From: Microbacterium pseudoresistens
Lineage (GTDB): Bacteria; Actinomycetota; Actinomycetes; Actinomycetales; Microbacteriaceae
DNA length: 64,000 nt
Direction of reading: 5' to 3'
Assembly: GCF_013409745.1 (NCBI RefSeq)
Contig: NZ_JACCBH010000001.1
Span: forward strand, 248,001 to 312,000
Position numbers and translations under genes: made by a program. Positions within the stretch are counted from its first letter, which is position 1. Every line of letters starts with the position of its first letter. This document shows, piece after piece, positions 1-64,000 of the stretch. The notes beneath the pieces were generated by a model that was not told the DNA's origin, made no database searches, and saw nothing but the letters and a program-made list of their open reading frames with translations.

Positions 1-543
<543 letters not shown>

Positions 544-547
<4 letters not shown>

Positions 548-1245
548 GGCACGGACCGCTCGCCCGCACCCGTCGTGGCCCGGAATCGGCGCCTCGTCCG
601 TGCGATCCACCACGCACTGACGCCCCCGGCGAGCAGGAACCCGCCGCCGCCGGCGAGCGCGTACACGAGGAAGTGCGCCGGCGCACCGGCGAAGGGCGCC
701 GCGCAGCCGACGACGATCGCCCACACACCGAGCCAGAGCATCGGCAGTGCGTGCCAGAGCGCCCCGGCCATGAGGTACATGATCCCGGCGAAGAAGACGA
801 ACGCGCTGGGGAAGAAGATGGTGAGCAGATCGGGGTCCATGCCGTTGTGCACGAGTCCGAGCCCGAGCACGTAGACCGCGATCGTGCCTATCCACCAGCC
901 CTGACCGTAGACGATGCCTGCGAACGCGGCCTCCTTGCCTCCGCGCACACCACGCCCGGCGCGGGTCGCCAGCGTGGTGGAGAGGATGCCTGCGGCGACG
1001 AAGAGCACCACGAGAACGGGCGCGGCGACCGCCATCGGCAGGGCGAATGCGGGCGCGAGGCCCTCGACGAGCCAGAGCGCCGCGAAGCCGAGCAGCCACG
1101 CCAGCCCCCACGCGACGAGGACGAGCGGCACGAACCCGCCCGTGCGCGCGGCGACATCGCGCTGCTGATCCGCGGCGAGCGCGAGCGCCCGTGCGGGATC
1201 GAATGCGTCGTGCGCATCCGTTCCGGAACCCTCCGGTGCCGTCAT
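544..1245 (-). CDS. Polytopic membrane protein paired with winged-helix regulator
   Basis: A 233-residue protein with an N-terminal cytoplasmic stretch of about 40 residues and then roughly six hydrophobic segments, for example FVPLVLVAWGLAWLLGF and MAVAAPVLVVLFVAAGIL. It ends in a basic tail (WWIARTRRRFRATTG). I recognise no enzyme motif. Its start lies 1 nt after the stop of the CPBP gene and its stop overlaps the regulator start by 4 nt, so the three genes are very likely co-translated. Small regulator/membrane-protein pairs of this layout are common in actinobacteria; the function is not known. Confidence 0.75.
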
Positions 1246-1246
1246 G

Positions 1247-2005
1247 TCATGCTCCTTCCGTGAAGACGAAGAACGGGATCATCAAGGCGGGCAGAGACAT
1301 CACCAGGTCCACGAGGAAGTGGGCGACGATGATCGGTATGAGGCGCCCGTGCAGACGGTAGATGATTCCGGAGACCACGCCCCAGACGAAGAAGGCCGCG
1401 ACGAAGACGGACACGGCATCCGGGGTCGGCGCGTACCAGATGTGCTGGAGCGCGAACAGTGACGAAGGGATGACGATCGCCGCCCAGACCGGCACGCGTT
1501 CGGCGAGGCCGCGCTGTGAGATCCCCCGGTACACGAGCTCCTCGGCGGGGGCGTTCAGCGGGGCGAACGTGAGGACGGCGACGACGGCGATCACCGTCCA
1601 CGCCAGCGGCGGCAGCTGAGGCACCGCGGCCGGATCGAAGAAGATCGTTTCCATCGCTGCGAACATGTCCGCGCCGTGCTGGAGCCAGACGACCAACATG
1701 ATCGTCGCCGTGAACGGGAGGTAGAGCACGACGAGCCAGACAAGCCCCCAGAGCACGTCGACCCCCAGACGGCGCGCCGAGAAGTCCATGAGGTCGCGCA
1801 GCCGACGCCCCGTGCCGCGCAGGCGGCGGGCGATGAGCGCCAGGCACAGGATGTTCACCGGCAGCATGGCCGCGCATGCGAGCAGCGACGGCGGCGGGAA
1901 CGGCACCGCGCCATCGACGGTGCGGGTGAGCAGCCAGGCGCTCGTGCAAGTGAGGCCGACGAGCACGACGCGCAGCACCGGGAGCCCGATCGTCCAGGTC
2001 ATCAT
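1247..2005 (-). CDS. CPBP family intramembrane glutamic endopeptidase
   Basis: A 252-residue protein with about eight hydrophobic segments. The C-terminal half carries the CPBP/Abi motifs in order: EELVYRG (Glu-Glu plus Arg), FALQHIWY (Phe and His) and HFLVD (His, Asp). These are the catalytic and gate residues of the Rce1/CPBP intramembrane protease family. In bacteria such proteins often confer self-immunity to peptides or process signalling peptides; the target here is unknown. It is the first gene of the operon that continues with the membrane protein and winged-helix regulator, preceded by GGGAG before the ATG. Two adjacent ATG codons make the exact start uncertain by one codon. Confidence 0.88.
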   Translation of the reverse strand: MMTWTIGLPVLRVVLVGLTCTSAWLLTRTVDGAVPFPPPSLLACAAMLPVNILCLALIARRLRGTGRRLRDLMDFSARRLGVDVLWGLVWLVVLYLPFTATIMLVVWLQHGADMFAAMETIFFDPAAVPQLPPLAWTVIAVVAVLTFAPLNAPAEELVYRGISQRGLAERVPVWAAIVIPSSLFALQHIWYAPTPDAVSVFVAAFFVWGVVSGIIYRLHGRLIPIIVAHFLVDLVMSLPALMIPFFVFTEGA

Positions 2006-2035
2006 CCCGCTCCCTTCGCGCCTCGGTGTCCGTTA

Positions 2036-2052
2036 ACTTTGTAATGCAAAGT
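2036..2052. promoter_or_regulatory. Perfect palindrome, probable operator of the winged-helix regulator
   Basis: The sequence ACTTTGTAATGCAAAGT has two perfect 6-bp arms (ACTTTG/CAAAGT) around a 5-bp centre. It lies about 30 bp upstream of the CPBP start, where the promoter of the minus-strand operon must be, and well upstream of hrpA on the other strand. The local AT-richness contrasts with the surrounding GC-rich DNA. The site is visible directly; assigning it to the operon's own regulator is inference from position. Confidence 0.65.
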
Positions 2053-2115
2053 AGTTTGCGTGTCAACAGTGAGGATTCATCTCCGAGCGCTCTGCCTCGA
2101 GAACAGCGCTGACTT

Positions 2116-2140
2116 CCGACGACTCCCGCGCAGTCGTCGG
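2116..2140 (+). other. Stem-loop upstream of hrpA
   Basis: CCGACGACT and AGTCGTCGG form a perfect 9-bp stem with a 7-nt loop between the operator and hrpA. There is no T-run, so it is not a clear terminator. If hrpA is transcribed from the -10-like box at 2178-2183, the stem-loop lies upstream of the transcript and could act only at the DNA level. Confidence 0.4.
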
Positions 2141-2177
2141 GAGAAGAGGCGATTCTCGGGAGGATCGGCGGGCGTCA

Positions 2178-2183
2178 TACGAT
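2178..2183 (+). promoter_or_regulatory. -10-like box (TACGAT) just before hrpA
   Basis: TACGAT fits the actinobacterial -10 pattern TANNNT and ends 8 nt before the ATG at 2192. A start site 6-8 nt downstream of it would give a leaderless or nearly leaderless hrpA mRNA. Only the box is seen; the start site is inferred. Confidence 0.4.
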
Positions 2184-2191
2184 GGGGGGCT

Positions 2192-5100
2192 ATGTCTCCT
2201 CACATCTCCTACCCCGCGGAGCTGCCCGTCAGCGCCGCGCGCGAGGAGATCGCCGACGCCATCCGCGACCACCAGGTGGTCGTCGTGGCCGGCGCCACCG
2301 GATCGGGCAAGACCACCCAGCTTCCGAAGATCTGCCTGGAGCTCGGCCGCGAGCGCATCGCGCACACGCAGCCGCGGCGCCTGGCCGCCCGCACGATCGC
2401 CGAACGCGTCGCCGAAGAGCTGCAGGTGCCGCTGGGCGGGCTCGTCGGGTACAAGGTGCGCTTCACGGATCAGGTCTCCGACGCCACGCGCATCGCGCTG
2501 ATGACCGACGGGATCCTGCTCAACGAGATCCACCGCGACCGGCTCTTGCGCCGGTACGACACGATCATCATCGACGAGGCGCACGAGCGCTCCCTCAACG
2601 TCGACTTCCTCCTCGGGTACCTGCGCCGCATCCTCCCCGAACGCCCCGACCTGAAGGTGATCATCACCTCGGCGACGATCGACCCGAAAAGCTTCGCGAC
2701 GCACTTCACCCTGCCCGGCGGCGAGCCCGTGCCCGTGATCGAGGTGTCGGGGCGCACGTATCCCGTGGAGGTCCGCTACCGTCCGCTCGTGACGGATGCG
2801 GACGAGAGCAGCCGCGCGGCCGAGGACGCCGACGAGGTGGGAGCGATCGTCGCGGCCCTGCGCGAGCTCGACCGCGAACCACCCGGCGATGTGCTCGTCT
2901 TCCTCCCCGGCGAGGCCGAGATCCGCGACGCGGCGGATGCCGTGCGCGCCGCCTACGCCAAGGGCACCGCTCCCACGGAGGTGCTGCCGCTGTACGGGCG
3001 GCTCTCCGCTGCCGAGCAGCATCGCGTCTTCGAGCCCTCGCGCATCGCCGGGGTGCGCCGCCGCGTCGTGCTGGCCACGAACGTCGCCGAGACGAGCCTC
3101 ACCGTCCCCGGCATCAAGTACGTGATCGACACGGGCACCGCCCGCATCTCGCGGTACTCGCACCGCTCGAAGGTGCAGCGCCTGCCCATCGAAGCCGTCT
3201 CGCAGGCGTCGGCGAACCAGCGCTCGGGCCGAGCGGGCCGCACCAGCGACGGCATCGCCATCCGTCTCTACGGCGAGGACGACTTCGAGGGTCGGGCGGA
3301 GTTCACCGAGCCGGAGATCCTGCGCACCTCGCTCGCCTCGGTCGTGCTGCAGATGCTGAGCCTGGGCTTCGGCGACATCTCCGCCTTCCCCTTCCTCACC
3401 CCGCCCGACTCCCGCGGAGTGAAGGCGGCGCTCGACCTGCTCACCGAGCTCGGGGCGGTCACCCTCTCCCGCGCGGGTGACGAGCCGCGGCTGACCCGCA
3501 TCGGTCGCGACCTCGTGCGCATGCCCATCGACCCGCGCTTCGCCCGGATGCTCGTCGAGGCGCAGCGCACCGGCGTCGCCGCGCAGGTGCTGCCGATCGT
3601 GGCGGGCATGTCGATCCAGGACGTGCGCGAGCGCCCCTCGGCCGACGCCCCGCAGGCCGTGCGCGACGAGGCGGAGCGGATGCACGCCCGCTTCACCGAC
3701 CCCACGAGCGATTTCCTCGCCCTGCTGAACCTGTGGAACCACCTGCGCGAGCAGCAGCGCGCCCTGGGTTCGAGCTCGTTCCGGCGGCTCGTACGCGGCG
3801 AGCACCTGAACTATGTGCGCGTGCGGGAGTGGTTCGACGTGCACCGGCAGCTGCGCTCCCTTGTGAAGAACGACACCGTGAAGAACGACACCGTGAAGGG
3901 CGACCGCAAGAGCTCCGGGAACGCTGATCCGGACGCGATCCATCGGGCTCTCCTGGCCGGTCTCCTCTCGCAGATCGGCATCCTCGACGAGCGCAAGAAC
4001 GCCACCCCGCCCAAGGGGCAGAGTGGGAGAGCGAAGGACCCGAAGCGCCGCATCGCCGAGTACCGGGGTGCGCGCGGCATCCGCTTCTCGATCTTCCCCG
4101 GCTCGGGTCTGCACAAGAAGGCGCCGCAGGCGGTGATGGCGGCGGAGGTCGTGGAGACCTCCCGCACCTTCGCCCGCACGGTCGCGGCGATCGATCCGGC
4201 GTGGGCCGAGGCGCTGGCGGGCGATCTCGCCAAGCGGCAGGTCTCCGAGCCGCACTGGTCGAAGGATGCCGGAGCCGCCGTCGCCTTCGAGAAGGTGACG
4301 CTGTTCGGGGTGGAGATCATCCCCCGCCGCCGCGTGCAGTTCGCGCGCATCGATCGCGCCGGTGCCAGGGAACTGTTCGTGCGTCACGCGCTCGTGGACG
4401 GCGAGTGGGATCCGACTCGCCTGAACAAGCGCGTGAGCGCGTTCTGGCGCAGCAACCACGAACTGCGCCGCCGCCTGGAGAAGCAGGAGGAGCGCGAGCG
4501 CCGCCGTGACATCCTCGCCGGCGACGAGAGCGTCTTCCGGTTCTACGAGGAGCGCATCCCCGCCGAGGTGTTCGACGTGCGCTCCTTCGAGAAGTGGTGG
4601 CGGGATGCGCTGGCGGCGACGCCGAAGCTGCTCGTGATGCGCGAGAGCGATCTCGTCGACGACCCCGATCGCGAAGGCCGGGGCGAGTTCCCCACCCGCT
4701 GGACGCAGGGCGATCAGGTGCTGGGCCTGGCGTACCGCTTCGAGCCGGGAGCGCCCGACGACGGCGTGAGCGTGGTCGTGCCGCTGGCGCTGCTGCAGCA
4801 GATCCAGGATTCCGGCTTCGACTGGCAGGTGCCCGGCTTGCGCGCCGAGCTCATCACGGGGCTGCTGCGAGCGCTGCCCAAGGCGATCCGACGGCACGTC
4901 GTTCCGGCCGCGGACTGGGCCGAGAAGTTCGGCGAGCAGTTGTCCGGCCAGGGCCCCGAGGATCACGACGGACTGCCGCCGCAGTCCCTCAAAGAGGCGC
5001 TCGCACGACTCATCCAGCCCCTGGCGAACCAGCCCGTCACGACGGCCGACTTCGACGACGAGCGTGTTCCCGGACACCTGCGGATGAACTTCCGCGCCGT

Positions 5101-6166
5101 GGACGAGCGCGGTCGCGTCGCCGGAAACGCGCGTGCTCTCGCCGACCTGCAGGACGAGCTGGCCGACCGCTCCCGCACGAGCGTCGCGCGCTCCATCTCC
5201 CGCAGCACCCCCGACGGGGAACGCCGAGGGCGGAGAGATGCGAAGCATGCGAAACCCTCCGCCGAGGGTGCCGCCGCCGCTTCCGTCCGTGCTCCGCTCG
5301 AGCAGCAGGGGCTCACAACGTGGACCTTCGGCGACCTCCCCGAGGTGCTCGATACGAAGGTCGCCGGCGGCGTGGTGCGCGGCTACCCCGCGCTGATCGA
5401 TGCGGGAAAGACCGTGTCGGTGCGCGTGGAGGCCGCTGCGGAGGCCGCGCTCGCGGCGACCCGCGACGGCGTGCTCCGGCTCGTGCTGCTGAATGTCGCC
5501 TCGCCCGCCGCCTACGTGCAGGAGCACCTGACCAGCCCCGAGAAGCTGGCGCTGGCCGCCTCGCCGTACCCGAACGTCGCCGCGCTCATCGAGGATGCGC
5601 GCCGCGCCGTCGCGAGGGGCATCATCGAGCGGACCACCGCTGGCGGGATCGTGCGCACCGAGGCGGAGTTCGCCCGGGTGCGGGATGCCGTCTCCGGCGC
5701 GATCGTCGACGAGTTGTTCGCGGCCGTCTCGCTCGTGGCCCGCATCCTCACCAAGGCGCGCGAGGTGGAGCGCGGCATCAAACGGCAGAACTCTCTGGCC
5801 CTCCTCGGCCCGCTCGGCGACATCCGCGCCCAGCTGGACGGGCTCATCCATCCGGGATTCATCGCCGCGGCGGGCATCGAGCGCCTGGCGCACCTGCCGC
5901 GCTACCTCGATGGCATGACCGAGCGCCTGCGCATCCTGGAGCAGACACCAGGCAAGGATCGCGCCCGCATGACCGAGTACGAGCGCGCGGCTCACGCCTA
6001 TGCCGAGGCGGGCGGGGCGATCCCGCCGACCCCGGGTGCCCCCGCCGCGCTGACGGAGGCGCGCTGGATGCTGGAGGAGTACCGCATCAGCGTCTTCGCC
6101 CAGCAGCTGGGCACGGCGCAGCCCGTGTCGCTCCCGCGCATCCTGAAGCTCCTCGGCACCGGCTGA
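2192..6166 (+). CDS. hrpA: ATP-dependent RNA helicase HrpA (DEAH box)
   Basis: A 1324-residue protein, close to the roughly 1300 usual for HrpA. The N-terminal helicase core has Walker A GATGSGKT (G34-T41), the DEAH box (D128-H131), motif III SAT, TNVAETSLTVPG and QRSGRAGR. Helicase-associated and OB-fold regions follow, then the long C-terminal DUF3418 region typical of HrpA. It unwinds RNA or ribonucleoprotein structures in the cytoplasm, and related HrpA proteins act on stalled ribosomes. The longer reading frame is open back to 2060, but the ATG at 2192 gives the normal family start (MSPHISYPAELPVS). A 15-nt tandem repeat inserts VKNDT units near residue 560. No partner gene is adjacent. 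Confidence 0.97.
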   Translation: MSPHISYPAELPVSAAREEIADAIRDHQVVVVAGATGSGKTTQLPKICLELGRERIAHTQPRRLAARTIAERVAEELQVPLGGLVGYKVRFTDQVSDATRIALMTDGILLNEIHRDRLLRRYDTIIIDEAHERSLNVDFLLGYLRRILPERPDLKVIITSATIDPKSFATHFTLPGGEPVPVIEVSGRTYPVEVRYRPLVTDADESSRAAEDADEVGAIVAALRELDREPPGDVLVFLPGEAEIRDAADAVRAAYAKGTAPTEVLPLYGRLSAAEQHRVFEPSRIAGVRRRVVLATNVAETSLTVPGIKYVIDTGTARISRYSHRSKVQRLPIEAVSQASANQRSGRAGRTSDGIAIRLYGEDDFEGRAEFTEPEILRTSLASVVLQMLSLGFGDISAFPFLTPPDSRGVKAALDLLTELGAVTLSRAGDEPRLTRIGRDLVRMPIDPRFARMLVEAQRTGVAAQVLPIVAGMSIQDVRERPSADAPQAVRDEAERMHARFTDPTSDFLALLNLWNHLREQQRALGSSSFRRLVRGEHLNYVRVREWFDVHRQLRSLVKNDTVKNDTVKGDRKSSGNADPDAIHRALLAGLLSQIGILDERKNATPPKGQSGRAKDPKRRIAEYRGARGIRFSIFPGSGLHKKAPQAVMAAEVVETSRTFARTVAAIDPAWAEALAGDLAKRQVSEPHWSKDAGAAVAFEKVTLFGVEIIPRRRVQFARIDRAGARELFVRHALVDGEWDPTRLNKRVSAFWRSNHELRRRLEKQEERERRRDILAGDESVFRFYEERIPAEVFDVRSFEKWWRDALAATPKLLVMRESDLVDDPDREGRGEFPTRWTQGDQVLGLAYRFEPGAPDDGVSVVVPLALLQQIQDSGFDWQVPGLRAELITGLLRALPKAIRRHVVPAADWAEKFGEQLSGQGPEDHDGLPPQSLKEALARLIQPLANQPVTTADFDDERVPGHLRMNFRAVDERGRVAGNARALADLQDELADRSRTSVARSISRSTPDGERRGRRDAKHAKPSAEGAAAASVRAPLEQQGLTTWTFGDLPEVLDTKVAGGVVRGYPALIDAGKTVSVRVEAAAEAALAATRDGVLRLVLLNVASPAAYVQEHLTSPEKLALAASPYPNVAALIEDARRAVARGIIERTTAGGIVRTEAEFARVRDAVSGAIVDELFAAVSLVARILTKAREVERGIKRQNSLALLGPLGDIRAQLDGLIHPGFIAAAGIERLAHLPRYLDGMTERLRILEQTPGKDRARMTEYERAAHAYAEAGGAIPPTPGAPAALTEARWMLEEYRISVFAQQLGTAQPVSLPRILKLLGTG
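3863..3907 (+). repeat. hrpA: 15-nt in-frame tandem repeat inside hrpA
   Basis: GTGAAGAACGACACC occurs twice in tandem and is followed by a degenerate third unit (GTGAAGGGCGACCGC). The result is VKNDT-VKNDT-VKGDR in a linker that joins the helicase core to the C-terminal region. The reading frame is kept. Copy number could vary between strains. Confidence 0.7.
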
Positions 6167-6193
6167 CCCTCCCCCCCCCCGGTTTGGGGCGCA

Positions 6194-6234
6194 CTCTCAC
6201 GTTCGGGGCGGGGAATTCGCGCCCCGAACGAGAG
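6194..6234. terminator. Terminator-like hairpin after hrpA
   Basis: GTTCGGGGCG (6201-6210) pairs perfectly with CGCCCCGAAC (6220-6229) around a 9-nt loop. The stem extends through CTCTC/GAGAG with a 2-nt bulge. It lies 28 bp after the hrpA stop and before the next plus-strand gene. There is no U-tract, as is common for actinobacterial terminators. A further copy of GCCCCGAACG follows at about 6240. Confidence 0.6.
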
Positions 6235-6274
6235 AAGCCGCCCCGAACGGGTCAGCCAGGGCTAGCGTGGACGC

Positions 6275-7216
6275 ATGGCCCACGCGATCGTGCACTCCAA
6301 GACCGGCGGCCCCGAGGTCCTGCGGCTCGTCGACATCCCCGTCCCCGTCCCCGCGCCCGACGAGGTCGTCGTGCGCATCGACGCGGCGGGCGTCAATCCG
6401 CTCGACGCCAAGCAACGCAGCGGCATCCGTCCCGTACCGGCGTTCACCGAGCGCCGCGTCGGCTTCGACGGCGCGGGCGTCATCACGGCGCTGGGCGCCG
6501 AGGTCGAGGGGCTCGCCGTGGGCGACCGCGTCGTCATCCGCGACACCCTGGGCACCTACGCCACGGATCTTGCCGTGCCCGCCGTGCGTGTCGCCCTCAT
6601 CCCCGAAGGCGTGACCTCTGCGCAGGCCGCAGCGGTGCCGATCCCTGCAGGAACGGCGTACCAGGTGGTGCGCTCGATGGGCATCGACGAGGCGGATGTC
6701 GTGCTGCTGCACAACGGCTCGGGCGCGGTCGGGCAGGCGGCCATCCAGTTCGCCGTGCAGGCCGGGGCGACGGTGATCGCCACCGGCGGCGCCTCCTCGC
6801 AGGAGCGCCTGCGCACGCTGGGAGCGATCCCCGTGCAGTACGGCGAGGGCGTGTCCGACGCGATCCGCGAGGCCGCGCCCGGTCCGATCACCGTGGCGCT
6901 GGACTTCATCGGCACGGACGAGGCGATCGCCGTCTCGAAGGAGTTCGTCGCCGACGGCTCCCGCATCGCCACGATCGTGCGCGGACCGGATGCCGCCGAG
7001 CTCGGCATCCGCGCGTTCAGCGGCGGAAGCCCCGAGCCGCTCACCGCGCAGGAGCTGGCGTGGCGCCGCGAGGCTATCCCTGAGACGATGGCGCTGATCG
7101 CCGACGGCCGCTTCTCCGTCGAGTTCGGAGCGGAGCTGCCGCTGGCCGAGGCCGCCGAGGCGCACCGGATGCTGGAGTCGCACGCCGTGCGCGGGAAGAT
7201 CATCCTGCTCCCCTGA
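6275..7216 (+). CDS. Zinc-independent NADP-dependent oxidoreductase (quinone oxidoreductase-like, MDR)
   Basis: A 313-residue protein of the medium-chain dehydrogenase/reductase superfamily. The N-terminal GroES-like domain (MAHAIVHSKTGGPEVLRLVD) lacks the Cys/His zinc ligands. The Rossmann domain carries NGSGAVGQAAIQFAVQAGA followed by a TGGASS stretch suited to NADP(H). This is the layout of quinone oxidoreductase/zeta-crystallin-like enzymes (QOR), which reduce quinones or enones with NADPH. A TAGCGT box ends 6 nt before the ATG, so transcription may be leaderless. It stands alone between the hrpA terminator and the sulfhydrylase gene. The substrate is not predictable. Confidence 0.88.
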   Translation: MAHAIVHSKTGGPEVLRLVDIPVPVPAPDEVVVRIDAAGVNPLDAKQRSGIRPVPAFTERRVGFDGAGVITALGAEVEGLAVGDRVVIRDTLGTYATDLAVPAVRVALIPEGVTSAQAAAVPIPAGTAYQVVRSMGIDEADVVLLHNGSGAVGQAAIQFAVQAGATVIATGGASSQERLRTLGAIPVQYGEGVSDAIREAAPGPITVALDFIGTDEAIAVSKEFVADGSRIATIVRGPDAAELGIRAFSGGSPEPLTAQELAWRREAIPETMALIADGRFSVEFGAELPLAEAAEAHRMLESHAVRGKIILLP

Positions 7217-7291
7217 TCCCCCGCGTCATGCGGCGTAACCTGGGGCGCCCGGACTGCGGCGCCCGCGCAGTCCGACGCGAAGATGGTTGGC

Positions 7292-8602
7292 ATGAGCTCC
7301 GACGCCCCCACCCGTTTCGCGACCAGGCAGGTGCAGGCCGCCTATGTGACGGGGCAGGCGCAGAACACCGCGGTGCCGCCGCTGTACCAGTCGTCGGCGT
7401 ACGAGTTCGACTCGCTCGCCGATGCCCGAGACCTGTTCGCCCTGCGTACCACGGGGAACATCTACAGCCGCAACGCCAGCCCCACCCAGCAGCTCTTCGA
7501 AGAGCGCGTCGCGGCGCTGGAGGGCGGTATCTCCGCCGTCGGCGTCGCCTCGGGTCAGGCGGCCGTGGCCGTGACACTCCTCGCCCTGGCTGGGCCCGGC
7601 GGTCACATCGTCGCAGCGAACCAGCTGTACGGCGGCTCCGTCGATCTGCTGCAGGAGACCTTCGCCGACTTCGGGATCACGACGACGTTCGTCGATCAGG
7701 ACGACCTGGATGCGTGGCGCGCGGCCGTGCGCCCGGAGACACGGGTGTTCTTCGCCGAATCGGTCGCGAATCCCATCGCCCAGGTGCTCGACGTCCGCGC
7801 GGTGGCCGATGCGGCGCACGAGGCAGGAGTCCCCCTCGTGATCGACAGCACGGTCACCACCCCCTATCTCGAACGTCCGGGCGAGCACGGCGCCGACTTC
7901 GTCGTGCATTCGGCGACGAAGTACCTGTGCGGGCACGGCACCTCACTCGGCGGCGTGGCCGTCGACATCGGCACGTTCGACTTCGGCCGCGACCCTGAGA
8001 AGTGGCCGCAGTTCACGACTCCCTATGCGCGGTTCGGCGACCTGGTGCTGTGGGAACGGTTCGGCGCCGGCCAGGCGTTCGCGGCGCTCGTGAAGTCGAA
8101 GTACGTGCATGATCTCGGCCCGTCGCTCTCGCCCTTCAACGCCCACCAGATCCTCGTGGGCATGGAGACACTCGACCTGCGCGTCGCCCGCCAGAGCGCG
8201 TCGGCGCAGCGGATCGCCGAGCATCTGTCGACGCATCCGGCCGTCGCCGCGGTGCACCATCCCGGGCTCGCCGGCAATCGGTGGCATGCTCTCGCCGAGC
8301 GCTACCTGCCGCAGGGCGCCCCTGCGGTGTTCTCGATCGACCTCGTCTCCACGGGCGACAGCGAAGACGACTTCCGTCGTGCCGAGCGGGTAGTCGAAGC
8401 GCTGCGGGTCATCCGCCTCGTGGCGAACATCGGCGATGCGCGCAGCCTCGTCGCGCACCCCGCCTCGATGACCCACTCGCACCTGTCGCCGGCCCAGTTG
8501 ACCGCCGCGGGCATCTCGTGGACGACGCTGCGGCTGTCGATCGGCATCGAAGACGTCGACGACCTCGTCGACGATCTGGATCGGGCGCTCGCGCTCGCAT
8601 AG
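7292..8602 (+). CDS. O-acetylhomoserine/O-succinylhomoserine sulfhydrylase (Cys/Met metabolism PLP enzyme)
   Basis: A 436-residue fold-type I PLP enzyme of the Cys/Met metabolism family. GVASGQAA binds the PLP phosphate, DSTVTTPYL precedes the lysine region, and HSATKYLCGHG holds the Schiff-base lysine. The C-terminus has SLVAHPASMTHSHLSPAQ, which is typical of MetY-type O-acetylhomoserine sulfhydrylases that make homocysteine from O-acetylhomoserine and sulfide. Cystathionine gamma-synthase-type activity cannot be excluded from sequence alone. An in-frame ATG three codons upstream (7283) is the alternative start. Confidence 0.88.
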   Translation: MSSDAPTRFATRQVQAAYVTGQAQNTAVPPLYQSSAYEFDSLADARDLFALRTTGNIYSRNASPTQQLFEERVAALEGGISAVGVASGQAAVAVTLLALAGPGGHIVAANQLYGGSVDLLQETFADFGITTTFVDQDDLDAWRAAVRPETRVFFAESVANPIAQVLDVRAVADAAHEAGVPLVIDSTVTTPYLERPGEHGADFVVHSATKYLCGHGTSLGGVAVDIGTFDFGRDPEKWPQFTTPYARFGDLVLWERFGAGQAFAALVKSKYVHDLGPSLSPFNAHQILVGMETLDLRVARQSASAQRIAEHLSTHPAVAAVHHPGLAGNRWHALAERYLPQGAPAVFSIDLVSTGDSEDDFRRAERVVEALRVIRLVANIGDARSLVAHPASMTHSHLSPAQLTAAGISWTTLRLSIGIEDVDDLVDDLDRALALA

Positions 8603-8672
8603 CACGCGAGCATCCCCGATTCAGGTGCCCCACTCGGCCCCTCGGATGCGCGAAGACGGACGATCCGGGGCA

Positions 8673-8698
8673 CCCGACGGCGTCGCCGCGCCGTCGGG
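8673..8698. terminator. Hairpin between the sulfhydrylase and murE-like genes
   Basis: CCCGACGGCG pairs perfectly with CGCCGTCGGG around a 6-nt loop. Outside it, GGTGCCCC and GGGGCACC can form a second stem. It sits 70 bp after the sulfhydrylase stop and just upstream of a TAGAAT box (8716-8721) that probably drives the murE-like gene. It is therefore likely a terminator for the upstream gene. Confidence 0.5.
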
Positions 8699-8730
8699 GC
8701 CGCGGCGCGCTCCCGTAGAATCGGGAGGTC

Positions 8731-10251
8731 ATGCCCGCCCACACGAATTACGCCGCTCCGCGCCTGGATTCCCGGCCCGTCGAGACCTTCGCCGCCACGC
8801 TCGGCGAGCTCTCCGCGCGCCTCGGCGTCGCCCCGCCCGCGCGGGCCGGTATCACGTACACGGGCCTCACGATGGCGACGGATGCGGTGCGCGCCGGCGA
8901 CCTGTTCATCGCCGCACCGGGCGCCCGCACGCACGGTGCGCGCTTCGCCGAGAAGGCCCGCGCTGCCGGAGCCACGGCTGTGCTCACGGATGCCGCGGGC
9001 GCAGCGCTGCTGCCGGACGACCTGCCCGCCCTGATCGTCGACGACGTGCGCGCGGCGGCGGGGCCCGCGGCGGCGCATCTCTACCGCGACCCCGCCGCAT
9101 CGCTCACGACGGTGGGCATCACCGGCACGCAGGGCAAGACGACCACCGCCTTCTACGTCGCCGCGGCAGCGGGCATGGACGACTCCGGCACCATCGGGTC
9201 CATCGGCACGACCGTGCGCGACGTGCTCTTCCCGCCCGAGCTCACCACCCCCGAGGCTCCCGAGCTGCAGGCGCTCCTGGCCGTCATGCGCGAGCAGGGC
9301 CTGCGCACCGTGGCCGTCGAGGCATCCAGTCACGCCCTCGTCCTGGGGCGCGTAGGCGGATTCGCCTTCGACGCGGGCATCTTCCTCAACCTCGGGCACG
9401 ACCACCGCGACTTCCACCCCACCCAGGCCGAGTACTTCGACGCCAAGGCGCGCCTGCTCACCCCCGCGCACGCCCGCGTCGCGATCGTCGACGTCGACTC
9501 GCACTGGGGGCGACGGGCGGCAGAGCGCGCGAGCATCCCCGTGCGCACGATCTCGGCGCTGGGCGATGACGCCGACTGGCGGGCGGAGAACGTCGAACTG
9601 CGCGCCGACGGCTCGTCGTTCGACATCCGCTCGCCCGAGGGCGAGACCGTACGGTTCCGCACGCAGCTCACCGGAGCCTTCAACGTCGACAACATCCTCA
9701 CCGCCGTGGCGGCCCTCGCCGAGACGGGCCGCACGCTGGAGGAGATGGTCCCGGGCATCGCCGCGCTGCCGAGCGTGGAAGGGCGCCTGCAGCGGTTCGA
9801 CTTCGGTCAGCCGTTCACCGCGATCGTCGACTCGGCCCATAAACCCGAAGCGATCAATGCCGCCCTGCGAGCTGTGCGCACCACCTCCCCCGAGGGCCGG
9901 CTCATCGCCGTGCTGGGCGCCAACGGCAACCGCGACGCCGCCAAGCGGCGCATGATGGGACGATTCGCCGCCATGCATGCCGATGTGCTCGTGGTCACCG
10001 ACGACAACCCCTACGACGACGACCCCGACGAGATCCGCGCGACGCTCATCGCCGGCGCCCGCTCCTCGGATGTCGAGGTCGTCGAGATCGGCGACCGGCG
10101 TGAGGCGATGGCCGCGGCCGTGCGAATGGCGCGCCCGGAGGACACCGTGGTGATCCTCGGCAAGGGCCACGAGCGCTATCATGCTCTCGCCGGCGGGGAG
10201 ATCGCCTGGTACGACCCCGACGTGCTGCGCGAGGTCATCGAGGCGCTCTGA
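8731..10251 (+). CDS. murE: MurE-family UDP-MurNAc-tripeptide synthetase with non-DAP motif
   Basis: A 506-residue Mur ligase with all three domains. These are the N-terminal UDP-binding domain, the ATP site GITGTQGKTTTA (residues 129-140) with TTPEAPE and EASSHAL downstream, and the C-terminal domain with GANGNRD and LGKGHERY. MurE adds the third amino acid to the peptidoglycan stem peptide in the cytoplasm. The specificity loop reads DNPY (residues 425-428) rather than DNPR of DAP-adding enzymes, so the substrate is probably not meso-DAP. The gene is not in a mur/fts cluster here, so it could be the main MurE moved out of that cluster or a paralogue. GGGAGG precedes the ATG closely, and a TAGAAT box lies 9 nt upstream. 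Confidence 0.9.
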   Translation: MPAHTNYAAPRLDSRPVETFAATLGELSARLGVAPPARAGITYTGLTMATDAVRAGDLFIAAPGARTHGARFAEKARAAGATAVLTDAAGAALLPDDLPALIVDDVRAAAGPAAAHLYRDPAASLTTVGITGTQGKTTTAFYVAAAAGMDDSGTIGSIGTTVRDVLFPPELTTPEAPELQALLAVMREQGLRTVAVEASSHALVLGRVGGFAFDAGIFLNLGHDHRDFHPTQAEYFDAKARLLTPAHARVAIVDVDSHWGRRAAERASIPVRTISALGDDADWRAENVELRADGSSFDIRSPEGETVRFRTQLTGAFNVDNILTAVAALAETGRTLEEMVPGIAALPSVEGRLQRFDFGQPFTAIVDSAHKPEAINAALRAVRTTSPEGRLIAVLGANGNRDAAKRRMMGRFAAMHADVLVVTDDNPYDDDPDEIRATLIAGARSSDVEVVEIGDRREAMAAAVRMARPEDTVVILGKGHERYHALAGGEIAWYDPDVLREVIEAL

Positions 10252-10260
10252 GCCGCGGAC

Positions 10261-11130
10261 CTAGTCCGTCGGATCCTCGTCGGAGAACGGTCCGGTCTCG
10301 ATCGGGGCTCCCGGCGTGTTCGACCAGGCGCTCCACGAGCCCGGGTACACCGTCACCTCGCGCCCGATGAGCGCGCCGGCGAGCGCGAGCTGCGCGGCCG
10401 TGACGCCGGATCCGCAGTATGCCGCGATCGGAATGTTCTCCCCGGCGCCCGCGGCCTCGAACCTGGCGCCGATCTCCTCAGGGGTGCGGAAGCGTCCGTC
10501 CTCGGTGAGCACCTCGGTGATCGGCAGGTTCTGCGCGCCGGGGATGTGCCCCGCGATCGGATCGAGCGGCTCGGTCTCGCCGCGGTAGCGCTCCGGGGCG
10601 CGGGCGTCGAGCAGCACGCCGGTCCACAGCAAGATCTGATCCGTGTCGAGAACGTCGCCTCGTCCGGGGCGGGTGAGCACGGCATCCCCCACGTCGGGAA
10701 CGACATCGCCCTCCTCGAGCCCGCCGCCGATCGCGCGCCAGGCGCCGAGCCCGCCGTCGAGCACGCGCACGTCCTTCACCCCCGCGCGAGTGAGCGCCCA
10801 CCAGGCGCGGGATGCGGGCAGCGAGCGCGCGTCGTCGTAGACGACGACGGTGTCGCCCTCGCAGATGCCCCAGCGGCGCGCCGCGCGTTCGAGATCGTCG
10901 TCGTCCGGCAGCGGGTGGCGACCCTCGGCGGCGGCACCGGCACGGGAGAGCTCGCCCTCCAGATCGGCGAACACGGCGCCGGGCAGATGACCGGCGAGGT
11001 AGTTCTCCCGCCCGTCGGTGAAGCCGAGCCGATAGCGCACGTCGAGCAGCCGCACGCGGGCGGCAGGATCCGCGAGCAGCGTGCGCAGCGCCTCGGCGGA
11101 CACAAGAGGGGAAGCAGAGGGAGCGGCCAT
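10261..11130 (-). CDS. sseA: Thiosulfate/3-mercaptopyruvate sulfurtransferase (tandem rhodanese)
   Basis: A 289-residue protein with two rhodanese domains. The first has LLDVRYRLG, GHLPGAVF and the structural YDDARSLPASRAWW. The second has LLDARAPERYRGE, GHIPGAQNLP and the active-site loop CGSGVTA with the nucleophilic Cys at about residue 239. This loop is the usual one in actinobacterial SseA-type sulfurtransferases, which move a sulfane sulfur to cyanide or thiols. The frame is open further upstream, but the ATG at 11130 (MAAPSASPLVS) matches the usual start; an ATG at 11139 is possible. It converges on the murE-like gene with a 9-bp gap, so transcription from the two sides collides here. 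Confidence 0.9.
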   Translation of the reverse strand: MAAPSASPLVSAEALRTLLADPAARVRLLDVRYRLGFTDGRENYLAGHLPGAVFADLEGELSRAGAAAEGRHPLPDDDDLERAARRWGICEGDTVVVYDDARSLPASRAWWALTRAGVKDVRVLDGGLGAWRAIGGGLEEGDVVPDVGDAVLTRPGRGDVLDTDQILLWTGVLLDARAPERYRGETEPLDPIAGHIPGAQNLPITEVLTEDGRFRTPEEIGARFEAAGAGENIPIAAYCGSGVTAAQLALAGALIGREVTVYPGSWSAWSNTPGAPIETGPFSDEDPTD

Positions 11131-11158
11131 GCCTCTCATTATCATCCGATCCTCCGCT

Positions 11159-11209
11159 CCGATCAGGGCTGGATATCTCTGGCCAGAGGTGGACATCTCC
11201 GATCAGGGC
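11159..11209. repeat. Direct repeats and small palindrome in the sseA-dehydrogenase intergenic region
   Basis: CCGATCAGGGC occurs at 11159-11169 and again at 11199-11209, 40 bp (about four helical turns) apart. Between them lies CTCTGGCCAGAG, a perfect 12-bp palindrome at 11177-11188, flanked by related GGATATCTC and GGACATCTC. The region is the divergent promoter region of sseA and the Gfo/Idh gene and could bind a regulator. No regulator gene is adjacent. Confidence 0.45.
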
Positions 11210-11243
11210 GGGATAGGGGCGCTCAGCCCGTACGCTGGGGGAT

Positions 11244-12245
11244 GTGACCGGTCTTCGTTGGGGCATCCTCGCCACGGGCGGGATCGCCGCCGCCTTCGCC
11301 GCGGACCTGCGCTCGGCGGGGCTCGACCTCGTCGCGGTCGGATCGCGCGACCAGGAGTCGGCCGACGCCTTCGCCGCGCGCTTCGACATCCCCCGCGCCT
11401 ACGGGTCGTACGCGCAGCTCGCGGCCGATCCCGACGTCGACATCGTCTACGTCGCCACACCGCATCCGATGCACGCCCGCGATGCCCGCCTCGCGCTGGA
11501 GCACGGCAAGCACGCACTGGTCGAGAAGGCCTTCACGCTGAACCGTGACGAGGCGGAGGGCCTGCGCGCCCTGGCGGCGGAGAAGGGCCTGCTCGTCATG
11601 GAGGCGATGTGGACGCGCTACCTGCCGCACATGGTGCGCCTGCGCGAGATCATCGCCGACGGAGTGCTCGGCGAGATCCGTGCGGTGAGCGCCGATCACA
11701 CCCAGTTGTTGCCCACCGATCCCGCCCACCGCCTGAACGCGCTGGAGCTCGGCGGAGGCGCGCTGCTGGATCTCGCGATCTATCCGATCTCGTTCGTCTG
11801 GGATGTGCTGGGCGCGCCGAGCACCGTGCACGCCGTGGCGCGCCTAGGCGAGACCAGTGCCGACACCGAGGTCGCCACCGTCATGACGCACGGCTCCGGT
11901 GCGGTGTCGACCACCGTGTCGTCGTCGCGGGGCGCAGGGCCCAACGCCGCCATGGTGGTGGGAACGAGGGCCCGCGCCGAGATCGAGCGGTTCTTCTGGA
12001 GCCCGAGCGTGCTCCGCGTCACGGATCCCGACGGAGTGGTTCTCGAGGAGTTCGACGGACGCGCCGCGCCCGACGGAGCGCGCGGCATGCAGCATGAGGC
12101 CCTCGCCGCCGAGCGCTTCGTCGCCGAGGGCCGACTCGACAGCGACGTGCTGCCGATCGCCGAGACCGTTGCGATCATGGGTGTGCTCGACGACATCCGC
12201 GCGCAGATCGGGGTGCGCTACCCCGGAGAGGATTCGCATGGCTGA
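11244..12245 (+). CDS. Gfo/Idh/MocA family oxidoreductase
   Basis: A 333-residue protein starting at GTG. The N-terminal Rossmann fold carries GILATGGIAAAFAADLR, and VATPHPMHARDARLAL is followed by GKHALVEKAFTLN, the EKP-like motif of the family (here EKA). MEAMWTRYLP and the C-terminal alpha/beta domain with GGGALLDLAIYP follow. These are the features of dihydrodiol dehydrogenase-like Gfo/Idh enzymes, which oxidise sugars or diols with NAD(P). A TACGCT box ends 7 nt before the GTG, suggesting a leaderless transcript. The last 8 bp overlap the start of the NYN gene, so the two are likely cotranscribed. Confidence 0.88.
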   Translation: MTGLRWGILATGGIAAAFAADLRSAGLDLVAVGSRDQESADAFAARFDIPRAYGSYAQLAADPDVDIVYVATPHPMHARDARLALEHGKHALVEKAFTLNRDEAEGLRALAAEKGLLVMEAMWTRYLPHMVRLREIIADGVLGEIRAVSADHTQLLPTDPAHRLNALELGGGALLDLAIYPISFVWDVLGAPSTVHAVARLGETSADTEVATVMTHGSGAVSTTVSSSRGAGPNAAMVVGTRARAEIERFFWSPSVLRVTDPDGVVLEEFDGRAAPDGARGMQHEALAAERFVAEGRLDSDVLPIAETVAIMGVLDDIRAQIGVRYPGEDSHG

Positions 12246-13194
12246 CACGCAGGACGCCCGCGTCGCCGTCTACCTGGACTTCGACAACATCGTCATCTCC
12301 TGGTACGACCGGGTGCATGGCCGCAATGCCTACGGCAAGGACCGCCAGCGGATCGCGGACGACCCGAACGACCCCGAGGTCGCCGAGCGCCTCTCGCGTG
12401 CCGCGATCGATGTGGGCGCCATCATCGACTACGCGTCCTCCTTCGGCACCCTCGTGCTCACCCGCGCGTATGCGGACTGGTCCTCGCCCGTCAACGCCGA
12501 GTACCGCAACCAGCTCGTGGCGCGCGCTGTAGACCTCGTGCAGCTCTTCCCCGCCGCCGCGTACGCCAAGAACGGCGCCGACATCCGCCTCGCCGTCGAC
12601 GCGGTCGAAGACATGTTCCGCCTCCCTGACCTCACCCATGTCGTGATCGTGGCGGGAGACTCCGACTACGTGCCGCTCGCCCAGCGGTGCAAGCGGCTGG
12701 GCCGGTACGTGATCGGCGTGGGCGTGGCCGGATCCACGGCCAAGTCGCTGGCCGCGGCGTGCGACGAGTTCGAGGCCTACGACTCGCTGCCGGGTGTGGA
12801 GAAACCGCGGCCAAAGGCGGACCCGGTCGAGAAGGCGACGTCGAAAACGCCCGCGAAGTCGCGGCGGAAGCCGACGACGAAACACGATGCCGCGGCCCCC
12901 GAGGAGTCGGCATCGGACGAGTCCGAGTCCGACCCGATCCTCACCGCCGCGGCGGCGCAAAACGAGGCCACGGCGCTGCTGGAACGCGCGCTGCGGTTGG
13001 GGCATGACAAGAGCGACGGCGACGACTGGCTGCACAGCTCGGCGGTGAAGACCCACATGCGCCGGATGGACCCCTCCTTCAGCGAGAAGGCGCTCGGCTA
13101 TCGCTCGTTCTCGGAGTTCCTGAAGTCCCGGGATGCGATCGCCGAGCTCTCCGAGACCGGCCACGAGCGACTGGTGCGCCTCACGGAGAACTGA
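12238..13194 (+). CDS. NYN domain RNase-like protein with C-terminal OST-HTH/LOTUS-type domain
   Basis: A 318-residue protein. Residues 1-180 form a NYN (PIN-like) domain: VAVYLDFDNIVISWYD, then KNGADIRLAVDAVEDM and VVIVAGDSDYVPLAQRCK supply the conserved acidic metal-binding residues. A charged linker rich in K, P, S and E covers about residues 185-240. The last 70 residues (HSSAVKTHMRRMDPSFSEKALGYRSFSEFLK) resemble the OST-HTH/LOTUS fold, an RNA-binding module often fused to NYN. Known relatives degrade or process RNA; the target is unknown. The gene overlaps the dehydrogenase stop by 8 bp and its 3' end overlaps the convergent MFS gene by 14 bp. Confidence 0.88.
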   Translation: MADTQDARVAVYLDFDNIVISWYDRVHGRNAYGKDRQRIADDPNDPEVAERLSRAAIDVGAIIDYASSFGTLVLTRAYADWSSPVNAEYRNQLVARAVDLVQLFPAAAYAKNGADIRLAVDAVEDMFRLPDLTHVVIVAGDSDYVPLAQRCKRLGRYVIGVGVAGSTAKSLAAACDEFEAYDSLPGVEKPRPKADPVEKATSKTPAKSRRKPTTKHDAAAPEESASDESESDPILTAAAAQNEATALLERALRLGHDKSDGDDWLHSSAVKTHMRRMDPSFSEKALGYRSFSEFLKSRDAIAELSETGHERLVRLTEN

Positions 13195-14431
13195 CGCCGG
13201 CGGTCGCCTGAGAGCGCAGGCTCCGCCACAGCACCGCGGCGAGCGCGATCGTGACGAGCCCGACGATCGCGAAGGCCAGTCGTGGATCGGTGAGGTCGGC
13301 CAGTGCGCCCACGGCGAGACCGCTCAGCACCGACGAGCCCGGCAGCGCCATCGCCCACAGACCCATCACGCGCCCGCGGATGGCCGACGGCGTCGAGAGC
13401 ATGACGAAGGCGTTGGCCCGGGCGATGAACCACATCACGGTCGCTCCCACCAGCGCGAGTCCGACGAACATCGGGGGCAGCGACGGGGATGCCGCCGTGA
13501 GCACGACGGCCGCGCCCATCGCGAGCGCAAGCGCCCGGACCTCGCCGCTGCGCGGCATCGTCGGGCCCGTCGCCGAGAACACCGCGCCGGGAAGGGCGCC
13601 CAGACCGAACGCCATCGCCAACGCTCCGTACGTGCCGCCGTCGGCATGGAAGACGTCGGCGACGATCAGAGGGACCACGACGGCGATGTTGAAGCACGCC
13701 GCGGCGCACGCGGCGAGGAGCAGAGTCGCGCCCACCGCCGGCGTGCGACGGGCGAATCGCCAGGCTCCTCCTTCCCCCCCGGCCGATCCGCTGCCCGTCG
13801 TCTCGGGTCGCGTCGGCGCGAGCAGCGAGAGCACGATGATCGAGGGGACGAACACGGCGGCCGCGAGCACGAAGCACCAACCCGCATCGGCCACGACGAG
13901 CAGGAGCCCCGCCAGAGCGGGGCCCAGGACGCGCGAAGCATTGATGACGATCTCGTTCATGCTCACCGCACCGGTCATCCGCTCGCGGCCGACCAGATCC
14001 ATCACGAGCAGCTGACGAGCGGGGTTGTCCACGGCGAAGGCGACGCCGTGCAGCAGCGCCAGCAGGATCAGGCTCCAGATGCGCAGGCCGCCGGTGAAGG
14101 CGAGGGCGGCCAGCGCCGCGGCCACCAGCGACTGCGCCGCAGCCGTGACCAGCAGCACCGTGCGTCGCGGAAAGCGATCGACCAGCACGCCGACGACGGG
14201 ACCGAGCACGAGCGTGGGGAGCATCATGCATCCGGTCACGGCTCCGAGCGCGAGCCCGTCCCCGCCGAGCTCGACGACCAGCCACGCCATCGCGATCTGC
14301 GCCGCCGCCCCACCGGTGCCCGACAGCAGCTGCGCGAGGCTCCAGCGGCGGTAGTCCCGCACACGGAGCGCGGAGAAGGATCGTGCGAGCGCTTCAGCGG
14401 TGAACCGCGCTCGCAGGCCAGATCGTTCCAC
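13181..14431 (-). CDS. MFS transporter (MFS_3/enterobactin-exporter type)
   Basis: A 416-residue protein with about 12 hydrophobic segments. RDYRRWSLAQLLSGTG at the N-terminus and the loop VGVLVDRFPRRTVLLVTAAAQ match the DRxxRR signature between TM2 and TM3 of MFS drug/siderophore exporters. ANAFVMLSTPSAIRGRVMGLW is the equivalent in the second half. It starts 3 bp after the stop of the TIM-barrel gene at 14435, so it may be the last gene of the sugar-catabolic operon and could export a product. Its 3' end overlaps the NYN gene by 14 bp. Confidence 0.87.
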   Translation of the reverse strand: MERSGLRARFTAEALARSFSALRVRDYRRWSLAQLLSGTGGAAAQIAMAWLVVELGGDGLALGAVTGCMMLPTLVLGPVVGVLVDRFPRRTVLLVTAAAQSLVAAALAALAFTGGLRIWSLILLALLHGVAFAVDNPARQLLVMDLVGRERMTGAVSMNEIVINASRVLGPALAGLLLVVADAGWCFVLAAAVFVPSIIVLSLLAPTRPETTGSGSAGGEGGAWRFARRTPAVGATLLLAACAAACFNIAVVVPLIVADVFHADGGTYGALAMAFGLGALPGAVFSATGPTMPRSGEVRALALAMGAAVVLTAASPSLPPMFVGLALVGATVMWFIARANAFVMLSTPSAIRGRVMGLWAMALPGSSVLSGLAVGALADLTDPRLAFAIVGLVTIALAAVLWRSLRSQATAGVSSP

Positions 14432-14434
14432 GCG

Positions 14435-15442
14435 CTACTGGTTGCTGAAGGCGGCGTCGAAGGAGGCCTCGGGCGGGGGCCAGAGCAGGGAGCGGACGAA
14501 GGTCACGGCTTCGGCGGCGCCGTGCAGACGATCCATTCCGGCGTCCTCCCATTCGATGGAGATCGGTCCGGAGTAGCCGATGGCGTCGAGCGCGCGGAAC
14601 GCGTCCTCCCACGGCACATCGCCATGACCGGTGGAGACGAAGTCCCAGCCGCGACGCGGATCGCCCCACGCCAGGTGCGAGCCCAGGACGCCGGCGCGCC
14701 CGTTGCGCGGACGCATCCGGGTGTCCTTGCAATCGACGTGGTAGATGCGGTCCTTGAAGTCCCAGATGAAGCCGACCGGGTCGATGTTCTGCCACATCAT
14801 GTGCGACGGATCCCAGTTGAATCCGAAGGCCTCGCGGTGCTCTATCGCCTCCAACGTGCGCACGCTGGTCCAGTAGTCGTAGGCGATCTCGCTCGGATGC
14901 ACCTCGTGCGCGAAGCGCACGCCTTCCCCATCGAAGACATCCAGGATGGGATTCCACCGTGCGGCGAAGTCCTCGTATCCGGCGTCGATGACCTCTCCCG
15001 GAACGGGCGGGAACATCGCCACGTACGGCCAGATCGACGAGCCGGTGAAGCCGACGACCGTGTCGACCTCGAGCTTGCGCGCGACACGGGCGGCGCGCTT
15101 CATGTCCTCTGCGGCGCGCCGGCGCACACCCTCCTCGTCGCCGTCGCCCCAGACGTAGTCCCGCACGATCGCCTTGTGCCGGAAGTCGATGGGGGCATCA
15201 CACACCGCTTGACCTGCGAGATGATTCGAGATTGCGAAGATCTGCAGTCCGTGGCGGTCCAGGATCTCCTTGCGCGAGGCGAGGTAGGCGTCGTCCTCAT
15301 CGGCGCGCTTCAGGTCGAGATGATCGCCCGAGGCCGCCACCTCCAGGCCGTCGTAACCCCATTCGGCCGCGAGGCGAGCGACCTCCTCGAACGACAGGTC
15401 AGCCCACTGCCCTGTGAACAGCGTGACCGGATGCGTGCTCAT
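14435..15442 (-). CDS. Sugar phosphate isomerase/epimerase-like TIM barrel
   Basis: A 335-residue xylose-isomerase-like TIM barrel: VTLFTGQWADLSFEEVARLA, GYDGLEVAASGDHLDL, then VVGFTGSSIW, FAHEVHPSEIAYD, FNWDPSHMMW, IYHVDCKDTR and ISIEWEDAG. These carry the Glu, Asp, His and Glu metal ligands of the family. Enzymes of this fold isomerise or epimerise sugars, and some catalyse C-O or C-C cleavage of 3-keto-glycosides. The ATG at 15442 overlaps the upstream stop (ATGA). It is more distant from its two neighbours than they are from each other. Its role in the operon is inferred: steps after C3 oxidation by the GMC enzyme. Confidence 0.85.
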   Translation of the reverse strand: MSTHPVTLFTGQWADLSFEEVARLAAEWGYDGLEVAASGDHLDLKRADEDDAYLASRKEILDRHGLQIFAISNHLAGQAVCDAPIDFRHKAIVRDYVWGDGDEEGVRRRAAEDMKRAARVARKLEVDTVVGFTGSSIWPYVAMFPPVPGEVIDAGYEDFAARWNPILDVFDGEGVRFAHEVHPSEIAYDYWTSVRTLEAIEHREAFGFNWDPSHMMWQNIDPVGFIWDFKDRIYHVDCKDTRMRPRNGRAGVLGSHLAWGDPRRGWDFVSTGHGDVPWEDAFRALDAIGYSGPISIEWEDAGMDRLHGAAEAVTFVRSLLWPPPEASFDAAFSNQ

Positions 15443-16401
15443 GATGATCCCTTCGGATAGTTCTGCTCGACCCACGACCAACTGGTCTTCGCGCTCGCGA
15501 ACGGCTCCATGCTGGGTTTGTCCACCTCGACGAGGACCGTCCCGTCGAAGTGTTCGGGGAGGGCTGCCAGAGCGTCGATCAGAGGAACATCTCCCAGACC
15601 CGGTTCGAGGAAGAACCGTTGCGCCATCACGTCGAAGTAGGGCGTCGGCGTCTTTCTCGCCTCTGCGGCGAGGGCGAGATCCATGTCCTTGATGTGCAGG
15701 TCCGAAATGCGGTCTCGGTGCGCTCTCACCCAGGCCACCACGTCCGCCCCGGTCCAGGCGAGATGGCCCAGATCGGGCCCTGCGGCCAGGATGCCCTCCG
15801 GGATCGCCTCCAGCACGTGGTCGTACTCCTGAACGGTCTCGATCCAGGTGCCGACGTGATTGTGCAGCGCCGCCGTCACGCCTTCGGCGGCGAGCACCTC
15901 GGCCGCCTGCCCGATCATGTCGGTCACGCGATCCAGCCGTGCCGGATCGAAGGCATGGCCGGTCGCGGCAGAGACGTCGATCCGGGGCCGCCCCGGCGCC
16001 ATATCGGCGGCCAGGAAGATCCGGTCCAGTCCCATGTACAAGCTCTCCTCGGCCCGGCGTCGAATGCCGTCGAACCAGCGGAAGCGCGCGTCCTCATCGG
16101 CCGAGTGGTCGAGCCCGAACTCCTCCGGCAGCCCGATGTGCACGTAGCCGGGGGTCACGATGAGTCCGGACTCCTCCACCACGCGGGCGTAGTGCTGGAG
16201 GGTCTGCGTCGGGAGCACTTCGAGCATGACGCGGGAGAAGCCCGCCTCACGCACCTGGCCGAGCACCCGGGGCTGCTTGGCCAGGAAGCTGGGCCGGTCG
16301 AACTCCCACCCGACGCTGCCGGGCTCCCCGGTGGACTCCCCGAGCGACACGGTGATCCACTGCAGCGTGTTCAGGGAGAACTGGTCCTGTGTGAGCGTCA
16401 T
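15439..16401 (-). CDS. Sugar phosphate isomerase/epimerase-like TIM barrel (paralogue A)
   Basis: A 320-residue TIM barrel: FSLNTLQWITVSLGES at the N-terminus, then PGYVHIGLPEE, RRRAEESLYMGLDRIFLAADM, LHNHVGTWIETVQEYDHVLE, GPDLGHLAWTGAD, ISDLHIKDMDLAL and GTVLVEVDKPS. The His-Asn-His stretch, the D-x-x-H pair, the H-x-K-D pair and the late Glu are the metal and substrate residues of the family. It closely resembles the next upstream gene in order and spacing of motifs, indicating a tandem duplication. It is translationally coupled to the downstream TIM barrel. The reaction is unknown; 3-keto-sugar isomerisation or beta-elimination is the best guess from context. Confidence 0.85.
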   Translation of the reverse strand: MTLTQDQFSLNTLQWITVSLGESTGEPGSVGWEFDRPSFLAKQPRVLGQVREAGFSRVMLEVLPTQTLQHYARVVEESGLIVTPGYVHIGLPEEFGLDHSADEDARFRWFDGIRRRAEESLYMGLDRIFLAADMAPGRPRIDVSAATGHAFDPARLDRVTDMIGQAAEVLAAEGVTAALHNHVGTWIETVQEYDHVLEAIPEGILAAGPDLGHLAWTGADVVAWVRAHRDRISDLHIKDMDLALAAEARKTPTPYFDVMAQRFFLEPGLGDVPLIDALAALPEHFDGTVLVEVDKPSMEPFASAKTSWSWVEQNYPKGSS

Positions 16402-16441
16402 CGCCTCGATCCTCTCGCCATTGTCGTCGTTCGGCGCCGCG

Positions 16442-17389
16442 TCAGTCGCGGGTCAGGTCGGCGACCCAGCGGGCCGTATGCCTCGCGCTGTCCACCGGAT
16501 CCATGCTGGCGCGGTCCACCTCGATGATGATCCAGCCGCCGAAGTCGTCCGGCAGCGCGTCGAGGATTCCCGGCAGGTCGAGCTGGCCGAGTCCGGGCTC
16601 TCGGTACAGGCCGAGGTCGGTGGCGCGCTCGTAGGTCAGCGGCTCCTCGCGGCTGCGGCGCGCGAGCTCCATGTCGAGATCCTTGAGGTGCAGGTCCTGC
16701 ACGCGGTCCGACCACGTCGTGATCGCATCCTTCGCGTCGATGCCGGCCCACTCGAGGTGCCCGATGTCGAAGGAAACTCCCAGTCGGGAGCCGTCGATGC
16801 TGTTCAGCACGTGCTCGTACTCCTGGCGGGTCTCGATCCAGGTGCCGACGTGGTTGTGCAGGCCGGGCTTCACGCCTTCGGCGTTGAGCACGTCGACCGC
16901 TTCGTCGATGAGGTCGGTGAGCTCGTCCAGGCGATCCTGCGAGAAGTCGTGTCCCACGGCGGGGCGCAGCCAGCGCGAGCCGGTCTGATCCACCTCGGCG
17001 GCGAGGAAGATCGTCGACAGCCCCACGTAGTTCGACTCCTCGGCCTTGCGCCGCACCGCGTCGAACCAATGGATCCGCTCGAAGGAGCCCTTCTCGTACC
17101 GCGGACCGTGATCGCTCATCAGCGGAACCTGCACGTACCCGGGAGCGAGCGCCAGGCCCGCCGCCTCGATCATCCGCCCGTAGTTCTGAAGCGTCTGGGT
17201 GTCGAGCACCTCCAGCATGGTCGCCTCGAACCCGGCATCCCGGATCTCCCGCAGCACGTCGGGGTACTCGGCGACGAAGGCCGGGTCGGCGAAGCGCCAC
17301 AGGCTCGCGCTGTCCAGATCGTCCGGATCCTCCTTGACGTTGATCCACTGAATGGCGTTGAGGGCGAACCTCAGTCGATTCGGCTGCAT
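16442..17389 (-). CDS. Sugar phosphate isomerase/epimerase-like TIM barrel (paralogue B)
   Basis: A 315-residue paralogue of the downstream protein: FALNAIQWINVKEDPDDL, APGYVQVPLMSDHG, RRKAEESNYVGLSTIFLAAEV, GLHNHVGTWIETRQEYEHVL, SFDIGHLEWAGID, VQDLHLKDLDMEL and GWIIIEVDRASM. All family metal-ligand positions are kept. It lies directly after the ABC permease genes (19-bp gap), which ties it to uptake of the same sugar. Two near-equal paralogues suggest a heteromer or two epimeric substrates; this is inference. Confidence 0.85.
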   Translation of the reverse strand: MQPNRLRFALNAIQWINVKEDPDDLDSASLWRFADPAFVAEYPDVLREIRDAGFEATMLEVLDTQTLQNYGRMIEAAGLALAPGYVQVPLMSDHGPRYEKGSFERIHWFDAVRRKAEESNYVGLSTIFLAAEVDQTGSRWLRPAVGHDFSQDRLDELTDLIDEAVDVLNAEGVKPGLHNHVGTWIETRQEYEHVLNSIDGSRLGVSFDIGHLEWAGIDAKDAITTWSDRVQDLHLKDLDMELARRSREEPLTYERATDLGLYREPGLGQLDLPGILDALPDDFGGWIIIEVDRASMDPVDSARHTARWVADLTRD

Positions 17390-17408
17390 GCGGAGTCCTT
17401 TCGTCGTG

Positions 17409-18236
17409 TCACTTCAGTCCTGTGGCGGCGACGCCCTGGATGAAGTACTTCTGCAGGAAGAGGAAGAGGATGAGGATCGGCAGGAGCACGACCATGGCCC
17501 CGGCGAGCAACAGGCCGAACGAGATCGTGTTGGAGGCCTGAGACGCCACCGACAGCCCGACGGGTGCGGTGTAGGTGTCCTGCGACTGTGCCACCACCAG
17601 AGGCCAGAGGAAGTTGTTCCAGGAGGTCAGGAACGACAGGATCGCCACGGTGGCAAGACCGGGCCCGGTGAGCGGGAGGAACACGCGGAAGAAGATCCGC
17701 GCCTCACCCGCGCCGTCCAGGCGCGCCGCCTCGAGCAGCTCGAAAGGCACGCCGTGCGCGAACTGCCGCATGATGAACACGCACAGCGGCAGTGCCAGCA
17801 CCGGCAGGATGATCGCGATGAGCGTGTTGACCAGGCCCAGCTGCACGACGATGAGGAACTGCGGCACGAACAGGGCGACGTAGGGCACGATCATCGCCAC
17901 GATGACGAGCGGGAACACGGCGCCGCGTCCGCGGAAGCGGAGCTTGGCGAGCGCGTAGCCGGCCATGGCGCTGAACAGCACGTTGCCCACGATCGCGACC
18001 GAGGAGACGATGAAGCTGTTCATCATGTAGTCGCCGAAGCCGCGCTCGGCGAACAGCTGCACGTAGTTGCCGATCTGGAACGACTCCGGCAGCCACGCGC
18101 CGGGGTTTCCGAGGAACTCCGCCTGCGTCTTGAAGGATCCGAAGAACACCCAGACGAAGGGCAGGAGCATGAACACGGTGATGACGATCAGGACGGTGTA
18201 GTTCAGCGCCTGACGCGTCGGCGAGAGAGTCTTCAA
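17409..18236 (-). CDS. Carbohydrate ABC transporter permease (MalG-like)
   Basis: A 275-residue permease starting at TTG; this start overlaps the stop of the other permease (TTGA). The N-terminus is LKTLSPTRQALNYTVLIVIT. Six hydrophobic segments follow, and the EAA loop ELLEAARLDGAGEARIFFRV contacts the ATPase. The C-terminal KYFIQGVAATGLK is the standard ending of MalG-type permeases. The reading frame is open into the upstream gene, so an automatic call could overextend it; 275 residues is the normal family length. Together with the other permease and the lipoprotein it imports a sugar or glycoside. No ATPase gene is present, so a shared MsiK-type ATPase is likely. Confidence 0.9.
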   Translation of the reverse strand: MKTLSPTRQALNYTVLIVITVFMLLPFVWVFFGSFKTQAEFLGNPGAWLPESFQIGNYVQLFAERGFGDYMMNSFIVSSVAIVGNVLFSAMAGYALAKLRFRGRGAVFPLVIVAMIVPYVALFVPQFLIVVQLGLVNTLIAIILPVLALPLCVFIMRQFAHGVPFELLEAARLDGAGEARIFFRVFLPLTGPGLATVAILSFLTSWNNFLWPLVVAQSQDTYTAPVGLSVASQASNTISFGLLLAGAMVVLLPILILFLFLQKYFIQGVAATGLK

Positions 18237-19186
18237 TGTTTCGGCCTCAGCATTCTGAACTGGACGATCGCGACGATGCCGACCAGCAGCAACAACAGCA
18301 CCGATCCGGCCATCGAGGCGGAGACGTTGCCGAACCCGAACTGCTCGTACACCCAGAGGGCGACCGACTTGGTCGAGCTCAGCGGACCACCCCGGGTGAG
18401 CAGGTAGGGCTCCTCGAAGATGTTCAGGAACGACACGGTCTGCAGCACCGTCACCAGCAGGGTGGTTGGACGCAGCAGCGGCAGCGTGATCGACCACAGG
18501 CGCCGCCAGGCACCGGCTCCGTCGGTGGACGCTGCCTCGTAGATCTCCTCCGGCACGGCCTGCAGGCCCGCCAGGAAGAGGATCATGCACGTTCCGGTGG
18601 TGCGCCAGACGCCCATCATGACGACGGTGGTCACGGCCCAGCCGGGCTCGCCCAGCCAGTTCGGCCCCTGGATGCCGATGTCGCCGAGCGTGGCGTTGAC
18701 CGGGCCGGAGATCGAGAACGCGTACTGCCAGATCACGGCGGCGGCGACGATGTTGGTGATGACAGGCACGTAGGCGGCGGCGCGGAAGAAGGTTCGGAGC
18801 CGGCGGATGCCGTTGTTGAGCATGAGTGCCAGGGCCAGTCCCAGACCCATGCTCAGCGGCACGCACAGCACCACGAACAGCACCGTGTTGAGGAAGGATC
18901 GCTGGAACCCTGGGTTGCCGATGATCGCCAGGAATCCGTCGATCCCGGTGAAGTTCACCCCGAGCGGGTCGCGGATGTCGCGCGCCGTCATGTCGGTCAT
19001 GCTCGTGCCGAGCGCGAGGATCGCCGGGATGGCCGTGAAGACGAGGAAGATCAGCAGGAACGGCGCCAGGAACAGCCACGCCGTCGTCGCCTCAGCGCGG
19101 GAGCCGCCGTGCGCCTTCGCCCCTCCCCGGGGACGTCGCGAGGACGTCCCCGGGGTGAGCATCGCGCGAGTCGCGGTGGTGGACAT
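18233..19186 (-). CDS. Carbohydrate ABC transporter permease (MalF/UgpA-like)
   Basis: A 317-residue permease. A charged N-terminal tail of about 35 residues precedes ATTAWLFLAPFLLIFLVFTA, the first transmembrane segment of MalF/UgpA-like permeases. The EAA loop is EEIYEAASTDGAGAWRRLWS, and FLNIFEEPYLLTRGGP is the usual late loop. The ATG at 19186 is chosen. A TTG at 19198 overlapping the binding-protein stop is an alternative that fits the overlap style of this operon. It forms the membrane channel with the downstream permease. Confidence 0.88.
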   Translation of the reverse strand: MSTTATRAMLTPGTSSRRPRGGAKAHGGSRAEATTAWLFLAPFLLIFLVFTAIPAILALGTSMTDMTARDIRDPLGVNFTGIDGFLAIIGNPGFQRSFLNTVLFVVLCVPLSMGLGLALALMLNNGIRRLRTFFRAAAYVPVITNIVAAAVIWQYAFSISGPVNATLGDIGIQGPNWLGEPGWAVTTVVMMGVWRTTGTCMILFLAGLQAVPEEIYEAASTDGAGAWRRLWSITLPLLRPTTLLVTVLQTVSFLNIFEEPYLLTRGGPLSSTKSVALWVYEQFGFGNVSASMAGSVLLLLLVGIVAIVQFRMLRPKH

Positions 19187-19194
19187 GATCCGGG

Positions 19195-20505
19195 TCAACC
19201 ACCCATGCCGATGGACTCGGCCTGCGCCTGTGCGGCGTCGAGGGCGTCCTGCGCAGACACGCCTCCGCGCACCACCTTCTCGATCTGCTCGCCGATCACG
19301 GTGCCCACCTGGGTCCAGGTGGGCACCTTCGGCAGCGTGATCCCGGTCTCCAGCCCCGCCTCGACGGTCTGGAGGAGAGCGTCGTCGGCGAGCTCGGGGT
19401 CATCCCACGCGGCCTTCACCGCCGGCATGTTCTTGAAGATCTCGTACCACTTCACCTGCTGGGCGGGATCGGACATCCACCGGGCGAACTTCCAGGCCGC
19501 ATCGGCGTTGCCCGAATCGGTCGGAACCATCCAGCTGCCGCCGCCGACGGTCGTGGCCGCATCGCCGTCGGGGCCGACCGGCATGGGTGCCAGCGAGATG
19601 TTCGCCTCGGCCCAACCCTCGCCGTTCGCGTCGTCGAACCAGCTGTAGAACCAGGGACCACCATCGATGATCGCGGCGTTCTTGCCGGTGGTCGACCACG
19701 AGACCGTGTCGAGGAACTCGGGGCCGTCGGGCGAGGCCAGGCCGTCAGCCATGAAGCTCGCCCAGTACTCCAGCGCCTCGACGTTCTCGGGGCTGTTGAT
19801 GGTCCACTCGCTCTGGTCATCGGAGATGAAGCCTCCGCCGTTCTGCGCCGAGAAGGTGAGCAGCTGCCGCGCCGTGTAGGCGTCGTAGGCCGCGTAGAGG
19901 GCGAGCGGATACTCGACGCCCGACGCCTTCAGCCCCTCGGCGAAGGTACGCAGACCGTCCCAGTCCTCCGGCGCTTCCACGCCCGCCGCGGCAGCGAGGT
20001 CGGTGCGGTAGAGCACCATGTCGGCATAGGCGTACCACGGTACGCCGTACGCGACGTCGTCGACGACCGAGTTGTCCCAGATGACCTCGAAGAAGTCGTC
20101 CGGGTCGACCAGGTCGTCGGGCACGGCGGCGAAACCGCCGGTCGCGATGAGCGAGGACTGCGTCTCGGTGAAGGCGTAGATGAGATCGGGCACCGTGCCC
20201 GCGGTGATCGCCGCCGTCAGCTTCGAGGCGAACTCGGCCTCGGGCACCTGGGTCATCGTGATCTTCACGTCGGGATTCTCAGCGGTGAAGTCCTCGAACA
20301 TCTGAGGCAGTTCGGCGCCGTCGGCGCCCTGCGTCCAGATCTCCAGCGAGCCGGTGGCCGGCTCGTCGTCGACGGCGGCGGACGATGCCGATCCACCGCC
20401 TCCGTCTTCGGCCCTTCCGCAGCCGGTCAGCAGCAGCGCACTGGTGGCGACCAGCGCTATGCCGAGCATCGTCGCCCGGCGTCGCGAAGTGGTGTGTGTG
20501 TGCAT
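19195..20505 (-). CDS. Extracellular sugar-binding lipoprotein of ABC importer
   Basis: A 436-residue family-1 solute-binding protein. The signal peptide ends in a lipobox (LLLTGC) at about residues 20-25. The mature part has GSLEIWTQGADGAELPQMFE, then TAAITAGTVPDLIYAF and GIDGGPWFYSW-like segments typical of maltose/glycerol-3-phosphate-type binding proteins. AAGGAG lies 9 nt before the ATG at 20505; an ATG at 20514 would leave no spacing, so 20505 is preferred. It sits between the GMC oxidoreductase and the two permeases and delivers the substrate. The sugar is unknown. Confidence 0.9.
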   Translation of the reverse strand: MHTHTTSRRRATMLGIALVATSALLLTGCGRAEDGGGGSASSAAVDDEPATGSLEIWTQGADGAELPQMFEDFTAENPDVKITMTQVPEAEFASKLTAAITAGTVPDLIYAFTETQSSLIATGGFAAVPDDLVDPDDFFEVIWDNSVVDDVAYGVPWYAYADMVLYRTDLAAAAGVEAPEDWDGLRTFAEGLKASGVEYPLALYAAYDAYTARQLLTFSAQNGGGFISDDQSEWTINSPENVEALEYWASFMADGLASPDGPEFLDTVSWSTTGKNAAIIDGGPWFYSWFDDANGEGWAEANISLAPMPVGPDGDAATTVGGGSWMVPTDSGNADAAWKFARWMSDPAQQVKWYEIFKNMPAVKAAWDDPELADDALLQTVEAGLETGITLPKVPTWTQVGTVIGEQIEKVVRGGVSAQDALDAAQAQAESIGMGG

Positions 20506-20530
20506 CGCGATCATCTCCTTGGTGTTCGGG

Positions 20531-22024
20531 TCAGAGGGCCGCCGCGACCGCGCGCGCGATGCGCACGGACAGGGTGACCCCGGTGAGGGTGGAATTGCAG
20601 GTCAGTGCGGTGGGGATCACGCCGTTGCCGGCGAGGAAGAGGTTCTCGTGGTCCCACACGCGTCCGTCGGTGTCCACGACGCTGGTCCCGTCATCGACCG
20701 CGCCCATGCGGACGGTCCCGGTGTAGTGCAGCGATGCGCCCGGAGGCTGCACGGTGCGGTCATCGTCCGGGAAGTCGCCGATCACGCGGGCCGCGGCGCG
20801 CTGGATCCCGCGGGTGCGGGCGATCTCGTCCAGATCCGCCGCCGAGTACGAGAAGTGCACCGTCATGTGCGGCATCCCGAGCGGGTCAGTCAGCTCGTCG
20901 GAGAACTCGATGCGGTTCTCCTCGCGGATCTCGGTGGCGCAATACCAGCCGACGCTGAGCAGATGGCGGCCCTCGAACTCTCGCTCCATGAGCTGTCCGT
21001 GCGCCGGTCGCGCTGCGCCGATCGACGGGCTCCAGTACGAGCCGATGAACGGCTCCCCCTTTGGCGGGACAGGGATGTCGGCCTTCGTCAGTCCGAAGCG
21101 GGCCTCGTCGATCTCGACCTCGCCGTCGACGGTGGCGTGCTCGTTCAGACGACGTCCCAGCGCGTGCGGCCGGATGCCGGACGCCCACAGCAGCTGCGGC
21201 GTGCGCAGCGCATCGGCGGCGACCACGACGACACCGGCCCGCACGATCCCTTCCTCGCCCGTGACGAGGTCGCGCGTGCGCACCTCGGAGACACGGCCGT
21301 CTTGGTGCTCCAGCGCCGTGACGAGCACCCCTGTACGCAGTCGCATCCGTTCGTCGGTGCCGTCGAACAGCTCCGGGGCGATGTCACGCGGCCCTGTGCG
21401 CGCGAACGGGCGGCCTGGCCGGGAGACACCGCCCATGGGCATGAAGCCCGCCTCGCGTTCGGGGTCGGGGCTGGGGACGGCCTCGCGCAGTGCGCGGAAG
21501 ATCGGCTCGGTGAAGGGGTTGTCCATGTCGGCCACGAGCGGTCCCACCGAGGTGCGCAGGAGGGTGCGCGCCACCTCCTGATCGGCGCTCCATTCCTGAT
21601 CGGGCAGGAACGCGGGGATCTCCTCGGCGTACGGCCACGGTGTCGCGGCCGTCCAGTGCACGCCCATCCCGCCGATGTTCCACGCGATGGACGCACCGGG
21701 GAACTCAGCGAAGTTGTGGCCGAGGAAGGCCGCCGGGAAGACCCCGGTGGACTCCGCCGTCCAGTGATCCCCGTCGATCTCGTTCATGCTCGCCGCGCCC
21801 TTGACGTACTCGATCTGCCGCGCGCGGCGCATGAGGTCGTCGTAGGAGGCATTCATCGCGCTCTCGTCGGCTTCGACGAGGTGCTCTCCGGCCGTGCCCG
21901 TGATCTCGCGTCCGGCCTCCAGCACCAGGATGCTCGCCTCGGGCGCGTGCGCGCGCACCTGGTGGGCGATCGTCGCCCCGTTGGGTCCGCTGCCCACGAT
22001 CACCAGATCGAATTGTTCCGTCAT
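20531..22024 (-). CDS. GMC/pyranose-oxidase-like FAD oxidoreductase (candidate glycoside 3-oxidase)
   Basis: A 497-residue flavoprotein. The FAD Rossmann motif GSGPNGA is at residues 11-17, VLEAGREI follows, WNIGGMGVHWTAATPW is in the FAD-attachment region, and NEHATVDGE lies mid-protein. The C-terminal block LHYTGTVRMG (His433) and CNSTLTGV (Asn477) supplies the His/Asn pair 44 residues apart found in pyranose 2-oxidase-type enzymes. Bacterial members of this subgroup, including C-glycoside 3-oxidases from Microbacterium, oxidise the C3 hydroxyl of sugars or glycosides. The context (sugar importer, Gfo/Idh, three TIM barrels) supports 3-keto-glycoside formation as the first step. Oxidase and dehydrogenase action cannot be separated from sequence. 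Confidence 0.87.
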   Translation of the reverse strand: MTEQFDLVIVGSGPNGATIAHQVRAHAPEASILVLEAGREITGTAGEHLVEADESAMNASYDDLMRRARQIEYVKGAASMNEIDGDHWTAESTGVFPAAFLGHNFAEFPGASIAWNIGGMGVHWTAATPWPYAEEIPAFLPDQEWSADQEVARTLLRTSVGPLVADMDNPFTEPIFRALREAVPSPDPEREAGFMPMGGVSRPGRPFARTGPRDIAPELFDGTDERMRLRTGVLVTALEHQDGRVSEVRTRDLVTGEEGIVRAGVVVVAADALRTPQLLWASGIRPHALGRRLNEHATVDGEVEIDEARFGLTKADIPVPPKGEPFIGSYWSPSIGAARPAHGQLMEREFEGRHLLSVGWYCATEIREENRIEFSDELTDPLGMPHMTVHFSYSAADLDEIARTRGIQRAAARVIGDFPDDDRTVQPPGASLHYTGTVRMGAVDDGTSVVDTDGRVWDHENLFLAGNGVIPTALTCNSTLTGVTLSVRIARAVAAAL

Positions 22025-22052
22025 CGTCGTCCTTCCGGCCTCTCTCCTGCGC

Positions 22053-23162
22053 TCAGCTCTGCTCTGCCACGTCGATCCAGCGCTCGCCCGCCGCGGCTTC
22101 GAGCACCGCTTCGGTGAGCTGGGCGGCGCGCACGCCGTCGGCGAAGACCGGCAGCCCGTCGATGCGCTCTCCGGCGACCGTCGCGTAGACGTCGGCGACG
22201 AAACCGTTGAAGGCGTCCTGGTATCCCTGTGCGTGACCGACGGGAACCCGCGAGAAGCGCTCCACTCCCGGATGCGCGGTCTGCCCGTCGCGGAACAGCT
22301 GCTGGTTGCTCGCACGCCCCCCGATCCAGAGCTCTTCGGGCCGTTCCTGGTCGAAACGGATGCTCGCCTGCGCGCCGTGCAGTTCGAGGGTGAGCGCGTT
22401 CTTGCGCCCGGCCGCCATCTGCGAGATGAGGAGCGTGCCGATCGCGCCCGAGTCGAGCTCGACGAGGATCGCCACGGCGTCTTCATTCGCGACCTCGTGC
22501 CCGCCTCGGGTGTCGTACACGCGACGGGTGCGCGCCGTGAGGCGGGCGATCCGCTCGCCTGCGACGAACTCGAGCAGGTCGCACAGGTGCGAGCCGATGT
22601 CGGCGAAGGCCCGCGAGGGGCCGCCGTCGGCGGAGGTCGCGCGCCAGTCGTCGTCCTCCGGCAGAAGCATCCAGTCTTGCAGGTAGCCGCAGTCGACAGT
22701 CAGCAGCGCCCCGATCTCGCCCGCAGCGACCCTCGCCCGCGCCTCGCGGACCATCGGGTGGTAGCGGTACACGAACGGCACGGCGGCGATGACTCCCGCC
22801 TCCTCCGCGGCCTCGGCGAGCGTGCGTGCGTCGGCGTGGGTCGTGGCGAGAGGCTTCTCGCAGATCACGTGCTTGCCTGCGGAGATCGCCTGCATCGCCA
22901 GCGGGGCGTGGGTCGCGTTGGGCGTGCAGATGTGGACGACGTCGCTGTCCCCGGACAGCAGAGCGGACGCGCTTTCGGCGGCCTCGGCGATGCCGAGCTC
23001 CTCGGCGGCGCGCTCGGCGCGCTCCGGGGACGAGCTGGCGACAGCGGTCATCGTCGCGCCGACGGCTCGTGCGGCTCTGCTGTGCACGCGGGCCATGAAC
23101 CCGCCTCCGAGGAAGCCGGCACGGATCGTTCCGATGCCGGTGTGAGTGACGTCCGTTGTCAT
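22053..23162 (-). CDS. Gfo/Idh/MocA family oxidoreductase (first gene of sugar operon)
   Basis: A 369-residue protein. The Rossmann domain is IRAGFLGGGFMARVHSRAAR, VVHICTPNATHAPLAMQAI follows, and the catalytic EKP motif is HVICEKPLATT. The C-terminal half carries GGPSRAFADIGSHLCDLLEF with the D-x-x-x-H pair typical of sugar dehydrogenases of this family. It probably interconverts the 3-keto and hydroxy forms of the substrate or product. The ATG at 23162 is preferred over the more upstream ATG at 23204, which would reach into the operator region. It is divergent from the ROK regulator and leads the operon that continues with the GMC enzyme. Confidence 0.88.
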   Translation of the reverse strand: MTTDVTHTGIGTIRAGFLGGGFMARVHSRAARAVGATMTAVASSSPERAERAAEELGIAEAAESASALLSGDSDVVHICTPNATHAPLAMQAISAGKHVICEKPLATTHADARTLAEAAEEAGVIAAVPFVYRYHPMVREARARVAAGEIGALLTVDCGYLQDWMLLPEDDDWRATSADGGPSRAFADIGSHLCDLLEFVAGERIARLTARTRRVYDTRGGHEVANEDAVAILVELDSGAIGTLLISQMAAGRKNALTLELHGAQASIRFDQERPEELWIGGRASNQQLFRDGQTAHPGVERFSRVPVGHAQGYQDAFNGFVADVYATVAGERIDGLPVFADGVRAAQLTEAVLEAAAGERWIDVAEQS

Positions 23163-23188
23163 GCGGACGATACTGACACAGATCACCC

Positions 23189-23238
23189 CACTTTTGCTAG
23201 TCATCCGGCAGAAGTTTTTTCAATGACGCGCAGAAGTG
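23189..23238. promoter_or_regulatory. Repeated half-sites in the divergent promoter, candidate ROK operator
   Basis: GCAGAAGT occurs twice in direct orientation (23208-23215 and 23230-23237), 22 bp or two helical turns apart. CACTTTTGC (23189-23197) is an inverted copy with one mismatch. All lie in the 115-bp gap between the first operon gene and the ROK regulator. Their arrangement fits binding by a regulator dimer controlling both directions. The repeats are seen; the binding protein is inferred. Confidence 0.5.
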
Positions 23239-23277
23239 TTGTTCTGTGTCACCGAACCCCTGTGGTTTACTGACCTC

Positions 23278-24474
23278 ATGAGCGACCAGGACCGCGTCAA
23301 CGGCAGCACGGCGCCTGGCTCCGGAGAGATCCTTCAGTTGCTCCTGGATGGCCGTGCGCGCACGAAGGCCGACCTCGTGCATCTCACCGGTCTCGCACGA
23401 TCCACCGTCTCCTCGCGTGTCGATGCGCTGCTCGCCTCCGGCCTCGCCGTACCCGCCGGCGAGGCCGCCTCCACCGGCGGCCGGCCTCCTGCACGCATCG
23501 CGTTCAACCCGCGTGCCGGGGCGATCGTCGCGGTCGACCTCGGCGCATCCCACGGCACCGTCGCGCTCGCCGACCTCAGCGGCAGCATCCTGCTCACCTC
23601 CACGCATCCGCTCGACATCGCCGCGGGTCCGGTCGAGGTGCTCGATCGCGTGGTGGCCGAGGCGGCCGTGCTTCTCGAGCACGATTCCGTGCGCGACATC
23701 CCTCTCGTCGGAGTCGGGATCGGCGTGCCCGGCCCCGTGGAGCACTCCACCGGGCGTCCGTACAACCCGCCCATCATGCCGGGATGGGATCGCTTCGACG
23801 TGCCCGGCTACGTGCAGCGCACCTTCGATGTGCCCGTGCTCGTCGACAACGACGTGAACATCCTCGCCCTCGGCGAGCACGCCCTGAGCTACCCGGATGC
23901 GCGAGACCTCGTGTTCGTGAAGGTCGCGACCGGCATCGGCGCGGGCATCATCGCGGGGGGCCAGCTGCAACGGGGAGCGCAGGGGTCGGCCGGCGACATG
24001 GGGCACGTGCGCGTGCCGTACTCCCCCGACTCCTCGCCCGCGGCGAAGGAGGATCGTGATCTCGAAGCCCTCGCCAGCGGCACCGCGATCGCCGCGACCC
24101 TGCGGGAGTGCGGTCAGGCGACGGAGTCGAGCGCCGACGTCGTCGCTCTGATCCGGGCGGGCAACGCGGCGGCCATCGAAGCAACCCGGCAGGCGGGGCG
24201 CGACGTGGGCGAGGTGCTCGCCTCCATGGTGAACCTCCTCAACCCATCGGTGATCATCCTCGGCGGCAGCATCGGCCGCGCGGGCGAGCACCTGCTCGCC
24301 GGGGTGCGCGAGGTGGTCTACCGACGCTCGATCACCCTCGCCACTCAGCATCTCGCGATCGTTCAGACGCAGGGCGGCGAACGCGCCGCCGTGCTCGGTG
24401 CCGCGATCATGGTCACGCGCGACGTGCTCGCGCCGGCGAACGTCGACGCCCGGCTCTCCGCGGCGCGCCGCTGA
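23278..24474 (+). CDS. ROK family transcriptional regulator lacking the zinc cysteines
   Basis: A 398-residue protein with an N-terminal winged helix (LLLDGRARTKADLVHLTGLA, STVSSRVDALLASG) followed by a ROK sugar-kinase fold. GAIVAVDLGASHGTVALAD is the phosphate-1 loop, VGIGVPGPVEHSTG and DNDVNILALGEH follow, and VKVATGIGAGII is present. The ROK zinc signature after the GH motif (CxCGxxGCxE) is missing: GDMGHVRVP is followed by a Ser/Ala/Asp-rich stretch with no Cys. It is therefore a regulator that has lost the structural zinc site, and kinase activity is unlikely to matter. It is divergent from the sugar operon and probably its repressor. The ATG at 23278 matches the family start. Confidence 0.88.
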   Translation: MSDQDRVNGSTAPGSGEILQLLLDGRARTKADLVHLTGLARSTVSSRVDALLASGLAVPAGEAASTGGRPPARIAFNPRAGAIVAVDLGASHGTVALADLSGSILLTSTHPLDIAAGPVEVLDRVVAEAAVLLEHDSVRDIPLVGVGIGVPGPVEHSTGRPYNPPIMPGWDRFDVPGYVQRTFDVPVLVDNDVNILALGEHALSYPDARDLVFVKVATGIGAGIIAGGQLQRGAQGSAGDMGHVRVPYSPDSSPAAKEDRDLEALASGTAIAATLRECGQATESSADVVALIRAGNAAAIEATRQAGRDVGEVLASMVNLLNPSVIILGGSIGRAGEHLLAGVREVVYRRSITLATQHLAIVQTQGGERAAVLGAAIMVTRDVLAPANVDARLSAARR

Positions 24475-24477
24475 GTC

Positions 24478-25467
24478 TCAGCCTCGTGCGTGCACGTCGC
24501 GCAGGGCGGGTTCCAACTCCGGGTGGCGGAAGGCGAAGCCGGCGCGGGTGAGCACGGCCGGCGCCACCCAGCGGCTCTTGAGCACGAGCTCGGACTCGGT
24601 GCGCAGCACCCACATCGCCGGCTCGAGCATGAAGCGCCACGCCGGCAGGCCGATCGGCGTGCGCACGATGCGGCGCAGCGCCGCCATGAGCTCGCGGTTG
24701 TCGACCTGCGTCGGCGCCGACATGTTCACCGGGCCCGCGATCCCTGGATGATCGCGGAGGAACCGCACCGCGTCGACGAAATCGTCGACGTGCATCCAGC
24801 TGAACCGCTGCCGTCCGCGTGAACGGACATAGCCCGGGGCGGGCGGCTCGGTGGGCGCAAGGCCGATCCCGCGGTACCGGCGGTGTGGAAACCACCAGCC
24901 ATCGATCTGCGGCCCGCCGACGCCCAGCCGCGCAAGCCGGAACAGCAGATCCGACACCGGTGCGCCGGGACCGATCACGATCGTCGTGCGCAGGGCGATG
25001 CGGCGTGTGGCGGGCAGGTCGCCGCGGAACAACTCGGCCTCCCACGCGCGGCCGACGTCGGGCGAGAACCCGCCGTCGACCTCCGTGTCATCCTCGGTCT
25101 GCGCCCGATCCAGCGCATAACGGTAGATCGTCGCCGTGCTCGCGTTCATCCAGACCGCCGGCGGATGCTCCGCTGCCCGGATCGCATCTCCCAGCGCCCT
25201 GGTCGTATCGATGCGCGAACGCAGGATCTCGTCGCGGTTCGCATCCGTGTATCGGCAGTTGACGCTCTTGCCTGCGAGGCCGATCACAAGGGCGGCGCCG
25301 TCGACGATCCGGTCGACCGAGGCCTGGTCGCTCCAGCGCGCATCGGGCCCCTGACGCCCGATCACGGCGACGTCGTAGCCATCGGCGCGAAGCCCGGCCG
25401 CGAGCGCATGGCCGAGAAATCCGGAACCGCCGCCGATGACGGCGCGCGGCCGAGCGGCCTCAGCCAT
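24478..25467 (-). CDS. TIGR01777 family epimerase (SDR39U1-like)
   Basis: A 329-residue extended short-chain dehydrogenase-like protein: VIGGGSGFLGHALAAGLRAD is the NAD(P)-binding start, LIGLAGKSVNCRYT with RIDTTRALGDAIRA follows, and WMNASTATIYRYALDR carries the serine and tyrosine region. FSWMHVDDFVDAVRFL is characteristic of TIGR01777 proteins. The C-terminus has VNMSAPTQVDNRELM and LPAWRFMLEPAMW. The biochemical role of this family is not settled. The ATG at 25467 is preferred over the open frame upstream and overlaps the stop of the PLDc_N gene by 8 bp. It converges on the ROK gene with only 3 bp between. Confidence 0.88.
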   Translation of the reverse strand: MAEAARPRAVIGGGSGFLGHALAAGLRADGYDVAVIGRQGPDARWSDQASVDRIVDGAALVIGLAGKSVNCRYTDANRDEILRSRIDTTRALGDAIRAAEHPPAVWMNASTATIYRYALDRAQTEDDTEVDGGFSPDVGRAWEAELFRGDLPATRRIALRTTIVIGPGAPVSDLLFRLARLGVGGPQIDGWWFPHRRYRGIGLAPTEPPAPGYVRSRGRQRFSWMHVDDFVDAVRFLRDHPGIAGPVNMSAPTQVDNRELMAALRRIVRTPIGLPAWRFMLEPAMWVLRTESELVLKSRWVAPAVLTRAGFAFRHPELEPALRDVHARG

Positions 25468-25843
25468 CGGCCGCCTCGCCCGCCTCGCCGTTCTCGCGCT
25501 TGCGCTTCTCGATCTCGGCGCGCAGCCGCCACTCCTCGATCTCACGATCGAGATCGGCGATCTGCTGCTCGGTCGAGCGCGTATCGACCGGCGCCGTCGG
25601 AGCCGCAGGCGTCGCGGACGGGGTGGTGCGTTCGCGACGCATCCGCGGCATGGAAACTCCGGAGTCGCCGTACTCGCGCCCGATGACGAACCAGAGCACG
25701 CCGCCGACGAGCGGCACGATCACGACGAGGATGATCCAGAGCACCTTCGGCAAGTGCTTCACCTGATCGTCGGTACGCGTGATGATATCGATGAGCGCGC
25801 CGATCATGAGCGCGAGCACCAGCACCGAGAAGACGACTCCCAT
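25460..25843 (-). CDS. PLDc_N domain membrane protein
   Basis: A 127-residue protein with two hydrophobic segments at residues 2-22 and 33-55. It matches the phospholipase D N-terminal (PLDc_N) pattern: LIDIITRTDDQVKHLPKVLW, then LVGGVLWFVIGRE. The C-terminal half is a hydrophilic linker and a charged coiled-coil-like helix (TEQQIADLDREIEEWRLRAE). No catalytic HKD motif is present. Such small proteins are widespread in actinobacteria and their function is unknown. It is cotranscribed with the downstream epimerase-like gene. Confidence 0.85.
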   Translation of the reverse strand: MGVVFSVLVLALMIGALIDIITRTDDQVKHLPKVLWIILVVIVPLVGGVLWFVIGREYGDSGVSMPRMRRERTTPSATPAAPTAPVDTRSTEQQIADLDREIEEWRLRAEIEKRKRENGEAGEAADG

Positions 25844-25904
25844 GACCCCAGCCTACGGACGCGCGGCGTGCTCGGCGGCGAGGGCGGTCGCGAATGTGAC
25901 GCGA

Positions 25905-27077
25905 TCAGCGATCGAACGAACGGCAGATGTCGCGAAACAGCGCCGAGTGCACATCGTTCCAGGCGACCGTGACCGGCTCAGGGCACGACGACATCTTCAC
26001 CACGACGACGCCGGTCGGCGGATCGAGCCAGATGTACTGCCCGTGGATGCCCACGGCATAGACGTTGCCGCGGGCATTCCCCGTCGACCACCACTGATTG
26101 CGGTAGGAGGCCCCAGGATGCGTCTGCCGGATCGCCGAATCACGCGCGAGCTCCGGATCTCCGCCGGCGAGCGTCTGACGCACCCAGTGCTCGGAGACGA
26201 TGCGCCGCCCGCCCAGCTCGCCGCCCGCGAGCATGAGCTCGCCCACGCGGGCCAGATCGCGGGCCGTGCAGGAGATGCCGCCGTTCGCGAAGGGGAATCC
26301 CGCCGCGTCCACCGTCACCGAGGCGTCGTCGGCGCAGTCCAGACGCTGCCACAGCCGCTCGGAGAGCACCTCGGCGTAACGCCGCCCGGTGACCTCCTCC
26401 ACGATCCAGGCCAGCACGTCGGTGTCGGCCGAGCAGTACTGGAACCGCTGCCCGTGCGGACCGGAGGCGCGCAGCGATGACAGGAAGGCGTATGTGTCCT
26501 CCGGGTCGCCCTCGTGCAGCGGCCGCCATCCGGCGATGCGATCCTGGGCGCGCACGTGCGAGTCGGGGTCGCGGTAGTCCTCGCTGTAGTCGACGGCAAC
26601 GGTCATGTCCATGACCTGGGCCACCGTCGCATCCCCGTACGCGGATCCGGCGAGCTCGGGCACGTGCTCGGCGACGGTGGCCGCGGGATCGATCAGTCCG
26701 TCATCGATGAGCGCGCCGACCGTGATGCCGCACAGCGACTTCGACACACTCATGAGCAGGTGCCGGTCGACGGGCGAGAACCCCTCGCGGTAATACTCCG
26801 CGATCAGCTCTCCCTTGCGCACCACGACGAGCGCGTCGGTATAGGCGTCCTCCAGGCGCTGGTCCAGGTCGTCCACCCCGACGAGGCGATCGAGCCACGG
26901 GACGCCGTTGCGGTGGCGCGGGTGGGCGGGGATCGCCGCGGTGGCGACGAACTCCGACACGTTCGCGAACGCCCAGCGGTTGTGCGGCGCATCCTGCCAG
27001 GTGTCGAGGGTGGGTTCGGACGTCGCATGCGGATAACGCGGCGGACGGGACGTGAGCGCGGGGATGATCTCGGTCAC
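25905..27077 (-). CDS. NylB-like serine hydrolase (6-aminohexanoate-dimer hydrolase/beta-lactamase family)
   Basis: A 390-residue serine hydrolase starting at a GTG that overlaps the stop of the ABC ATPase (GTGA). SVSK (Ser110-Lys113) is the catalytic SxxK, YCSAD (Tyr214) is the third catalytic residue, and YSEDYRDPDSHV with ANGGISCTARDLARVG and QWWSTGN are close to NylB. Length and residue spacing agree with 6-aminohexanoate-dimer hydrolase (about 392 residues; Ser112, Lys115, Tyr215). NylB cleaves short amide oligomers and related enzymes are carboxylesterases. Coupling to a Dpp-type importer suggests hydrolysis of an imported amide or peptide-like compound. There is no signal peptide, so it acts in the cytoplasm. 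Activity on nylon oligomers itself is not shown. Confidence 0.88.
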   Translation of the reverse strand: MTEIIPALTSRPPRYPHATSEPTLDTWQDAPHNRWAFANVSEFVATAAIPAHPRHRNGVPWLDRLVGVDDLDQRLEDAYTDALVVVRKGELIAEYYREGFSPVDRHLLMSVSKSLCGITVGALIDDGLIDPAATVAEHVPELAGSAYGDATVAQVMDMTVAVDYSEDYRDPDSHVRAQDRIAGWRPLHEGDPEDTYAFLSSLRASGPHGQRFQYCSADTDVLAWIVEEVTGRRYAEVLSERLWQRLDCADDASVTVDAAGFPFANGGISCTARDLARVGELMLAGGELGGRRIVSEHWVRQTLAGGDPELARDSAIRQTHPGASYRNQWWSTGNARGNVYAVGIHGQYIWLDPPTGVVVVKMSSCPEPVTVAWNDVHSALFRDICRSFDR

Positions 27078-27949
27078 AGCAGGAGGCTCCTCTCGCTTCC
27101 CCCGGGCGTCGTCGACCCGGAAGAGGTCTCAGCGGGCAGCACCGGGGGAACGCCGGGGGTGGTGGGCATGGCGGCCAGAAGCTGGCGCGTGTAGTCGTGG
27201 GAGGGCGCGGCGAGCACGGTCTCGGCAGGGCCCGCCTCCACGAGCCGCCCCCGCCGCATCACACCGGCGGTATCGCTCATGTACCGCACGACGTCGAGGT
27301 CGTGCGAGATGAGCAGATAGCTGAGGCCCCGCTCGCGCTTGAGCCGCTGCAGCAGATTCAGCACCTGCGCCTGCACCGACACGTCCAGGGCGCTGGTGGG
27401 CTCGTCGAGTACGACGAGATCCGGTTCGGTGGCGATGGCGCGGGCCACCCCGGCACGCTGTGCCTGACCGCCGGACAGCTGATGCGGCAACCGGTCGCCG
27501 TGCGTTCCCGCCAGTCCCACCTCGTCGAGCAGCGCGGCCACGCGCCGCTGGACCTCGGTCCTGCCGAGGGCGGTGTGGGTGCGCAGCGGCTCTGCGATGC
27601 TGTCGCGAACGCGCAACCGAGGATTCAGTGCTGCTTTAGGGTTCTGGAACACCATCCCGGTGCGGGCGCGCAGGCGACGCAGCGCCCCGCCGCGCAGAGT
27701 CCCCGGATCGACGCCGTCGATGAGGCTGCGCCCGGACGTGGGCGGGATCAGGTGCAGCGCGCAGCGCGCGATCGTGCTCTTGCCCGATCCGGACTCACCC
27801 ACCAGTCCGAAGGTCGTGCCCCGGGCGATGCGGAAGCTCACGTCGTCGACGGCGCGGGTGTGCGCACGGTGCGCCGTGAACTCCTTCACGACGTGCTCCA
27901 CGAGGAGGGCGTCCTCGGCGGATGCGATCGTCTCCGCGTGCCGGTTCAT
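27074..27949 (-). CDS. Oligopeptide/nickel-type ABC transporter ATPase (DppF/OppF-like)
   Basis: A 291-residue ATPase. Walker A GESGSGKST, Q-loop VFQNPKAALNP, signature LSGGQAQRAGVARA, Walker B LVVLDEPTSALD and switch His in LLISHDL are all present. ARCALHLIPPTSGR and the C-terminal AAPSHDYTRQLLAA are typical of OppF/DppF. The ATG at 27949 gives the normal length, and the open frame further upstream runs inside the previous gene. It overlaps the start of the NylB-like gene and the stop of the partner ATPase by 4 nt each, so the operon is tightly coupled. Confidence 0.9.
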   Translation of the reverse strand: MNRHAETIASAEDALLVEHVVKEFTAHRAHTRAVDDVSFRIARGTTFGLVGESGSGKSTIARCALHLIPPTSGRSLIDGVDPGTLRGGALRRLRARTGMVFQNPKAALNPRLRVRDSIAEPLRTHTALGRTEVQRRVAALLDEVGLAGTHGDRLPHQLSGGQAQRAGVARAIATEPDLVVLDEPTSALDVSVQAQVLNLLQRLKRERGLSYLLISHDLDVVRYMSDTAGVMRRGRLVEAGPAETVLAAPSHDYTRQLLAAMPTTPGVPPVLPAETSSGSTTPGGSERSLLL

Positions 27950-28908
27950 GCTTCTTCTCCCACCAGGACGCAGGCCGCCTCGCGCAGCGCGCCGACCGGC
28001 CGCAGCATCGGATCGGTCTCGTAGCACCGCTCCTGTGCGAGCGGGCAGCGGTCGGCGAAGACACACCCGGTGATGCCCAGCAGATTGGCCGGCACGCTAC
28101 CGCGGATCGCCTCCAGGGCGGTGCCACGGGCATGGCGGGCGGGCAGCGCGCCCAGCAGTCCGCGAGTGTAAGGATGCGAGGGCGCGGCGAGCACCGCATC
28201 CGCCGGACCCTGCTCGACCACGCGTCCGGCGTAGAGCACGGCCACGGTGTCGCACACCTCCTGCACCACGCCGAGGTTGTGCGTGATCAGCAGCACGCCG
28301 AAGCCGAACCGGTCGCGCAGGCTCAGGATGAGTCGGAGGATCTGGCGGGCGATCGTCACGTCGAGCGCCGTCGTCGGTTCGTCGAGGATGAGCAGCTTGG
28401 GCTCGCAGATGAGCGCCTGGGCGATCATCACCCGCTGCAGCATTCCGCCGGAGAGCTCGTGCGGATAGCTGTCGTACACGCGCTCGGGCTCGGGCAGCCC
28501 GACGTGCGCGAAGTACTCCAGGATGCGCTCGCGCATCGCGGTGCGAGTGGCGCGGCGGTGCCGGGCGAGCACGGCCCGCAGCTGGTGTCCGAGCGTGAAG
28601 ACGGGGTTGAAGGCCGTGCCCGGGTTCTGGAACACGATCGAGATCGCATCGCCGCGCACCGGGGAGGGCCGGTCGAGGCGCTGCTCGACGCCGTAGAGCA
28701 GGATCCGCCCGTTCGGCTGCGCGCCCTCGGGGAGCATCCCCAGCACCGCCAGACCCGTGAGGCTCTTGCCGCACCCGGTCTCCCCCACGACCCCGAGCAC
28801 TTCACCCGCGCCGATGCTGAAAGACACGCCGCGCACAGGGCGGTTGGTGAGCCGGCCGCGCTCGGCGAACGCGATCTCGAGGTCTTCGACGAGGAGCAGC
28901 TCGGTCAT
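27946..28908 (-). CDS. Oligopeptide-type ABC transporter ATPase (DppD/OppD-like)
   Basis: A 320-residue ATPase. Walker A GETGCGKSLT, Q-loop IVFQNPGTAFNP, signature LSGGMLQRVMIAQAL and Walker B LLILDEPTTALDVT are present. The C-terminal GCVFADRCPLAQERCYETDP contains the Cys cluster of the oligopeptide/dipeptide C-terminal domain; this [4Fe-4S]-like motif is common in DppD/OppD. It pairs with the downstream ATPase to energise the importer. Four-nucleotide overlaps exist on both sides. Confidence 0.9.
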   Translation of the reverse strand: MTELLLVEDLEIAFAERGRLTNRPVRGVSFSIGAGEVLGVVGETGCGKSLTGLAVLGMLPEGAQPNGRILLYGVEQRLDRPSPVRGDAISIVFQNPGTAFNPVFTLGHQLRAVLARHRRATRTAMRERILEYFAHVGLPEPERVYDSYPHELSGGMLQRVMIAQALICEPKLLILDEPTTALDVTIARQILRLILSLRDRFGFGVLLITHNLGVVQEVCDTVAVLYAGRVVEQGPADAVLAAPSHPYTRGLLGALPARHARGTALEAIRGSVPANLLGITGCVFADRCPLAQERCYETDPMLRPVGALREAACVLVGEEA

Positions 28909-29804
28909 CGCTTCACCTGCCGGGGGTCGAGGAGGTCGCGCAGGGCGTCGCCGATGAGGTTGAAGCCCAGCACGGTGAGGAAGATGGCGAGGCCCGGGAA
29001 GGTCGAGATCCACCAGGCGGTGAAGATCTGTCCGCGCCCCTCGGCGACCATGAGACCCCAGTCCGGTGCAGGAGGCTGCGCACCCAGCCCCAGGAACGCC
29101 AGCGAACCGGCGGCGAGGACGATCGCCCCGACGTCGACTGTGGCCTGCACGATCACCGGCGTGAGGCAGTTGCGCAGGATGTGCCGCGGCAGGATGCGCC
29201 ATGCCGGCACCCCGATCGCCCTGGCCGCCTCCACGTACGGCCGCTCGCGCAGCGAGCGCGCTTCGGCCCGCACGAGCCGGGCGTACCAGGGCCACCAGCA
29301 TATGGCGAGCGCGAGCCCGGCGTTCAGCAGACTCGGTCCGAGCAGCGCCACCATGACCATCGCCAGCAGCAGCGGCGGGAAAGCCTGGAAGACCTCGGTG
29401 ATGCGCATCAGGATGTTGTCGAGCCACCCGCCGCGGTATCCGGCGATGGCGCCGAGAGGCACGCCGATGAGCGCGGCGAGCCCGACGACGGCCACGGCGA
29501 TCGTGAGGGCGGGGTTGGCTCCCATGATCACGCGGCTGAGGATGTCCCGGCCGAGCTGGTCGGTGCCGAACAGGTGCGCGAGGCCCGGGGCGATGTTGCG
29601 GGTGTCGACGCTGGTCTGGCCCATGCCCTGCTCGGGATACGGGGCGATCCACCGCCCGAAGAAGGCGAGGACCACGACGAGGAGCACGATCGCCAGCCCC
29701 GCCACGGCGAGCCAGTCGGTGCGCAGCACCCGCACCAGCCGGGTGACGGTGCTGTCGCGCGGCGGCAGGACCAGGGGGGCGATAGTGGTGGTTGCGGTGC
29801 TCAT
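28905..29804 (-). CDS. Oligopeptide-type ABC transporter permease (DppC-like)
   Basis: A 299-residue permease with an N-terminal tail and six hydrophobic segments. HLFGTDQLGRDILSRVIMG is the diagnostic DppC/OppC loop, and YVEAARAIGVPAWRILPRHI is the EAA loop. GDALRDLLDPRQVKR at the C-terminus is the usual family ending. The ATG at 29804 overlaps the upstream permease stop (ATGA). Confidence 0.9.
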   Translation of the reverse strand: MSTATTTIAPLVLPPRDSTVTRLVRVLRTDWLAVAGLAIVLLVVVLAFFGRWIAPYPEQGMGQTSVDTRNIAPGLAHLFGTDQLGRDILSRVIMGANPALTIAVAVVGLAALIGVPLGAIAGYRGGWLDNILMRITEVFQAFPPLLLAMVMVALLGPSLLNAGLALAICWWPWYARLVRAEARSLRERPYVEAARAIGVPAWRILPRHILRNCLTPVIVQATVDVGAIVLAAGSLAFLGLGAQPPAPDWGLMVAEGRGQIFTAWWISTFPGLAIFLTVLGFNLIGDALRDLLDPRQVKR

Positions 29805-30817
29805 GCGACGGTCACTCTCGGATCGAGCCGGGCCTGCACGAGGTCGACGACGAGGTTGGCGAGCAGGTAGGCGAAGGCCGCCAGCATCGTGATCGCCATG
29901 ATCACGGGGTAGTCCACGGCCAGCATGGCCCCGGCGGCGAAGGCGCCGATGCCCGGCCAGTTGAACACGACCTCGACGAAGAACGTCCCGGTCAGCGCGT
30001 ACGCGGTGGCCAGGCCCACGATGGTCATGGTCGGCGGCAGCGCGTTCTTCAGCGCGAAGCGCCACCGCACCACGAAATCGCGCAGTCCGTATGCGTTCGC
30101 GGTGAACACGTAGTCCTCGCTGAGCACCTCCAGCATCGAGGCGCGGATCATGCGCGCCACCAGCCCCATCGGGTAGGCGGCCAGGGTGATCGCCGGGAGG
30201 ACCAGGTGCACCAGGCCGTCCCCGAAGGCCGTCATGTTCCCGGTGATCAGGCTGTCGATCAACGCGAACCCGGTCACATGCCCCACCGGATCGGAGTACT
30301 CGATGGCCTTGGAGAACTGTCCCGTCGCCGGGAGGATCCCCAGCCCGCCGACGAACACCACCTGCAGTAGCAGGCCCAACCAGAACGAGGGCACCGAGAC
30401 CCCGCCGATCGAGAACACCCGGATCGCGCCGTCGAGCGCTCCCCCTGGCTTGCGGGAGGCGATCACACCAAGGATGATCCCGCCGATGGTGGCCAGTAGC
30501 ATGGCCGCGAACAGCAGCTCCAGCGTGGCCGGCAGCCGCGCACCCAGCTCCAGCAGCACCGGGCGCTTGGTGGAGAGCGAGTTTCCCCAGTCGCCGGTAA
30601 GCAGTCCTCCCAGGTAGCCGAGGTACTGCATCGGCAGCGGCTGGGTGAACCCGAGCTTCTCGCGGATGCGCTCCAGTTCGGCCGGCGGGGCCTTGGGGCC
30701 CGCGTAGACGACCGCCGGATCCGAGGGGATCACGCGGGCGAGGATGAACACGATCAGGGTGATGACGAACAGCACCAGGATCGCAGACCCTCCTCGCCGC
30801 GCGAAGAACCTCACCAT
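29801..30817 (-). CDS. Oligopeptide-type ABC transporter permease (DppB-like)
   Basis: A 338-residue permease: IVFILARVIPSDPA after the first membrane segment, then ERIREKLGFTQPLPMQYLGY and GDWGNSLSTKRPVLLELGAR, all typical of DppB/OppB. The EAA loop is around DYVFTANAYGLRDFVVRWRF, and the C-terminus ends with DLVQARLDPRVTVA. It starts 31 bp after the binding protein and overlaps the DppC-like gene by 4 nt. Confidence 0.9.
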   Translation of the reverse strand: MVRFFARRGGSAILVLFVITLIVFILARVIPSDPAVVYAGPKAPPAELERIREKLGFTQPLPMQYLGYLGGLLTGDWGNSLSTKRPVLLELGARLPATLELLFAAMLLATIGGIILGVIASRKPGGALDGAIRVFSIGGVSVPSFWLGLLLQVVFVGGLGILPATGQFSKAIEYSDPVGHVTGFALIDSLITGNMTAFGDGLVHLVLPAITLAAYPMGLVARMIRASMLEVLSEDYVFTANAYGLRDFVVRWRFALKNALPPTMTIVGLATAYALTGTFFVEVVFNWPGIGAFAAGAMLAVDYPVIMAITMLAAFAYLLANLVVDLVQARLDPRVTVA

Positions 30818-30848
30818 GCCGTGCTCCTGCCGATCCGCTCGGACGAAC

Positions 30849-32444
30849 TCACGCCGCCGGGACGATGTTCTTGAAGAACGTCGTGAACGGGTAGTTCTCG
30901 TTGAAGTCGCCGATGGTCAGTCCCGCGGGGGCGACAGTGACCGCCTGCGGATCGAAGAGGAACAACGCGGGCGCCTGCTCGTACAGCATCTGCATGGCCT
31001 GCTCGTAGGTGGCCTGCGCGGCGTCGCGGTCGGATCCGGTGAGGGTTCCCGCCTCGTCGATCAGCGCGTCGTACTCGGGGCTGTTCCAGTAGCTGAGGTT
31101 GAAGAACGGCACGTCGCTGGAGTGGAACAGGGAGTACAGGTTGTCGGAGCCCGCATCCGAGTAGGTGGGCCAGTAGTAGAGCACGAAGATGTCCTGCGCG
31201 CTGGCCGGATCGGCCTTGGCCGCCTCCCACTGCTGGTTGAACAGCATGGCGGTGACGTTCACCTCGACGCCGATCTGCGCGAACGCATCCTTGATGAGCG
31301 GCACGAACCGCGCTTCGGTGGGGTTCTCCGAGGCGTAGGTGAGCTCCAGGGAGAAGCCGTCGGCGTGCCCTGCCTGGGCCAGCAGCTCGCGCGCCCTGTC
31401 GAGATCCTGCGTGTACTGCGGCACGTCCTCGGAGTACGGGAAGATGCCCTTCGGCACCGCCGTGCGCGACTGCGTGCCGTAGCCGAGGGCACTGACGTCG
31501 ATGATGTCCTCGTACGGCACCGCGTAGCTCAGCGCCTGGCGCACGAGAGGGTCGTCCAGCGGCGGTCGCGTCGTGTTCAGCAGCGCGAGGTAGTTGAACG
31601 GCGAATTGGCGGTACGGATCTCGGAACCGGTCTGCTGTGCCACGGACTCGACGTTCTCCAGCGGCACGCTCGTGGCGAAGTCGACCTCGCCGGCCGTGAG
31701 CATCTGCTGGGCGGTGACCGCGTCGGGGGTGATGGCGATGTCGACGATCTCGTAGTGCGGAGCGTCGTCCCAGTAGTCGTCGTACGCCTCGAGCACGACC
31801 TTCTCGCCGGGTTCGTACTCCTTCAAGGTGTACGGTCCGGTGCCCGCGTCGATGCCGGCCTCGAAATACTGCTCGTCTGCGGCCGCGGCCTCCAGGGCCT
31901 TCGGCGAGACGATCCATGCTCCGTAGGTGGATGCGGCCACGAGGTCCATCGGCGCGGAATAGCTCAGGTGCATCACGACGGTGCTCTCGTCGGTCGCCTC
32001 GACGGTGTCCAGGGGCGCCCAGATGAACGAGGCGCCCGCCCGCGCACGGGCCGCTTCGATGCTGGCCACGACGGCGTCCGCATCGAGTTTCTCCCCGTCG
32101 TGGAACGTGACGCCCTCGCGGATGTGGAACGTCCAGGTGAGGCCGTCCTCGCTCGTCTCCCACGACTCGGCGATCGCCGGGCGGAAGTCCTCTGCGGCGC
32201 CGTCGGCGTTCTTCCACAGCAGCGGCTCATACACGTTGCCGAGGTAAAGCGCCTCGGTCGAGAACGACGTGACCGGATCCCACGTGGTCACGGCCGCAGA
32301 GGCCGCGACGGTGAGCACGTCGAACTCGCCGGGCGAACCCTCCTGATCCGCGGCTCCCGCTGTACAGCCGACGAGCGATGCCGCCGACGCGGCGGCGAGG
32401 GTGAGCAGCGCCGTGCGCCGGATTCGGGTACGGGTGACATCCAT
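30849..32444 (-). CDS. Family-5 solute-binding lipoprotein (DppA/OppA-like)
   Basis: A 531-residue binding protein with a signal peptide and lipobox (SLVGC) near residue 26. The mature part has TWDPVTSFSTEALYLGNVYE, LTWTFHIREGVTFHDGEKLDADAVV and RQALSYAVPYEDI, the standard family-5 segments. It captures peptides or related amides outside the membrane and hands them to the DppBC channel. It is the first gene of the operon ending with the NylB-like hydrolase, and it faces the LysR gene. Confidence 0.92.
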   Translation of the reverse strand: MDVTRTRIRRTALLTLAAASAASLVGCTAGAADQEGSPGEFDVLTVAASAAVTTWDPVTSFSTEALYLGNVYEPLLWKNADGAAEDFRPAIAESWETSEDGLTWTFHIREGVTFHDGEKLDADAVVASIEAARARAGASFIWAPLDTVEATDESTVVMHLSYSAPMDLVAASTYGAWIVSPKALEAAAADEQYFEAGIDAGTGPYTLKEYEPGEKVVLEAYDDYWDDAPHYEIVDIAITPDAVTAQQMLTAGEVDFATSVPLENVESVAQQTGSEIRTANSPFNYLALLNTTRPPLDDPLVRQALSYAVPYEDIIDVSALGYGTQSRTAVPKGIFPYSEDVPQYTQDLDRARELLAQAGHADGFSLELTYASENPTEARFVPLIKDAFAQIGVEVNVTAMLFNQQWEAAKADPASAQDIFVLYYWPTYSDAGSDNLYSLFHSSDVPFFNLSYWNSPEYDALIDEAGTLTGSDRDAAQATYEQAMQMLYEQAPALFLFDPQAVTVAPAGLTIGDFNENYPFTTFFKNIVPAA

Positions 32445-32556
32445 TGTCGACCTCCAGGGAGTGGGCCACGGGGGCGGGTTGCGGCCAGTCTATGGACAAA
32501 GGATCGAGACTCACCAATACTTATTTTTCAGTAAATCGATGCTTGGGAGGCATCAC
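32445..32556. promoter_or_regulatory. Divergent promoter region, binding-protein operon and LysR gene
   Basis: This 112-bp gap is the only control region for the Dpp-NylB operon. It contains an AT-rich block around 32511-32535 with TACT and AGTA arms 8 nt apart, the kind of short dyad bound by LysR proteins. GGGAGG at 32545-32550 is a good ribosome site for the lysR-like gene. The dyad is weak, so the operator call is tentative. Confidence 0.4.
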
Positions 32557-33486
32557 ATGGAACTGCGGCTCCTGCGCTACTTCGTCGCCGTCTGCGAGCA
32601 CGGCACGGTGCACGGCGCCGCCGATACCGTACACGTCGCCCAGCCCTCACTGAGTCGGCAGATCCGGCGACTCGAGCAGGATCTGGGCTTCGCACTATTC
32701 GACCGGGCGCCGCGGGGGCTGACCCTCACAGCCGCTGGCCGGGCGTTCCTCCCCGTCGCTCAGGATCTTCTCACCCGCGCGGCGCGGGCGACGTCCACGG
32801 CACGGGCGATCGCATCCGGTGCGGGCGATTCGCTGACAGTGGCGTCGGCCGCCACGACCGTGACCGACATCATCGCCCCCTTCGTCGTGCGCCAGGGCGC
32901 TGACGGACCGATCGGGAACACCGTCGAGGTCTTTCCCGAGAACGTGTACGGCGTCTTCGCCCGCGGCGACGCGGACTTCGCGGTGGGCACCCGCATCCCT
33001 CCCGCCGAGTTCCGTTCGCGGGTGATCGGGCATGCCTACCTGTGGGCGCAAGTGCACCCCGCTCATCCGCTGGCCGGAGCGCGCAGCATCTCCCTGGCGC
33101 GCCTGGTCAACGAGCCCCTCATCGTCATGAGCCGCTCTCACGGCGTGCGGCACATGTTCGACACGGCCGTCGCCCGAGCGGGGCTCTCCTACACGCCCGC
33201 CGTCGAGACGGACTCGTCAGCGCTGGCCATCGCGCTGGCCGCCGCGGGGCGCGGGCTCAGCGTGCTCTCCGACGACTCCCGGTACGGCTTGCGCACCGTC
33301 CCGATCCGCGCTGCGGATGGGGACCTCGCGATCACGCTCTACGGCGTGTGGGACGACAAGCACTTCGCTCGCGATCGTATCGTCCAATGCCTCGACGAAC
33401 TCGGAGACTTCGTCGCTGAGCTGTACCCGCAGGGGTCTCACAGCGCCCGCTCGTCAGTCCGCCCTGATACCCCCGACGCATCCTGA
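32557..33486 (+). CDS. LysR family transcriptional regulator
   Basis: A 309-residue protein. The N-terminal winged helix MELRLLRYFVAVCEHGTVHG, VAQPSLSRQIRRLEQDLG and LFDRAPRGLTLTAAG is standard LysR. The C-terminal half is the periplasmic-binding-protein-like effector domain. The ATG at 32557 has GGGAGG at proper spacing, so the longer open frame upstream is not used. It is divergent from the oligopeptide/NylB-like operon and is its likely regulator; the inducer is unknown. It converges on the DUF1349 gene. Confidence 0.9.
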   Translation: MELRLLRYFVAVCEHGTVHGAADTVHVAQPSLSRQIRRLEQDLGFALFDRAPRGLTLTAAGRAFLPVAQDLLTRAARATSTARAIASGAGDSLTVASAATTVTDIIAPFVVRQGADGPIGNTVEVFPENVYGVFARGDADFAVGTRIPPAEFRSRVIGHAYLWAQVHPAHPLAGARSISLARLVNEPLIVMSRSHGVRHMFDTAVARAGLSYTPAVETDSSALAIALAAAGRGLSVLSDDSRYGLRTVPIRAADGDLAITLYGVWDDKHFARDRIVQCLDELGDFVAELYPQGSHSARSSVRPDTPDAS

Positions 33487-33500
33487 TGCCTTCTCAGGCA

Positions 33501-34136
33501 TCACCGTGGACCAGCGTCGTCGTGCGCTCCGTGCAGGAAGGCATCGGCCGACCCTCGCCTCCAGGCGTGGAACGGGATCGTGAGCCCGGCTCTCGTCGGG
33601 GCGCACACGAACGGCCCCGCCTCGGCAACGGCATCCGGCACTAACGGCACGACGCGCACGAGCTGCAGCTGAGTATCGGCACCGGCGCGGATGGTCAGCG
33701 CATCACCGGAACGGCTGATGCGGATGAGGATGCGTCGGTCGCGCCAGTCGGGCACGGGTGCGAGCGACCAGTCCGAGGCACCGTCGGTGACGACCGCGCC
33801 GAGCTGCGGACGGCCGTCGGCGAACTCCACGCCCGCTTTGATCCAGTGCGTCTCGCTGACGCGGACGAAGACCCCGGCCTGATCGAACTGTTCGGAGAAC
33901 GCCGCCGTGAACTCGACCTCGACGGCGGTGTCCTGTGCGAAGGGCGCGAGGAGCGCGTGTTCGCTGTCGTGCACAAAACCGTAGGACGTCGTACGCCAAG
34001 CGTCGCTTCCTTCGACGGCGGTGACGAGCAGATCCGATCCCCGCTCGATCGCGGACACCGGCGGATGCGTCCAGGTGCCGTCCGCCCAGGCGATGTCGCT
34101 ACAAGGCTCGCGCGCCGGGGTGTCGGAGTCGTTCAT
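33501..34136 (-). CDS. DUF1349 domain protein (concanavalin-like fold)
   Basis: A 211-residue protein whose central part has EFTAAFSEQFDQAGVFVRVS, THWIKAGVEFADGRPQLGAV and TDGASDWSL, the pattern of DUF1349 proteins with a concanavalin-like beta-sandwich. No signal peptide is seen, so it is probably cytoplasmic. It stands alone, 14 bp from the convergent LysR gene. Function is unknown; binding of a carbohydrate is only a guess from the fold. Confidence 0.85.
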   Translation of the reverse strand: MNDSDTPAREPCSDIAWADGTWTHPPVSAIERGSDLLVTAVEGSDAWRTTSYGFVHDSEHALLAPFAQDTAVEVEFTAAFSEQFDQAGVFVRVSETHWIKAGVEFADGRPQLGAVVTDGASDWSLAPVPDWRDRRILIRISRSGDALTIRAGADTQLQLVRVVPLVPDAVAEAGPFVCAPTRAGLTIPFHAWRRGSADAFLHGAHDDAGPR

Positions 34137-34267
34137 GATTCCGCCATCGTATGCCGAGACATTGCGGACTCAGGGGAGCAATCAGCGCGGGGCCTTCCCG
34201 CCGGGCGGGTGGAGGTATTCCGTACGATGGGGACATCGACGGCAGACAGCGCGGAGAGGACGCGATC

Positions 34268-34843
34268 ATGCGCGAGAGACTTCTTGCCATCGCAGGGACC
34301 GCGGTGATGATCCTCGGCCTGGCGGGCTGCACGGGAGAGGCTTCTCCTGACAGTGACGACGAGACCTCGCCGCCGCTGTACTGCGACCTCATCTCACCCG
34401 AGTCCGTGGCCGCGATCGTCGGCGACCTCGAGGTGAAGGACTTCGGCGGCCCCGTCCCCAAGGACGAGTACCGGCGCGTGCAGTGCTCGCTGTATTCACC
34501 GAAGGGACGGGAGACGCTGCTCACCGTCTACGAGTACGAGTTGTGGTCGGATGAAGAGGCAGAGAAGGCGCGGACCGAGACCGTCGAGGCGATGCGGATG
34601 CATGCCAACGACGGTTCGCAGCACTACGCCGAGCTCGAACTCGACGGCGACGACCTCGGCTACGCGTGGTTCACCGGCGACACTGCGGCCTCGCTGATGC
34701 TCACCGAGACGAGGAGCATCTCCGTCAGCGCACCCGCAGATGCCGCGCAGGCCGGAGAGTTCACCGGGCTTCTCGGCCGTGTCGTCGAGGAGATCGACGA
34801 CAACCTCGACGCCTGGGATGCCGCCCACCCGATCGACGGCTGA
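34268..34843 (+). CDS. Small secreted lipoprotein, function unknown
   Basis: A 191-residue protein with a signal peptide MRERLLAIAGTAVMILGLAG followed by the lipobox Cys. The mature part has one conserved-looking Cys pair (YCDLISPESV and VQCSLYS) 40-50 residues apart, as in actinobacterial DUF3558-like lipoproteins. I do not recognise a specific family with confidence. The ATG at 34268 gives a proper signal peptide. It is the last gene that looks chromosomal before the acquired region; its stop is followed directly by short tandem repeats and the IS256 element. Confidence 0.75.
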   Translation: MRERLLAIAGTAVMILGLAGCTGEASPDSDDETSPPLYCDLISPESVAAIVGDLEVKDFGGPVPKDEYRRVQCSLYSPKGRETLLTVYEYELWSDEEAEKARTETVEAMRMHANDGSQHYAELELDGDDLGYAWFTGDTAASLMLTETRSISVSAPADAAQAGEFTGLLGRVVEEIDDNLDAWDAAHPIDG

Positions 34844-34847
34844 CGCC

Positions 34848-34875
34848 TGACGACTGACGACTGACGACTGACGAC
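34848..34875. repeat. Four tandem copies of a 7-bp unit (TGACGAC)
   Basis: TGACGAC is repeated four times without gap directly after the lipoprotein stop codon. It lies at the junction between ordinary chromosome and the acquired segment. Variation by slippage is likely. Confidence 0.8.
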
Positions 34876-34972
34876 GCAAGACGATCACCCGGACGAGTAG
34901 GGCTGTTCGTTGAGAACTTTGGCCAGATGCGCCGTATTGCGCGCAAGCGTCGCGGTCGCCCTTGCGACCCGA

Positions 34973-36322
34973 GTAGTGCCCCTTAAGGTGGTGTAGCCCG
35001 CGGTGGCCGGCTCGTCGCTCGCGACGTAAGCGCGGTCACCGTGTGATCCTTCGAGAAGTCTCTTACCTCCACTCGAATGGAGTCATCACGATGACCGCAC
35101 TTCATATTGTCGACCCTGCGAGCGTGCTCGCTGAAGCCCTGACCGACGCGTCGCCGGATCTGATGCGCAGCCTGCTGCAGACCACGATCAATGCGCTGTT
35201 GTCCGCTGACGCGGACGCCGTCGCGGGCGCGGAATGGGGCAAGCCCTCACCCGATCGGCTCGCGCAGCGCAACGGCTACCGGCACCGCGACCTGGACACC
35301 CGGGTGGGGACCATCGACGTCGCGATCCCGAAGCTGCGGGGGGGGGGGGGGGGGGGGGCACCTACTTCCCGGAATGGTTGCTCGAGCGCCGCAAACGAGC
35401 CGAGACCGCGCTGATCACCGTTGTCGCGGACTGCTACCTCGCCGGCGTCTCGACCCGCCGGATGGACAAGCTGGTGAAGACCCTCGGGATCCACTCCCTC
35501 TCGAAGTCGCAGGTCTCCCGGATGGCGGCCGAGCTCGACGAGCACGTCGACCAGTTCCGCCACCGACCGCTCGGCGATGCCGGCCCGTTCACGTTCGTCG
35601 CCGCCGACGCTCTCACGATGAAGGTCCGCGAAGGCGGGCGAGTCATTAACGCCGTGGTGCTGGTCGCGACCGGCGTCAACGCCGACGGACGTCGCGAAGT
35701 GCTCGGGCTTCGTGTGGCAACATCCGAGACCGGGGCGGCGTGGAACACGCTTCTTCGCCGACCTCGTCGCCCGCGGCCTCAGCGGCGTCCGCCTCGTCAC
35801 CAGTGACGCGCACGCCGGTCTGGTGGAGGCGATCGCGGCGAACCTGCCCGGCGCGGTCTGGCAAAGATGCAGAACCCACTACGCAGCCAACCTGATGTCC
35901 GTGACACCGAAGACCATGTGGCCGGCCGTCAAGGCGATGCTGCATTCCGTCTATGACCAGCCCGACGCCGACAGCGTCCACGCGCAATTCGACCGACTCC
36001 TCGACTACGTCGACGACAAACTCCCCGACGCATTCGAGCACCTCGACAATGCACGGGCGGACATCCTCGCGTTCACCGGATTCCCCGAAGGGCTCTGGCA
36101 GCAGATCTGGTCCAACAACCCCAACGAGCGCCTCAACCGCGAGATCCGCCGCCGCACCGACAGCGTCGGGATCTTCCCCAACAGAGACGCCATCATCCGC
36201 CTCGTCGGCGCCGTCCTCGCCGAGCAGACCGACGAATGGGCAGAAGGCCGCCGCTACCTCGGCCTCGACATCCTCGCCAAGAGCAGACTCACCCTCGTCA
36301 CCGACACCGGAACCGAGGAGGT
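34973..36322 (+). mobile_element. IS256-family insertion sequence, degenerate and right-truncated
   Basis: The element holds a mutator-type transposase gene in three frames. Its left end is placed tentatively near 34973, where TAGTGCCCCTTAAGGTGGTG begins about 115 bp before the transposase ATG. No matching right inverted repeat is found: transposase sequence stops after EEV at about 36322 and continues directly into antisense abiEii sequence. Target duplications therefore cannot be identified. The element looks like the product of insertion followed by a deletion that removed its right end and part of the toxin gene. Confidence 0.7.
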
Positions 36323-36356
36323 GAGCGACCCCTTGAGCAGAAAAAGCGGCTGCTGA
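35091..36356 (+). pseudogene. IS256-family transposase, frameshifted twice
   Basis: Three pieces make up one mutator-type transposase. The N-terminal piece (MTALHIVDPASVLAEALTDA to AIPKLR) ends at the 21-G run; the middle piece begins TYFPEWLLERRKRAE and ends near GAAWNT at about 35750; the C-terminal piece starts FFADLVARGLSGVRLVTSDA. All three catalytic acids are still coded: Asp in VAADALTMK, Asp in VTSDAHAGL and Glu in NNPNERLNREIRRR. The natural C-terminus is lost, and the last codons read through into abiEii antisense sequence. The second frameshift is a single extra base before the FFAD codons. It cannot make an active transposase as it stands. Confidence 0.9.
35338..35358 (+). repeat. 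21-nt uninterrupted G run in the transposase gene
   Basis: Twenty-one G residues follow AAGCTGC where IS256-family genes normally encode K-L-R-x-G-(T/S)-Y. The run shifts the frame relative to the downstream YFPEWLL codons. Such a homopolymer is very unusual even in high-GC DNA and may be a sequencing or assembly error or a slippage product. Confidence 0.9.
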
Positions 36357-36535
36357 TTTTGCCCCAACGCTCGCTGGAGCGCAGCGATGACGATCGTCGA
36401 GGCCAGAATCCATCCCGTGCGGGCGACGGTCGTGCCGAGCGTGGCTAATGCCTGATGAACCCATTGGTCCAGTACGCGCGTGCTTGCAGGAGTGCGATCC
36501 TTCTCAGGGAGCGCGGCGAAAGGGTCGTCAGACAT
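36323..36535 (-). pseudogene. AbiEii-type nucleotidyltransferase toxin, N-terminal fragment
   Basis: Only residues 1-71 remain (MSDDPFAALPEKDRTPASTR to FLLKGSL). The last residues are the start of the nucleotidyltransferase core, where LKG precedes the catalytic loop in AbiEii/AbiGii proteins. At about 36322 the sequence changes to antisense IS256, adding some 22 foreign codons before a stop at 36254. The catalytic DxD region and the whole C-terminus are gone, so no toxin activity is expected. Its ATG overlaps the end of the AbiEi-like antitoxin gene by 8 bp, the normal order for AbiE. Confidence 0.75.
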
Positions 36536-37079
36536 ACTTTGCCTCGATCTTCGCTGTCAGGTCGGTCGCCTCAGCGACCGTGATCCGGCCACGTTCTCGA
36601 GCGGTGTCTGTCGCCACTCGAAGCAGATGCACCGGGACGCCGGTGTCGATCCCCTGCTGGATGGCGGTCTTCTCTGTGACGGTGCGGATGCCCTGCCACC
36701 AGGAGAAGTCCGATTCGGCGAGCGGAGCGCGGTGAAGAATGTAGGCGTCTCCGCCGCGCTTGTTGACCCGATGACCTTTCAGGACGGTGACGTGGATTCG
36801 GTCTGGATTGATGTCGCAGAGCTCGTACACCGCCAACGCGGTGTCGTGGCTGAGCGCGGCGCCCGGGGTGTTCGCCCACAGGACAGCCAGCATGTACTCA
36901 TCGCGCTCGGTGGCGGGGAGTTCCGGGAATCGATAGATGCCGTGGCCCACACGATCGAGCTTGTCCCGACGTGCGAGCCGAGCCAGTTCCCCAGGTGCGG
37001 CTCCCAAGTTTCGCGCGTCCCGCTCCGTCACATACCCGTACTGGTCAAGGGCGACATCCCAGAGTTCTTTGCGAAGCAT
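36528..37079 (-). CDS. AbiEi-type antitoxin/transcriptional repressor (type IV TA)
   Basis: A 183-residue protein. The N-terminal winged helix (VALDQYGYVTERDARNLGAA, LARLARRDKLDRVGHGIYRF) is the AbiEi antitoxin_4-type domain. Residues 70-180 (TPGAALSHDTALAVYELCDI, IHVTVLKGHRV, GIRTVTEKTAIQQGIDTG) form the C-terminal domain that in AbiE neutralises the toxin. AbiEi represses its own promoter. GGGGAG lies just before the ATG at 37079. The gene looks intact while its toxin partner is cut, so it is an orphan antitoxin. Confidence 0.8.
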   Translation of the reverse strand: MLRKELWDVALDQYGYVTERDARNLGAAPGELARLARRDKLDRVGHGIYRFPELPATERDEYMLAVLWANTPGAALSHDTALAVYELCDINPDRIHVTVLKGHRVNKRGGDAYILHRAPLAESDFSWWQGIRTVTEKTAIQQGIDTGVPVHLLRVATDTARERGRITVAEATDLTAKIEAKYV

Positions 37080-37388
37080 GACTCCCCAATCACGTGACGC
37101 AAATAGTGTGCCATAAACGGCTTACTTTTCGCTCCTCTCAGTAGGTCCACGTCACGTCGGCTAGTGCGCACTCCCCTACAACATCAGGTTTCTATAGCCA
37201 GAAGATCTCAGAAGTCCCAGTCCTCGTCGGGAAGCACGTAATCTTGCGGTCTCTGCGTCTCCGCAGACCGTCCGTGCCACCTGCGTGCCACCCGTACCAA
37301 GAACGGCTGTTGCGCCCGCCGAAGCGAGCCGTGACGCAGTACAAATTGTACTCGTCCCAGGTGGCATCTGCACGGGTCCGTCGTGGAT
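37080..37388. other. Gene-poor stretch upstream of abiEi with a 15-bp palindrome
   Basis: No convincing gene is seen. AGTACAAATTGTACT (37338-37352) is a perfect odd-length palindrome (7+1+7). GTGCCAC occurs twice close together at about 37273-37290. A minus-strand frame ending near 37208 has a C-terminus PDEDWDF that recalls the class Ib NrdF tail, but its upstream residues do not match NrdF; it may be a gene remnant. The promoter of abiEi must lie in the first 60 bp. Confidence 0.45.
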
Positions 37389-37886
37389 CTATCGCCGTTT
37401 CGGGAGGAAGGGCAGTTGCTGCACGTCGGGATCACCGGCGGCGAGGCCATCGACGGTGACCTCGTATCCGACGAGGTCCTGACTCGGCCACGGCTCCCCG
37501 CTGAGCAGCGAACGCACGGCAGCCAGGCGCTGTTCGAACTCGGCTCGGTTGTCGGCACGGATCTCGAGCGAGTCGGTCTCGTCGGTGGCGCCGATGGGCG
37601 TGATCGTGAAGAGCGACTTCGTGATGCTCGATGCGTCCGTCCCGCTACCGATCAGGTCATGTTGGAGGCCGTGTTCTGCCAACGCCGTAGCGACACGGTG
37701 ACGCACCCGCTGTTCGGCGGCGCCTTCGTCCGCTGCCTCGTCGATGGTCATGGTCTCGAACAGTACGAGAGTGCTCCGGCGCCCGCCGCCGATCGGACGC
37801 GCCTCGTATTCGAGTCCGCTCGCAACGCGGAGCGCCTCATCCACGTCGTCGAGCGCGACCCGCACGGTGAGAAAGACCGTCGCCAT
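37389..37886 (-). CDS. Hypothetical protein
   Basis: A 165-residue soluble protein starting MATVFLTVRVALDDVDEALR and ending VQQLPFLPKRR. The first 60 residues have alternating strands and a helix, suggesting a small alpha/beta domain. I recognise no family. Codon use is normal for high-GC DNA, with G/C at third positions, supporting a real gene. It lies 33 bp after the ParE-like toxin gene in the same direction and could be cotranscribed with the toxin-antitoxin pair. Confidence 0.6.
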   Translation of the reverse strand: MATVFLTVRVALDDVDEALRVASGLEYEARPIGGGRRSTLVLFETMTIDEAADEGAAEQRVRHRVATALAEHGLQHDLIGSGTDASSITKSLFTITPIGATDETDSLEIRADNRAEFEQRLAAVRSLLSGEPWPSQDLVGYEVTVDGLAAGDPDVQQLPFLPKRR

Positions 37887-37919
37887 GCTTTCAGGATAGT
37901 TGCGGTCGCCGTGACGGCG

Positions 37920-38231
37920 TCAGTCTCTTCCGCTCCAGTACAGCGGCATGCGCCGTTCATGAGCGATCGCGACGATCTTTACGGCTTCGTCGGTGAGGTA
38001 GTAGACGAGGCGATAGTGCGAGTGAGGAACCTTGGCGTGGCGGAAGACACGTCCGGCCGGGGCGTCCGGGATGGTCTCGGCCGACTCCGGCCATTCGAGG
38101 AGACGGTCGATGACCCGGTTGACGTCGGTGCGGAACCTCGCGCCGCGGAGCTGGCCGCCCTGGTCGTACCACTGGATCGCGTCGTCCAGTTCGCGCACGG
38201 CATCGGGGTGGAACCCGACGCGGAGCGTCAA
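37920..38231 (-). CDS. ParE/RelE-type toxin
   Basis: A 103-residue protein with the RelE/ParE fold pattern: VGFHPDAVRELDDAIQWYDQ forms the first strand and helices, ARFRTDVNRVIDRLLEWPES follows, and RVFRHAKVPHSHYRLVYYLT with VKIVAIAHERRMPLYWSGRD forms the C-terminal strands. ParE-type members poison DNA gyrase; RelE-type members cut mRNA on the ribosome. The missing RelE catalytic set points to ParE. The start overlaps the antitoxin stop (ATGA). Confidence 0.85.
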   Translation of the reverse strand: MTLRVGFHPDAVRELDDAIQWYDQGGQLRGARFRTDVNRVIDRLLEWPESAETIPDAPAGRVFRHAKVPHSHYRLVYYLTDEAVKIVAIAHERRMPLYWSGRD

Positions 38232-38461
38232 GCGTTTCTCTCGACGGCGCGGGCGTCGAGGTAGGCGTTCGCTTCCTCACGGGACAGCATTGCGACCGTA
38301 CCGTTTTCCAGCTCATCAGCCCTACGTGAAGCGACGGTCGCCCAGGCTTCGTCGATGACGGCCTGGTCGGGGGCGTCGGCATCGTAGAGCACGTCGGCGA
38401 CCCGCGAGCGCTCCTCGGGCGTGAGCGCCATCGCGGCTTGGATCACCTCAGCCACCGTCAT
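38228..38461 (-). CDS. Antitoxin of the addiction-module (Unstab_antitox) family
   Basis: A 77-residue acidic protein. MTVAEVIQAAMALTPEERSR and VADVLYDADAPDQAVIDEAW match the 'putative addiction module component' antitoxins that pair with ParE-like toxins. A helical C-terminus (EEANAYLDARAVERN) would bind the toxin. It precedes the toxin gene and overlaps it by 4 nt, the usual antitoxin-first order. Confidence 0.8.
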   Translation of the reverse strand: MTVAEVIQAAMALTPEERSRVADVLYDADAPDQAVIDEAWATVASRRADELENGTVAMLSREEANAYLDARAVERNA

Positions 38462-38604
38462 GCCCTGATTCTACCGTGTAGCCGTTCGGATCAGCGAGGT
38501 TGCCCCGGTCATGAGGGTGAGAGGAGTCGTCGGTGCCGCTTGGGGTGGTCGTCTCGTACCTGCGTTGAGCAAGTGAGCGGATTGATTGGATGCGAGGAGT
38601 GGCC

Positions 38605-39375
38605 ATGGCTTTGGAGTTGGATCGCAAGGCATCGACGGTGGCCGGCGGCATGTTGCTGTGGGTCGAGAAGACAGGCGCGGCACCCGATGAGGCAGGCGGG
38701 AGCCGGATGCAGTTCTCTTACGAGGTGCGTGCCGGTGAGCACGTCTACCGAGGTACGGATCTGTATGCGGGTGTTGGGGTGGATGTCCCGGCGTCGCGGA
38801 TGGTCGGGGTGCTGGCGGGGTTTCTCTCTGATGCGGGTGAGAGATACCGGTCGGGAATGTGCCCACCGGATGACGCCTACCCGGAGTGGGTGTACGAGCA
38901 GGCGTACCTCAACGAGGACGAGCTGGCGATGGCGTCGTTCGAGCTGGAGGAACCGGAGGTGTTCACCGGGCGATCCGGTGAGGAGGAAGGGCCGTGGGCG
39001 TCGGTGGTGTTCTTGCAGGGCGAAGATGCGGACGCCGCGCTCTCGATCCTGGAGGAGCGAGGTCCGGTGTCGACGATCGCGCATCTGGCGCAGTGGGATT
39101 TCGGAGACGAGACCGTGCAGGCAGCCGCCGCGAACGGTTACGTCTACGAGACGCCGCCTGCCGGGACGTGGGACAGGGAATTCCTCAGCGGCCCGTATCA
39201 CCTGTCCTGGAATCACTCGCTGGGCCACGTGAGCCTGATCCGCAGCATCGCCGGCGCGGCCGAGGCGACGGCACCGTCGGAACGCGCAAGGCGACTCGGG
39301 TCGGCGTCCCCGACGATGGCTGCCGGGGTCGGCAGCCCCCGTATCGATGCCCGCACGGAGTCGCTGAGCAGGTGA
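38605..39375 (+). CDS. Hypothetical protein next to the relaxase
   Basis: A 256-residue protein starting MALELDRKASTVAGGMLLWV; GAGGAG lies 6 nt before this ATG (38605), so an upstream in-frame ATG at 38590 is less likely. It is acidic, without signal peptide or membrane segments. A C-terminal region of about 45 residues is low in structure. No motif is recognised. It is convergent with the relaxase gene and divergent from the toxin-antitoxin pair, so it has its own promoter. It is possibly a regulator or accessory protein of the element. Confidence 0.65.
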   Translation: MALELDRKASTVAGGMLLWVEKTGAAPDEAGGSRMQFSYEVRAGEHVYRGTDLYAGVGVDVPASRMVGVLAGFLSDAGERYRSGMCPPDDAYPEWVYEQAYLNEDELAMASFELEEPEVFTGRSGEEEGPWASVVFLQGEDADAALSILEERGPVSTIAHLAQWDFGDETVQAAAANGYVYETPPAGTWDREFLSGPYHLSWNHSLGHVSLIRSIAGAAEATAPSERARRLGSASPTMAAGVGSPRIDARTESLSR

Positions 39376-39461
39376 CCGCGTGCGCATAGGCACGCGCTGA
39401 GAGGGGAAGGGAGGAACGCCGGGGCGTCGCAGAATTGCGGCGCCCTTTCGGCGTGTCACGG

Positions 39462-39587
39462 TCAATGCATGGCACGCAAAATGGTGTTCAGCTCGTTGAT
39501 GACCTTGATGGCGCCGGGCTCGATGCGACCGGTGAGAGCGTCACGTTCGGGATGCCACATGCGACGCCGTGTCCTGACCAGGAGCAC
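39462..39587 (-). CDS. Possible small protein directly after the relaxase
   Basis: A 41-codon frame starts at a GTG abutting the relaxase stop; an internal ATG at 39560 gives 32 residues. The latter reads MWHPERDALTGRIEPGAIKV and ends ELNTILRAMH. Codons are GC-rich in third position and the relaxase frame ends immediately before, so translational coupling is plausible. The product would be a helical peptide with no known family. Confidence 0.4.
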   Translation of the reverse strand: MLLVRTRRRMWHPERDALTGRIEPGAIKVINELNTILRAMH

Positions 39588-42500
39588 TCACCGTCCGATA
39601 CCCTCTCGTGTGACCTCGGGAGTGGCTGGAGGCGCACCAGGCTGGCGGAGGCTGCTGAGGAAGCCGTCGATGCGTTCGTGATCGAGACGCGGCTGCGTGG
39701 CATCCGGTTTCGCCCCGAGCGGGGTGCTGTCGCTGATGCCGTAGCGGTCCCGGTAGGCGACGACCATTCGCAACACCATCCCCCATGAATCTCTCGCTGC
39801 TGAACCGGGACTTGGCCTGGCGCCAAGGGCCTTAAGCCAAGGAGGCTTCTCCGTGAGGGCGTCGTCCGCGAGGGCATGGGCGCGCTGTTCGATGAGTGAC
39901 CGAAGTTCGGTCAGCGCGCGGGTCATGTCCTCTGGCATGCTGCCGGTTGCTTCGGGGATGAACCCGGCGATGAATCGGCGCCGGGTGCCGCGGCTGCGCC
40001 CAGGGCTGGTGCGCGTGATGAGTTGCTGCACGCGGTGGCGTAGCAGGCTCGCCGGATCGTCGGCATCGGTGAGCGGCCCGGCCTTCAGGGCGCGGTCGAT
40101 CAGCCGGTCCGGGCGGTGCCCGACGGCTTCCGCGCGGCGCAGGGTCGCGACGATGGAACCGAATGTGTCCGATTCGATGACCTCGTCGAGGAGGCCCTGG
40201 GCAAGGCCCGCTTGAGCAAGGAGTTCGGTGATGTGCTCGGTCTGGGCTTCCTGCGCGATGGTCTCGTACTGATCGGCGAGGTGCGCGATCGAGGACCAGG
40301 CTTGCTGCTCAGCCTCGATGGTCTCGTGCGCGGACTTCTCCGCCCCCTCGTGCTGCAGGACCCCGTACAGGATCGATCGGGCGGTGGGTTCGGTGGCAGA
40401 GAGCTGGTGTTCTTCGAGATGAGCTTGGTCGGTGGCGACGTACGCGGTGTTGGAGGCCCGGCCGCGGGTCATCGCGACGTAGAAGTTCTCCCGCGTCATC
40501 GAAGACGAGTGCACGATCGCGTGCGCGGTGTCCACAGTCGCGCCCTGGGCGCGGTGCGCGGTGACCGCGTATCCAAGGTCCACGTTCTCGGCTGCATACG
40601 CGGCTGGCAGGATGACGGTTGTGGCATGCCGGGCGTCCGCACGTGCGATCGTGAGGGAACCGTCGTCGTGGTGTTCTGTGACGCACCACCGGTCCCCGTT
40701 CTTCACCCACGACCCGCCGCCTGTGGTGAGGCGGCGGTCGTTCTTCCTGGTGATGATGATGTCTCCCGCACCGGCGCGGGTCCCGTCTCGCAGTCGGACA
40801 CCGTCGGGTGAGACGTGGCCGTCGAGGATCCGGTCGTCGCGAGCGCGGCTGTTCAGCTCGGTGACGGTCTCGTTGGTCTCCGCGATCAGGAGGCTGCTCT
40901 TGCCGTCGGCGATGTCCGTGTACCAGGACCGGTAGGCGGCGTCGAGGATATCTTCATAGTCGCCGCCGACGATCCGGCCCTGATCGTCGTAGGTATCGAT
41001 CACCTCGGCCCGGCCAAGGCGGAGCTGCAGGGATGCAGTCTTCTCCCACTCGGCATGGAACCGGCGCACGTCCGCCAGCTCGGGCGCATCGCCACGGTCG
41101 CGGACCAGCAACCCGAACGCCCCGCCCGCATCGACCGCGGTCAGCTGCGCCCAGTCCCCGACGAGAACAACCTTCGCGCCGGCCTCGGCGGCGTGGGTGG
41201 CGATGCGTTCCAGGGCGAGGGTGCCGGCGAGGGACGACTCGTCGATGATGACGAGTTCCCCGGCCTGTAGGTTCCACCGGCCGTGGTCGTGTTCATGAAG
41301 CCACTTCGCGGTGTTGTCCGTCTCGATGCTCAGGTCCTCCGCAAGCACTTCTGCGGCGGCAGCGGAGGGGGCAAGCCCGATGACGGTGCCGGTTCCGTGG
41401 TTCTTCTCCCACGCGCGGCGCAACGCCCCGAGGGTCGTGGTCTTGCCGGTGCCCGCAGGTCCCACAAGCACATCGATACTCCGCCCGGAGACAGCGATCT
41501 TCTCCACCGCAGCCTGCTGCTCCACCGACAGCCTGATGCCTCGTTCGTCACGCCGAGCGACGACCGCGCTGACGGTGCGCAGCGGCACGACGGGGGCGGC
41601 CGCGGCCTGTGAGAGAGCGAGGAGGGTATCTTCGGCTTCCAGGATGCGGGTCGAGGAGAAGATCGTGTGATGCTTCGGGCGGAACATGCTCGACCCGTCT
41701 GGACGGGTGAACTCCACTGGCGGGGCGACGAGCTCAGGCGGCGTCAGCCGCAGCGACGCGGTCTCGGCGGCATCAACGACCATGCCGATGATCGCTTCAC
41801 GGTCGGTGGTGGACGCGAAGCGCAGCCCCATAGTCTGCCGGGAGGCTTCCGCGTAGAGATTCCACCGCCGCCAGGTCGACCGCTTCACCCCGACCTGCGC
41901 GACGACGACCTCACCGATCGCTGTGACCTGGTCCAACGGAAGATCATCCGCGCGCAGGGTGCCCCAGGCAGCGCCGGATTCGAGAAGATGCGTCGCCCAC
42001 GTGGCGCACTCCTCGCCCAGTACCTGGGTCGCCCGGCCACGCCACTCCTCCGTCAGGTCAGCGAGAGAGCGGATTTCTTTCGCAGGGCGGGTGGCAAGCG
42101 TCGCCTGCTGCCGCAGCCGGATGATCGTCGTCTCCGACGGGTACTTCCCGTAACGTGACACGTACCTCTCGATGAGCCGGTTCTTCTCCGTATCGATCGC
42201 CGCCGACCGGGACGAGAACTCATCGATCAACGCATCATCCACCCCGGTGATCTCCCACGAGGGATTCCGGTCGCGGCCGCGATCGCGAGCCTCCCACCCC
42301 ACGCCGAGGACACGGGTGAGGTGATCGGCGAGCACCGCGTTGTAGTGCTCAGACAACGCGACAACGGCCGCGTGCATCGGCCGGCCATCCAGCGTCCGCC
42401 ATTTCCCGTCCGCCGCCTGCACCCGGTTCGCGATCACAACATGCGTGTGCAACTGAGGGTCACCCGCACGGGAATCGAAGTGATCGAACGCGGTCGCCAC

Positions 42501-43097
42501 CACGCCCCGCACATCGACCTGCGCGACACCGTTCGTGCCCATCCTGCTCGCCGCGACATCACGATCGATCAGATCGATGACGTCCCGGATCGCCGCGTGA
42601 TGCGCCTGCCCGATTAGCGCTTGCGTACCGCCGTCAGCAACAGCCCAGAGCACCGAGACCGACTTCGGGACAGAGAACGTGTAGTCGTACCCCGCGACCG
42701 TGCGCGGGCGCTTGCGCTCCTTCTCCTCACGGACGATGTTCGCCACCGCCGCTTCCCGTTGCTCCGCGTTCAGGTCATCGGACAATCTGCCCGTGCGGAT
42801 CTTCACACGCTCCCGCAATGGCTTGAACGCGAAGTACGCCCGCCCGAGCTGCTCACCCGTCGTCGGATGCTCACCCCGACCCAGCAGGTGACGAAGCTGA
42901 TCCTCCGTCACCACCTCACCGTCCGCGACGGCCGCATCCTCGAGACCAGTCAAGCCAGTGCCGAGCCAGAATCCTGGGGGCGTCCCCGCTTCCGCGTAAT
43001 AGCGGGTCAGTGACGTGGTGAGATCCCGCCCGGTATCACCGGCCGCGATGCTCTTGAGGAGATACCGATACCCCTCCCCAGCACTAAGCACACGCAT
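39588..43097 (-). CDS. MobF-family conjugative relaxase with RecD-type helicase (TraA/TrwC-like)
   Basis: A 1169-residue protein. Residues 1-300 form the TrwC relaxase: MRVLSAGEGYRYLLKSIAAG at the N-terminus, YDYTFSVPKSVSVLWAV, and the metal-binding histidines in FDHFDSRAGDPQLHTHVVI. The central helicase has Walker A GPAGTGKTTT, Walker B VIIDESSLAG, and AYAVTAHRAQGATVD near the end. The protein nicks plasmid DNA at oriT, stays covalently bound and unwinds the strand for transfer. The ATG at 43097 gives the conserved MRVLSAG start; a GTG four codons upstream is the alternative. It marks the surrounding region as a conjugative or mobilisable element. No type IV secretion genes are seen in the window. 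Confidence 0.93.
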   Translation of the reverse strand: MRVLSAGEGYRYLLKSIAAGDTGRDLTTSLTRYYAEAGTPPGFWLGTGLTGLEDAAVADGEVVTEDQLRHLLGRGEHPTTGEQLGRAYFAFKPLRERVKIRTGRLSDDLNAEQREAAVANIVREEKERKRPRTVAGYDYTFSVPKSVSVLWAVADGGTQALIGQAHHAAIRDVIDLIDRDVAASRMGTNGVAQVDVRGVVATAFDHFDSRAGDPQLHTHVVIANRVQAADGKWRTLDGRPMHAAVVALSEHYNAVLADHLTRVLGVGWEARDRGRDRNPSWEITGVDDALIDEFSSRSAAIDTEKNRLIERYVSRYGKYPSETTIIRLRQQATLATRPAKEIRSLADLTEEWRGRATQVLGEECATWATHLLESGAAWGTLRADDLPLDQVTAIGEVVVAQVGVKRSTWRRWNLYAEASRQTMGLRFASTTDREAIIGMVVDAAETASLRLTPPELVAPPVEFTRPDGSSMFRPKHHTIFSSTRILEAEDTLLALSQAAAAPVVPLRTVSAVVARRDERGIRLSVEQQAAVEKIAVSGRSIDVLVGPAGTGKTTTLGALRRAWEKNHGTGTVIGLAPSAAAAEVLAEDLSIETDNTAKWLHEHDHGRWNLQAGELVIIDESSLAGTLALERIATHAAEAGAKVVLVGDWAQLTAVDAGGAFGLLVRDRGDAPELADVRRFHAEWEKTASLQLRLGRAEVIDTYDDQGRIVGGDYEDILDAAYRSWYTDIADGKSSLLIAETNETVTELNSRARDDRILDGHVSPDGVRLRDGTRAGAGDIIITRKNDRRLTTGGGSWVKNGDRWCVTEHHDDGSLTIARADARHATTVILPAAYAAENVDLGYAVTAHRAQGATVDTAHAIVHSSSMTRENFYVAMTRGRASNTAYVATDQAHLEEHQLSATEPTARSILYGVLQHEGAEKSAHETIEAEQQAWSSIAHLADQYETIAQEAQTEHITELLAQAGLAQGLLDEVIESDTFGSIVATLRRAEAVGHRPDRLIDRALKAGPLTDADDPASLLRHRVQQLITRTSPGRSRGTRRRFIAGFIPEATGSMPEDMTRALTELRSLIEQRAHALADDALTEKPPWLKALGARPSPGSAARDSWGMVLRMVVAYRDRYGISDSTPLGAKPDATQPRLDHERIDGFLSSLRQPGAPPATPEVTREGIGR

Positions 43098-43404
43098 CGA
43101 CACCGTCACACGGAACAGGTGCGTGATCAGATCCCGTTCTCGCGCTCCCTACGGCGTCGTAGCATGCGGTACTGGACAGTTCGTTTTTCGACACCAGCTA
43201 CGTTCACGGGATGCTCGTGGTCCGGTTGAAAAGCGAAAGCGGCTGCGCCAAGTGGAGGGCGGCGGTCATCATCAAACCCCCAGCAGACGACGGGGGCTTC
43301 CAAGTGGCATTCGCGAGGCTCCGGCGAGCGCAGAGTATCGGCGGTGCACCGAATAAACATTGGCGTCGACAGCAGACGCCTCGGCCCTCTCCTACGCGTA
43401 GCCT
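43098..43404. other. Intergenic region between relaxase and ABC-ATPase genes
   Basis: No gene is supported in these 307 bp. It must hold the minus-strand promoter of the relaxase gene in its first part and, in its last part, the end of the three-gene operon. I see no strong inverted repeat typical of a nick site here. Confidence 0.5.
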
Positions 43405-45387
43405 CTAGGTTGTGGCATCGTCGATGAGCCCGAACGGCGGTTGCGTCGCGCGACCCGAGAAGCGCACAACAACATGCTCGTCGACAGCAACGGGCGGACT
43501 GTTGTCTACGAAAATGACCTGCGCTCCCTCGCCCGCCGCGTCCAGCCATCGTTCGACGTGCTCGTAGACGTTGTTGACGAGCTTCGCGTCAGCGAACTCA
43601 TCGTCATCCGGGCGTGCGGCGTGACCGAGGTTTTTCTGCGGACTGTCGATGATGAGTAGACCTGGCGCGAGAGCCTCGCGTTCGTACGCGATCTCCCACA
43701 AAGCCAACGCCCAAGCCAGGCTGATCAGCGTCAGCCCTCCGCTGCTCGATTTCGTGTAGTTGACGCCACGGACGGTGGGGATCAGCTTCGCGTCCAGCCA
43801 GGCGTTGCTGAGTTTCGGGTAGTCGAAGTCGCCGAGAATCTCGACGAACCGATCGGAGATGGTCCGGATGATGCTGTCGCGGTCAGGGCGAGTCGCCTGC
43901 TCCTGCCGCTCTCTGCGCAACTGCGCGAGTTGCCCGACCTTCAGCGCGGCTTCGTTCTCGGCCTGCGTGACCCGTTCCCAAAGACGGATACCCTGCGCTT
44001 GATACGCAGCGACCTTCTCGGCTTCAGCCAACTGCTTGCTGAGCTGATCGCGGAGCGCCAGGAACGGAGCGGGAAGGCTGGCAACACGATCGAGCTCGGA
44101 AGCGGCCGAGTTGGCGAGGGCCGAGGCGTGCTCACGAGAGCCCCGGATCGTGGCGAGTTCGCGAGTCAAGGAATCGAGGTACACGTTGAGCTGGTCGAGT
44201 CGCCGCGAAGTCGCGGTGAGCTCGCGTTCGATGAGCTGTCGTCGCTCTCGCTCGTTCTCATCGTTGTGCTCATGGCTCAGGTTATGGCCACAAAGGCTGC
44301 ATGCGCCGGAGACGGTGATGTGCGGATGCGACGTGAGCTCGGCGAAGCATACCGGGCAGTGGGTGACGTTTAGCGGGTCGAAGAGCTGCTCGGCTTCCTT
44401 CAGGAAGGTCAGCTTCTTCTTGTCGTCGGCATACTGCAGAGCCAGGGAGGTGAGCCGTTCGATCAGGCTTTCTCGGCCGCGCACTCGTACATCCCACGCT
44501 TTGACCGCGGTCTCCGCCTCGGACAGTGAGCGTCGCAGATCGTCGGTCGCTTCCTGCCGGGCGAGCTCGTCGGTATCGAGGTTATCGATCTGCTCCCGGA
44601 CCTGGGCAGCAAGTTGGATCGCATCGCTCTGCTGAATCTCGACACCTGCGGGGCCAAGCGGGTACTCGCTATCCACGATGGTCTTGAGTGTCCTGGCAGA
44701 TCGTTCGGCTTCGCGGGCTGCGTTCTCGGCGGCTCGAATCCGGTCAGCGAGCTGGGCGAGCGAGGCGTCCGCCACGCCGAAGATCAGGTCGATCGTCTGC
44801 TGTAGCTTCTGCGCGACGACGTGGTTGCCATGCTCCTCAAGCAGGTTCTGGCTGTCGAGCCGGGAGTTCTGGAAGTAGACGAGCCTGGCCACATCTCGGA
44901 TGCTCAGCGCGTGAGTGTCGGAGTCCTCCTTGGATGGGCTCAAGGGCAGTTTGATGCCGCCCATGCCGAACGCGGCGAGCAAGAACTGGGAGAGCGAGTC
45001 CGGATCCGACGGTGGCTCGATCGTCAGTCGAGTCTCCAGCGATGAAGCCCGTTCTTCGAGGGCAGCTGGCCACACTGAAGCGAACTTCGACGGCGCGCCG
45101 GTCGTCGTGCGCTCGATCGTGTGAACGACGCCGTCGATCTCCAGCTCGAGGGCGACAGCGGCAATGCGCTGCACCATCTCCTCGTGCTCCGGGTAGTCTG
45201 ACCCGCCCAGGCAGTACAGGATGTACTCGATCGTACTGGTCTTGCCCGTCTGGCTTGCCCCAGCGACGATAGACAGCGGCCGCCATCGCTCATCCACGGT
45301 GAAATCGACATTGTAGGTGCGGTCTGCGCCAGGCGGGGCGAATAGACGAAGTCGGCGAATCCGAATCCCAGAAGTGCTCGTACTCAT
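43405..45387 (-). CDS. SMC/RecN-like ABC ATPase of an ABC-three-component system
   Basis: A 660-residue ATPase. Walker A GASQTGKT is at residues 43-50 near the N-terminus. Long coiled-coil segments then flank a four-Cys zinc ribbon (CPVC at 344-347, CSLC at 363-366). The C-terminal ATPase half has the signature SSSGGLTLISLAWALALW and Walker B LLIIDSPQKN (Asp581). This split head and coiled coil is the SMC/Rad50 architecture, with a zinc ribbon in place of a hook. In ABC-3C conflict systems such an ATPase works with a middle component and an effector, as here. The ATG at 45387 overlaps the middle component stop (ATGA). Confidence 0.82.
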   Translation of the reverse strand: MSTSTSGIRIRRLRLFAPPGADRTYNVDFTVDERWRPLSIVAGASQTGKTSTIEYILYCLGGSDYPEHEEMVQRIAAVALELEIDGVVHTIERTTTGAPSKFASVWPAALEERASSLETRLTIEPPSDPDSLSQFLLAAFGMGGIKLPLSPSKEDSDTHALSIRDVARLVYFQNSRLDSQNLLEEHGNHVVAQKLQQTIDLIFGVADASLAQLADRIRAAENAAREAERSARTLKTIVDSEYPLGPAGVEIQQSDAIQLAAQVREQIDNLDTDELARQEATDDLRRSLSEAETAVKAWDVRVRGRESLIERLTSLALQYADDKKKLTFLKEAEQLFDPLNVTHCPVCFAELTSHPHITVSGACSLCGHNLSHEHNDENERERRQLIERELTATSRRLDQLNVYLDSLTRELATIRGSREHASALANSAASELDRVASLPAPFLALRDQLSKQLAEAEKVAAYQAQGIRLWERVTQAENEAALKVGQLAQLRRERQEQATRPDRDSIIRTISDRFVEILGDFDYPKLSNAWLDAKLIPTVRGVNYTKSSSGGLTLISLAWALALWEIAYEREALAPGLLIIDSPQKNLGHAARPDDDEFADAKLVNNVYEHVERWLDAAGEGAQVIFVDNSPPVAVDEHVVVRFSGRATQPPFGLIDDATT

Positions 45388-46001
45388 GAAGCTCCGCCTC
45401 CTCTGGTGACGGTGTCGACGCCCTCGACGTCGGCGAGGAAGTCGATGAGCAGCCACGGCGCTCCGAGCAACTTCTCGGCTTTTGCCCGCAGTCTCGTCTC
45501 CGAGAGTCCACCGAATCGTTTGAGGACGATTAAGGCAGCAGTGCGATATGCCTCCGCGTAGACCGTCTTCAGCGCGCTCGCAAACTCCGCACCCGACGGC
45601 GTGATCGCGTAGCGGTCGGCCAGAGCCCGAGCCAGGCCGCGAGCAACGAGTAACGCGAGATCGTGTCGAATCCGCTCATGTCGCGTTGCGAAGCGGTGCC
45701 CGACCGTGCCGTAGGTGAGCTGACGGTCTGTGAATCCGGCAAGGCGAAGAGTGAGTCGATCGCGCGCATCCTTCTCGACGGACTCGCCATCGAGAACGAT
45801 GAACGGGTTCGCGGCGAAGAAGTCGAAGTATGCCAGCCTGTCGAGGTTCGTCAGCTTCGCGCCGGTGTCTTCCGCGGCGGCCAACAGGAGCGCGAGCTGG
45901 GCAACGCGGAACACCGTCCTCTCCTCCGGTCCCTCCCACGCGGTTCGCTCCGTGCCCAGTTCAGGTTCTGACTCAGACAACGGTGGCCCCCTCTCCGGCA
46001 T
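45384..46001 (-). CDS. Middle component of the ABC-three-component system
   Basis: A 205-residue protein, mostly helical with winged-helix-like stretches: VFRVAQLALLLAAAEDTGAK, LDRLAYFDFFAANPFIVLDG and RHERIRHDLALLVARGLARA, then SALKTVYAEAYRTAALIVLK. The LDRLAYFDFFAANPF segment is the kind seen in ABC-3C middle components. The start overlaps the effector gene by 29 bp (ATG at 46001); the frame is also open to 46070. It likely bridges the ATPase and the effector. It has no catalytic motif. Confidence 0.7.
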   Translation of the reverse strand: MPERGPPLSESEPELGTERTAWEGPEERTVFRVAQLALLLAAAEDTGAKLTNLDRLAYFDFFAANPFIVLDGESVEKDARDRLTLRLAGFTDRQLTYGTVGHRFATRHERIRHDLALLVARGLARALADRYAITPSGAEFASALKTVYAEAYRTAALIVLKRFGGLSETRLRAKAEKLLGAPWLLIDFLADVEGVDTVTRGGGAS

Positions 46002-47007
46002 GGTCTGCAGGTGGTGCGGCGCTTGGCAACTCGCCGCTCTTTTCAAGGGCTGTCCCAGCGGACGTGCCACGATGCCCGGCCGCGACGTCCCGCCAGTGCG
46101 TCACCCATCCTGCGCGAGCACCCTCGACGAGACGGTGAACCAGGCCCCTGCGGTGCGCAGGACGGAGCCTCAGCTCCGGACTGCTCGCCAGCTTCGCAAC
46201 GCCGCTATTGACGTCGTCGATGAGCCCCACCATACGGCCATCCTCCGACGCTGAGCCTGACCTAGCGTTGTACTCTTGTTCCCAGGTGCCGTGAGCTTCA
46301 AGCTCCGCCTCATTCAGTGCGCTGACCTCGGCGGATACGCCGCGGCCAGCAACATCGCGGGCCATAGCCTCCGCCGCGAAGAAGAAGCCCTTCGCGGCAT
46401 CCGTCTCCGTGTGGCCGGCGGTCTCCAACTGCACGACGAACAGTGCGTCGGACAGCGTTCCTAGATTCGTGAGAGCAGCTACGGGAACGTCGCTGCCGAC
46501 CGGCATCTGATCAGGAAAGTACAGCTCGCGAAGCTCGCGTGCGTCCGCCTGCTGAAGCGCAGACCGAATATGAACGCCATTCCAGAGCTCGATTCGCACG
46601 CCCGTCTCTCGGGTCTGGCGTTGGCGCCAGCCGTCAAACCACTTCTGCTGATCCGGCGGAAGGACGCTCGGCACACAGAGCGTCCACGCCGTCACCGTGA
46701 ATCCTTGATCCTTCGCCTTTCCCACCACTTGCTTGAAGGAGTCACGGATCTCACCCTGTTGCGTCTTACCCCAGGCCGTGAAGAACTTCGATTGCCAGAC
46801 GACGATGTCGCTATCGAGGCCGCCAACATAGGTGTCGATGCCCCAGTCTCCGCCACCCGGGTACGCGACCTCCGACGCACCAGGCAGCTTCACCATGACA
46901 AGGTCGGTCACCAGTCGTTGGAACCGGGTACGGGCAGCCGCTTCATCACCGCTGTCAGAGAGGAAACGGACGAACATCGCCCTGTGGTCTGGGAGTTCGC
47001 CGGTCAT
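45973..47007 (-). CDS. REase-like effector with ABC-3C C-terminal domain
   Basis: A 344-residue protein. The N-terminal domain (residues 1-150) looks like a PD-(D/E)xK nuclease: VAYPGGGDWGIDTYVG (Asp58) and VVWQSKFF (Gln72-x-Lys74), then VTAWTLCVPS and GVRIELWNGVHI. The C-terminal part (from TNLGTLSDALFVVQLETAGH) fits the C-terminal domain that joins effectors to ABC-3C middle components. Together these point to a DNA-cutting effector switched on by the SMC-like ATPase. The ATG at 47007 is preferred; a GTG at 47052 is open in frame. It is the first gene of the three. Confidence 0.75.
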   Translation of the reverse strand: MTGELPDHRAMFVRFLSDSGDEAAARTRFQRLVTDLVMVKLPGASEVAYPGGGDWGIDTYVGGLDSDIVVWQSKFFTAWGKTQQGEIRDSFKQVVGKAKDQGFTVTAWTLCVPSVLPPDQQKWFDGWRQRQTRETGVRIELWNGVHIRSALQQADARELRELYFPDQMPVGSDVPVAALTNLGTLSDALFVVQLETAGHTETDAAKGFFFAAEAMARDVAGRGVSAEVSALNEAELEAHGTWEQEYNARSGSASEDGRMVGLIDDVNSGVAKLASSPELRLRPAHRRGLVHRLVEGARAGWVTHWRDVAAGHRGTSAGTALEKSGELPSAAPPADHAGEGATVV

Positions 47008-47052
47008 AGCTTCTTCGACCGTCCAGCTTCGTTGCGCATGATTGCTCCTCAC

Positions 47053-47499
47053 CTAGCGTGTCGGCGAGCAGCCGTCACCTGCCTAGCTCATGACCATCAT
47101 GATATAGATCAGGAGGCTTTCCCCCGTGATGCGAAGTGTCGTCGACGGTAGGACTTCGGCGATGAGGAGCGCGCAGGGGTCCCGAACCTCTGGCGACGCT
47201 GCATAAGCCGGGTGGTAACCCTCCTTTCCCGGCGACGACGTTGGTGTGCATACCGTCTCCAACGGAGAGAAAGCCCTTCGGCGAGGAGACGATCTTGAGG
47301 CTCGTCGAGACGGCAACATGCACCGGGTACAGACCACGGCCTGTCGATCGTGCAGCGCATCGCGACGCAAAACATCACGGCGGCCTCCTACTAACTCCTC
47401 GATCAGATGGTCAACTGGCTGTGCGGCTGCGATTGCCGCGAGTCAGTCGGTCGCGGCTCTGACGTGACGAGAGCTAAACGGCCACACTCCTCGTGTCGC
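47053..47499. other. Intergenic region upstream of the ABC-3C operon
   Basis: About 450 bp without a supported gene; all open frames here are short and have poor third-position bias. It must contain the promoter of the ABC-3C operon on the minus strand. GCCGGG and CCCGGC arms around 47207-47234 could form a weak hairpin. Nothing else stands out. Confidence 0.5.
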
Positions 47500-47937
47500 C
47501 TACGGGATGAGTAGCGTGTGCCTCATATTACGGGTGATGCGGCGTCGTTCTGCGGCGGTGTGCGTCGACGCGGTTCGGCCTTCTGCGAGGGCGGTGCGTC
47601 GTTCGTTGCGGATGGCGGCGCGGACGGCGAGGTTCTCGTGGCTGCGAGCGATGAGCAGGCGCAGGGTGGCCGCGAGTCCGTGGACGACCAGTTTGAGGGC
47701 GGTCCACCAGCAGATGAGCATGCCGAGGTAGAACCATTCAGTGTGTCCGAGGCGGACAGCGCCGTAGCAGCCGATCCCGGCGAGGAAGTAGAGGGCGCCG
47801 AGGAGGACCGCGGGCAGGCCCCATCGGTAGCCTCGCCGGGTGCGTAGGAGCGTGACGAGGCGGTTGCTCGGGAGCCACCGCTGGCACCAGTAGAAGACAG
47901 CAGCTGCAGGGCGCATGGCGAGTGCGATGAGGAACAT
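47500..47937 (-). CDS. Small membrane protein of the plasmid-like region
   Basis: A 145-residue protein with three to four hydrophobic segments (PAVLLGALYFLAGIGCYGAV, FYLGMLICWWTALKLVVHGL). A basic C-terminal tail (RNERRTALAEGRTAST, RRRITRNMRHTLLIP) follows. AAGGAGG lies 8 nt before the ATG at 47937, a very good ribosome site, which fixes the start although the frame is open much further upstream. Family unknown; a role at the membrane in plasmid transfer is only suggested by location. Confidence 0.72.
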   Translation of the reverse strand: MFLIALAMRPAAAVFYWCQRWLPSNRLVTLLRTRRGYRWGLPAVLLGALYFLAGIGCYGAVRLGHTEWFYLGMLICWWTALKLVVHGLAATLRLLIARSHENLAVRAAIRNERRTALAEGRTASTHTAAERRRITRNMRHTLLIP

Positions 47938-48787
47938 CAGGGGGCCTCCTTCAACGGTCGAGCACGTTTGTGCTCGGTTGTGTTGTTGGTGGCTGGGCCC
48001 CTTCGCACCGATGGTGCGTCCTGAATCCTGAAGCGTGTATTGCCCGCCGGGTGCTGTCAATTCTACGGGGTGTTGCATGGTGCCGCCAGGGCTTCGTTCT
48101 CGCGATGCAACGGGGCCCTGCTGGGGTGCTGCAACTCGTGGGTGGGCCAGAGCGACGCCTGCAGCACGGCTGTCGCTGCCGGGGTCGTCGCTGCGCGCAA
48201 CATGCTGCGGGGTCGCGGGTTGCGGATACCGCATGCGGGCTGTTCGGACTGCGCGGGTGTTGCGGAGCACCGTCGCGTCGCCGTCGCATACGGTGGGCGC
48301 GGTGCAGGAATGTCGCAGCCTTGATCGCCGTGGTCGGTGGTGTGAGCGTCGACGGTGGCGAGGCCCGCCGTTCGACTGTGGCGCGAGCTGTGAAGTCGCG
48401 CTCGTCGTGACTTCTTGGGCACGGGTCGATGTATCGGCAGGTTTCGGACGCGGGAGCGGGAGCGGCGACGGCTGATCTCTCAGGCGGAAGCGAGGTCGCC
48501 GCAAAGCGGCGGTGGAGTCGCGTTCGCGCGGTCGCGGATGGGGCACGGCGTGTAAATGCAAGACGTGTATCCGACTGTGAGAAGAACGGGTGCGGAGCGT
48601 GGTGGAAGAGGTCGGCGGCGTCGGCTTCGGATCGAGCAGCGACCGCGCAAGTTCCGGGTGCTGGGTACTCGGACTGGTCATGGTGCTGGCAGCGAGGGTC
48701 AGGCGCAGGGCGCGGTGTGAGAGGGGTTCGGGCGGTGCCGACCGTGGCTCGTGGTGGATGCTCGGCACCGTCCGGGGGCGCTGGCGG
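47938..48787. other. 850-bp gene-poor, G/T-skewed region (possible replication or transfer site)
   Basis: No reading frame here has convincing coding features; those that are open translate into low-complexity Ser/Arg/Pro-rich sequence. The plus strand is strongly enriched in G and T. Short GTTGC/GCAAC-type words recur with variable spacing at about 48072, 48107, 48128, 48196, 48219 and 48251. The stretch lies upstream of the small membrane-protein gene and next to dprA and parB homologues. It may hold an origin, oriT or partition site, but no known consensus is recognised. Confidence 0.4.
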
Positions 48788-49675
48788 TTACTCGTCCCGA
48801 GTGGGGGCGAGGTCGTCGACCATGGTGATGAGGCGGGCGATGCCCGCTTGGATGAGGAGGTGGCATCCTGTGCTCGTGGTGCTGGTGATCGGGCCGGGCA
48901 CTGCTCCCACCGTGCGCGCGAGGCGGTGCGCGGTGTGCGCGACCTGGGGTGCGCCCGAGCGTGCTCCGGCTTCCACGATCACGGTTGCAGCGGCGAGGGC
49001 TGCGAGGATGCGGGTACGTGCAACGAACCGGGAGCGGGTCGGCGCAACACTCGGCGGGGTCTCGGTGAGCACGAGTCCGTGCTCGGCGACCTGATGCAGC
49101 AGGCCGATGTTGCCTGCCGGGTAGGGGCGGTCGATGCCCGATGCGAGCACGACGATTGCATGCCCGGATGCGGCGAGGGTTGCGCGGGTGGCGGCGGCGT
49201 CGATCCCGTACGCGCCGCCGGTGACGATGCTGTGCCCGATGCCGGTGAGGTCGTGGGCGAGTTCAGCGGCAATGTGGTCGCCATAGCTTGTGGCGGCTCT
49301 GGCTCCCGTGATCGTCACGGCGCAGTCGGGAGTGCCGGTGAGGAGGTCAAGATCTCCGGATGCCCACAGGGCGACGGGCCGATCCGTGCCGAGGTCGTCC
49401 AGCCCCGTGGGCCATTCCGCGTCGGTGGGGATGAGTACCCGATGGGTGCCGTCTGCGGCGCTGTCGAGGGCGTCGATAACGGTCCGCTCAGTGATGGCGG
49501 GCGGGAGGGTATCGAGGGTGTGCTGGACAACAGCGGGGCCGTTGGTGCCGGTGAGGCGGGCGGCGGGCGTATTCGGTTCGCCGGGGATAGTCAGGCAGGC
49601 CAGCGCGATGCGTGCGTAGCGCTCCTGCTGGTCGGGGTCGGCGGCGGTGATGCGGTCGAGAATCTGAGTGCTCAT
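48788..49675 (-). CDS. DprA/Smf-like DNA-processing protein
   Basis: A 295-residue protein with the DprA Rossmann-type fold: PVALWASGDLDLL, VTITGARAATSYGDHIAAEL, SIVTGGAYGIDAAATRATLA, VVLASGIDRPYPAGNIGLLH and TVIVEAGARSGAPQVAHTA. The G-(S/A)-R and GGAxGID motifs are those of DprA, which loads RecA on incoming single-stranded DNA. In a conjugative element it may act on the transferred strand. It lacks the extra C-terminal winged helix of some DprA proteins. It follows the parB gene with a hairpin between, in the same direction. Confidence 0.87.
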   Translation of the reverse strand: MSTQILDRITAADPDQQERYARIALACLTIPGEPNTPAARLTGTNGPAVVQHTLDTLPPAITERTVIDALDSAADGTHRVLIPTDAEWPTGLDDLGTDRPVALWASGDLDLLTGTPDCAVTITGARAATSYGDHIAAELAHDLTGIGHSIVTGGAYGIDAAATRATLAASGHAIVVLASGIDRPYPAGNIGLLHQVAEHGLVLTETPPSVAPTRSRFVARTRILAALAAATVIVEAGARSGAPQVAHTAHRLARTVGAVPGPITSTTSTGCHLLIQAGIARLITMVDDLAPTRDE

Positions 49676-49716
49676 GATGTCTGCTCCGGTGAGGTCGTGA
49701 AACGGGATAGGGGGTG

Positions 49717-49750
49717 GGGCCGGTCGCCGGCGATGCGATGACCGGCCCCT
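49717..49750. terminator. Perfect hairpin between dprA and parB genes
   Basis: GGGGCCGGTC pairs with GACCGGCCCC around a 14-nt loop that itself contains GCCGGC. It lies between the end of the parB frame and the start of dprA. Lack of a T-run makes it a factor-independent terminator only tentatively; it could also stabilise mRNA or protein-bind. Confidence 0.5.
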
Positions 49751-49768
49751 GTGGTTGTTGACGGCAGG

Positions 49769-50335
49769 TCAGGCCGCGTCCGCGACCTCGGCGTCGGTCG
49801 CGTTGTCCTCGTCAGTGCCGCTTGCCTCGGTGGCGTCGGCGTCGTCCGTCTCGGTCGACGATTCCTCGGCATCAGCGGGGTTCTCGAGCGCGGTCGCGTC
49901 CTCCGCCCCTTCCACGTCGGTGGCGTCGTCTTCGTCCGTGCCGTTCTCCTCATCGGCGGCGGCATCCGTCTCCTCGTCACTCGTCTCCTCGGCGGCGATG
50001 TTCTCGCTGGCGGTGTCGTCCTCGGGGGTGTCCTCGGTGCGGGTGACGCTGTCGGGGTCGGTGATGAGGGTTTCGACATCGGAGAGGGTGTATCCCCATG
50101 CGGCGAGCTGGTCGAGGTACTGGCGGGTCACCTGGTCGGGGTTGCGCCAACTGTTCTTGTCGGTTGCCGCTTCCAGAGCGCCGAGTGCGACGGCGAGCAG
50201 TGCATGTCCGGCCTTAGTCGGGGTGGCCTGGGTCATCGCGGCGATGGGGTTCGGCTGTCCGTAGTGGCGCTGACCGTCGAGGTTGAGGAGGGTCGCGGCC
50301 ATGTCGTGCCCGTCGTTTGCGGCGCGGGCGACCTC
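49769..50335 (-). pseudogene. C-terminal part of parB, separated by an in-frame amber codon
   Basis: This frame continues that of the parB gene directly after the TAG at 50336-50338. The first codons read EVARAANDGHDMAATLLNLD, then LDQLAAWGYTLSDVETLI, followed by a very acidic Glu/Asp/Thr/Ala tail of about 80 residues. It would add 188 residues to the ParB-like protein. An internal ATG at 50302 could give a 177-residue product. The continuous frame with no other stop suggests the amber codon is recent, an error, or suppressed. The acidic tail is normal for plasmid proteins with DNA-mimic or disordered ends, so the piece may be functional. Confidence 0.6.
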
Positions 50336-51442
50336 CTAACGGCTGTCCGCGATCACGGTTGCCGCGAAAGCGAGCGCCTGGGAGGGCAGACGCTTGCGGC
50401 CGAGCAACTTCGTCACCCATGCGCGGCGTACCTTCTCCGCACTGACCCATGCCTTGTTGTTCGCGACGACGCGGCGACGTTCGGCCTTCTCCTCCTCGGT
50501 CATCGCTCCGGATCGGGTGGTGGGCTGGCTGTGCCGGATGGAGGTCAGGCCGTGCTCACGCCAGTTCACGACGACGTGCGCGATGTCGATGCTCCCCCAA
50601 CGCTCCCCGATAGCGACGGCGTGCCCGTCCTTTCCGGCGTAGTTCTCTTCGGTGATGCGCTCGCCGTCGGCGGTGAGGAGGTCGTGGAAGAACGCCACGT
50701 CCTCGTCGCCCCATGCCGGGTAGTCCACGACGGTGTATCCGTCTGCTTCGTACTGGGCGCGCAGGGCCGCGATTTCCTCCTTGGTGGCCTTGTCGTCCAG
50801 GTGCCGCTGGGCGTAGTGGTCGAACGATTCCGGGTCGCGGGCGGCGATGCTGGTTAGTTCGGCCAGCGCGTCGGGGTCGTCCTCGAACTCGGTGAGGATG
50901 AGCGCCTGATCGAGGGTGAGGGCGTGCTGGGCCACGGCGGTCTTGGCGATGTCGCTTTCGGCGACGGCAAGGCCGGTCTTGACGGTGGTGCGCTTGGTGC
51001 CGGTCTGCTTGGCGATCGCGGTGATGCTCATCCCGTCCAGTGCCAACTGTCGCCATGCCTCGGCCCGGTCGGTGTCGGTGAGGCCTGTGCGGTGTTCGTT
51101 GGTGATGTATTGCTGGATGATGCGGATTCGCTTCTCGTCGGAGGCGTCCACGACGTAGACGGGCACGTCCTCGGCGTCGGCCTCGCGGGCGGCGAGGGTG
51201 CGGCGCTGACCGTCGCGGACGATGATGTTCCCGTTCTGGTCGGGGTGGGCGAGGATGGGCACGATCACGCCGTGGAGCTTGATCGAGTTGACGAATGCCC
51301 GGTCGAGGTCGACCTGTGAGCGGATGTTGTCCTCCACGACGAGGGTGTGGGGGCTGATCCGGCGAACTTCCGGCCCCTGCACCGTCTCCTCAACGGGGGT
51401 GAGGTCTGCGGCCTGGGTCGGGGTGGTGTCGATGATGGTCAT
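50336..51442 (-). CDS. ParB/Spo0J-like nuclease-domain protein, N-terminal part
   Basis: A 368-residue protein. Residues 30-130 form the ParB N-terminal domain: ISPHTLVVEDNIRSQVDLDR, FVNSIKLHGVIVPILAHPD and IIVRDGQRRTLAAREADAE, where GQRR holds the CTP-binding-type box. A helix-turn-helix follows (LALDGMSITAIAKQTGTKRT). The frame stops at TAG (50336) after AATVIADSR and resumes directly with plausible protein. The ATG at 51442 is preferred over the open frame to 51574. Plasmid ParB proteins of this type help partition or regulate the element. No ParA gene is next to it in the window. Confidence 0.85.
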   Translation of the reverse strand: MTIIDTTPTQAADLTPVEETVQGPEVRRISPHTLVVEDNIRSQVDLDRAFVNSIKLHGVIVPILAHPDQNGNIIVRDGQRRTLAAREADAEDVPVYVVDASDEKRIRIIQQYITNEHRTGLTDTDRAEAWRQLALDGMSITAIAKQTGTKRTTVKTGLAVAESDIAKTAVAQHALTLDQALILTEFEDDPDALAELTSIAARDPESFDHYAQRHLDDKATKEEIAALRAQYEADGYTVVDYPAWGDEDVAFFHDLLTADGERITEENYAGKDGHAVAIGERWGSIDIAHVVVNWREHGLTSIRHSQPTTRSGAMTEEEKAERRRVVANNKAWVSAEKVRRAWVTKLLGRKRLPSQALAFAATVIADSR

Positions 51443-51959
51443 GGCTCTCGGTTCCTTTCCTGAATCCCGGAGGGCCGTCACACCTGGTGGTGTGGCTGTT
51501 CCCTCCCTGCCATTGCCTTTCGGCACATGCCGAGAAAAGGGGCCAGGAATGAATGTGCAAGGCCGAAGAGTCAAAAAATCTCCTCCCCCACGTCAGGGAG
51601 AGGAGATGGACTATCGGGGAGAATTTTTGCGTGCCTTGCGCAGAAGGGAATGGTCCCGCACAATCAAGCAGCCGAAAGGCAATCCGCAGGATTGCCCGAT
51701 CAGCACAGCCACCGCGTCAGCGGTGACCGCCCGACTATCGGCGAAGAAATCGCGACAGCGTCAGCCATGGCTCATGGCGTGCAACCATCATGATCGGCTG
51801 GCGTTGCACGGCCTCAGGAAAGCTATCCGAGCTTAGAGCAGCATGCGCCGTCACGGAGCTCCGCCGTGTCTTGGGGTGGGACTCCCGCACCTGTCTTCAC
51901 GAATAGCCGATCCGAGAACGGTCGGCGCGGACGTGAAGGCGGTGGTCTGGGTGGCCCGG
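51443..51959. other. Divergent intergenic region with nested inverted repeats (origin/oriT candidate)
   Basis: No gene is well supported. CACACC/GGTGTG forms a hairpin at 51479-51494. ATTGCCTTTCGGC (51512-51524) is the exact inverse of GCCGAAAGGCAAT (51671-51683), 146 bp apart. The second arm overlaps another perfect hairpin, GGCAATCC-GCA-GGATTGCC (51678-51696), so the two structures exclude each other. This layout fits a regulatory switch or an origin of transfer or replication. parB and the ArdC-like gene diverge from it. Confidence 0.55.
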
Positions 51960-53045
51960 ATGAGACGTTCCCCCGCAGAGGCGCAGGCGGCGCGTGAAGC
52001 CAAGCTCGAGCTGATGGCGGAGAAGCTGCAGGCGGCGGTCGAAGGGCTCACGACCGGGGAGGACTGGAAGCGTGCGATCGAGTTCGCGGCCCGGTTCCGG
52101 GCAAAGAGTTTCCGGAATACCCTGTTGATCTTCGCTCAGCATGCTGAGGCATATGAGCGGGGGAAGGTCTCGGAGCCGGTGCCGACGTATGTGGCGGGCT
52201 TCAAGCAGTGGCAGCAGTTGGATCGGTCGGTCGCGGGACAGTCCGGCTACATGATCTACGCCCCGGTGATGGGGCGTTTCGCGTCCAAGAACCCGTCCGA
52301 TCCGATGTCGTGGCGTCGCCTGACGCAACGAGAGAAGCCGGCGGCCGGCGAGGTGGTCCGCTCGAAGATGGTGAACGTGAAGCCTGCCTACGTGTGGGAC
52401 GTGTCACAGACGACGGGAGCGGAGATCCCGGAACGGCCAATGCCACGGCTGCTGGAAGGGGAGGCGCCGGCGGGACTCTGGACGGGGCTTGCCGGCCAGG
52501 TGACGGCAGAGCGCTTCACCCTGGCGGACGCCGCTGGAGCGTCGGCGATCATGGGCGCAAACGGGATGACCGACTACGAGAGCCGCGTCGTCACCGTCCG
52601 GGCCGACATGGACGACGCGGCCCGCGTGAAGACCCTCGCCCACGAGCTCGGGCATGTGCGCATGCACGACCCTGCCGAGTCGGTCACCCATCATCGGGGC
52701 ATCCGGGAGGTGGAGGCGGAGTCGGTGGCGATGATGATCGGCGCAGCGCACGGCATGGACACCAGCGACTACACGATCCCCTACGTCGCGTCCTGGGCAT
52801 CATCGGTGGCTGACAAGGAACCGGTCGACGTGGTCCGCGAGACCGGCGAGCGGGTGCGTCGCGTCGCACTGGATATCCTCGACAAGCTGCCCGACACGGG
52901 CATCGGCGACGGCTACCCGCCCGGGCTTGACCGGTCCGGTCCGGACGCGGAACGCGAGACGACAACGGAGCGGACGGCGGAGCTGGGCGCGGCGGCGCCC
53001 ATGCGGTCGACGGCGAGCGTCGACGTGGCCGTACCGGCGTTGTGA
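51960..53045 (+). CDS. ArdC-like N-terminal domain with zinc metallopeptidase (HELGH)
   Basis: A 361-residue protein. The N-terminal region FRNTLLIFAQHAEAYERGKV with TYVAGFKQWQQLDRSVAGQS matches the ArdC single-strand DNA-binding domain. The C-terminal half carries HELGH (within VKTLAHELGHVRMHDPAE) and EVEAESVAMMIGAAHGMD, a zinc metallopeptidase of ImmA/IrrE-like type. ArdC proteins protect incoming plasmid DNA against restriction. The ATG at 51960 (MRRSPAEAQ) is preferred, although the frame is open back to 51843. It overlaps the DUF2637 gene by 4 nt (GTGA), so they form an operon. Confidence 0.87.
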   Translation: MRRSPAEAQAAREAKLELMAEKLQAAVEGLTTGEDWKRAIEFAARFRAKSFRNTLLIFAQHAEAYERGKVSEPVPTYVAGFKQWQQLDRSVAGQSGYMIYAPVMGRFASKNPSDPMSWRRLTQREKPAAGEVVRSKMVNVKPAYVWDVSQTTGAEIPERPMPRLLEGEAPAGLWTGLAGQVTAERFTLADAAGASAIMGANGMTDYESRVVTVRADMDDAARVKTLAHELGHVRMHDPAESVTHHRGIREVEAESVAMMIGAAHGMDTSDYTIPYVASWASSVADKEPVDVVRETGERVRRVALDILDKLPDTGIGDGYPPGLDRSGPDAERETTTERTAELGAAAPMRSTASVDVAVPAL

Positions 53046-53803
53046 CGGTGCCTGTGAGCGGGCCGGGTCAGCGCCGGGTGGGCGCATGGGTGGTGGGCGC
53101 GTCCATCATCGGCACGGTGCTGCTGGGCGTGGGAGCGTTCTGGCTATCGTTCACCGCGCTCGCGGACCTCGCGTCCCGCGCGGGCACCGCGGTGGGGCTC
53201 GCGTGGGTATGGCCGTTGATCGTGGACGGGGTAATCGTCATCGCGACTATGTCGGTGGTCGCCTTGTCACCGTACGGACGGGCGGCGACCCGGTATCCAT
53301 GGCTGCTGCTGTCCGGGGCGGCCCTGGTGTCGATCACGGCGAACATCACGCACGCCCTGGTCGCCGCCGACGACACCGTGCCCGGCATAGTGGCGGCACT
53401 CGTGGCATCGGTGCCACCGATCGTACTGCTCGCGGCCACGCACTTGACCGTGGAGCTGGGCCGCTACCGCCGCGCCGTGCCGACCGTCCGTGAGGATACC
53501 GATGTCGACCCGGCCACGACCCTGGCGCAGGAAGGAAGGTCGGAGTGTACGCCGGTTCGAGCGTTGACGTCCGGAACAGTGAGCACAGCAGTCACAGCGG
53601 AGGACACGCACGCGGCATCATCTACGCCGAGCCGGGCGCCCGCGGATATGGGCGGCCCTGGAGACGCGATCCGTCTGAGCATGCAGGGTCTGTCGAACAG
53701 ACAGATCGCGCTCGAGTTCGGTGTCCATCCGACGACCGTCGGACGGTGGCTGAAATCAGTCGAGAAGCGGTCCGAAACCACCGCGGAGAAGGAGGAATCA
53801 TGA
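53042..53803 (+). CDS. DUF2637 (SpdB-like) membrane protein with C-terminal helix-turn-helix
   Basis: A 253-residue protein starting at a GTG overlapping the previous stop. Four hydrophobic segments in the first 140 residues (GASIIGTVLLGVGAFWLSFT, VWPLIVDGVIVIATMSVV, WLLLSGAALVSITANITH) are the DUF2637/SpdB pattern of actinobacterial plasmid spread proteins. A linker of about 60 residues leads to a helix-turn-helix GLSNRQIALEFGVHPTTVGR at the C-terminus. A membrane protein with a DNA-binding tail could tether the element or regulate transfer. It overlaps the next gene by 4 nt. Confidence 0.85.
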   Translation: MTVPVSGPGQRRVGAWVVGASIIGTVLLGVGAFWLSFTALADLASRAGTAVGLAWVWPLIVDGVIVIATMSVVALSPYGRAATRYPWLLLSGAALVSITANITHALVAADDTVPGIVAALVASVPPIVLLAATHLTVELGRYRRAVPTVREDTDVDPATTLAQEGRSECTPVRALTSGTVSTAVTAEDTHAASSTPSRAPADMGGPGDAIRLSMQGLSNRQIALEFGVHPTTVGRWLKSVEKRSETTAEKEES

Positions 53804-54234
53804 ACACGGGTGACGACGAGCGGTACATCCCGCTGAAGCAGGATGGCAGGGATGCGGTAGTGACTGTGGCGTCGGGACGAACGGCGGAGCCGGAGCATGT
53901 GGAGACGGCGCAAATGGATTCGGACGCGCTGGCTCGCTTGTCGGACCCGGCGTTGGCGGCGCGTCGAGAGCGCATCGCCGCTCAGGTGAAGGACCGTTCG
54001 CGGCTGACGTGGATGCCCGCATCGGAACTGATGCGACACAGCAGCCAACGTGCCGCGGACGCGATCAGTCACGGGCAGGCCAGACTGCACCGGGCTGTGC
54101 GGGACGCCACGGTAGCCGGTGCAAGGAAGGTGGCGCAGGCCATCGGCGAGCGGCTACGAGGGTTGGGCACGCCGCGCCCCGTCATCGGGCGACCGCAGCA
54201 GAGCGAACCTTTGGTGAGCCGTCAGAGCATCTGA
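53800..54234 (+). CDS. Hypothetical protein of the transfer operon
   Basis: A 144-residue protein, mostly charged and helical, with a basic C-terminal half (SRLTWMPASELMRHSSQRAA, RAVRDATVAGARKVAQAIGE). AAGGAGG precedes the ATG at proper spacing and the ATG overlaps the previous stop. No family recognised. Third in the ArdC-DUF2637 operon. Confidence 0.68.
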   Translation: MNTGDDERYIPLKQDGRDAVVTVASGRTAEPEHVETAQMDSDALARLSDPALAARRERIAAQVKDRSRLTWMPASELMRHSSQRAADAISHGQARLHRAVRDATVAGARKVAQAIGERLRGLGTPRPVIGRPQQSEPLVSRQSI

Positions 54235-54295
54235 ACGGCACCGCGTCGGAGACCGACGCTTGTGCACTGCACAGTGAAGAGCCGGTCGGCAGTGT

Positions 54296-54817
54296 GCGCT
54301 TAAACGCGATGAACAGAGCCGTGATCGCCGGCGCAGCCACGATCATCGCCGTCGACGTGGCGGACAACAAGCTCGAGAAGGCCAAGCTATTCTGTGCCAC
54401 GCACACCATCAATTCGACCACCACCGATCCTGGTGTCGTCGAAGTACACCGGATCACCGAACGCGGTGCAGATGGCGCGTTCAATTTCGTCAGAATCCTG
54501 CCGTCACCCAGCAGGTCCTGGACATAGTTCGCCCGAGTGAAGGCCTATACTGTACCGGCATCCGCGACCCCACCGCTACAATGCCGATGCAGACGATCGG
54601 CCTCGTCGGCGCTGAAAAGTGCATCCGGGGCGTCGACATAGGCTCTACTACGCCTGAGCACGACATCCCGCTTTACGCCTACCTCTACGTGCAGGGCCGC
54701 TTCCGACTCCACGAGCTCATCTCGAAGGAGATCGCTCTGGACGAAATCGACGCCGGTTGCGACGCGCCGCACGACCCCGCGGTCACCCGTGCGGTGATCA
54801 CTGGCGGACTCGACTGA
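54296..54817 (+). pseudogene. Remnant of a zinc-type alcohol dehydrogenase (class III/mycothiol-dependent type)
   Basis: Fragments of one protein appear in changing frames: GAATIIAVDVADNKLEKAKL with ATHTIN and TERGADGAFNFV (NAD-binding domain) near 54330-54500, then PMQTIGLVGAEKCIRGVD, YVQGRFRLHELISKEIALDE and DPAVTRAVITGG (C-terminal domain) to 54817. The order and wording are those of actinobacterial S-(hydroxymethyl)mycothiol/alcohol dehydrogenases. The catalytic N-terminal domain and parts in between are missing. It is a decayed gene that was probably carried with the element. Confidence 0.7.
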
Positions 54818-54914
54818 GATCCATTCCCCCACAAGACGAGCAATGACGACCGACTGATGAGGATTGTCACAGTTGCCCAATGGCCCGGCGCGCTGTTCGG
54901 CTAATGTCAAGTGG

Positions 54915-55244
54915 TCAACGATTACTCGGAAGGTGCCGGAGGTGTCCCATGGCCTCGTCGAAGAGATCTGCGACATGGTCGTCGAACAGCGCGTAGTGAA
55001 CGTGCCGTCCGTCACGATCTCCGCGGACCACGCTGAGATTCCGGAGAAGTCGTAGGTGGTTTGAGAGCGTCGTCTGTCCGGTGCCGAGCTGCATGCCGAG
55101 GTCGGTCACCGTGCTGGGGCGGATGCGCAACACGCTCAGGATGCGCAGTCGGACCGGTGATGCCAGAGCCCGCATGATCTCAGCTAGCCGCTCGGCATCC
55201 CCCGCTGACAGCGGAGCAGACGCCGATTCCACCGAATCGGTCAT
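54915..55244 (-). CDS. ArsR/SmtB metal-sensing repressor with alpha-5 site
   Basis: A 109-residue winged-helix repressor: ALASPVRLRILSVLRIRPST, TVTDLGMQLGTGQTTLSNHL and VVRGDRDGRHVHYALFDDH. The C-terminal helix carries Asp88-x-His90-x10-His101-x2-His104, the exact DxHx10HxxH zinc/cobalt site of CzrA/SmtB proteins. Metal binding should release it from DNA. It is divergent from a P1B-4 ATPase gene with an 11-10-11 palindrome in the 79-bp gap, so it probably represses both genes and responds to Zn, Co or a similar ion. Confidence 0.9.
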   Translation of the reverse strand: MTDSVESASAPLSAGDAERLAEIMRALASPVRLRILSVLRIRPSTVTDLGMQLGTGQTTLSNHLRLLRNLSVVRGDRDGRHVHYALFDDHVADLFDEAMGHLRHLPSNR

Positions 55245-55282
55245 AGTTGACTTCCTCCCTCATGAGCACGATTATCATTCAC

Positions 55283-55314
55283 ATACATCACAATATCATG
55301 TTCTTGTGATGTAT
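55283..55314. promoter_or_regulatory. Inverted repeat, operator of the ArsR-type repressor
   Basis: ATACATCACAA (55283-55293) and TTGTGATGTAT (55304-55314) are perfect 11-bp inverted arms separated by 10 bp. The site lies just before the P1B-ATPase start and within 70 bp of the arsR-like gene. It is AT-rich against GC-rich surroundings. Confidence 0.7.
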
Positions 55315-55323
55315 TGTCGAGGC

Positions 55324-57354
55324 ATGACCACCTCGACTGCCACGAACTCGCCCTCCGCCATGGAGGAGCACGCGCACGGCTCCGCTCGATGGGAGTTGTG
55401 GTTCGCCGTTGTGGCGGGCATCACCTACGCCGCGGGGATGATCGCAGAGTATGCGGTCGGCCTGCCGCTCATGGGCCTGCCCTTGATCCTGTTCATCGCC
55501 ACCTACATCTTCGGTGGCTTCTTCACTGTCCGCACGGCGGTCACGTCGACATTGCGGGGCAAGTTCGAGGTCGACTTCCTCATGATCGTCGCCGCAATCG
55601 GCGCCGCCCTGATCGGGAAGTGGGCGGAGGGCGCGGTGCTGCTGTTCCTCTTCAGCCTCGGCCACGCCCTCGAGGAGTACGCGATGAGCCGCGCCAGCAA
55701 GTCGATTGAAGCGCTGGCCGAACTCGCACCACGGACCGCCCTGGTACGCCGCAGGGACGACGATCCCGTCGAGGTCCCGGTGGAGCAGATCGTGGTGGGT
55801 GATGTCGTGGTGGTCCGCCCGAACTCGAGGATCCCGTCGGACGGGTTCGTGATCACTGGGATCTCGGCCGTCGACCAGTCGGCGGTCACCGGTGAGTCGA
55901 TGCCCGTCGAGAAGGAGCCGGTCGCCGATCGCGAGCGGGCGATACGCACCGTCGATACCCTTCCGGCTGCGAATCGCGTGTTCGCCGGTACAGTGAACGG
56001 CTCCGGCGTTCTCGAGGTCGTAGTGTCGGCGACGGCCGCGGACTCGACGTTGAGCAAGGTCGTCGAGCTGGTTCGCACAGCCGATCAGTCCGCGTCACCG
56101 ACGCAACAGTTCATCAACCGTTTCCAGCGGTGGTACGTGCCCGCGGTGATCCTCGCCGTGGCCGCAACCCTGCTGATCGCGATGTCCATACTCTCGCAGC
56201 CGTTCACGGATGCCTTCTACCTCGCGATGACCGTCCTCGTCGCCGCGAGCCCGTGCGCACTGGCCATCGCGACGCCGGCGGCCGTTCTCGCTGGAGTCGC
56301 CCGAGCGGCGCGCGCCGGCGTGCTGGTCAAGGGCGGCGCTCCGCTGGAGACCCTGGGGCGGGTCAGGGCGATGGCCTTCGATAAGACCGGCACCCTCACC
56401 TGGGGCAACCCGCAGGTAACGTCGGTCACTCCCGTGGACGGCGTGGACGGAAGCCTCCTCGTCCCAACACTGGTCGCCGTGGAGTCTCTCAGCGATCACC
56501 CACTCGCCGCAGCGATCGTCCGCGACCTCGCGGGTCAGGTGTCCGCGGCGGAGCGTGTCGAGGCATCGGATCTCAACGCCGTCGTCGGTCGCGGTGTACG
56601 CGCCGCGGTCGAGGGAGAGGTCGTCGAGGTCGGCAACCTGCGGATGTTCGACGAACAGGGTCTCACCCTTCCCTCGTCAGTCGAGGACGCTTACACGGAG
56701 GCTCGCGATTCCGGCCAGACGTTGATGATCGTCCGGCGCGGTGACCGGTTCCTGGGGGTCGTCGGCGTGATGGACACCTCTCGCGCCGAGTCCGCGCAGG
56801 TACTCCGCGTCTTGCGCAGTACGAACGTCGGCCAGCTCGTGATGATATCCGGCGATAACCAGCGCGTCGCGGATGCCGTCGGCCGCGAGGTCGGCATCGA
56901 CACCTCCATCGGTGATCTGCTGCCGGAGGATAAGGTCGCGCACATCAGGCATCTCGCCGAGACGCATCGCCCCATAGCGATGGTCGGCGACGGTGTGAAC
57001 GACGCCCCCGCGATGGCCCGTGCGGACATCGGCATCGCGATGGGGGCCGCCGGTTCCACCGTCGCGCTGGAGACCTGTGACATCGCTCTTATGAGCGACG
57101 ATCTGGGGCGTGTCCCGTTCGCCGTGCGTCTGAGCCGCGCGACCAGCCGGATCATCCGCCAGAACCTCATAGCGAGTCTCGCGATCGTCGTCCTCCTGGT
57201 GATCGCGACCTTCATCGGTCTGAACATCGGTGCAGTGGTGCTCATCCACGAGGGCTCGACGCTCGTCGTCGTGGCCAACGCGCTTCGACTCCTCGGTTTC
57301 GAGCGTGGGAAGGAGCACGCCGGTATCGACCACGAAGACCGCCCCTCGCGTTGA
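55324..57354 (+). CDS. P1B-4-type heavy-metal ATPase (Co/Zn/Fe exporter, CtpD/PfeT-like)
   Basis: A 676-residue P-type ATPase. SPC (309-311) in the metal-binding transmembrane segment, DKTGTLT (Asp353), GDGVNDAPAM, and the C-terminal HEGST (His642) define the P1B-4 subgroup, which exports Co, Zn or Fe. It has six main transmembrane segments and a short N-terminus with no CxxC metal-binding domain, only EEHAHGS. The ATG at 55324 is preferred; the frame is open upstream into the control region. The ArsR-type repressor across the palindrome controls it, matching Zn/Co efflux. Confidence 0.92.
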   Translation: MTTSTATNSPSAMEEHAHGSARWELWFAVVAGITYAAGMIAEYAVGLPLMGLPLILFIATYIFGGFFTVRTAVTSTLRGKFEVDFLMIVAAIGAALIGKWAEGAVLLFLFSLGHALEEYAMSRASKSIEALAELAPRTALVRRRDDDPVEVPVEQIVVGDVVVVRPNSRIPSDGFVITGISAVDQSAVTGESMPVEKEPVADRERAIRTVDTLPAANRVFAGTVNGSGVLEVVVSATAADSTLSKVVELVRTADQSASPTQQFINRFQRWYVPAVILAVAATLLIAMSILSQPFTDAFYLAMTVLVAASPCALAIATPAAVLAGVARAARAGVLVKGGAPLETLGRVRAMAFDKTGTLTWGNPQVTSVTPVDGVDGSLLVPTLVAVESLSDHPLAAAIVRDLAGQVSAAERVEASDLNAVVGRGVRAAVEGEVVEVGNLRMFDEQGLTLPSSVEDAYTEARDSGQTLMIVRRGDRFLGVVGVMDTSRAESAQVLRVLRSTNVGQLVMISGDNQRVADAVGREVGIDTSIGDLLPEDKVAHIRHLAETHRPIAMVGDGVNDAPAMARADIGIAMGAAGSTVALETCDIALMSDDLGRVPFAVRLSRATSRIIRQNLIASLAIVVLLVIATFIGLNIGAVVLIHEGSTLVVVANALRLLGFERGKEHAGIDHEDRPSR

Positions 57355-57407
57355 TCCTCGTGGGAGTAGTTCTGACGCGGTCGATGTCGGGTCGAGTAGC
57401 TGACGGA

Positions 57408-57614
57408 ATGCTCATGGAGGTCGGATGGTGGATGGGAGCGCTGGCGTTGCCCACTGCTCTCTTGGTGATCATCTTTCTCATCGCAATGGGAGCTCCCCAA
57501 CGACAGGAAGAGGAAGAATCACCTTCTCTCGCCGAGGAGTGGGCCGATGTGACATACCGGTTTCGAAAGGTCGGCGCGTGGGTGCGTAGGCGCTGGCGAG
57601 GAGGTTCGAAGTAG
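57408..57614 (+). CDS. Small membrane protein after the metal ATPase
   Basis: A 68-residue protein with one strong hydrophobic segment (GALALPTALLVIIFLIAMG) and a charged tail with an acidic patch (QRQEEEESPS) and a basic end. The ATG at 57408 is preferred; a TTG at 57351 overlapping the ATPase stop would add 19 residues. Function unknown; it could modulate the exporter. Confidence 0.5.
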   Translation: MLMEVGWWMGALALPTALLVIIFLIAMGAPQRQEEEESPSLAEEWADVTYRFRKVGAWVRRRWRGGSK

Positions 57615-57867
57615 ACCACCGTGGCTCACTCGCAACCGGTCAAGAGTTACGCGCTCGTGCTCTCACCGCCGCAACAGGGCTGCTCAACAGAAGACGCACC
57701 GTCCGTCATTGACATCACGCAGTCTCACTTCCCGCCGTTGCGCGGTAGTAGAGAACTGCCCCGGGTTGCTCGTCGTGGGCACCGATGAGGTCCTCGCTCT
57801 GGCGCGCCGTATCTGTATCAGCACCGTGGGGACTGCTCGCGAGTGTCCGCGGCCGCCTCTCCATAAC

Positions 57868-59304
57868 TCAGACGCTGCCGAAGAACTTCTTCATCCGGGG
57901 CATGCGGCGGATCAGCAGCTGGTCGAGCGCAAGGATGACGAGCAGGGACAGGCCGAACAGGGGCAGGAAGATCCCGAGGCCGACCATCACGACGACGAGC
58001 AGCCAGTTCCCCCAGATCGGCAGCTTTGCGCGGGGTGCGGCCATGCCGGATGCGGTGCCGCGTCTGGTCCACCACATGATCGGCGCAGACACGCACATGA
58101 ACATCACGGCGAGGCAGAACAGGGTCGACAGGATCGTATTGATGACCCCAAGGCGGCGTCCTTCGTGGACGGCGATGCCCTGTGAGACGACCTGCGCGGT
58201 GATGCTGTAGTCGTCGTATCCGTAGGTTCCGACGATCTCTCCGCTGTACTGGTCGATGTGGATGGTGCGTTCGAGGCTTACCTCGGATTCGGCGGGGTTG
58301 CCGTTGTCGTTCCACTGGCTCGACATGACGCTGAACACGCCTGTCTCGCCGTCGGGGTAGATGATTGAGTACGGCTCGGGGACTCCCTCGGCACGGGCTG
58401 CGGCGACGGCGTCGTCGATGGAGATCGGTGTCGTGCCGGTGCTCGTGCTGGTGCCGGTCGGTCCGTTGCCGATGGCCCAGCCGGCTTCGGCGTTGGTGCC
58501 GCTGGTGCTTTCGATGAGCTCGTCGATCGTGGATTCCGCCCCCGGGTCCTCGCCCCACAGGGACGAGCCGTTGTCTGAGGCGACCTGCTGTGCGACCGAA
58601 CCCCATACGCCGGTCCAGGGCAGGCCGGAGACGACGAGCATGAGGATGCCCAGCCCGACGGGCAGGCCCACGATCGCGTGCCATCCGCGAATGCGTGCAC
58701 CCTTGGCGCGTTTCGCCTGAGCGGCTTTGCGGGGCCGGCGTCCGAGGAAGAAGATGATGAACCCGGTGATGGTGAGCACGATCGCCCAGCTGCCGCCCAA
58801 TTCGACGATGCGGTCACCGATGCCCTCCTCGCCGATGAGCAGATCGCCGTGGATGCGCTCGGCCCAATCGGAGATCAGCTGATCCGCCGTCAACTCCCCA
58901 GTCACCGTCGCCGTGTACGGGTCGACGTAGACGTTCGCATTGACCCCGTCCGCACGTTCGGTGACGAAGACAGTCGCCCGGTCGCCGGTCTGGTCGACGA
59001 CGGAGAGGATCGGCCGGTCCGGGAACGCATCGCGGACGGCGTCTTCCTGCACGGACAGCTCCTGCCGTTCCGCTGCCTCGAGCACGGTCACCGTGAGCAC
59101 TCCCGGGTGGGTGAAGGCATCCACTTCCGCGCGGAACATGTAGGTCATGCCGGTCACCGCGAGGACGAACAGCACGGGGATGACGATCAGCGAGCCGTAG
59201 AAGTGCCAGCGCCAGAACGCGCCGTACCAGTTCGTCTTGCGTCGTTTCGGTGACGGCGCGGTTCGGGGCGATATGCCTGCGGTGTCGGTCTGGGCGGCGG
59301 TCAT
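57868..59304 (-). CDS. PepSY-associated transmembrane protein
   Basis: A 478-residue protein. FWRWHFYGSLIVIPVLFVLA with GMTYMFR is the first membrane segment of PepSY_TM proteins; GRRPRKAAQAKRAKGARIRG with WHAIVGLPVGLGILMLVVSG is the second block. Soluble PepSY-like domains lie in the external loops (VFVTERADGVNANVYVDPYT, TIHIDQYSGEIVGTYGYDD). Three or four more membrane segments end the protein. Such proteins occur with metal or iron genes and some act as metal reductases. It is divergent from the DUF5134 gene, and a palindromic box lies between. Confidence 0.85.
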   Translation of the reverse strand: MTAAQTDTAGISPRTAPSPKRRKTNWYGAFWRWHFYGSLIVIPVLFVLAVTGMTYMFRAEVDAFTHPGVLTVTVLEAAERQELSVQEDAVRDAFPDRPILSVVDQTGDRATVFVTERADGVNANVYVDPYTATVTGELTADQLISDWAERIHGDLLIGEEGIGDRIVELGGSWAIVLTITGFIIFFLGRRPRKAAQAKRAKGARIRGWHAIVGLPVGLGILMLVVSGLPWTGVWGSVAQQVASDNGSSLWGEDPGAESTIDELIESTSGTNAEAGWAIGNGPTGTSTSTGTTPISIDDAVAAARAEGVPEPYSIIYPDGETGVFSVMSSQWNDNGNPAESEVSLERTIHIDQYSGEIVGTYGYDDYSITAQVVSQGIAVHEGRRLGVINTILSTLFCLAVMFMCVSAPIMWWTRRGTASGMAAPRAKLPIWGNWLLVVVMVGLGIFLPLFGLSLLVILALDQLLIRRMPRMKKFFGSV

Positions 59305-59337
59305 CGGGAGGCCTCTCGGAGCAGCGGCAAATTATCT

Positions 59338-59350
59338 CTACATATTGTAG
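59338..59350. promoter_or_regulatory. BlaI/CopY-type operator candidate 1
   Basis: CTACATATTGTAG is a perfect inverted repeat (CTACA-TAT-TGTAG). The core ACA-N3-TGT agrees with BlaI/MecI/CopY-family boxes. It lies in the 61-bp gap between the divergent PepSY and DUF5134 genes. A BlaI-type gene is located 750 bp away. Confidence 0.6.
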
Positions 59351-59365
59351 TAGTAAGGTGGGGGT

Positions 59366-59977
59366 GTGATCGCATCGCCCTGGGACCTCATCCTCACCGT
59401 CGTCTTCCTTGTCACCGGCCTCATCTGCCTCGGCGACCTCATCGCACGGCGCATCGGCCGCCCCACGCGCACGGAGGGCTTGGAAGATGAGGAGCTGATC
59501 GACATCAACCATGCGGTGATGAGCGCCGCGATGATCCTCATGACCTGGGTCGCGGTGCTGGATGCGGTGACGTGGGCGCAAATCGCTCTGTTCGCGATCT
59601 TCGCCCTCGCGCTCCTGCCCGCGCTGACCCGAGCCCACGGGTTCCCGCATCGCGTGGAGCTGGTCGGGCACATCGTGCTGAATGCGGCGATGATCTGGAT
59701 GCTCGCAGCAATGCCGCTCCTGATGGCCGGGATGGACATGGGCGGCGACGGAGGGTCCGCGCACGCCGGACACCACGGCGGCGGTGATGAGATGGCGCTG
59801 ATGGCGACTCCCGTATGGGCCGGCGTCGTCAACGCGGCCTTCATCGTCGCCTGCACCGTGAGCGCATTGTGGTGGCTGTATCGCGCGGCCGCAGCCCGAG
59901 GGCATCGAATGCACGCGCTGTGTCACGCCCTGATGGCCGCGGGCATGGGGACCATGCTCTGGCTGATGAACCTCTGA
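59366..59977 (+). CDS. DUF5134 membrane protein with His/Met-rich loop
   Basis: A 203-residue protein starting at GTG, with about five hydrophobic segments. A loop of about 25 residues has MDMGG followed by HAGHHGGGDEM and carries 3 His and 4-5 Met residues, a likely copper-binding patch. It matches DUF5134-type proteins found near copper genes in actinobacteria. It is divergent from the PepSY gene and within the copper block. Role in copper handling is inferred from location and the loop. Confidence 0.8.
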   Translation: MIASPWDLILTVVFLVTGLICLGDLIARRIGRPTRTEGLEDEELIDINHAVMSAAMILMTWVAVLDAVTWAQIALFAIFALALLPALTRAHGFPHRVELVGHIVLNAAMIWMLAAMPLLMAGMDMGGDGGSAHAGHHGGGDEMALMATPVWAGVVNAAFIVACTVSALWWLYRAAAARGHRMHALCHALMAAGMGTMLWLMNL

Positions 59978-60102
59978 CCGCCTGTCTCGCCAGCGGTGTG
60001 TCGAGGGAGCGGCAGCAGCGCGCGTTGATGTGAGAGTTGCGAGCGTACTCTTCGAAGTCACGAGGATTCGACTCTGGGTAGGCTAAACGGTGGAGGTGTC
60101 AT

Positions 60103-60486
60103 ATGGCAGGTGAGCGCACGCGTGAACGCGGGGAACTCGAAGGCGAGGTCATGCGCATCCTCTGGGAGGCAGCCGAGCCTATGAGCGCCCGCGATATCCA
60201 GGCCGTGTTCACCGGTCACATCCCGGCGTACACGACGTTGATGACGGCCCTGGAGCGGTTGCAGAAGAAGGGTGATGTCGTCCGATCAGGAGACTCCCCA
60301 CGCAAGGTCCGCTTCCATGCGGCGCGCAGTGGCGACGAGCATGTCGGACGGTCCATGATGAGCGCCCTGGACGGAGCCGGCGACCGGCAGGCAGCACTGT
60401 TGCAGTTCGCCGGGCACCTCGCCGAGGAGGACCTCGACCTGCTCCGCAGCGCGATCACCGGCAAGACCTCGCGCAAGCGCAGGTGA
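60103..60486 (+). CDS. BlaI/MecI/CopY family repressor
   Basis: A 127-residue winged-helix protein: GELEGEVMRILWEAAEPMSA, YTTLMTALERLQKKGDVVRS and the wing with KVRFHAARSG are the BlaI/CopY pattern. It lacks the CxC copper motif of CopY, so copper sensing could be indirect through proteolysis. GGAGG is well spaced before the ATG, and a TAGGCT box (60079-60084) may be its -10. It is followed at 4 bp by an M56-type peptidase gene, as in blaI-blaR1 pairs. Confidence 0.88.
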   Translation: MAGERTRERGELEGEVMRILWEAAEPMSARDIQAVFTGHIPAYTTLMTALERLQKKGDVVRSGDSPRKVRFHAARSGDEHVGRSMMSALDGAGDRQAALLQFAGHLAEEDLDLLRSAITGKTSRKRR

Positions 60487-60490
60487 TCAC

Positions 60491-61294
60491 GTGATCGCCA
60501 CGGGCTCCTTCCTCGCTGCAGCAGCGCTGATGCTCCTGTTCGCACCGCTCGTGCTGACCGCCGGCAGGTGGCAGGTGCACCATCCGCGCACCGCACTGAC
60601 GCTGTGGTTCAGCGCCCTCTTCGCCGGCATCGGATGCGCGGTCGCCTCTGCCACGACTGCGCTGATGTGCTGCGTCGAGGCTGTCGAAGTGCACGGCCCC
60701 GCCGAAGGATTGCTCTTGACGATCGCGGGCTGGCTAAGCCTTGGAATATTCGCGGCGGTGATCGTCTTGGTCTCCGCATCCGCGGAGCCCCTCGCCGATT
60801 CCTGGCGGGAAGCGGTCGGACGCCTCGCACCTGTCGCGGTGTCCCGTGAGGAGTCGGACGGGGTCACCCTCGTCTGGTTCGAGTCTGAGGAGCCTGCCGC
60901 ATGCGCCGTGCCTTCGGGGGCACCGGAGATCTTCCTCTCCACGGCCCTCAAGGAACTGCTGAGCGGCCCGCAGCTTCGCGCGGTGATCGAGCATGAGCGC
61001 GCTCATCTGCGCCAGCACCACGGGTGGGCCGTGCGGATCGCTGAGATCAACGCCCTCTGCCTCCCCAAGCGCTTCCCAGCTGGACGAGCCCTGAAACGAG
61101 CCACACTACTGCTGGTCGAACTCATCGCAGACGATGCCGCCGCCCGCCGCGCCGGCGCCGTCCATCTCGCGAACGCCCTCGCGACCATGGGACGCACCAC
61201 AGGCGATCCCGGTCTCGAACTTCGCGCCGACCGACTCACCCTCCGCCGCTGGAAGACACCCCGCAGTCGCCGCGCCGCCCTCGCACGTGCCTAA
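60491..61294 (+). CDS. M56 family (BlaR1-like) membrane metallopeptidase
   Basis: A 267-residue protein starting at GTG with three or four membrane segments (GSFLAAAALMLLFAPLVLT, LWFSALFAGIGCAVASATTA, LLLTIAGWLSLGIFAAVIVL). The peptidase motif HERAH is in AVIEHERAHLRQHHGWAVRI, with ELIADDAAARRAG downstream. It lacks the penicillin-binding domain of BlaR1, so it is not a beta-lactam sensor. It likely cleaves the adjacent BlaI-type repressor. Confidence 0.87.
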   Translation: MIATGSFLAAAALMLLFAPLVLTAGRWQVHHPRTALTLWFSALFAGIGCAVASATTALMCCVEAVEVHGPAEGLLLTIAGWLSLGIFAAVIVLVSASAEPLADSWREAVGRLAPVAVSREESDGVTLVWFESEEPAACAVPSGAPEIFLSTALKELLSGPQLRAVIEHERAHLRQHHGWAVRIAEINALCLPKRFPAGRALKRATLLLVELIADDAAARRAGAVHLANALATMGRTTGDPGLELRADRLTLRRWKTPRSRRAALARA

Positions 61295-61320
61295 CCCGTC
61301 CCCGCCACCACTCACATCTA

Positions 61321-61333
61321 CGACACAATGTAG
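61321..61333. promoter_or_regulatory. BlaI/CopY-type operator candidate 2
   Basis: CGACACAATGTAG aligns with operator 1 (CTACATATTGTAG): the half TGTAG is exact and the other half has one mismatch (CGACA versus CTACA). It lies 37 bp before the copper chaperone gene, where the operon promoter should be. Confidence 0.5.
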
Positions 61334-61369
61334 AGTTAATGGCGTGGTCCGGCATCAGGAGGAGCAGTC

Positions 61370-61600
61370 ATGGCCGAGTTCGAGTTCTGGGTGAACGGGA
61401 TGACGTGCGAGCACTGCGAACGCGCCGTCACAGCGGAGCTGACCGCGCTGCCGACCGTTCTCGGCGCCCACGTTGATGCTGTGTCCGGACGCGTCTTGAT
61501 TACGACATCGGCGCGAGCCGACCGCGCCGATGTCGAACGCGCGGTCGAGGAAGCCGGCTACGCAGTGAGTTCGTGGCCATCCCTGTCGCAGAATGACTGA
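61370..61600 (+). CDS. copZ: Copper chaperone, heavy-metal-associated domain protein (CopZ-like)
   Basis: A 76-residue ferredoxin-like HMA protein. GMTCEHC holds the CxxC metal site at residues 13-16, with AVTAELTALPTVLGAHVD and AVEEAGYAV completing the fold. It binds Cu(I) in the cytoplasm and passes it to the exporter. GGAGGAG (AGGAGGAGCAG) precedes the ATG. It overlaps the CopD-CtaG gene by 8 bp. Confidence 0.92.
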   Translation: MAEFEFWVNGMTCEHCERAVTAELTALPTVLGAHVDAVSGRVLITTSARADRADVERAVEEAGYAVSSWPSLSQND

Positions 61601-63656
61601 AACATCTCCCGCTGCAATCGACCCACACAAGACGAAAAGAACGTCTGTCCGGAGTGTTCGGGGCAGCGCCATCACGTCCCTCATCCTGGGGTTCTCTATC
61701 CTGGGGATTGCTTTCCCGGTCACGGTGGCCGTGCTGCTTGGGGAGGCACCGTACCGGAAGATCTTCGTCAGCTACCCAGGGGTTGACGTCGCCGTAATCA
61801 CCACGGTGCTGCTCGTTGCGGCACATGCTGCGAGCCTGGTCAGCGTCGGCGCGATCGTACACCTGTTGTTCCTGCGCGACGCCCCCGCTCAGCGAGCACA
61901 GTATCTTTCGCAGGGGTTCGAGATCAGAGTCTTGCGGATCGCATCCGGCGCCTGGGCGCTCTGCGCGGGGGCGCTGGTGATCTTTGAAGCACTCGACGCC
62001 AACGGCGCCCCGCTGGAGCGGCTCAGCATCAGCTATGCCCTCCCTTTCTTATGGGACGCCAGCGATGCGCCGAAAGCTTGGACGATCAGCCTCATGGCGG
62101 CGCTGATCGTCTTGTTCGCGTCGTACTTCGCGGACCGATGGACAGGGTTGCTCATCCCGCTGTGGGTATCCGCGATCGGAATTCTTGCGCCGGTGGTCAC
62201 CGGGCAGGTTCTGGTCGGCCCTGACCACGACTTCGGCGGCGATGCCGCGGTCTTCCAGACCGTCGCGGTGTACGCGTTCTTCGGCGCAGTCTGTGTCTCC
62301 GGCCTGCGCGTCGCTTCCGGGCGCTTTGTACCCCCGGAAACGCTGCGTCGCCTGTTCCTGCTCGGAATCATCGCGCTGCCGCTGATCATCGTCAGCGATG
62401 CGGTTATCGGAGTGTTCAAGCTCGCTGGTTCTCCCATCACCGGTTCGGTGACGGGATGGCTGATTCTGTCCGGTGGTGCGTGCTTGGCTGTCCTCACCGG
62501 GGCCATGTCATACGGATGGTGGCAAGCCCGACGCGGCCGAATGCGCGCCGGCGCCCTCACAGTTCTTCTGACCGTGTGCGGTGTGGCGGTGGCCGGGTGG
62601 ATCGGCACAGGAGTGGCGATGACTCGGCAGCCCCCGCCGCAATACTTCGTGCCGACAAGTATCGGCCAGGTCTTCATGGGCTTCGAGGTGCCCGACGCGC
62701 CGACCCTACTGGTGCTGTTCGGACAGTGGCGACCCAACCTCCTCTTCCTCGGCATCGCGGCCGCGGCGATCACCGTCTACCTGGTCGCGGTGCGTACGCT
62801 GCACCGTCGTGGAGACACGTGGCCCATCGGACGAACGACCGCCTGGCTGGCCGGATGGGCCGTGGTAATCGTGGCGACCAGTTCCGGGTTCGGGAAGTAC
62901 TCCGCCCCCGATTTCGGGGTGCACATGATCGTGCACATGTCGTTGAACATGCTCGCCCCCGGACTCCTCGTCCTCGGCGGCGTCGTCACCCTGCTGCTGC
63001 GCGCGAGCCGCTCCGACCGGAACAAGCCGGCAGGTCTTCACGACTGGATCACCTGGGTGCTGCAGTGGCGGGTGCTGCGCTTCCTCTACAACCCGCTGAT
63101 CGTCTTCATCCTCTTCGTCGGCTCATACTATGGCCTGTACTTCACGGGGATCTTCGGCGAGTACATGCGGTTCCATTGGGCGCATCAGCTCATGAACCTG
63201 CACTTCCTCATCGTCGGCTACCTCTACTACAGCCTCATCATCGGCGTCGACCGCCCCCCACGACCCCTGCCGCACATCGGCAAACTCGGTTACGTTCTCG
63301 CGGCGATGCCGTTCCACGCCTTCTTCGGAGTAATCCTGATGACCACCCCCGAGATCATCGCCGAAGACTTCTACCTGCGACTCGACCTTCCCTGGGCTGA
63401 CCTGCAGGCGCAGCAGTATCTCGGCGGGGGTGTCGCCTGGGCGGGCGGAGAAATCCCGCTGATGATCGTCATCGTCGCCCTCGCCATCCAATGGAGCCGC
63501 CAAGACGCCCGCGAAGCCCGTCGGAAAGACCGCCACCTCGACACCGGACGGGATGATGAATTCGATGCCTACAACCGGATGCTCAACCAGCTCACCGAAC
63601 GCGAGGCATCTCGTCCCGGCCCGAGACCGGCGACCCAGGAGGAGCCACTACCATGA
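61593..63656 (+). CDS. Bifunctional CopD copper-resistance/CtaG-type protein
   Basis: A 687-residue polytopic protein. The N-terminal half (residues 20-330) is CopD-like: VTVAVLLGEAPYRKIFVSYP, LLVAAHAASLVSVGAIVHLL, PLIIVSDAVIGVFK and repeated membrane segments. The C-terminal half has HMIVHMSLNMLAPGLLVLGG, RFLYNPLIVFILFVGSYYGL and FHWAHQLMNLHFLIVGYLYY, the caa3_CtaG signature with many His and Met residues. The fusion is known in actinobacteria. It likely moves copper across the membrane or supplies it to oxidase assembly. ATGA overlap with the copA gene. Confidence 0.9.
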   Translation: MTETSPAAIDPHKTKRTSVRSVRGSAITSLILGFSILGIAFPVTVAVLLGEAPYRKIFVSYPGVDVAVITTVLLVAAHAASLVSVGAIVHLLFLRDAPAQRAQYLSQGFEIRVLRIASGAWALCAGALVIFEALDANGAPLERLSISYALPFLWDASDAPKAWTISLMAALIVLFASYFADRWTGLLIPLWVSAIGILAPVVTGQVLVGPDHDFGGDAAVFQTVAVYAFFGAVCVSGLRVASGRFVPPETLRRLFLLGIIALPLIIVSDAVIGVFKLAGSPITGSVTGWLILSGGACLAVLTGAMSYGWWQARRGRMRAGALTVLLTVCGVAVAGWIGTGVAMTRQPPPQYFVPTSIGQVFMGFEVPDAPTLLVLFGQWRPNLLFLGIAAAAITVYLVAVRTLHRRGDTWPIGRTTAWLAGWAVVIVATSSGFGKYSAPDFGVHMIVHMSLNMLAPGLLVLGGVVTLLLRASRSDRNKPAGLHDWITWVLQWRVLRFLYNPLIVFILFVGSYYGLYFTGIFGEYMRFHWAHQLMNLHFLIVGYLYYSLIIGVDRPPRPLPHIGKLGYVLAAMPFHAFFGVILMTTPEIIAEDFYLRLDLPWADLQAQQYLGGGVAWAGGEIPLMIVIVALAIQWSRQDAREARRKDRHLDTGRDDEFDAYNRMLNQLTEREASRPGPRPATQEEPLP

Positions 63657-64000
63657 CGATCTCTGACACCAGAGCCAGACGAACGTCGGCTGCGCCTGTC
63701 GAACTCGACGTCTCAGGCATGACCTGCGCCGCGTGCGCCGGACGCGTCGAACGGGCCCTGAACAAGCTCGACGGCGTGACCGCGAGCGTCAACTACGCCA
63801 CCGAACGCGCCATCATCACAGGGCTCCCCGACAGTGAGGTGCCCACGGCGATCCGTCAGGTCGAGAACGCGGGATACGGTGCGCACCTGCGCGACGGCAG
63901 CGACGACGCCTGGTCCGCGCGCGCCACCGAGGTGCGGATCTCCTCCCTGCGCCGCCGCCTGGCGGTCTCCGCTCTGCTCACCGTGCCACTGATGGACATC
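63653..64000 (+). CDS. copA: Copper-exporting P-type ATPase, N-terminal part (runs off the window)
   Basis: The first 116 codons are present. SGMTCAACAGRVERALNKLD is the N-terminal HMA domain with CxxC, and NYATERAIITG completes it. RRRLAVSALLTVPLMDI begins the first membrane segment. This is the usual start of P1B-1 Cu(I) exporters. The ATG overlaps the CopD-CtaG stop (ATGA), so it belongs to the copZ-copD/ctaG-copA operon. Confidence 0.9.
   Translation, partial: MTISDTRARRTSAAPVELDVSGMTCAACAGRVERALNKLDGVTASVNYATERAIITGLPDSEVPTAIRQVENAGYGAHLRDGSDDAWSARATEVRISSLRRRLAVSALLTVPLMDI

Follow-up and report, generated by a model that had tools for sequence, protein, structure and literature searches.

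A predicted type II Lamassu immune operon carried by a probable integrative conjugative element in Microbacterium pseudoresistens

Three overlapping genes on the minus strand of a 64,000-nucleotide stretch of Microbacterium pseudoresistens DNA (contig NZ_JACCBH010000001.1; hereafter the window) raise the question of which system they encode and whether it serves in defence. The sequence-only reading had proposed an ABC-three-component (ABC-3C) conflict system on a mobile element. With a probability of roughly nine in ten, we consider lmuA-lmuC-lmuB to be a type II Lamassu (ABC-3C, DdmABC-like) immune operon borne by an integrative conjugative element (ICE), its function being assigned by homology.

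Gene organisation and family assignment

The three minus-strand genes that had been read at 43405-47007 were borne out as overlapping open frames, which encode an effector with nuclease-like features, a middle protein and an ATPase resembling SMC/Rad50:

45973..47007, minus strand: lmuA, effector of 344 aa (PADLOC LmuA, 3.8e-75; Avs2 N-terminus, 7.3e-07)
45384..46001, minus strand: lmuC, middle component of 205 aa (Pfam MC2, 5e-08; PADLOC LmuC, 8.7e-41)
43405..45387, minus strand: lmuB, SMC/Rad50-like ATPase of 660 aa (PADLOC LmuB, 3.8e-193, 641 bits)
43362..43380, minus strand: terminator-like hairpin directly past lmuB (pattern scan)

The overlap of lmuA and lmuC is 29 bp, or 8 bp if lmuC starts at an alternative in-frame TTG at 45980, which in our reading fits the relatives better, and lmuC and lmuB overlap by 4 bp (ATGA). 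The hairpin carries no significance by itself, because the pattern scan of the region found three such structures against 2.4 expected in shuffles; a promoter scan of the same region found none.

All three proteins match Lamassu profiles in PADLOC across most of their length, the best profiles being PDLC03851 for LmuA, PDLC03869 for LmuC and PDLC03862 for LmuB. These are likewise the best profiles in the two other operons that were scanned whole (L003 and L015), and no feature was found that sets the window operon apart from this subfamily. LmuC scored 33.4 bits against Pfam MC2 (‘ABC-3C system Middle Component 2’; cut-off 26.9), and ABC-3C is placed inside the Lamassu superfamily in the review PMC10586767, so that the ABC-3C proposal was essentially right. 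Judged by homology, the genes make up a three-gene (type II) Lamassu, lmuA-lmuC-lmuB. This system is already known, and the operon adds a divergent member to an established family, not something new. The expected matches to ABC-3C family profiles were obtained for the middle protein but not for the effector C-terminus, which reached no cut-off of the curated Pfam ABC-3C CTD families in the window protein or in 12 members. Among the 12 LmuA there was one match to CTD6 (0.029) and one to CTD7 (0.062), with unrelated families reaching 0.0045 in the same scan. Wadjet (JetABCD) was rejected as a candidate, the sole Jet match up to an E-value of 1 among the three proteins being JetC at 0.75.

Comparison with homologous loci, which had been suggested as a check, covered 13 further loci of the LmuB clade, every one of which keeps the A-C-B order on one strand, although in L016 and L017 the stretch ends within the LmuA frame. 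Since relatives of all three proteins, at 33-55% identity, keep order and strand at all of these loci, the three-gene set is more than a chance arrangement. A phylum-wide LmuB profile search matched 170 of 396, mostly through short matches to the ATPase head, and 9 of 14 control genomes matched as well; for these reasons the tally was left unused, and only five of the best loci of that search (L028-L032) were taken on. Presence is patchy: in a sample of 148 genomes, one of the 147 others has a copy. In the gene tree, the second copy from the genus is placed in another group, on unstarred branches. No relative was found in a viral contig collection (two alignment scans) or in phage records searched with the LmuB protein at 1e-5, and a literature search on Lamassu and Microbacterium returned no paper.

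Sequence motifs of the effector and the ATPase

LmuA has a predicted N-terminal Mrr-like nuclease domain at approximately residues 18-170. The Asp58 and Gln72-x-Lys74 named by the sequence-only reading are at these residues, and the motif residues of Asp58 and Gln72-Ser73-Lys74 are invariant in all 12 aligned LmuA. The window LmuA has no Pfam match of its own; Mrr_cat matched 7 of 29 domain sequences at E-values up to 0.1, with a weak best value of 0.0069, and the Cap4 nuclease family PF14130 gave no match to LmuA up to an E-value of 1 and 0 matches in its own genome. From the invariant motif residues and the weak profile matches, LmuA is predicted to be nuclease-like, and its C-terminal part (approximately residues 185-315) is presumably a docking domain. 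Profile-profile alignment with another LmuA group was collinear, with the Asp/QxK motif in register as well as a C-terminal H-x-L motif, and is taken as a hint only, because the probability was 1.7-2.1% (E-value 0.023 at 2.1%).

The name ‘serine/threonine protein kinase’ on Streptomyces effectors was found to be wrong, as roughly 300 aa of these proteins can be aligned with LmuA; kinase families are absent from the six Pfam families matched by the 12 LmuA. Separately, one fusion protein (L014:8177-10147) joins an LmuA nuclease domain to a real kinase domain, and our guess is that the kinase name spread from fusions of this kind.

LmuB displays GASQTGKT as its Walker A motif, at residue 43, a signature-like SSGG at 548-551 and a Walker-B-like IIDSPQ with Asp581 (D-S-P) that lacks the catalytic Glu. 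None of the 27 LmuB examined keeps this Glu, which is replaced by Ser in 20, Gln in four, Thr in two and Asn in one. Between coiled-coil-like stretches, judged by eye, lies the sequence CPVC(344)-x15-CSLC(363). The four Cys and the ATPase motifs are invariant in 13/13 aligned clade LmuB, and the putative zinc ribbon is therefore a clade feature: the four Cys had been recognised correctly, but they are not unusual within the clade. Across the 27 LmuB, CxxC is paired in 18 and single in nine, a split that bears on the dimerisation of these sensors. The LmuB clade profile matched three solved PDB sequences deposited as DUF3732 proteins at 1.1e-09 to 3.2e-06, among them 9hqu at 1.1e-09. PDB searches with LmuA, LmuB and LmuC as single sequences found no relative, and PDB searches with profiles of LmuA, of its nuclease domain and of LmuC gave nothing or chance matches.

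A Rad50/SbcC-like ATPase with an accessory nuclease could also mend breaks as a DNA repair set on a mobile element, with no part in defence. LmuB does match AAA_23 and Rad50 profiles, weakly and below cut-off, and several copies in Streptomyces bear the name ‘DNA recombination protein RecN’; the Lamassu profiles nevertheless score far above these, no Mre11-like match was found in the three proteins and ten neighbours scanned, the distribution is patchy and the Walker-B Glu is uniformly missing, which together make a repair role highly improbable. Rad50 repair was accordingly rejected. We regard a degenerate, non-functional remnant as scarcely credible: only two copies, that of the window included, occur among the 148 relatives sampled, but the three frames are open with their overlaps retained, and the proteins still carry Walker A, the Walker-B Asp, the signature, the four Cys and the nuclease motif.

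The carrier element

The operon had been placed between the relaxase and parB genes of a mobile element, and its flanks are as described:

39588..43109, minus strand: TrwC/MobF relaxase of the carrier (Pfam TrwC, 5.1e-90)
50336..51574, minus strand: ParB-like gene of the carrier (Pfam ParB_N, 4.4e-06, 27.1 bits, cut-off 26.3)
37210..37228, no strand: probable left attachment repeat of the ICE (19-bp exact repeat, sequences read)

The second copy of the 19-bp repeat is the 3' end of nrdF (genome position 344610-344628) and adjoins an integrase, as evidenced by Pfam matches to an integrase and to the ribonucleotide reductase small chain. With a relaxase, an integrase, a coupling protein and the repeat, the mobile element can be sharpened to a probable ICE, and the operon is probably cargo of an element of approximately 59 kb inserted in the 3' end of nrdF. 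Neither the window nor the two stretches to its right contain a tRNA gene. When 38400-53900 was compared with plasmids at near-identity DNA level, two short Microbacterium matches came up, with a query coverage of 1-2%, and in the literature on nrdF and integrative conjugative elements nrdF was absent among the matches listed.

Such a position between relaxase and ParB-like genes would also suit an addiction-like maintenance or conjugation-accessory module, whose nuclease eliminates cells once they lose the element, or takes part in DNA transfer, defence being secondary; another genome of the genus likewise has a Lamassu and a MobF relaxase about 9 kb apart. However, the operon occurs in none of 19 related relaxase flanks fetched (18 of them on the 5' side only, and three incomplete), and a distant relative (21% identity in LmuB) on a Klebsiella plasmid has a retron and ptuAB as cluster partners, the 5 kb flanks shown bearing no relaxase annotation. 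In the second genome of the genus, moreover, Lamassu lies with Hachiman and AbiEi genes. We consider a maintenance or transfer module unlikely and retain the Lamassu immune operon as the preferred reading, which makes a Lamassu of the MC2 type the probable cargo of an actinobacterial ICE.

Proposed mechanism and comparison with known systems

The mechanism that we consider most likely is taken from PMC10586767 and PMC12409362 on other Lamassu systems, including sensing, release, oligomerisation and the abortive outcome; tetramer release of LmuA comes from the addendum of PMC12409362. By analogy, LmuB (Rad50-like, without the usual catalytic Glu) and LmuC would keep the LmuA nuclease inactive until LmuB encounters aberrant phage or plasmid DNA, such as ends, hairpins or replication intermediates. 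The complex would then change shape and free LmuA, which would assemble and cut DNA indiscriminately, and the cell would die or arrest (abortive infection) or the plasmid would be purged. From its context, the carrier element may gain by the exclusion of competing phages and plasmids.

A more speculative proposal, which we hold to be possible though doubtful, is that in clade LmuB a self-contained two-CxxC zinc ribbon midway along the coiled coil replaces the shared Rad50 hook, and that the system is a weapon of the ICE against rival plasmids and phages that spares its own circular and single-stranded transfer forms. If the ribbon lies in one chain, LmuB would dimerise or sense DNA unlike single-hook systems; should the element withstand its own Lamassu in transfer, it would offer a tractable system for the question of self versus non-self in Lamassu.

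Compared with Rad50/SbcC zinc-hook ATPases, LmuB shares a Walker A head, a coiled-coil-like middle and a central CxxC, but has paired CxxC in one chain and a replaced Walker-B Glu, and no Mre11-like partner is present among the window proteins scanned. The Klebsiella plasmid locus (NZ_LR890179) resembles the window operon in its MC2 protein, QxK-motif effector, AAA/SMC-like ATPase and gene order; it differs in its low LmuB identity, in a single CxxC and in an effector with a full CTD6 match (2.6e-48), whereas the window effector reaches no CTD cut-off. The zinc-hook CPxC motif, found in many but not all Lamassu LmuB, is present in the window as CPVC 344 with CSLC 363, giving two CxxC motifs where the review PMC10586767 describes one CPxCG-type hook motif; the same review gives Gln after the Walker-B Asp in Lamassu, and the window LmuB has Ser. 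Lamassu type II, or DdmABC of Vibrio cholerae, as described in PMC10586767 and PMC12409362, likewise has three genes, one for a nuclease effector (in the window a predicted one), one for a small middle component and one for an SMC-like ATPase of about 650 aa, and shares the altered Walker-B Glu. The two differ in that DdmB is a DUF6521 protein (PMC12409362), whereas the middle component of the window is MC2, and in that the window effector gives weak Mrr/Avs2 matches rather than any to the Pfam Cap4 nuclease family.

The lmuACB operon and its family

Re-reading of the sequence confirmed that all three overlapping frames proposed at 43405-47007 are open on the minus strand:

47007-45973, minus strand, LmuA effector, 344 aa
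46001-45384, minus strand, LmuC middle protein, 205 aa
45387-43405, minus strand, LmuB ATPase, 660 aa

The frames of lmuA and lmuC overlap by 29 bp, or by 8 bp if lmuC starts at the TTG at 45980, which fits the relatives better, and those of lmuC and lmuB by 4 bp. Each product matched its own PADLOC profile: LmuA with 3.8e-75 (residues 10-316 of 344), LmuC with 8.7e-41 (residues 25-180 of 205) and LmuB with 3.8e-193 (residues 4-659 of 660). Pfam returned MC2 ('ABC-3C system Middle Component 2') for LmuC at 33.4 bits (cut-off 26.9), no match for LmuA and, for LmuB, AAA_23 only, below threshold; none of the three proteins scored above the NCBIfam cut-offs. In PMC10586767, ABC-3C and DdmABC are placed within the Lamassu superfamily and 'middle component' is the other name of LmuC, and PMC12409362 files three-gene ABC-3C clusters as Lamassu type II. 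Given these profile matches and this classification, the ABC-3C call of the sequence-only reading was right, and the system already had a name: the operon is a real, conserved Lamassu, a member of a known family, and is apparently intact.

Relatives were taken from named genome contigs (L003-L007, LmuB identity 45-50%), from plasmid records (the best ten at 35-38% LmuB identity, five of which were retrieved) and from genome samples of relatives and of the order. In all 13 loci of the LmuB clade of the window copy (L003-L007 and L010-L017; L002, L009 and L015 are a single locus, counted once), LmuA and LmuC lie directly upstream of LmuB in the same order and strand, with the LmuA frame of L016 and L017 cut off at the stretch boundary. 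Asp54, Gly56, Asp58, Trp71, Gln72, Ser73 and Lys74 are invariant in the LmuA alignment (n=12), and the LmuC alignment (n=11) has 27 invariant columns. The 13 aligned LmuB share Gly43, Gly48, Lys49 and Thr50 of Walker A, Asp581, SSG (548-550) and Cys 344, 347, 363 and 366.

Motifs of the putative nuclease domain and the ATPase

The D...QxK arrangement is common to the LmuA of a Klebsiella plasmid (L060) and of three further loci (L019, L024 and L030). A search with the LmuA N-terminal domain in a class sample matched 13 of 296 genomes, the window's own being one; the 12 others, all genomes of one family, hold 17 such proteins (L061-L077). In these the LmuA-type putative nuclease domain is followed by some 310-445 aa of C-terminal sequence, and the ten that were scanned matched nothing in Pfam at E 0.001 or better. 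Across a 29-sequence domain alignment the motif Asp and Gln are invariant and the Lys is variable. When these sequences were scanned one by one, the commonest Pfam family was Mrr_cat, a restriction endonuclease (7 of 29, E up to 0.1, best 0.0069); because three unrelated families match 1-3 of the 29 with E values no weaker (best 0.00066 to 0.0046), this is a hint of an Mrr-like nuclease, short of proof. In PADLOC, the N-terminus of Avs2, which we take to be a nuclease, was matched by the LmuA of the window (7.3e-07) and of L015 (4.8e-11). Adjoining the Lamassu of a Streptomyces plasmid, the gene L014:8177-10147 encodes an LmuA-type putative nuclease domain fused to a kinase domain of the Ser/Thr type, the latter matched by Pkinase at 1.3e-23 and by the PADLOC kinase profiles PD-T4-6 and Stk2; the product is possibly a new defence protein.

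Walker B and the cysteine motif were compared in 27 LmuB picked from the search returns (the 13 of the clade alignment, L017-L024, L028-L032 and L060). The residue after the Walker-B Asp is Ser in 20, Gln in four, Thr in two and Asn in one, and Glu in none of the 27. The Glu-to-Gln change, general in LmuB according to PMC10586767, is thus one among several replacements. The same review describes a zinc-hook motif in many, not all, LmuB. Two CxxC motifs whose first cysteines lie 16-19 residues apart are present in 18 of the 27, including four more distant proteins outside the clade (L018, L020, L028 and L029), and a single CxxC in the other nine; the four-Cys zinc ribbon motif noticed earlier is therefore real and conserved within this clade and in those four, and could allow zinc binding inside one LmuB chain. 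Against the PDB, the LmuB profile matched three DUF3732-labelled entries, 9hqu (1.1e-09), 9ny5 (3.1e-06) and 9uxl (3.2e-06), presumably Lamassu LmuB, and the remaining 25 rows had E 0.14 or worse.

The carrier element

The operon sits between a TrwC-type relaxase gene and DprA-like and ParB-like genes, so its proposed placement between relaxase and parB holds. The genes, motifs and operon are observed at the locus itself, as are the genes of its carrier, listed here with one gene that lies outside it:

36254-37079 (window), AbiEi-like gene, outside the integrative element (PADLOC 1.8e-64)
37920-38461 (window), ParE-type toxin and addiction-module antitoxin, just inside the element's left end
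48788-49675 (window), DprA-like gene, on the element (PADLOC ShosA 2.9e-38)
339605-341356 (genome), TraG/VirD4-type coupling protein, beyond the window
342956-344242 (genome), tyrosine integrase, directly before nrdF (ribonucleotide reductase small chain)
chromosome beyond the window, gene with a helix-turn-helix match below cut-off

A 19-bp exact repeat joins window 37210-37228 to genome C1:344610-344628 (L125:13610-13628), where it covers the final 18 coding bases of nrdF plus the stop codon's first base. By our own arithmetic about 0.001 such matches are expected by chance; the same scan gave one 18-bp match, from the nrdF interior to an unrelated place, which is nearly as unlikely and is taken as chance. 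The mobile-element setting is thus borne out by relaxase, coupling protein, integrase and nrdF repeat, which together mark what is probably an integrative conjugative element, inserted in the 3' end of nrdF, spanning genome 285210-344628 (about 59.4 kb) and carrying these genes together with Lamassu and the ParE pair. Genes resembling copper-transporting P-type ATPases, judged by eye, also lie within it. The DprA-like gene has a 47% identical relative near a relaxase in another genome (G017, L106). A short frame (36254-36535) that overlaps the AbiEi-like gene and lacks a Pfam match runs into a Mutator-family transposase gene, at which the partner toxin of the AbiEi-like pair may be truncated.

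Distribution, and comparison with known Lamassu

In the sample of 148 relatives, LmuA and LmuB each had matches in two genomes, that of the window itself and a second one of the genus (G032), and LmuB matched 10 of 396 genomes of the order sample including its own, seven at 22-26% identity. The LmuB tree puts the window copy on an unstarred branch (92/92) together with Nocardia, Saccharothrix, Tetrasphaera, Cellulomonas and Actinotalea, and assigns the G032 copy to the other group (91/88), a placement that fits horizontal transfer on branches below full support.

Relatives of the relaxase occur in 64 of the 148 genomes including its own, many being partial helicase matches. Among 19 retrieved relaxase flanks (18 on the 5' side, three shortened by contig ends), none held LmuABC, one held a DprA-like gene and one held M78 and DUF2637 genes. 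Nine chosen neighbours were compared with PADLOC, five matching a defence profile and four none. In G032 the stretch about 2-13 kb along the contig from the relaxase, which is of the MobF type, holds the Hachiman genes hamB and hamA, an AbiEi gene and another, divergent Lamassu operon (L015, G032:C41:78000-96000), forming a defence cluster that may belong to a related element; DNA methyltransferases lie near the relaxase in two other elements. Together these cases indicate that defence genes recur near the relaxase among the chosen neighbours, as individual cases rather than a measured enrichment.

In other Lamassu systems, as described in PMC10586767 and PMC12409362, LmuB senses the aberrant DNA of invaders, and LmuA is freed, assembles and cuts DNA indiscriminately, leading to cell death or plasmid loss; LmuA tetramers are treated in the addendum to PMC12409362. 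By analogy we infer sensing, release and outcome for the window locus: its LmuB would sense aberrant invader DNA, LmuA would be released, assemble and cut DNA without discrimination, and the cell would die or the plasmid be lost. An element with its own Lamassu would need to leave its own transfer forms unharmed, and how it might do so is the question of most interest at this locus. Two features make it of slightly more interest than a further known Lamassu: its clade with paired CxxC motifs and the element that carries it.
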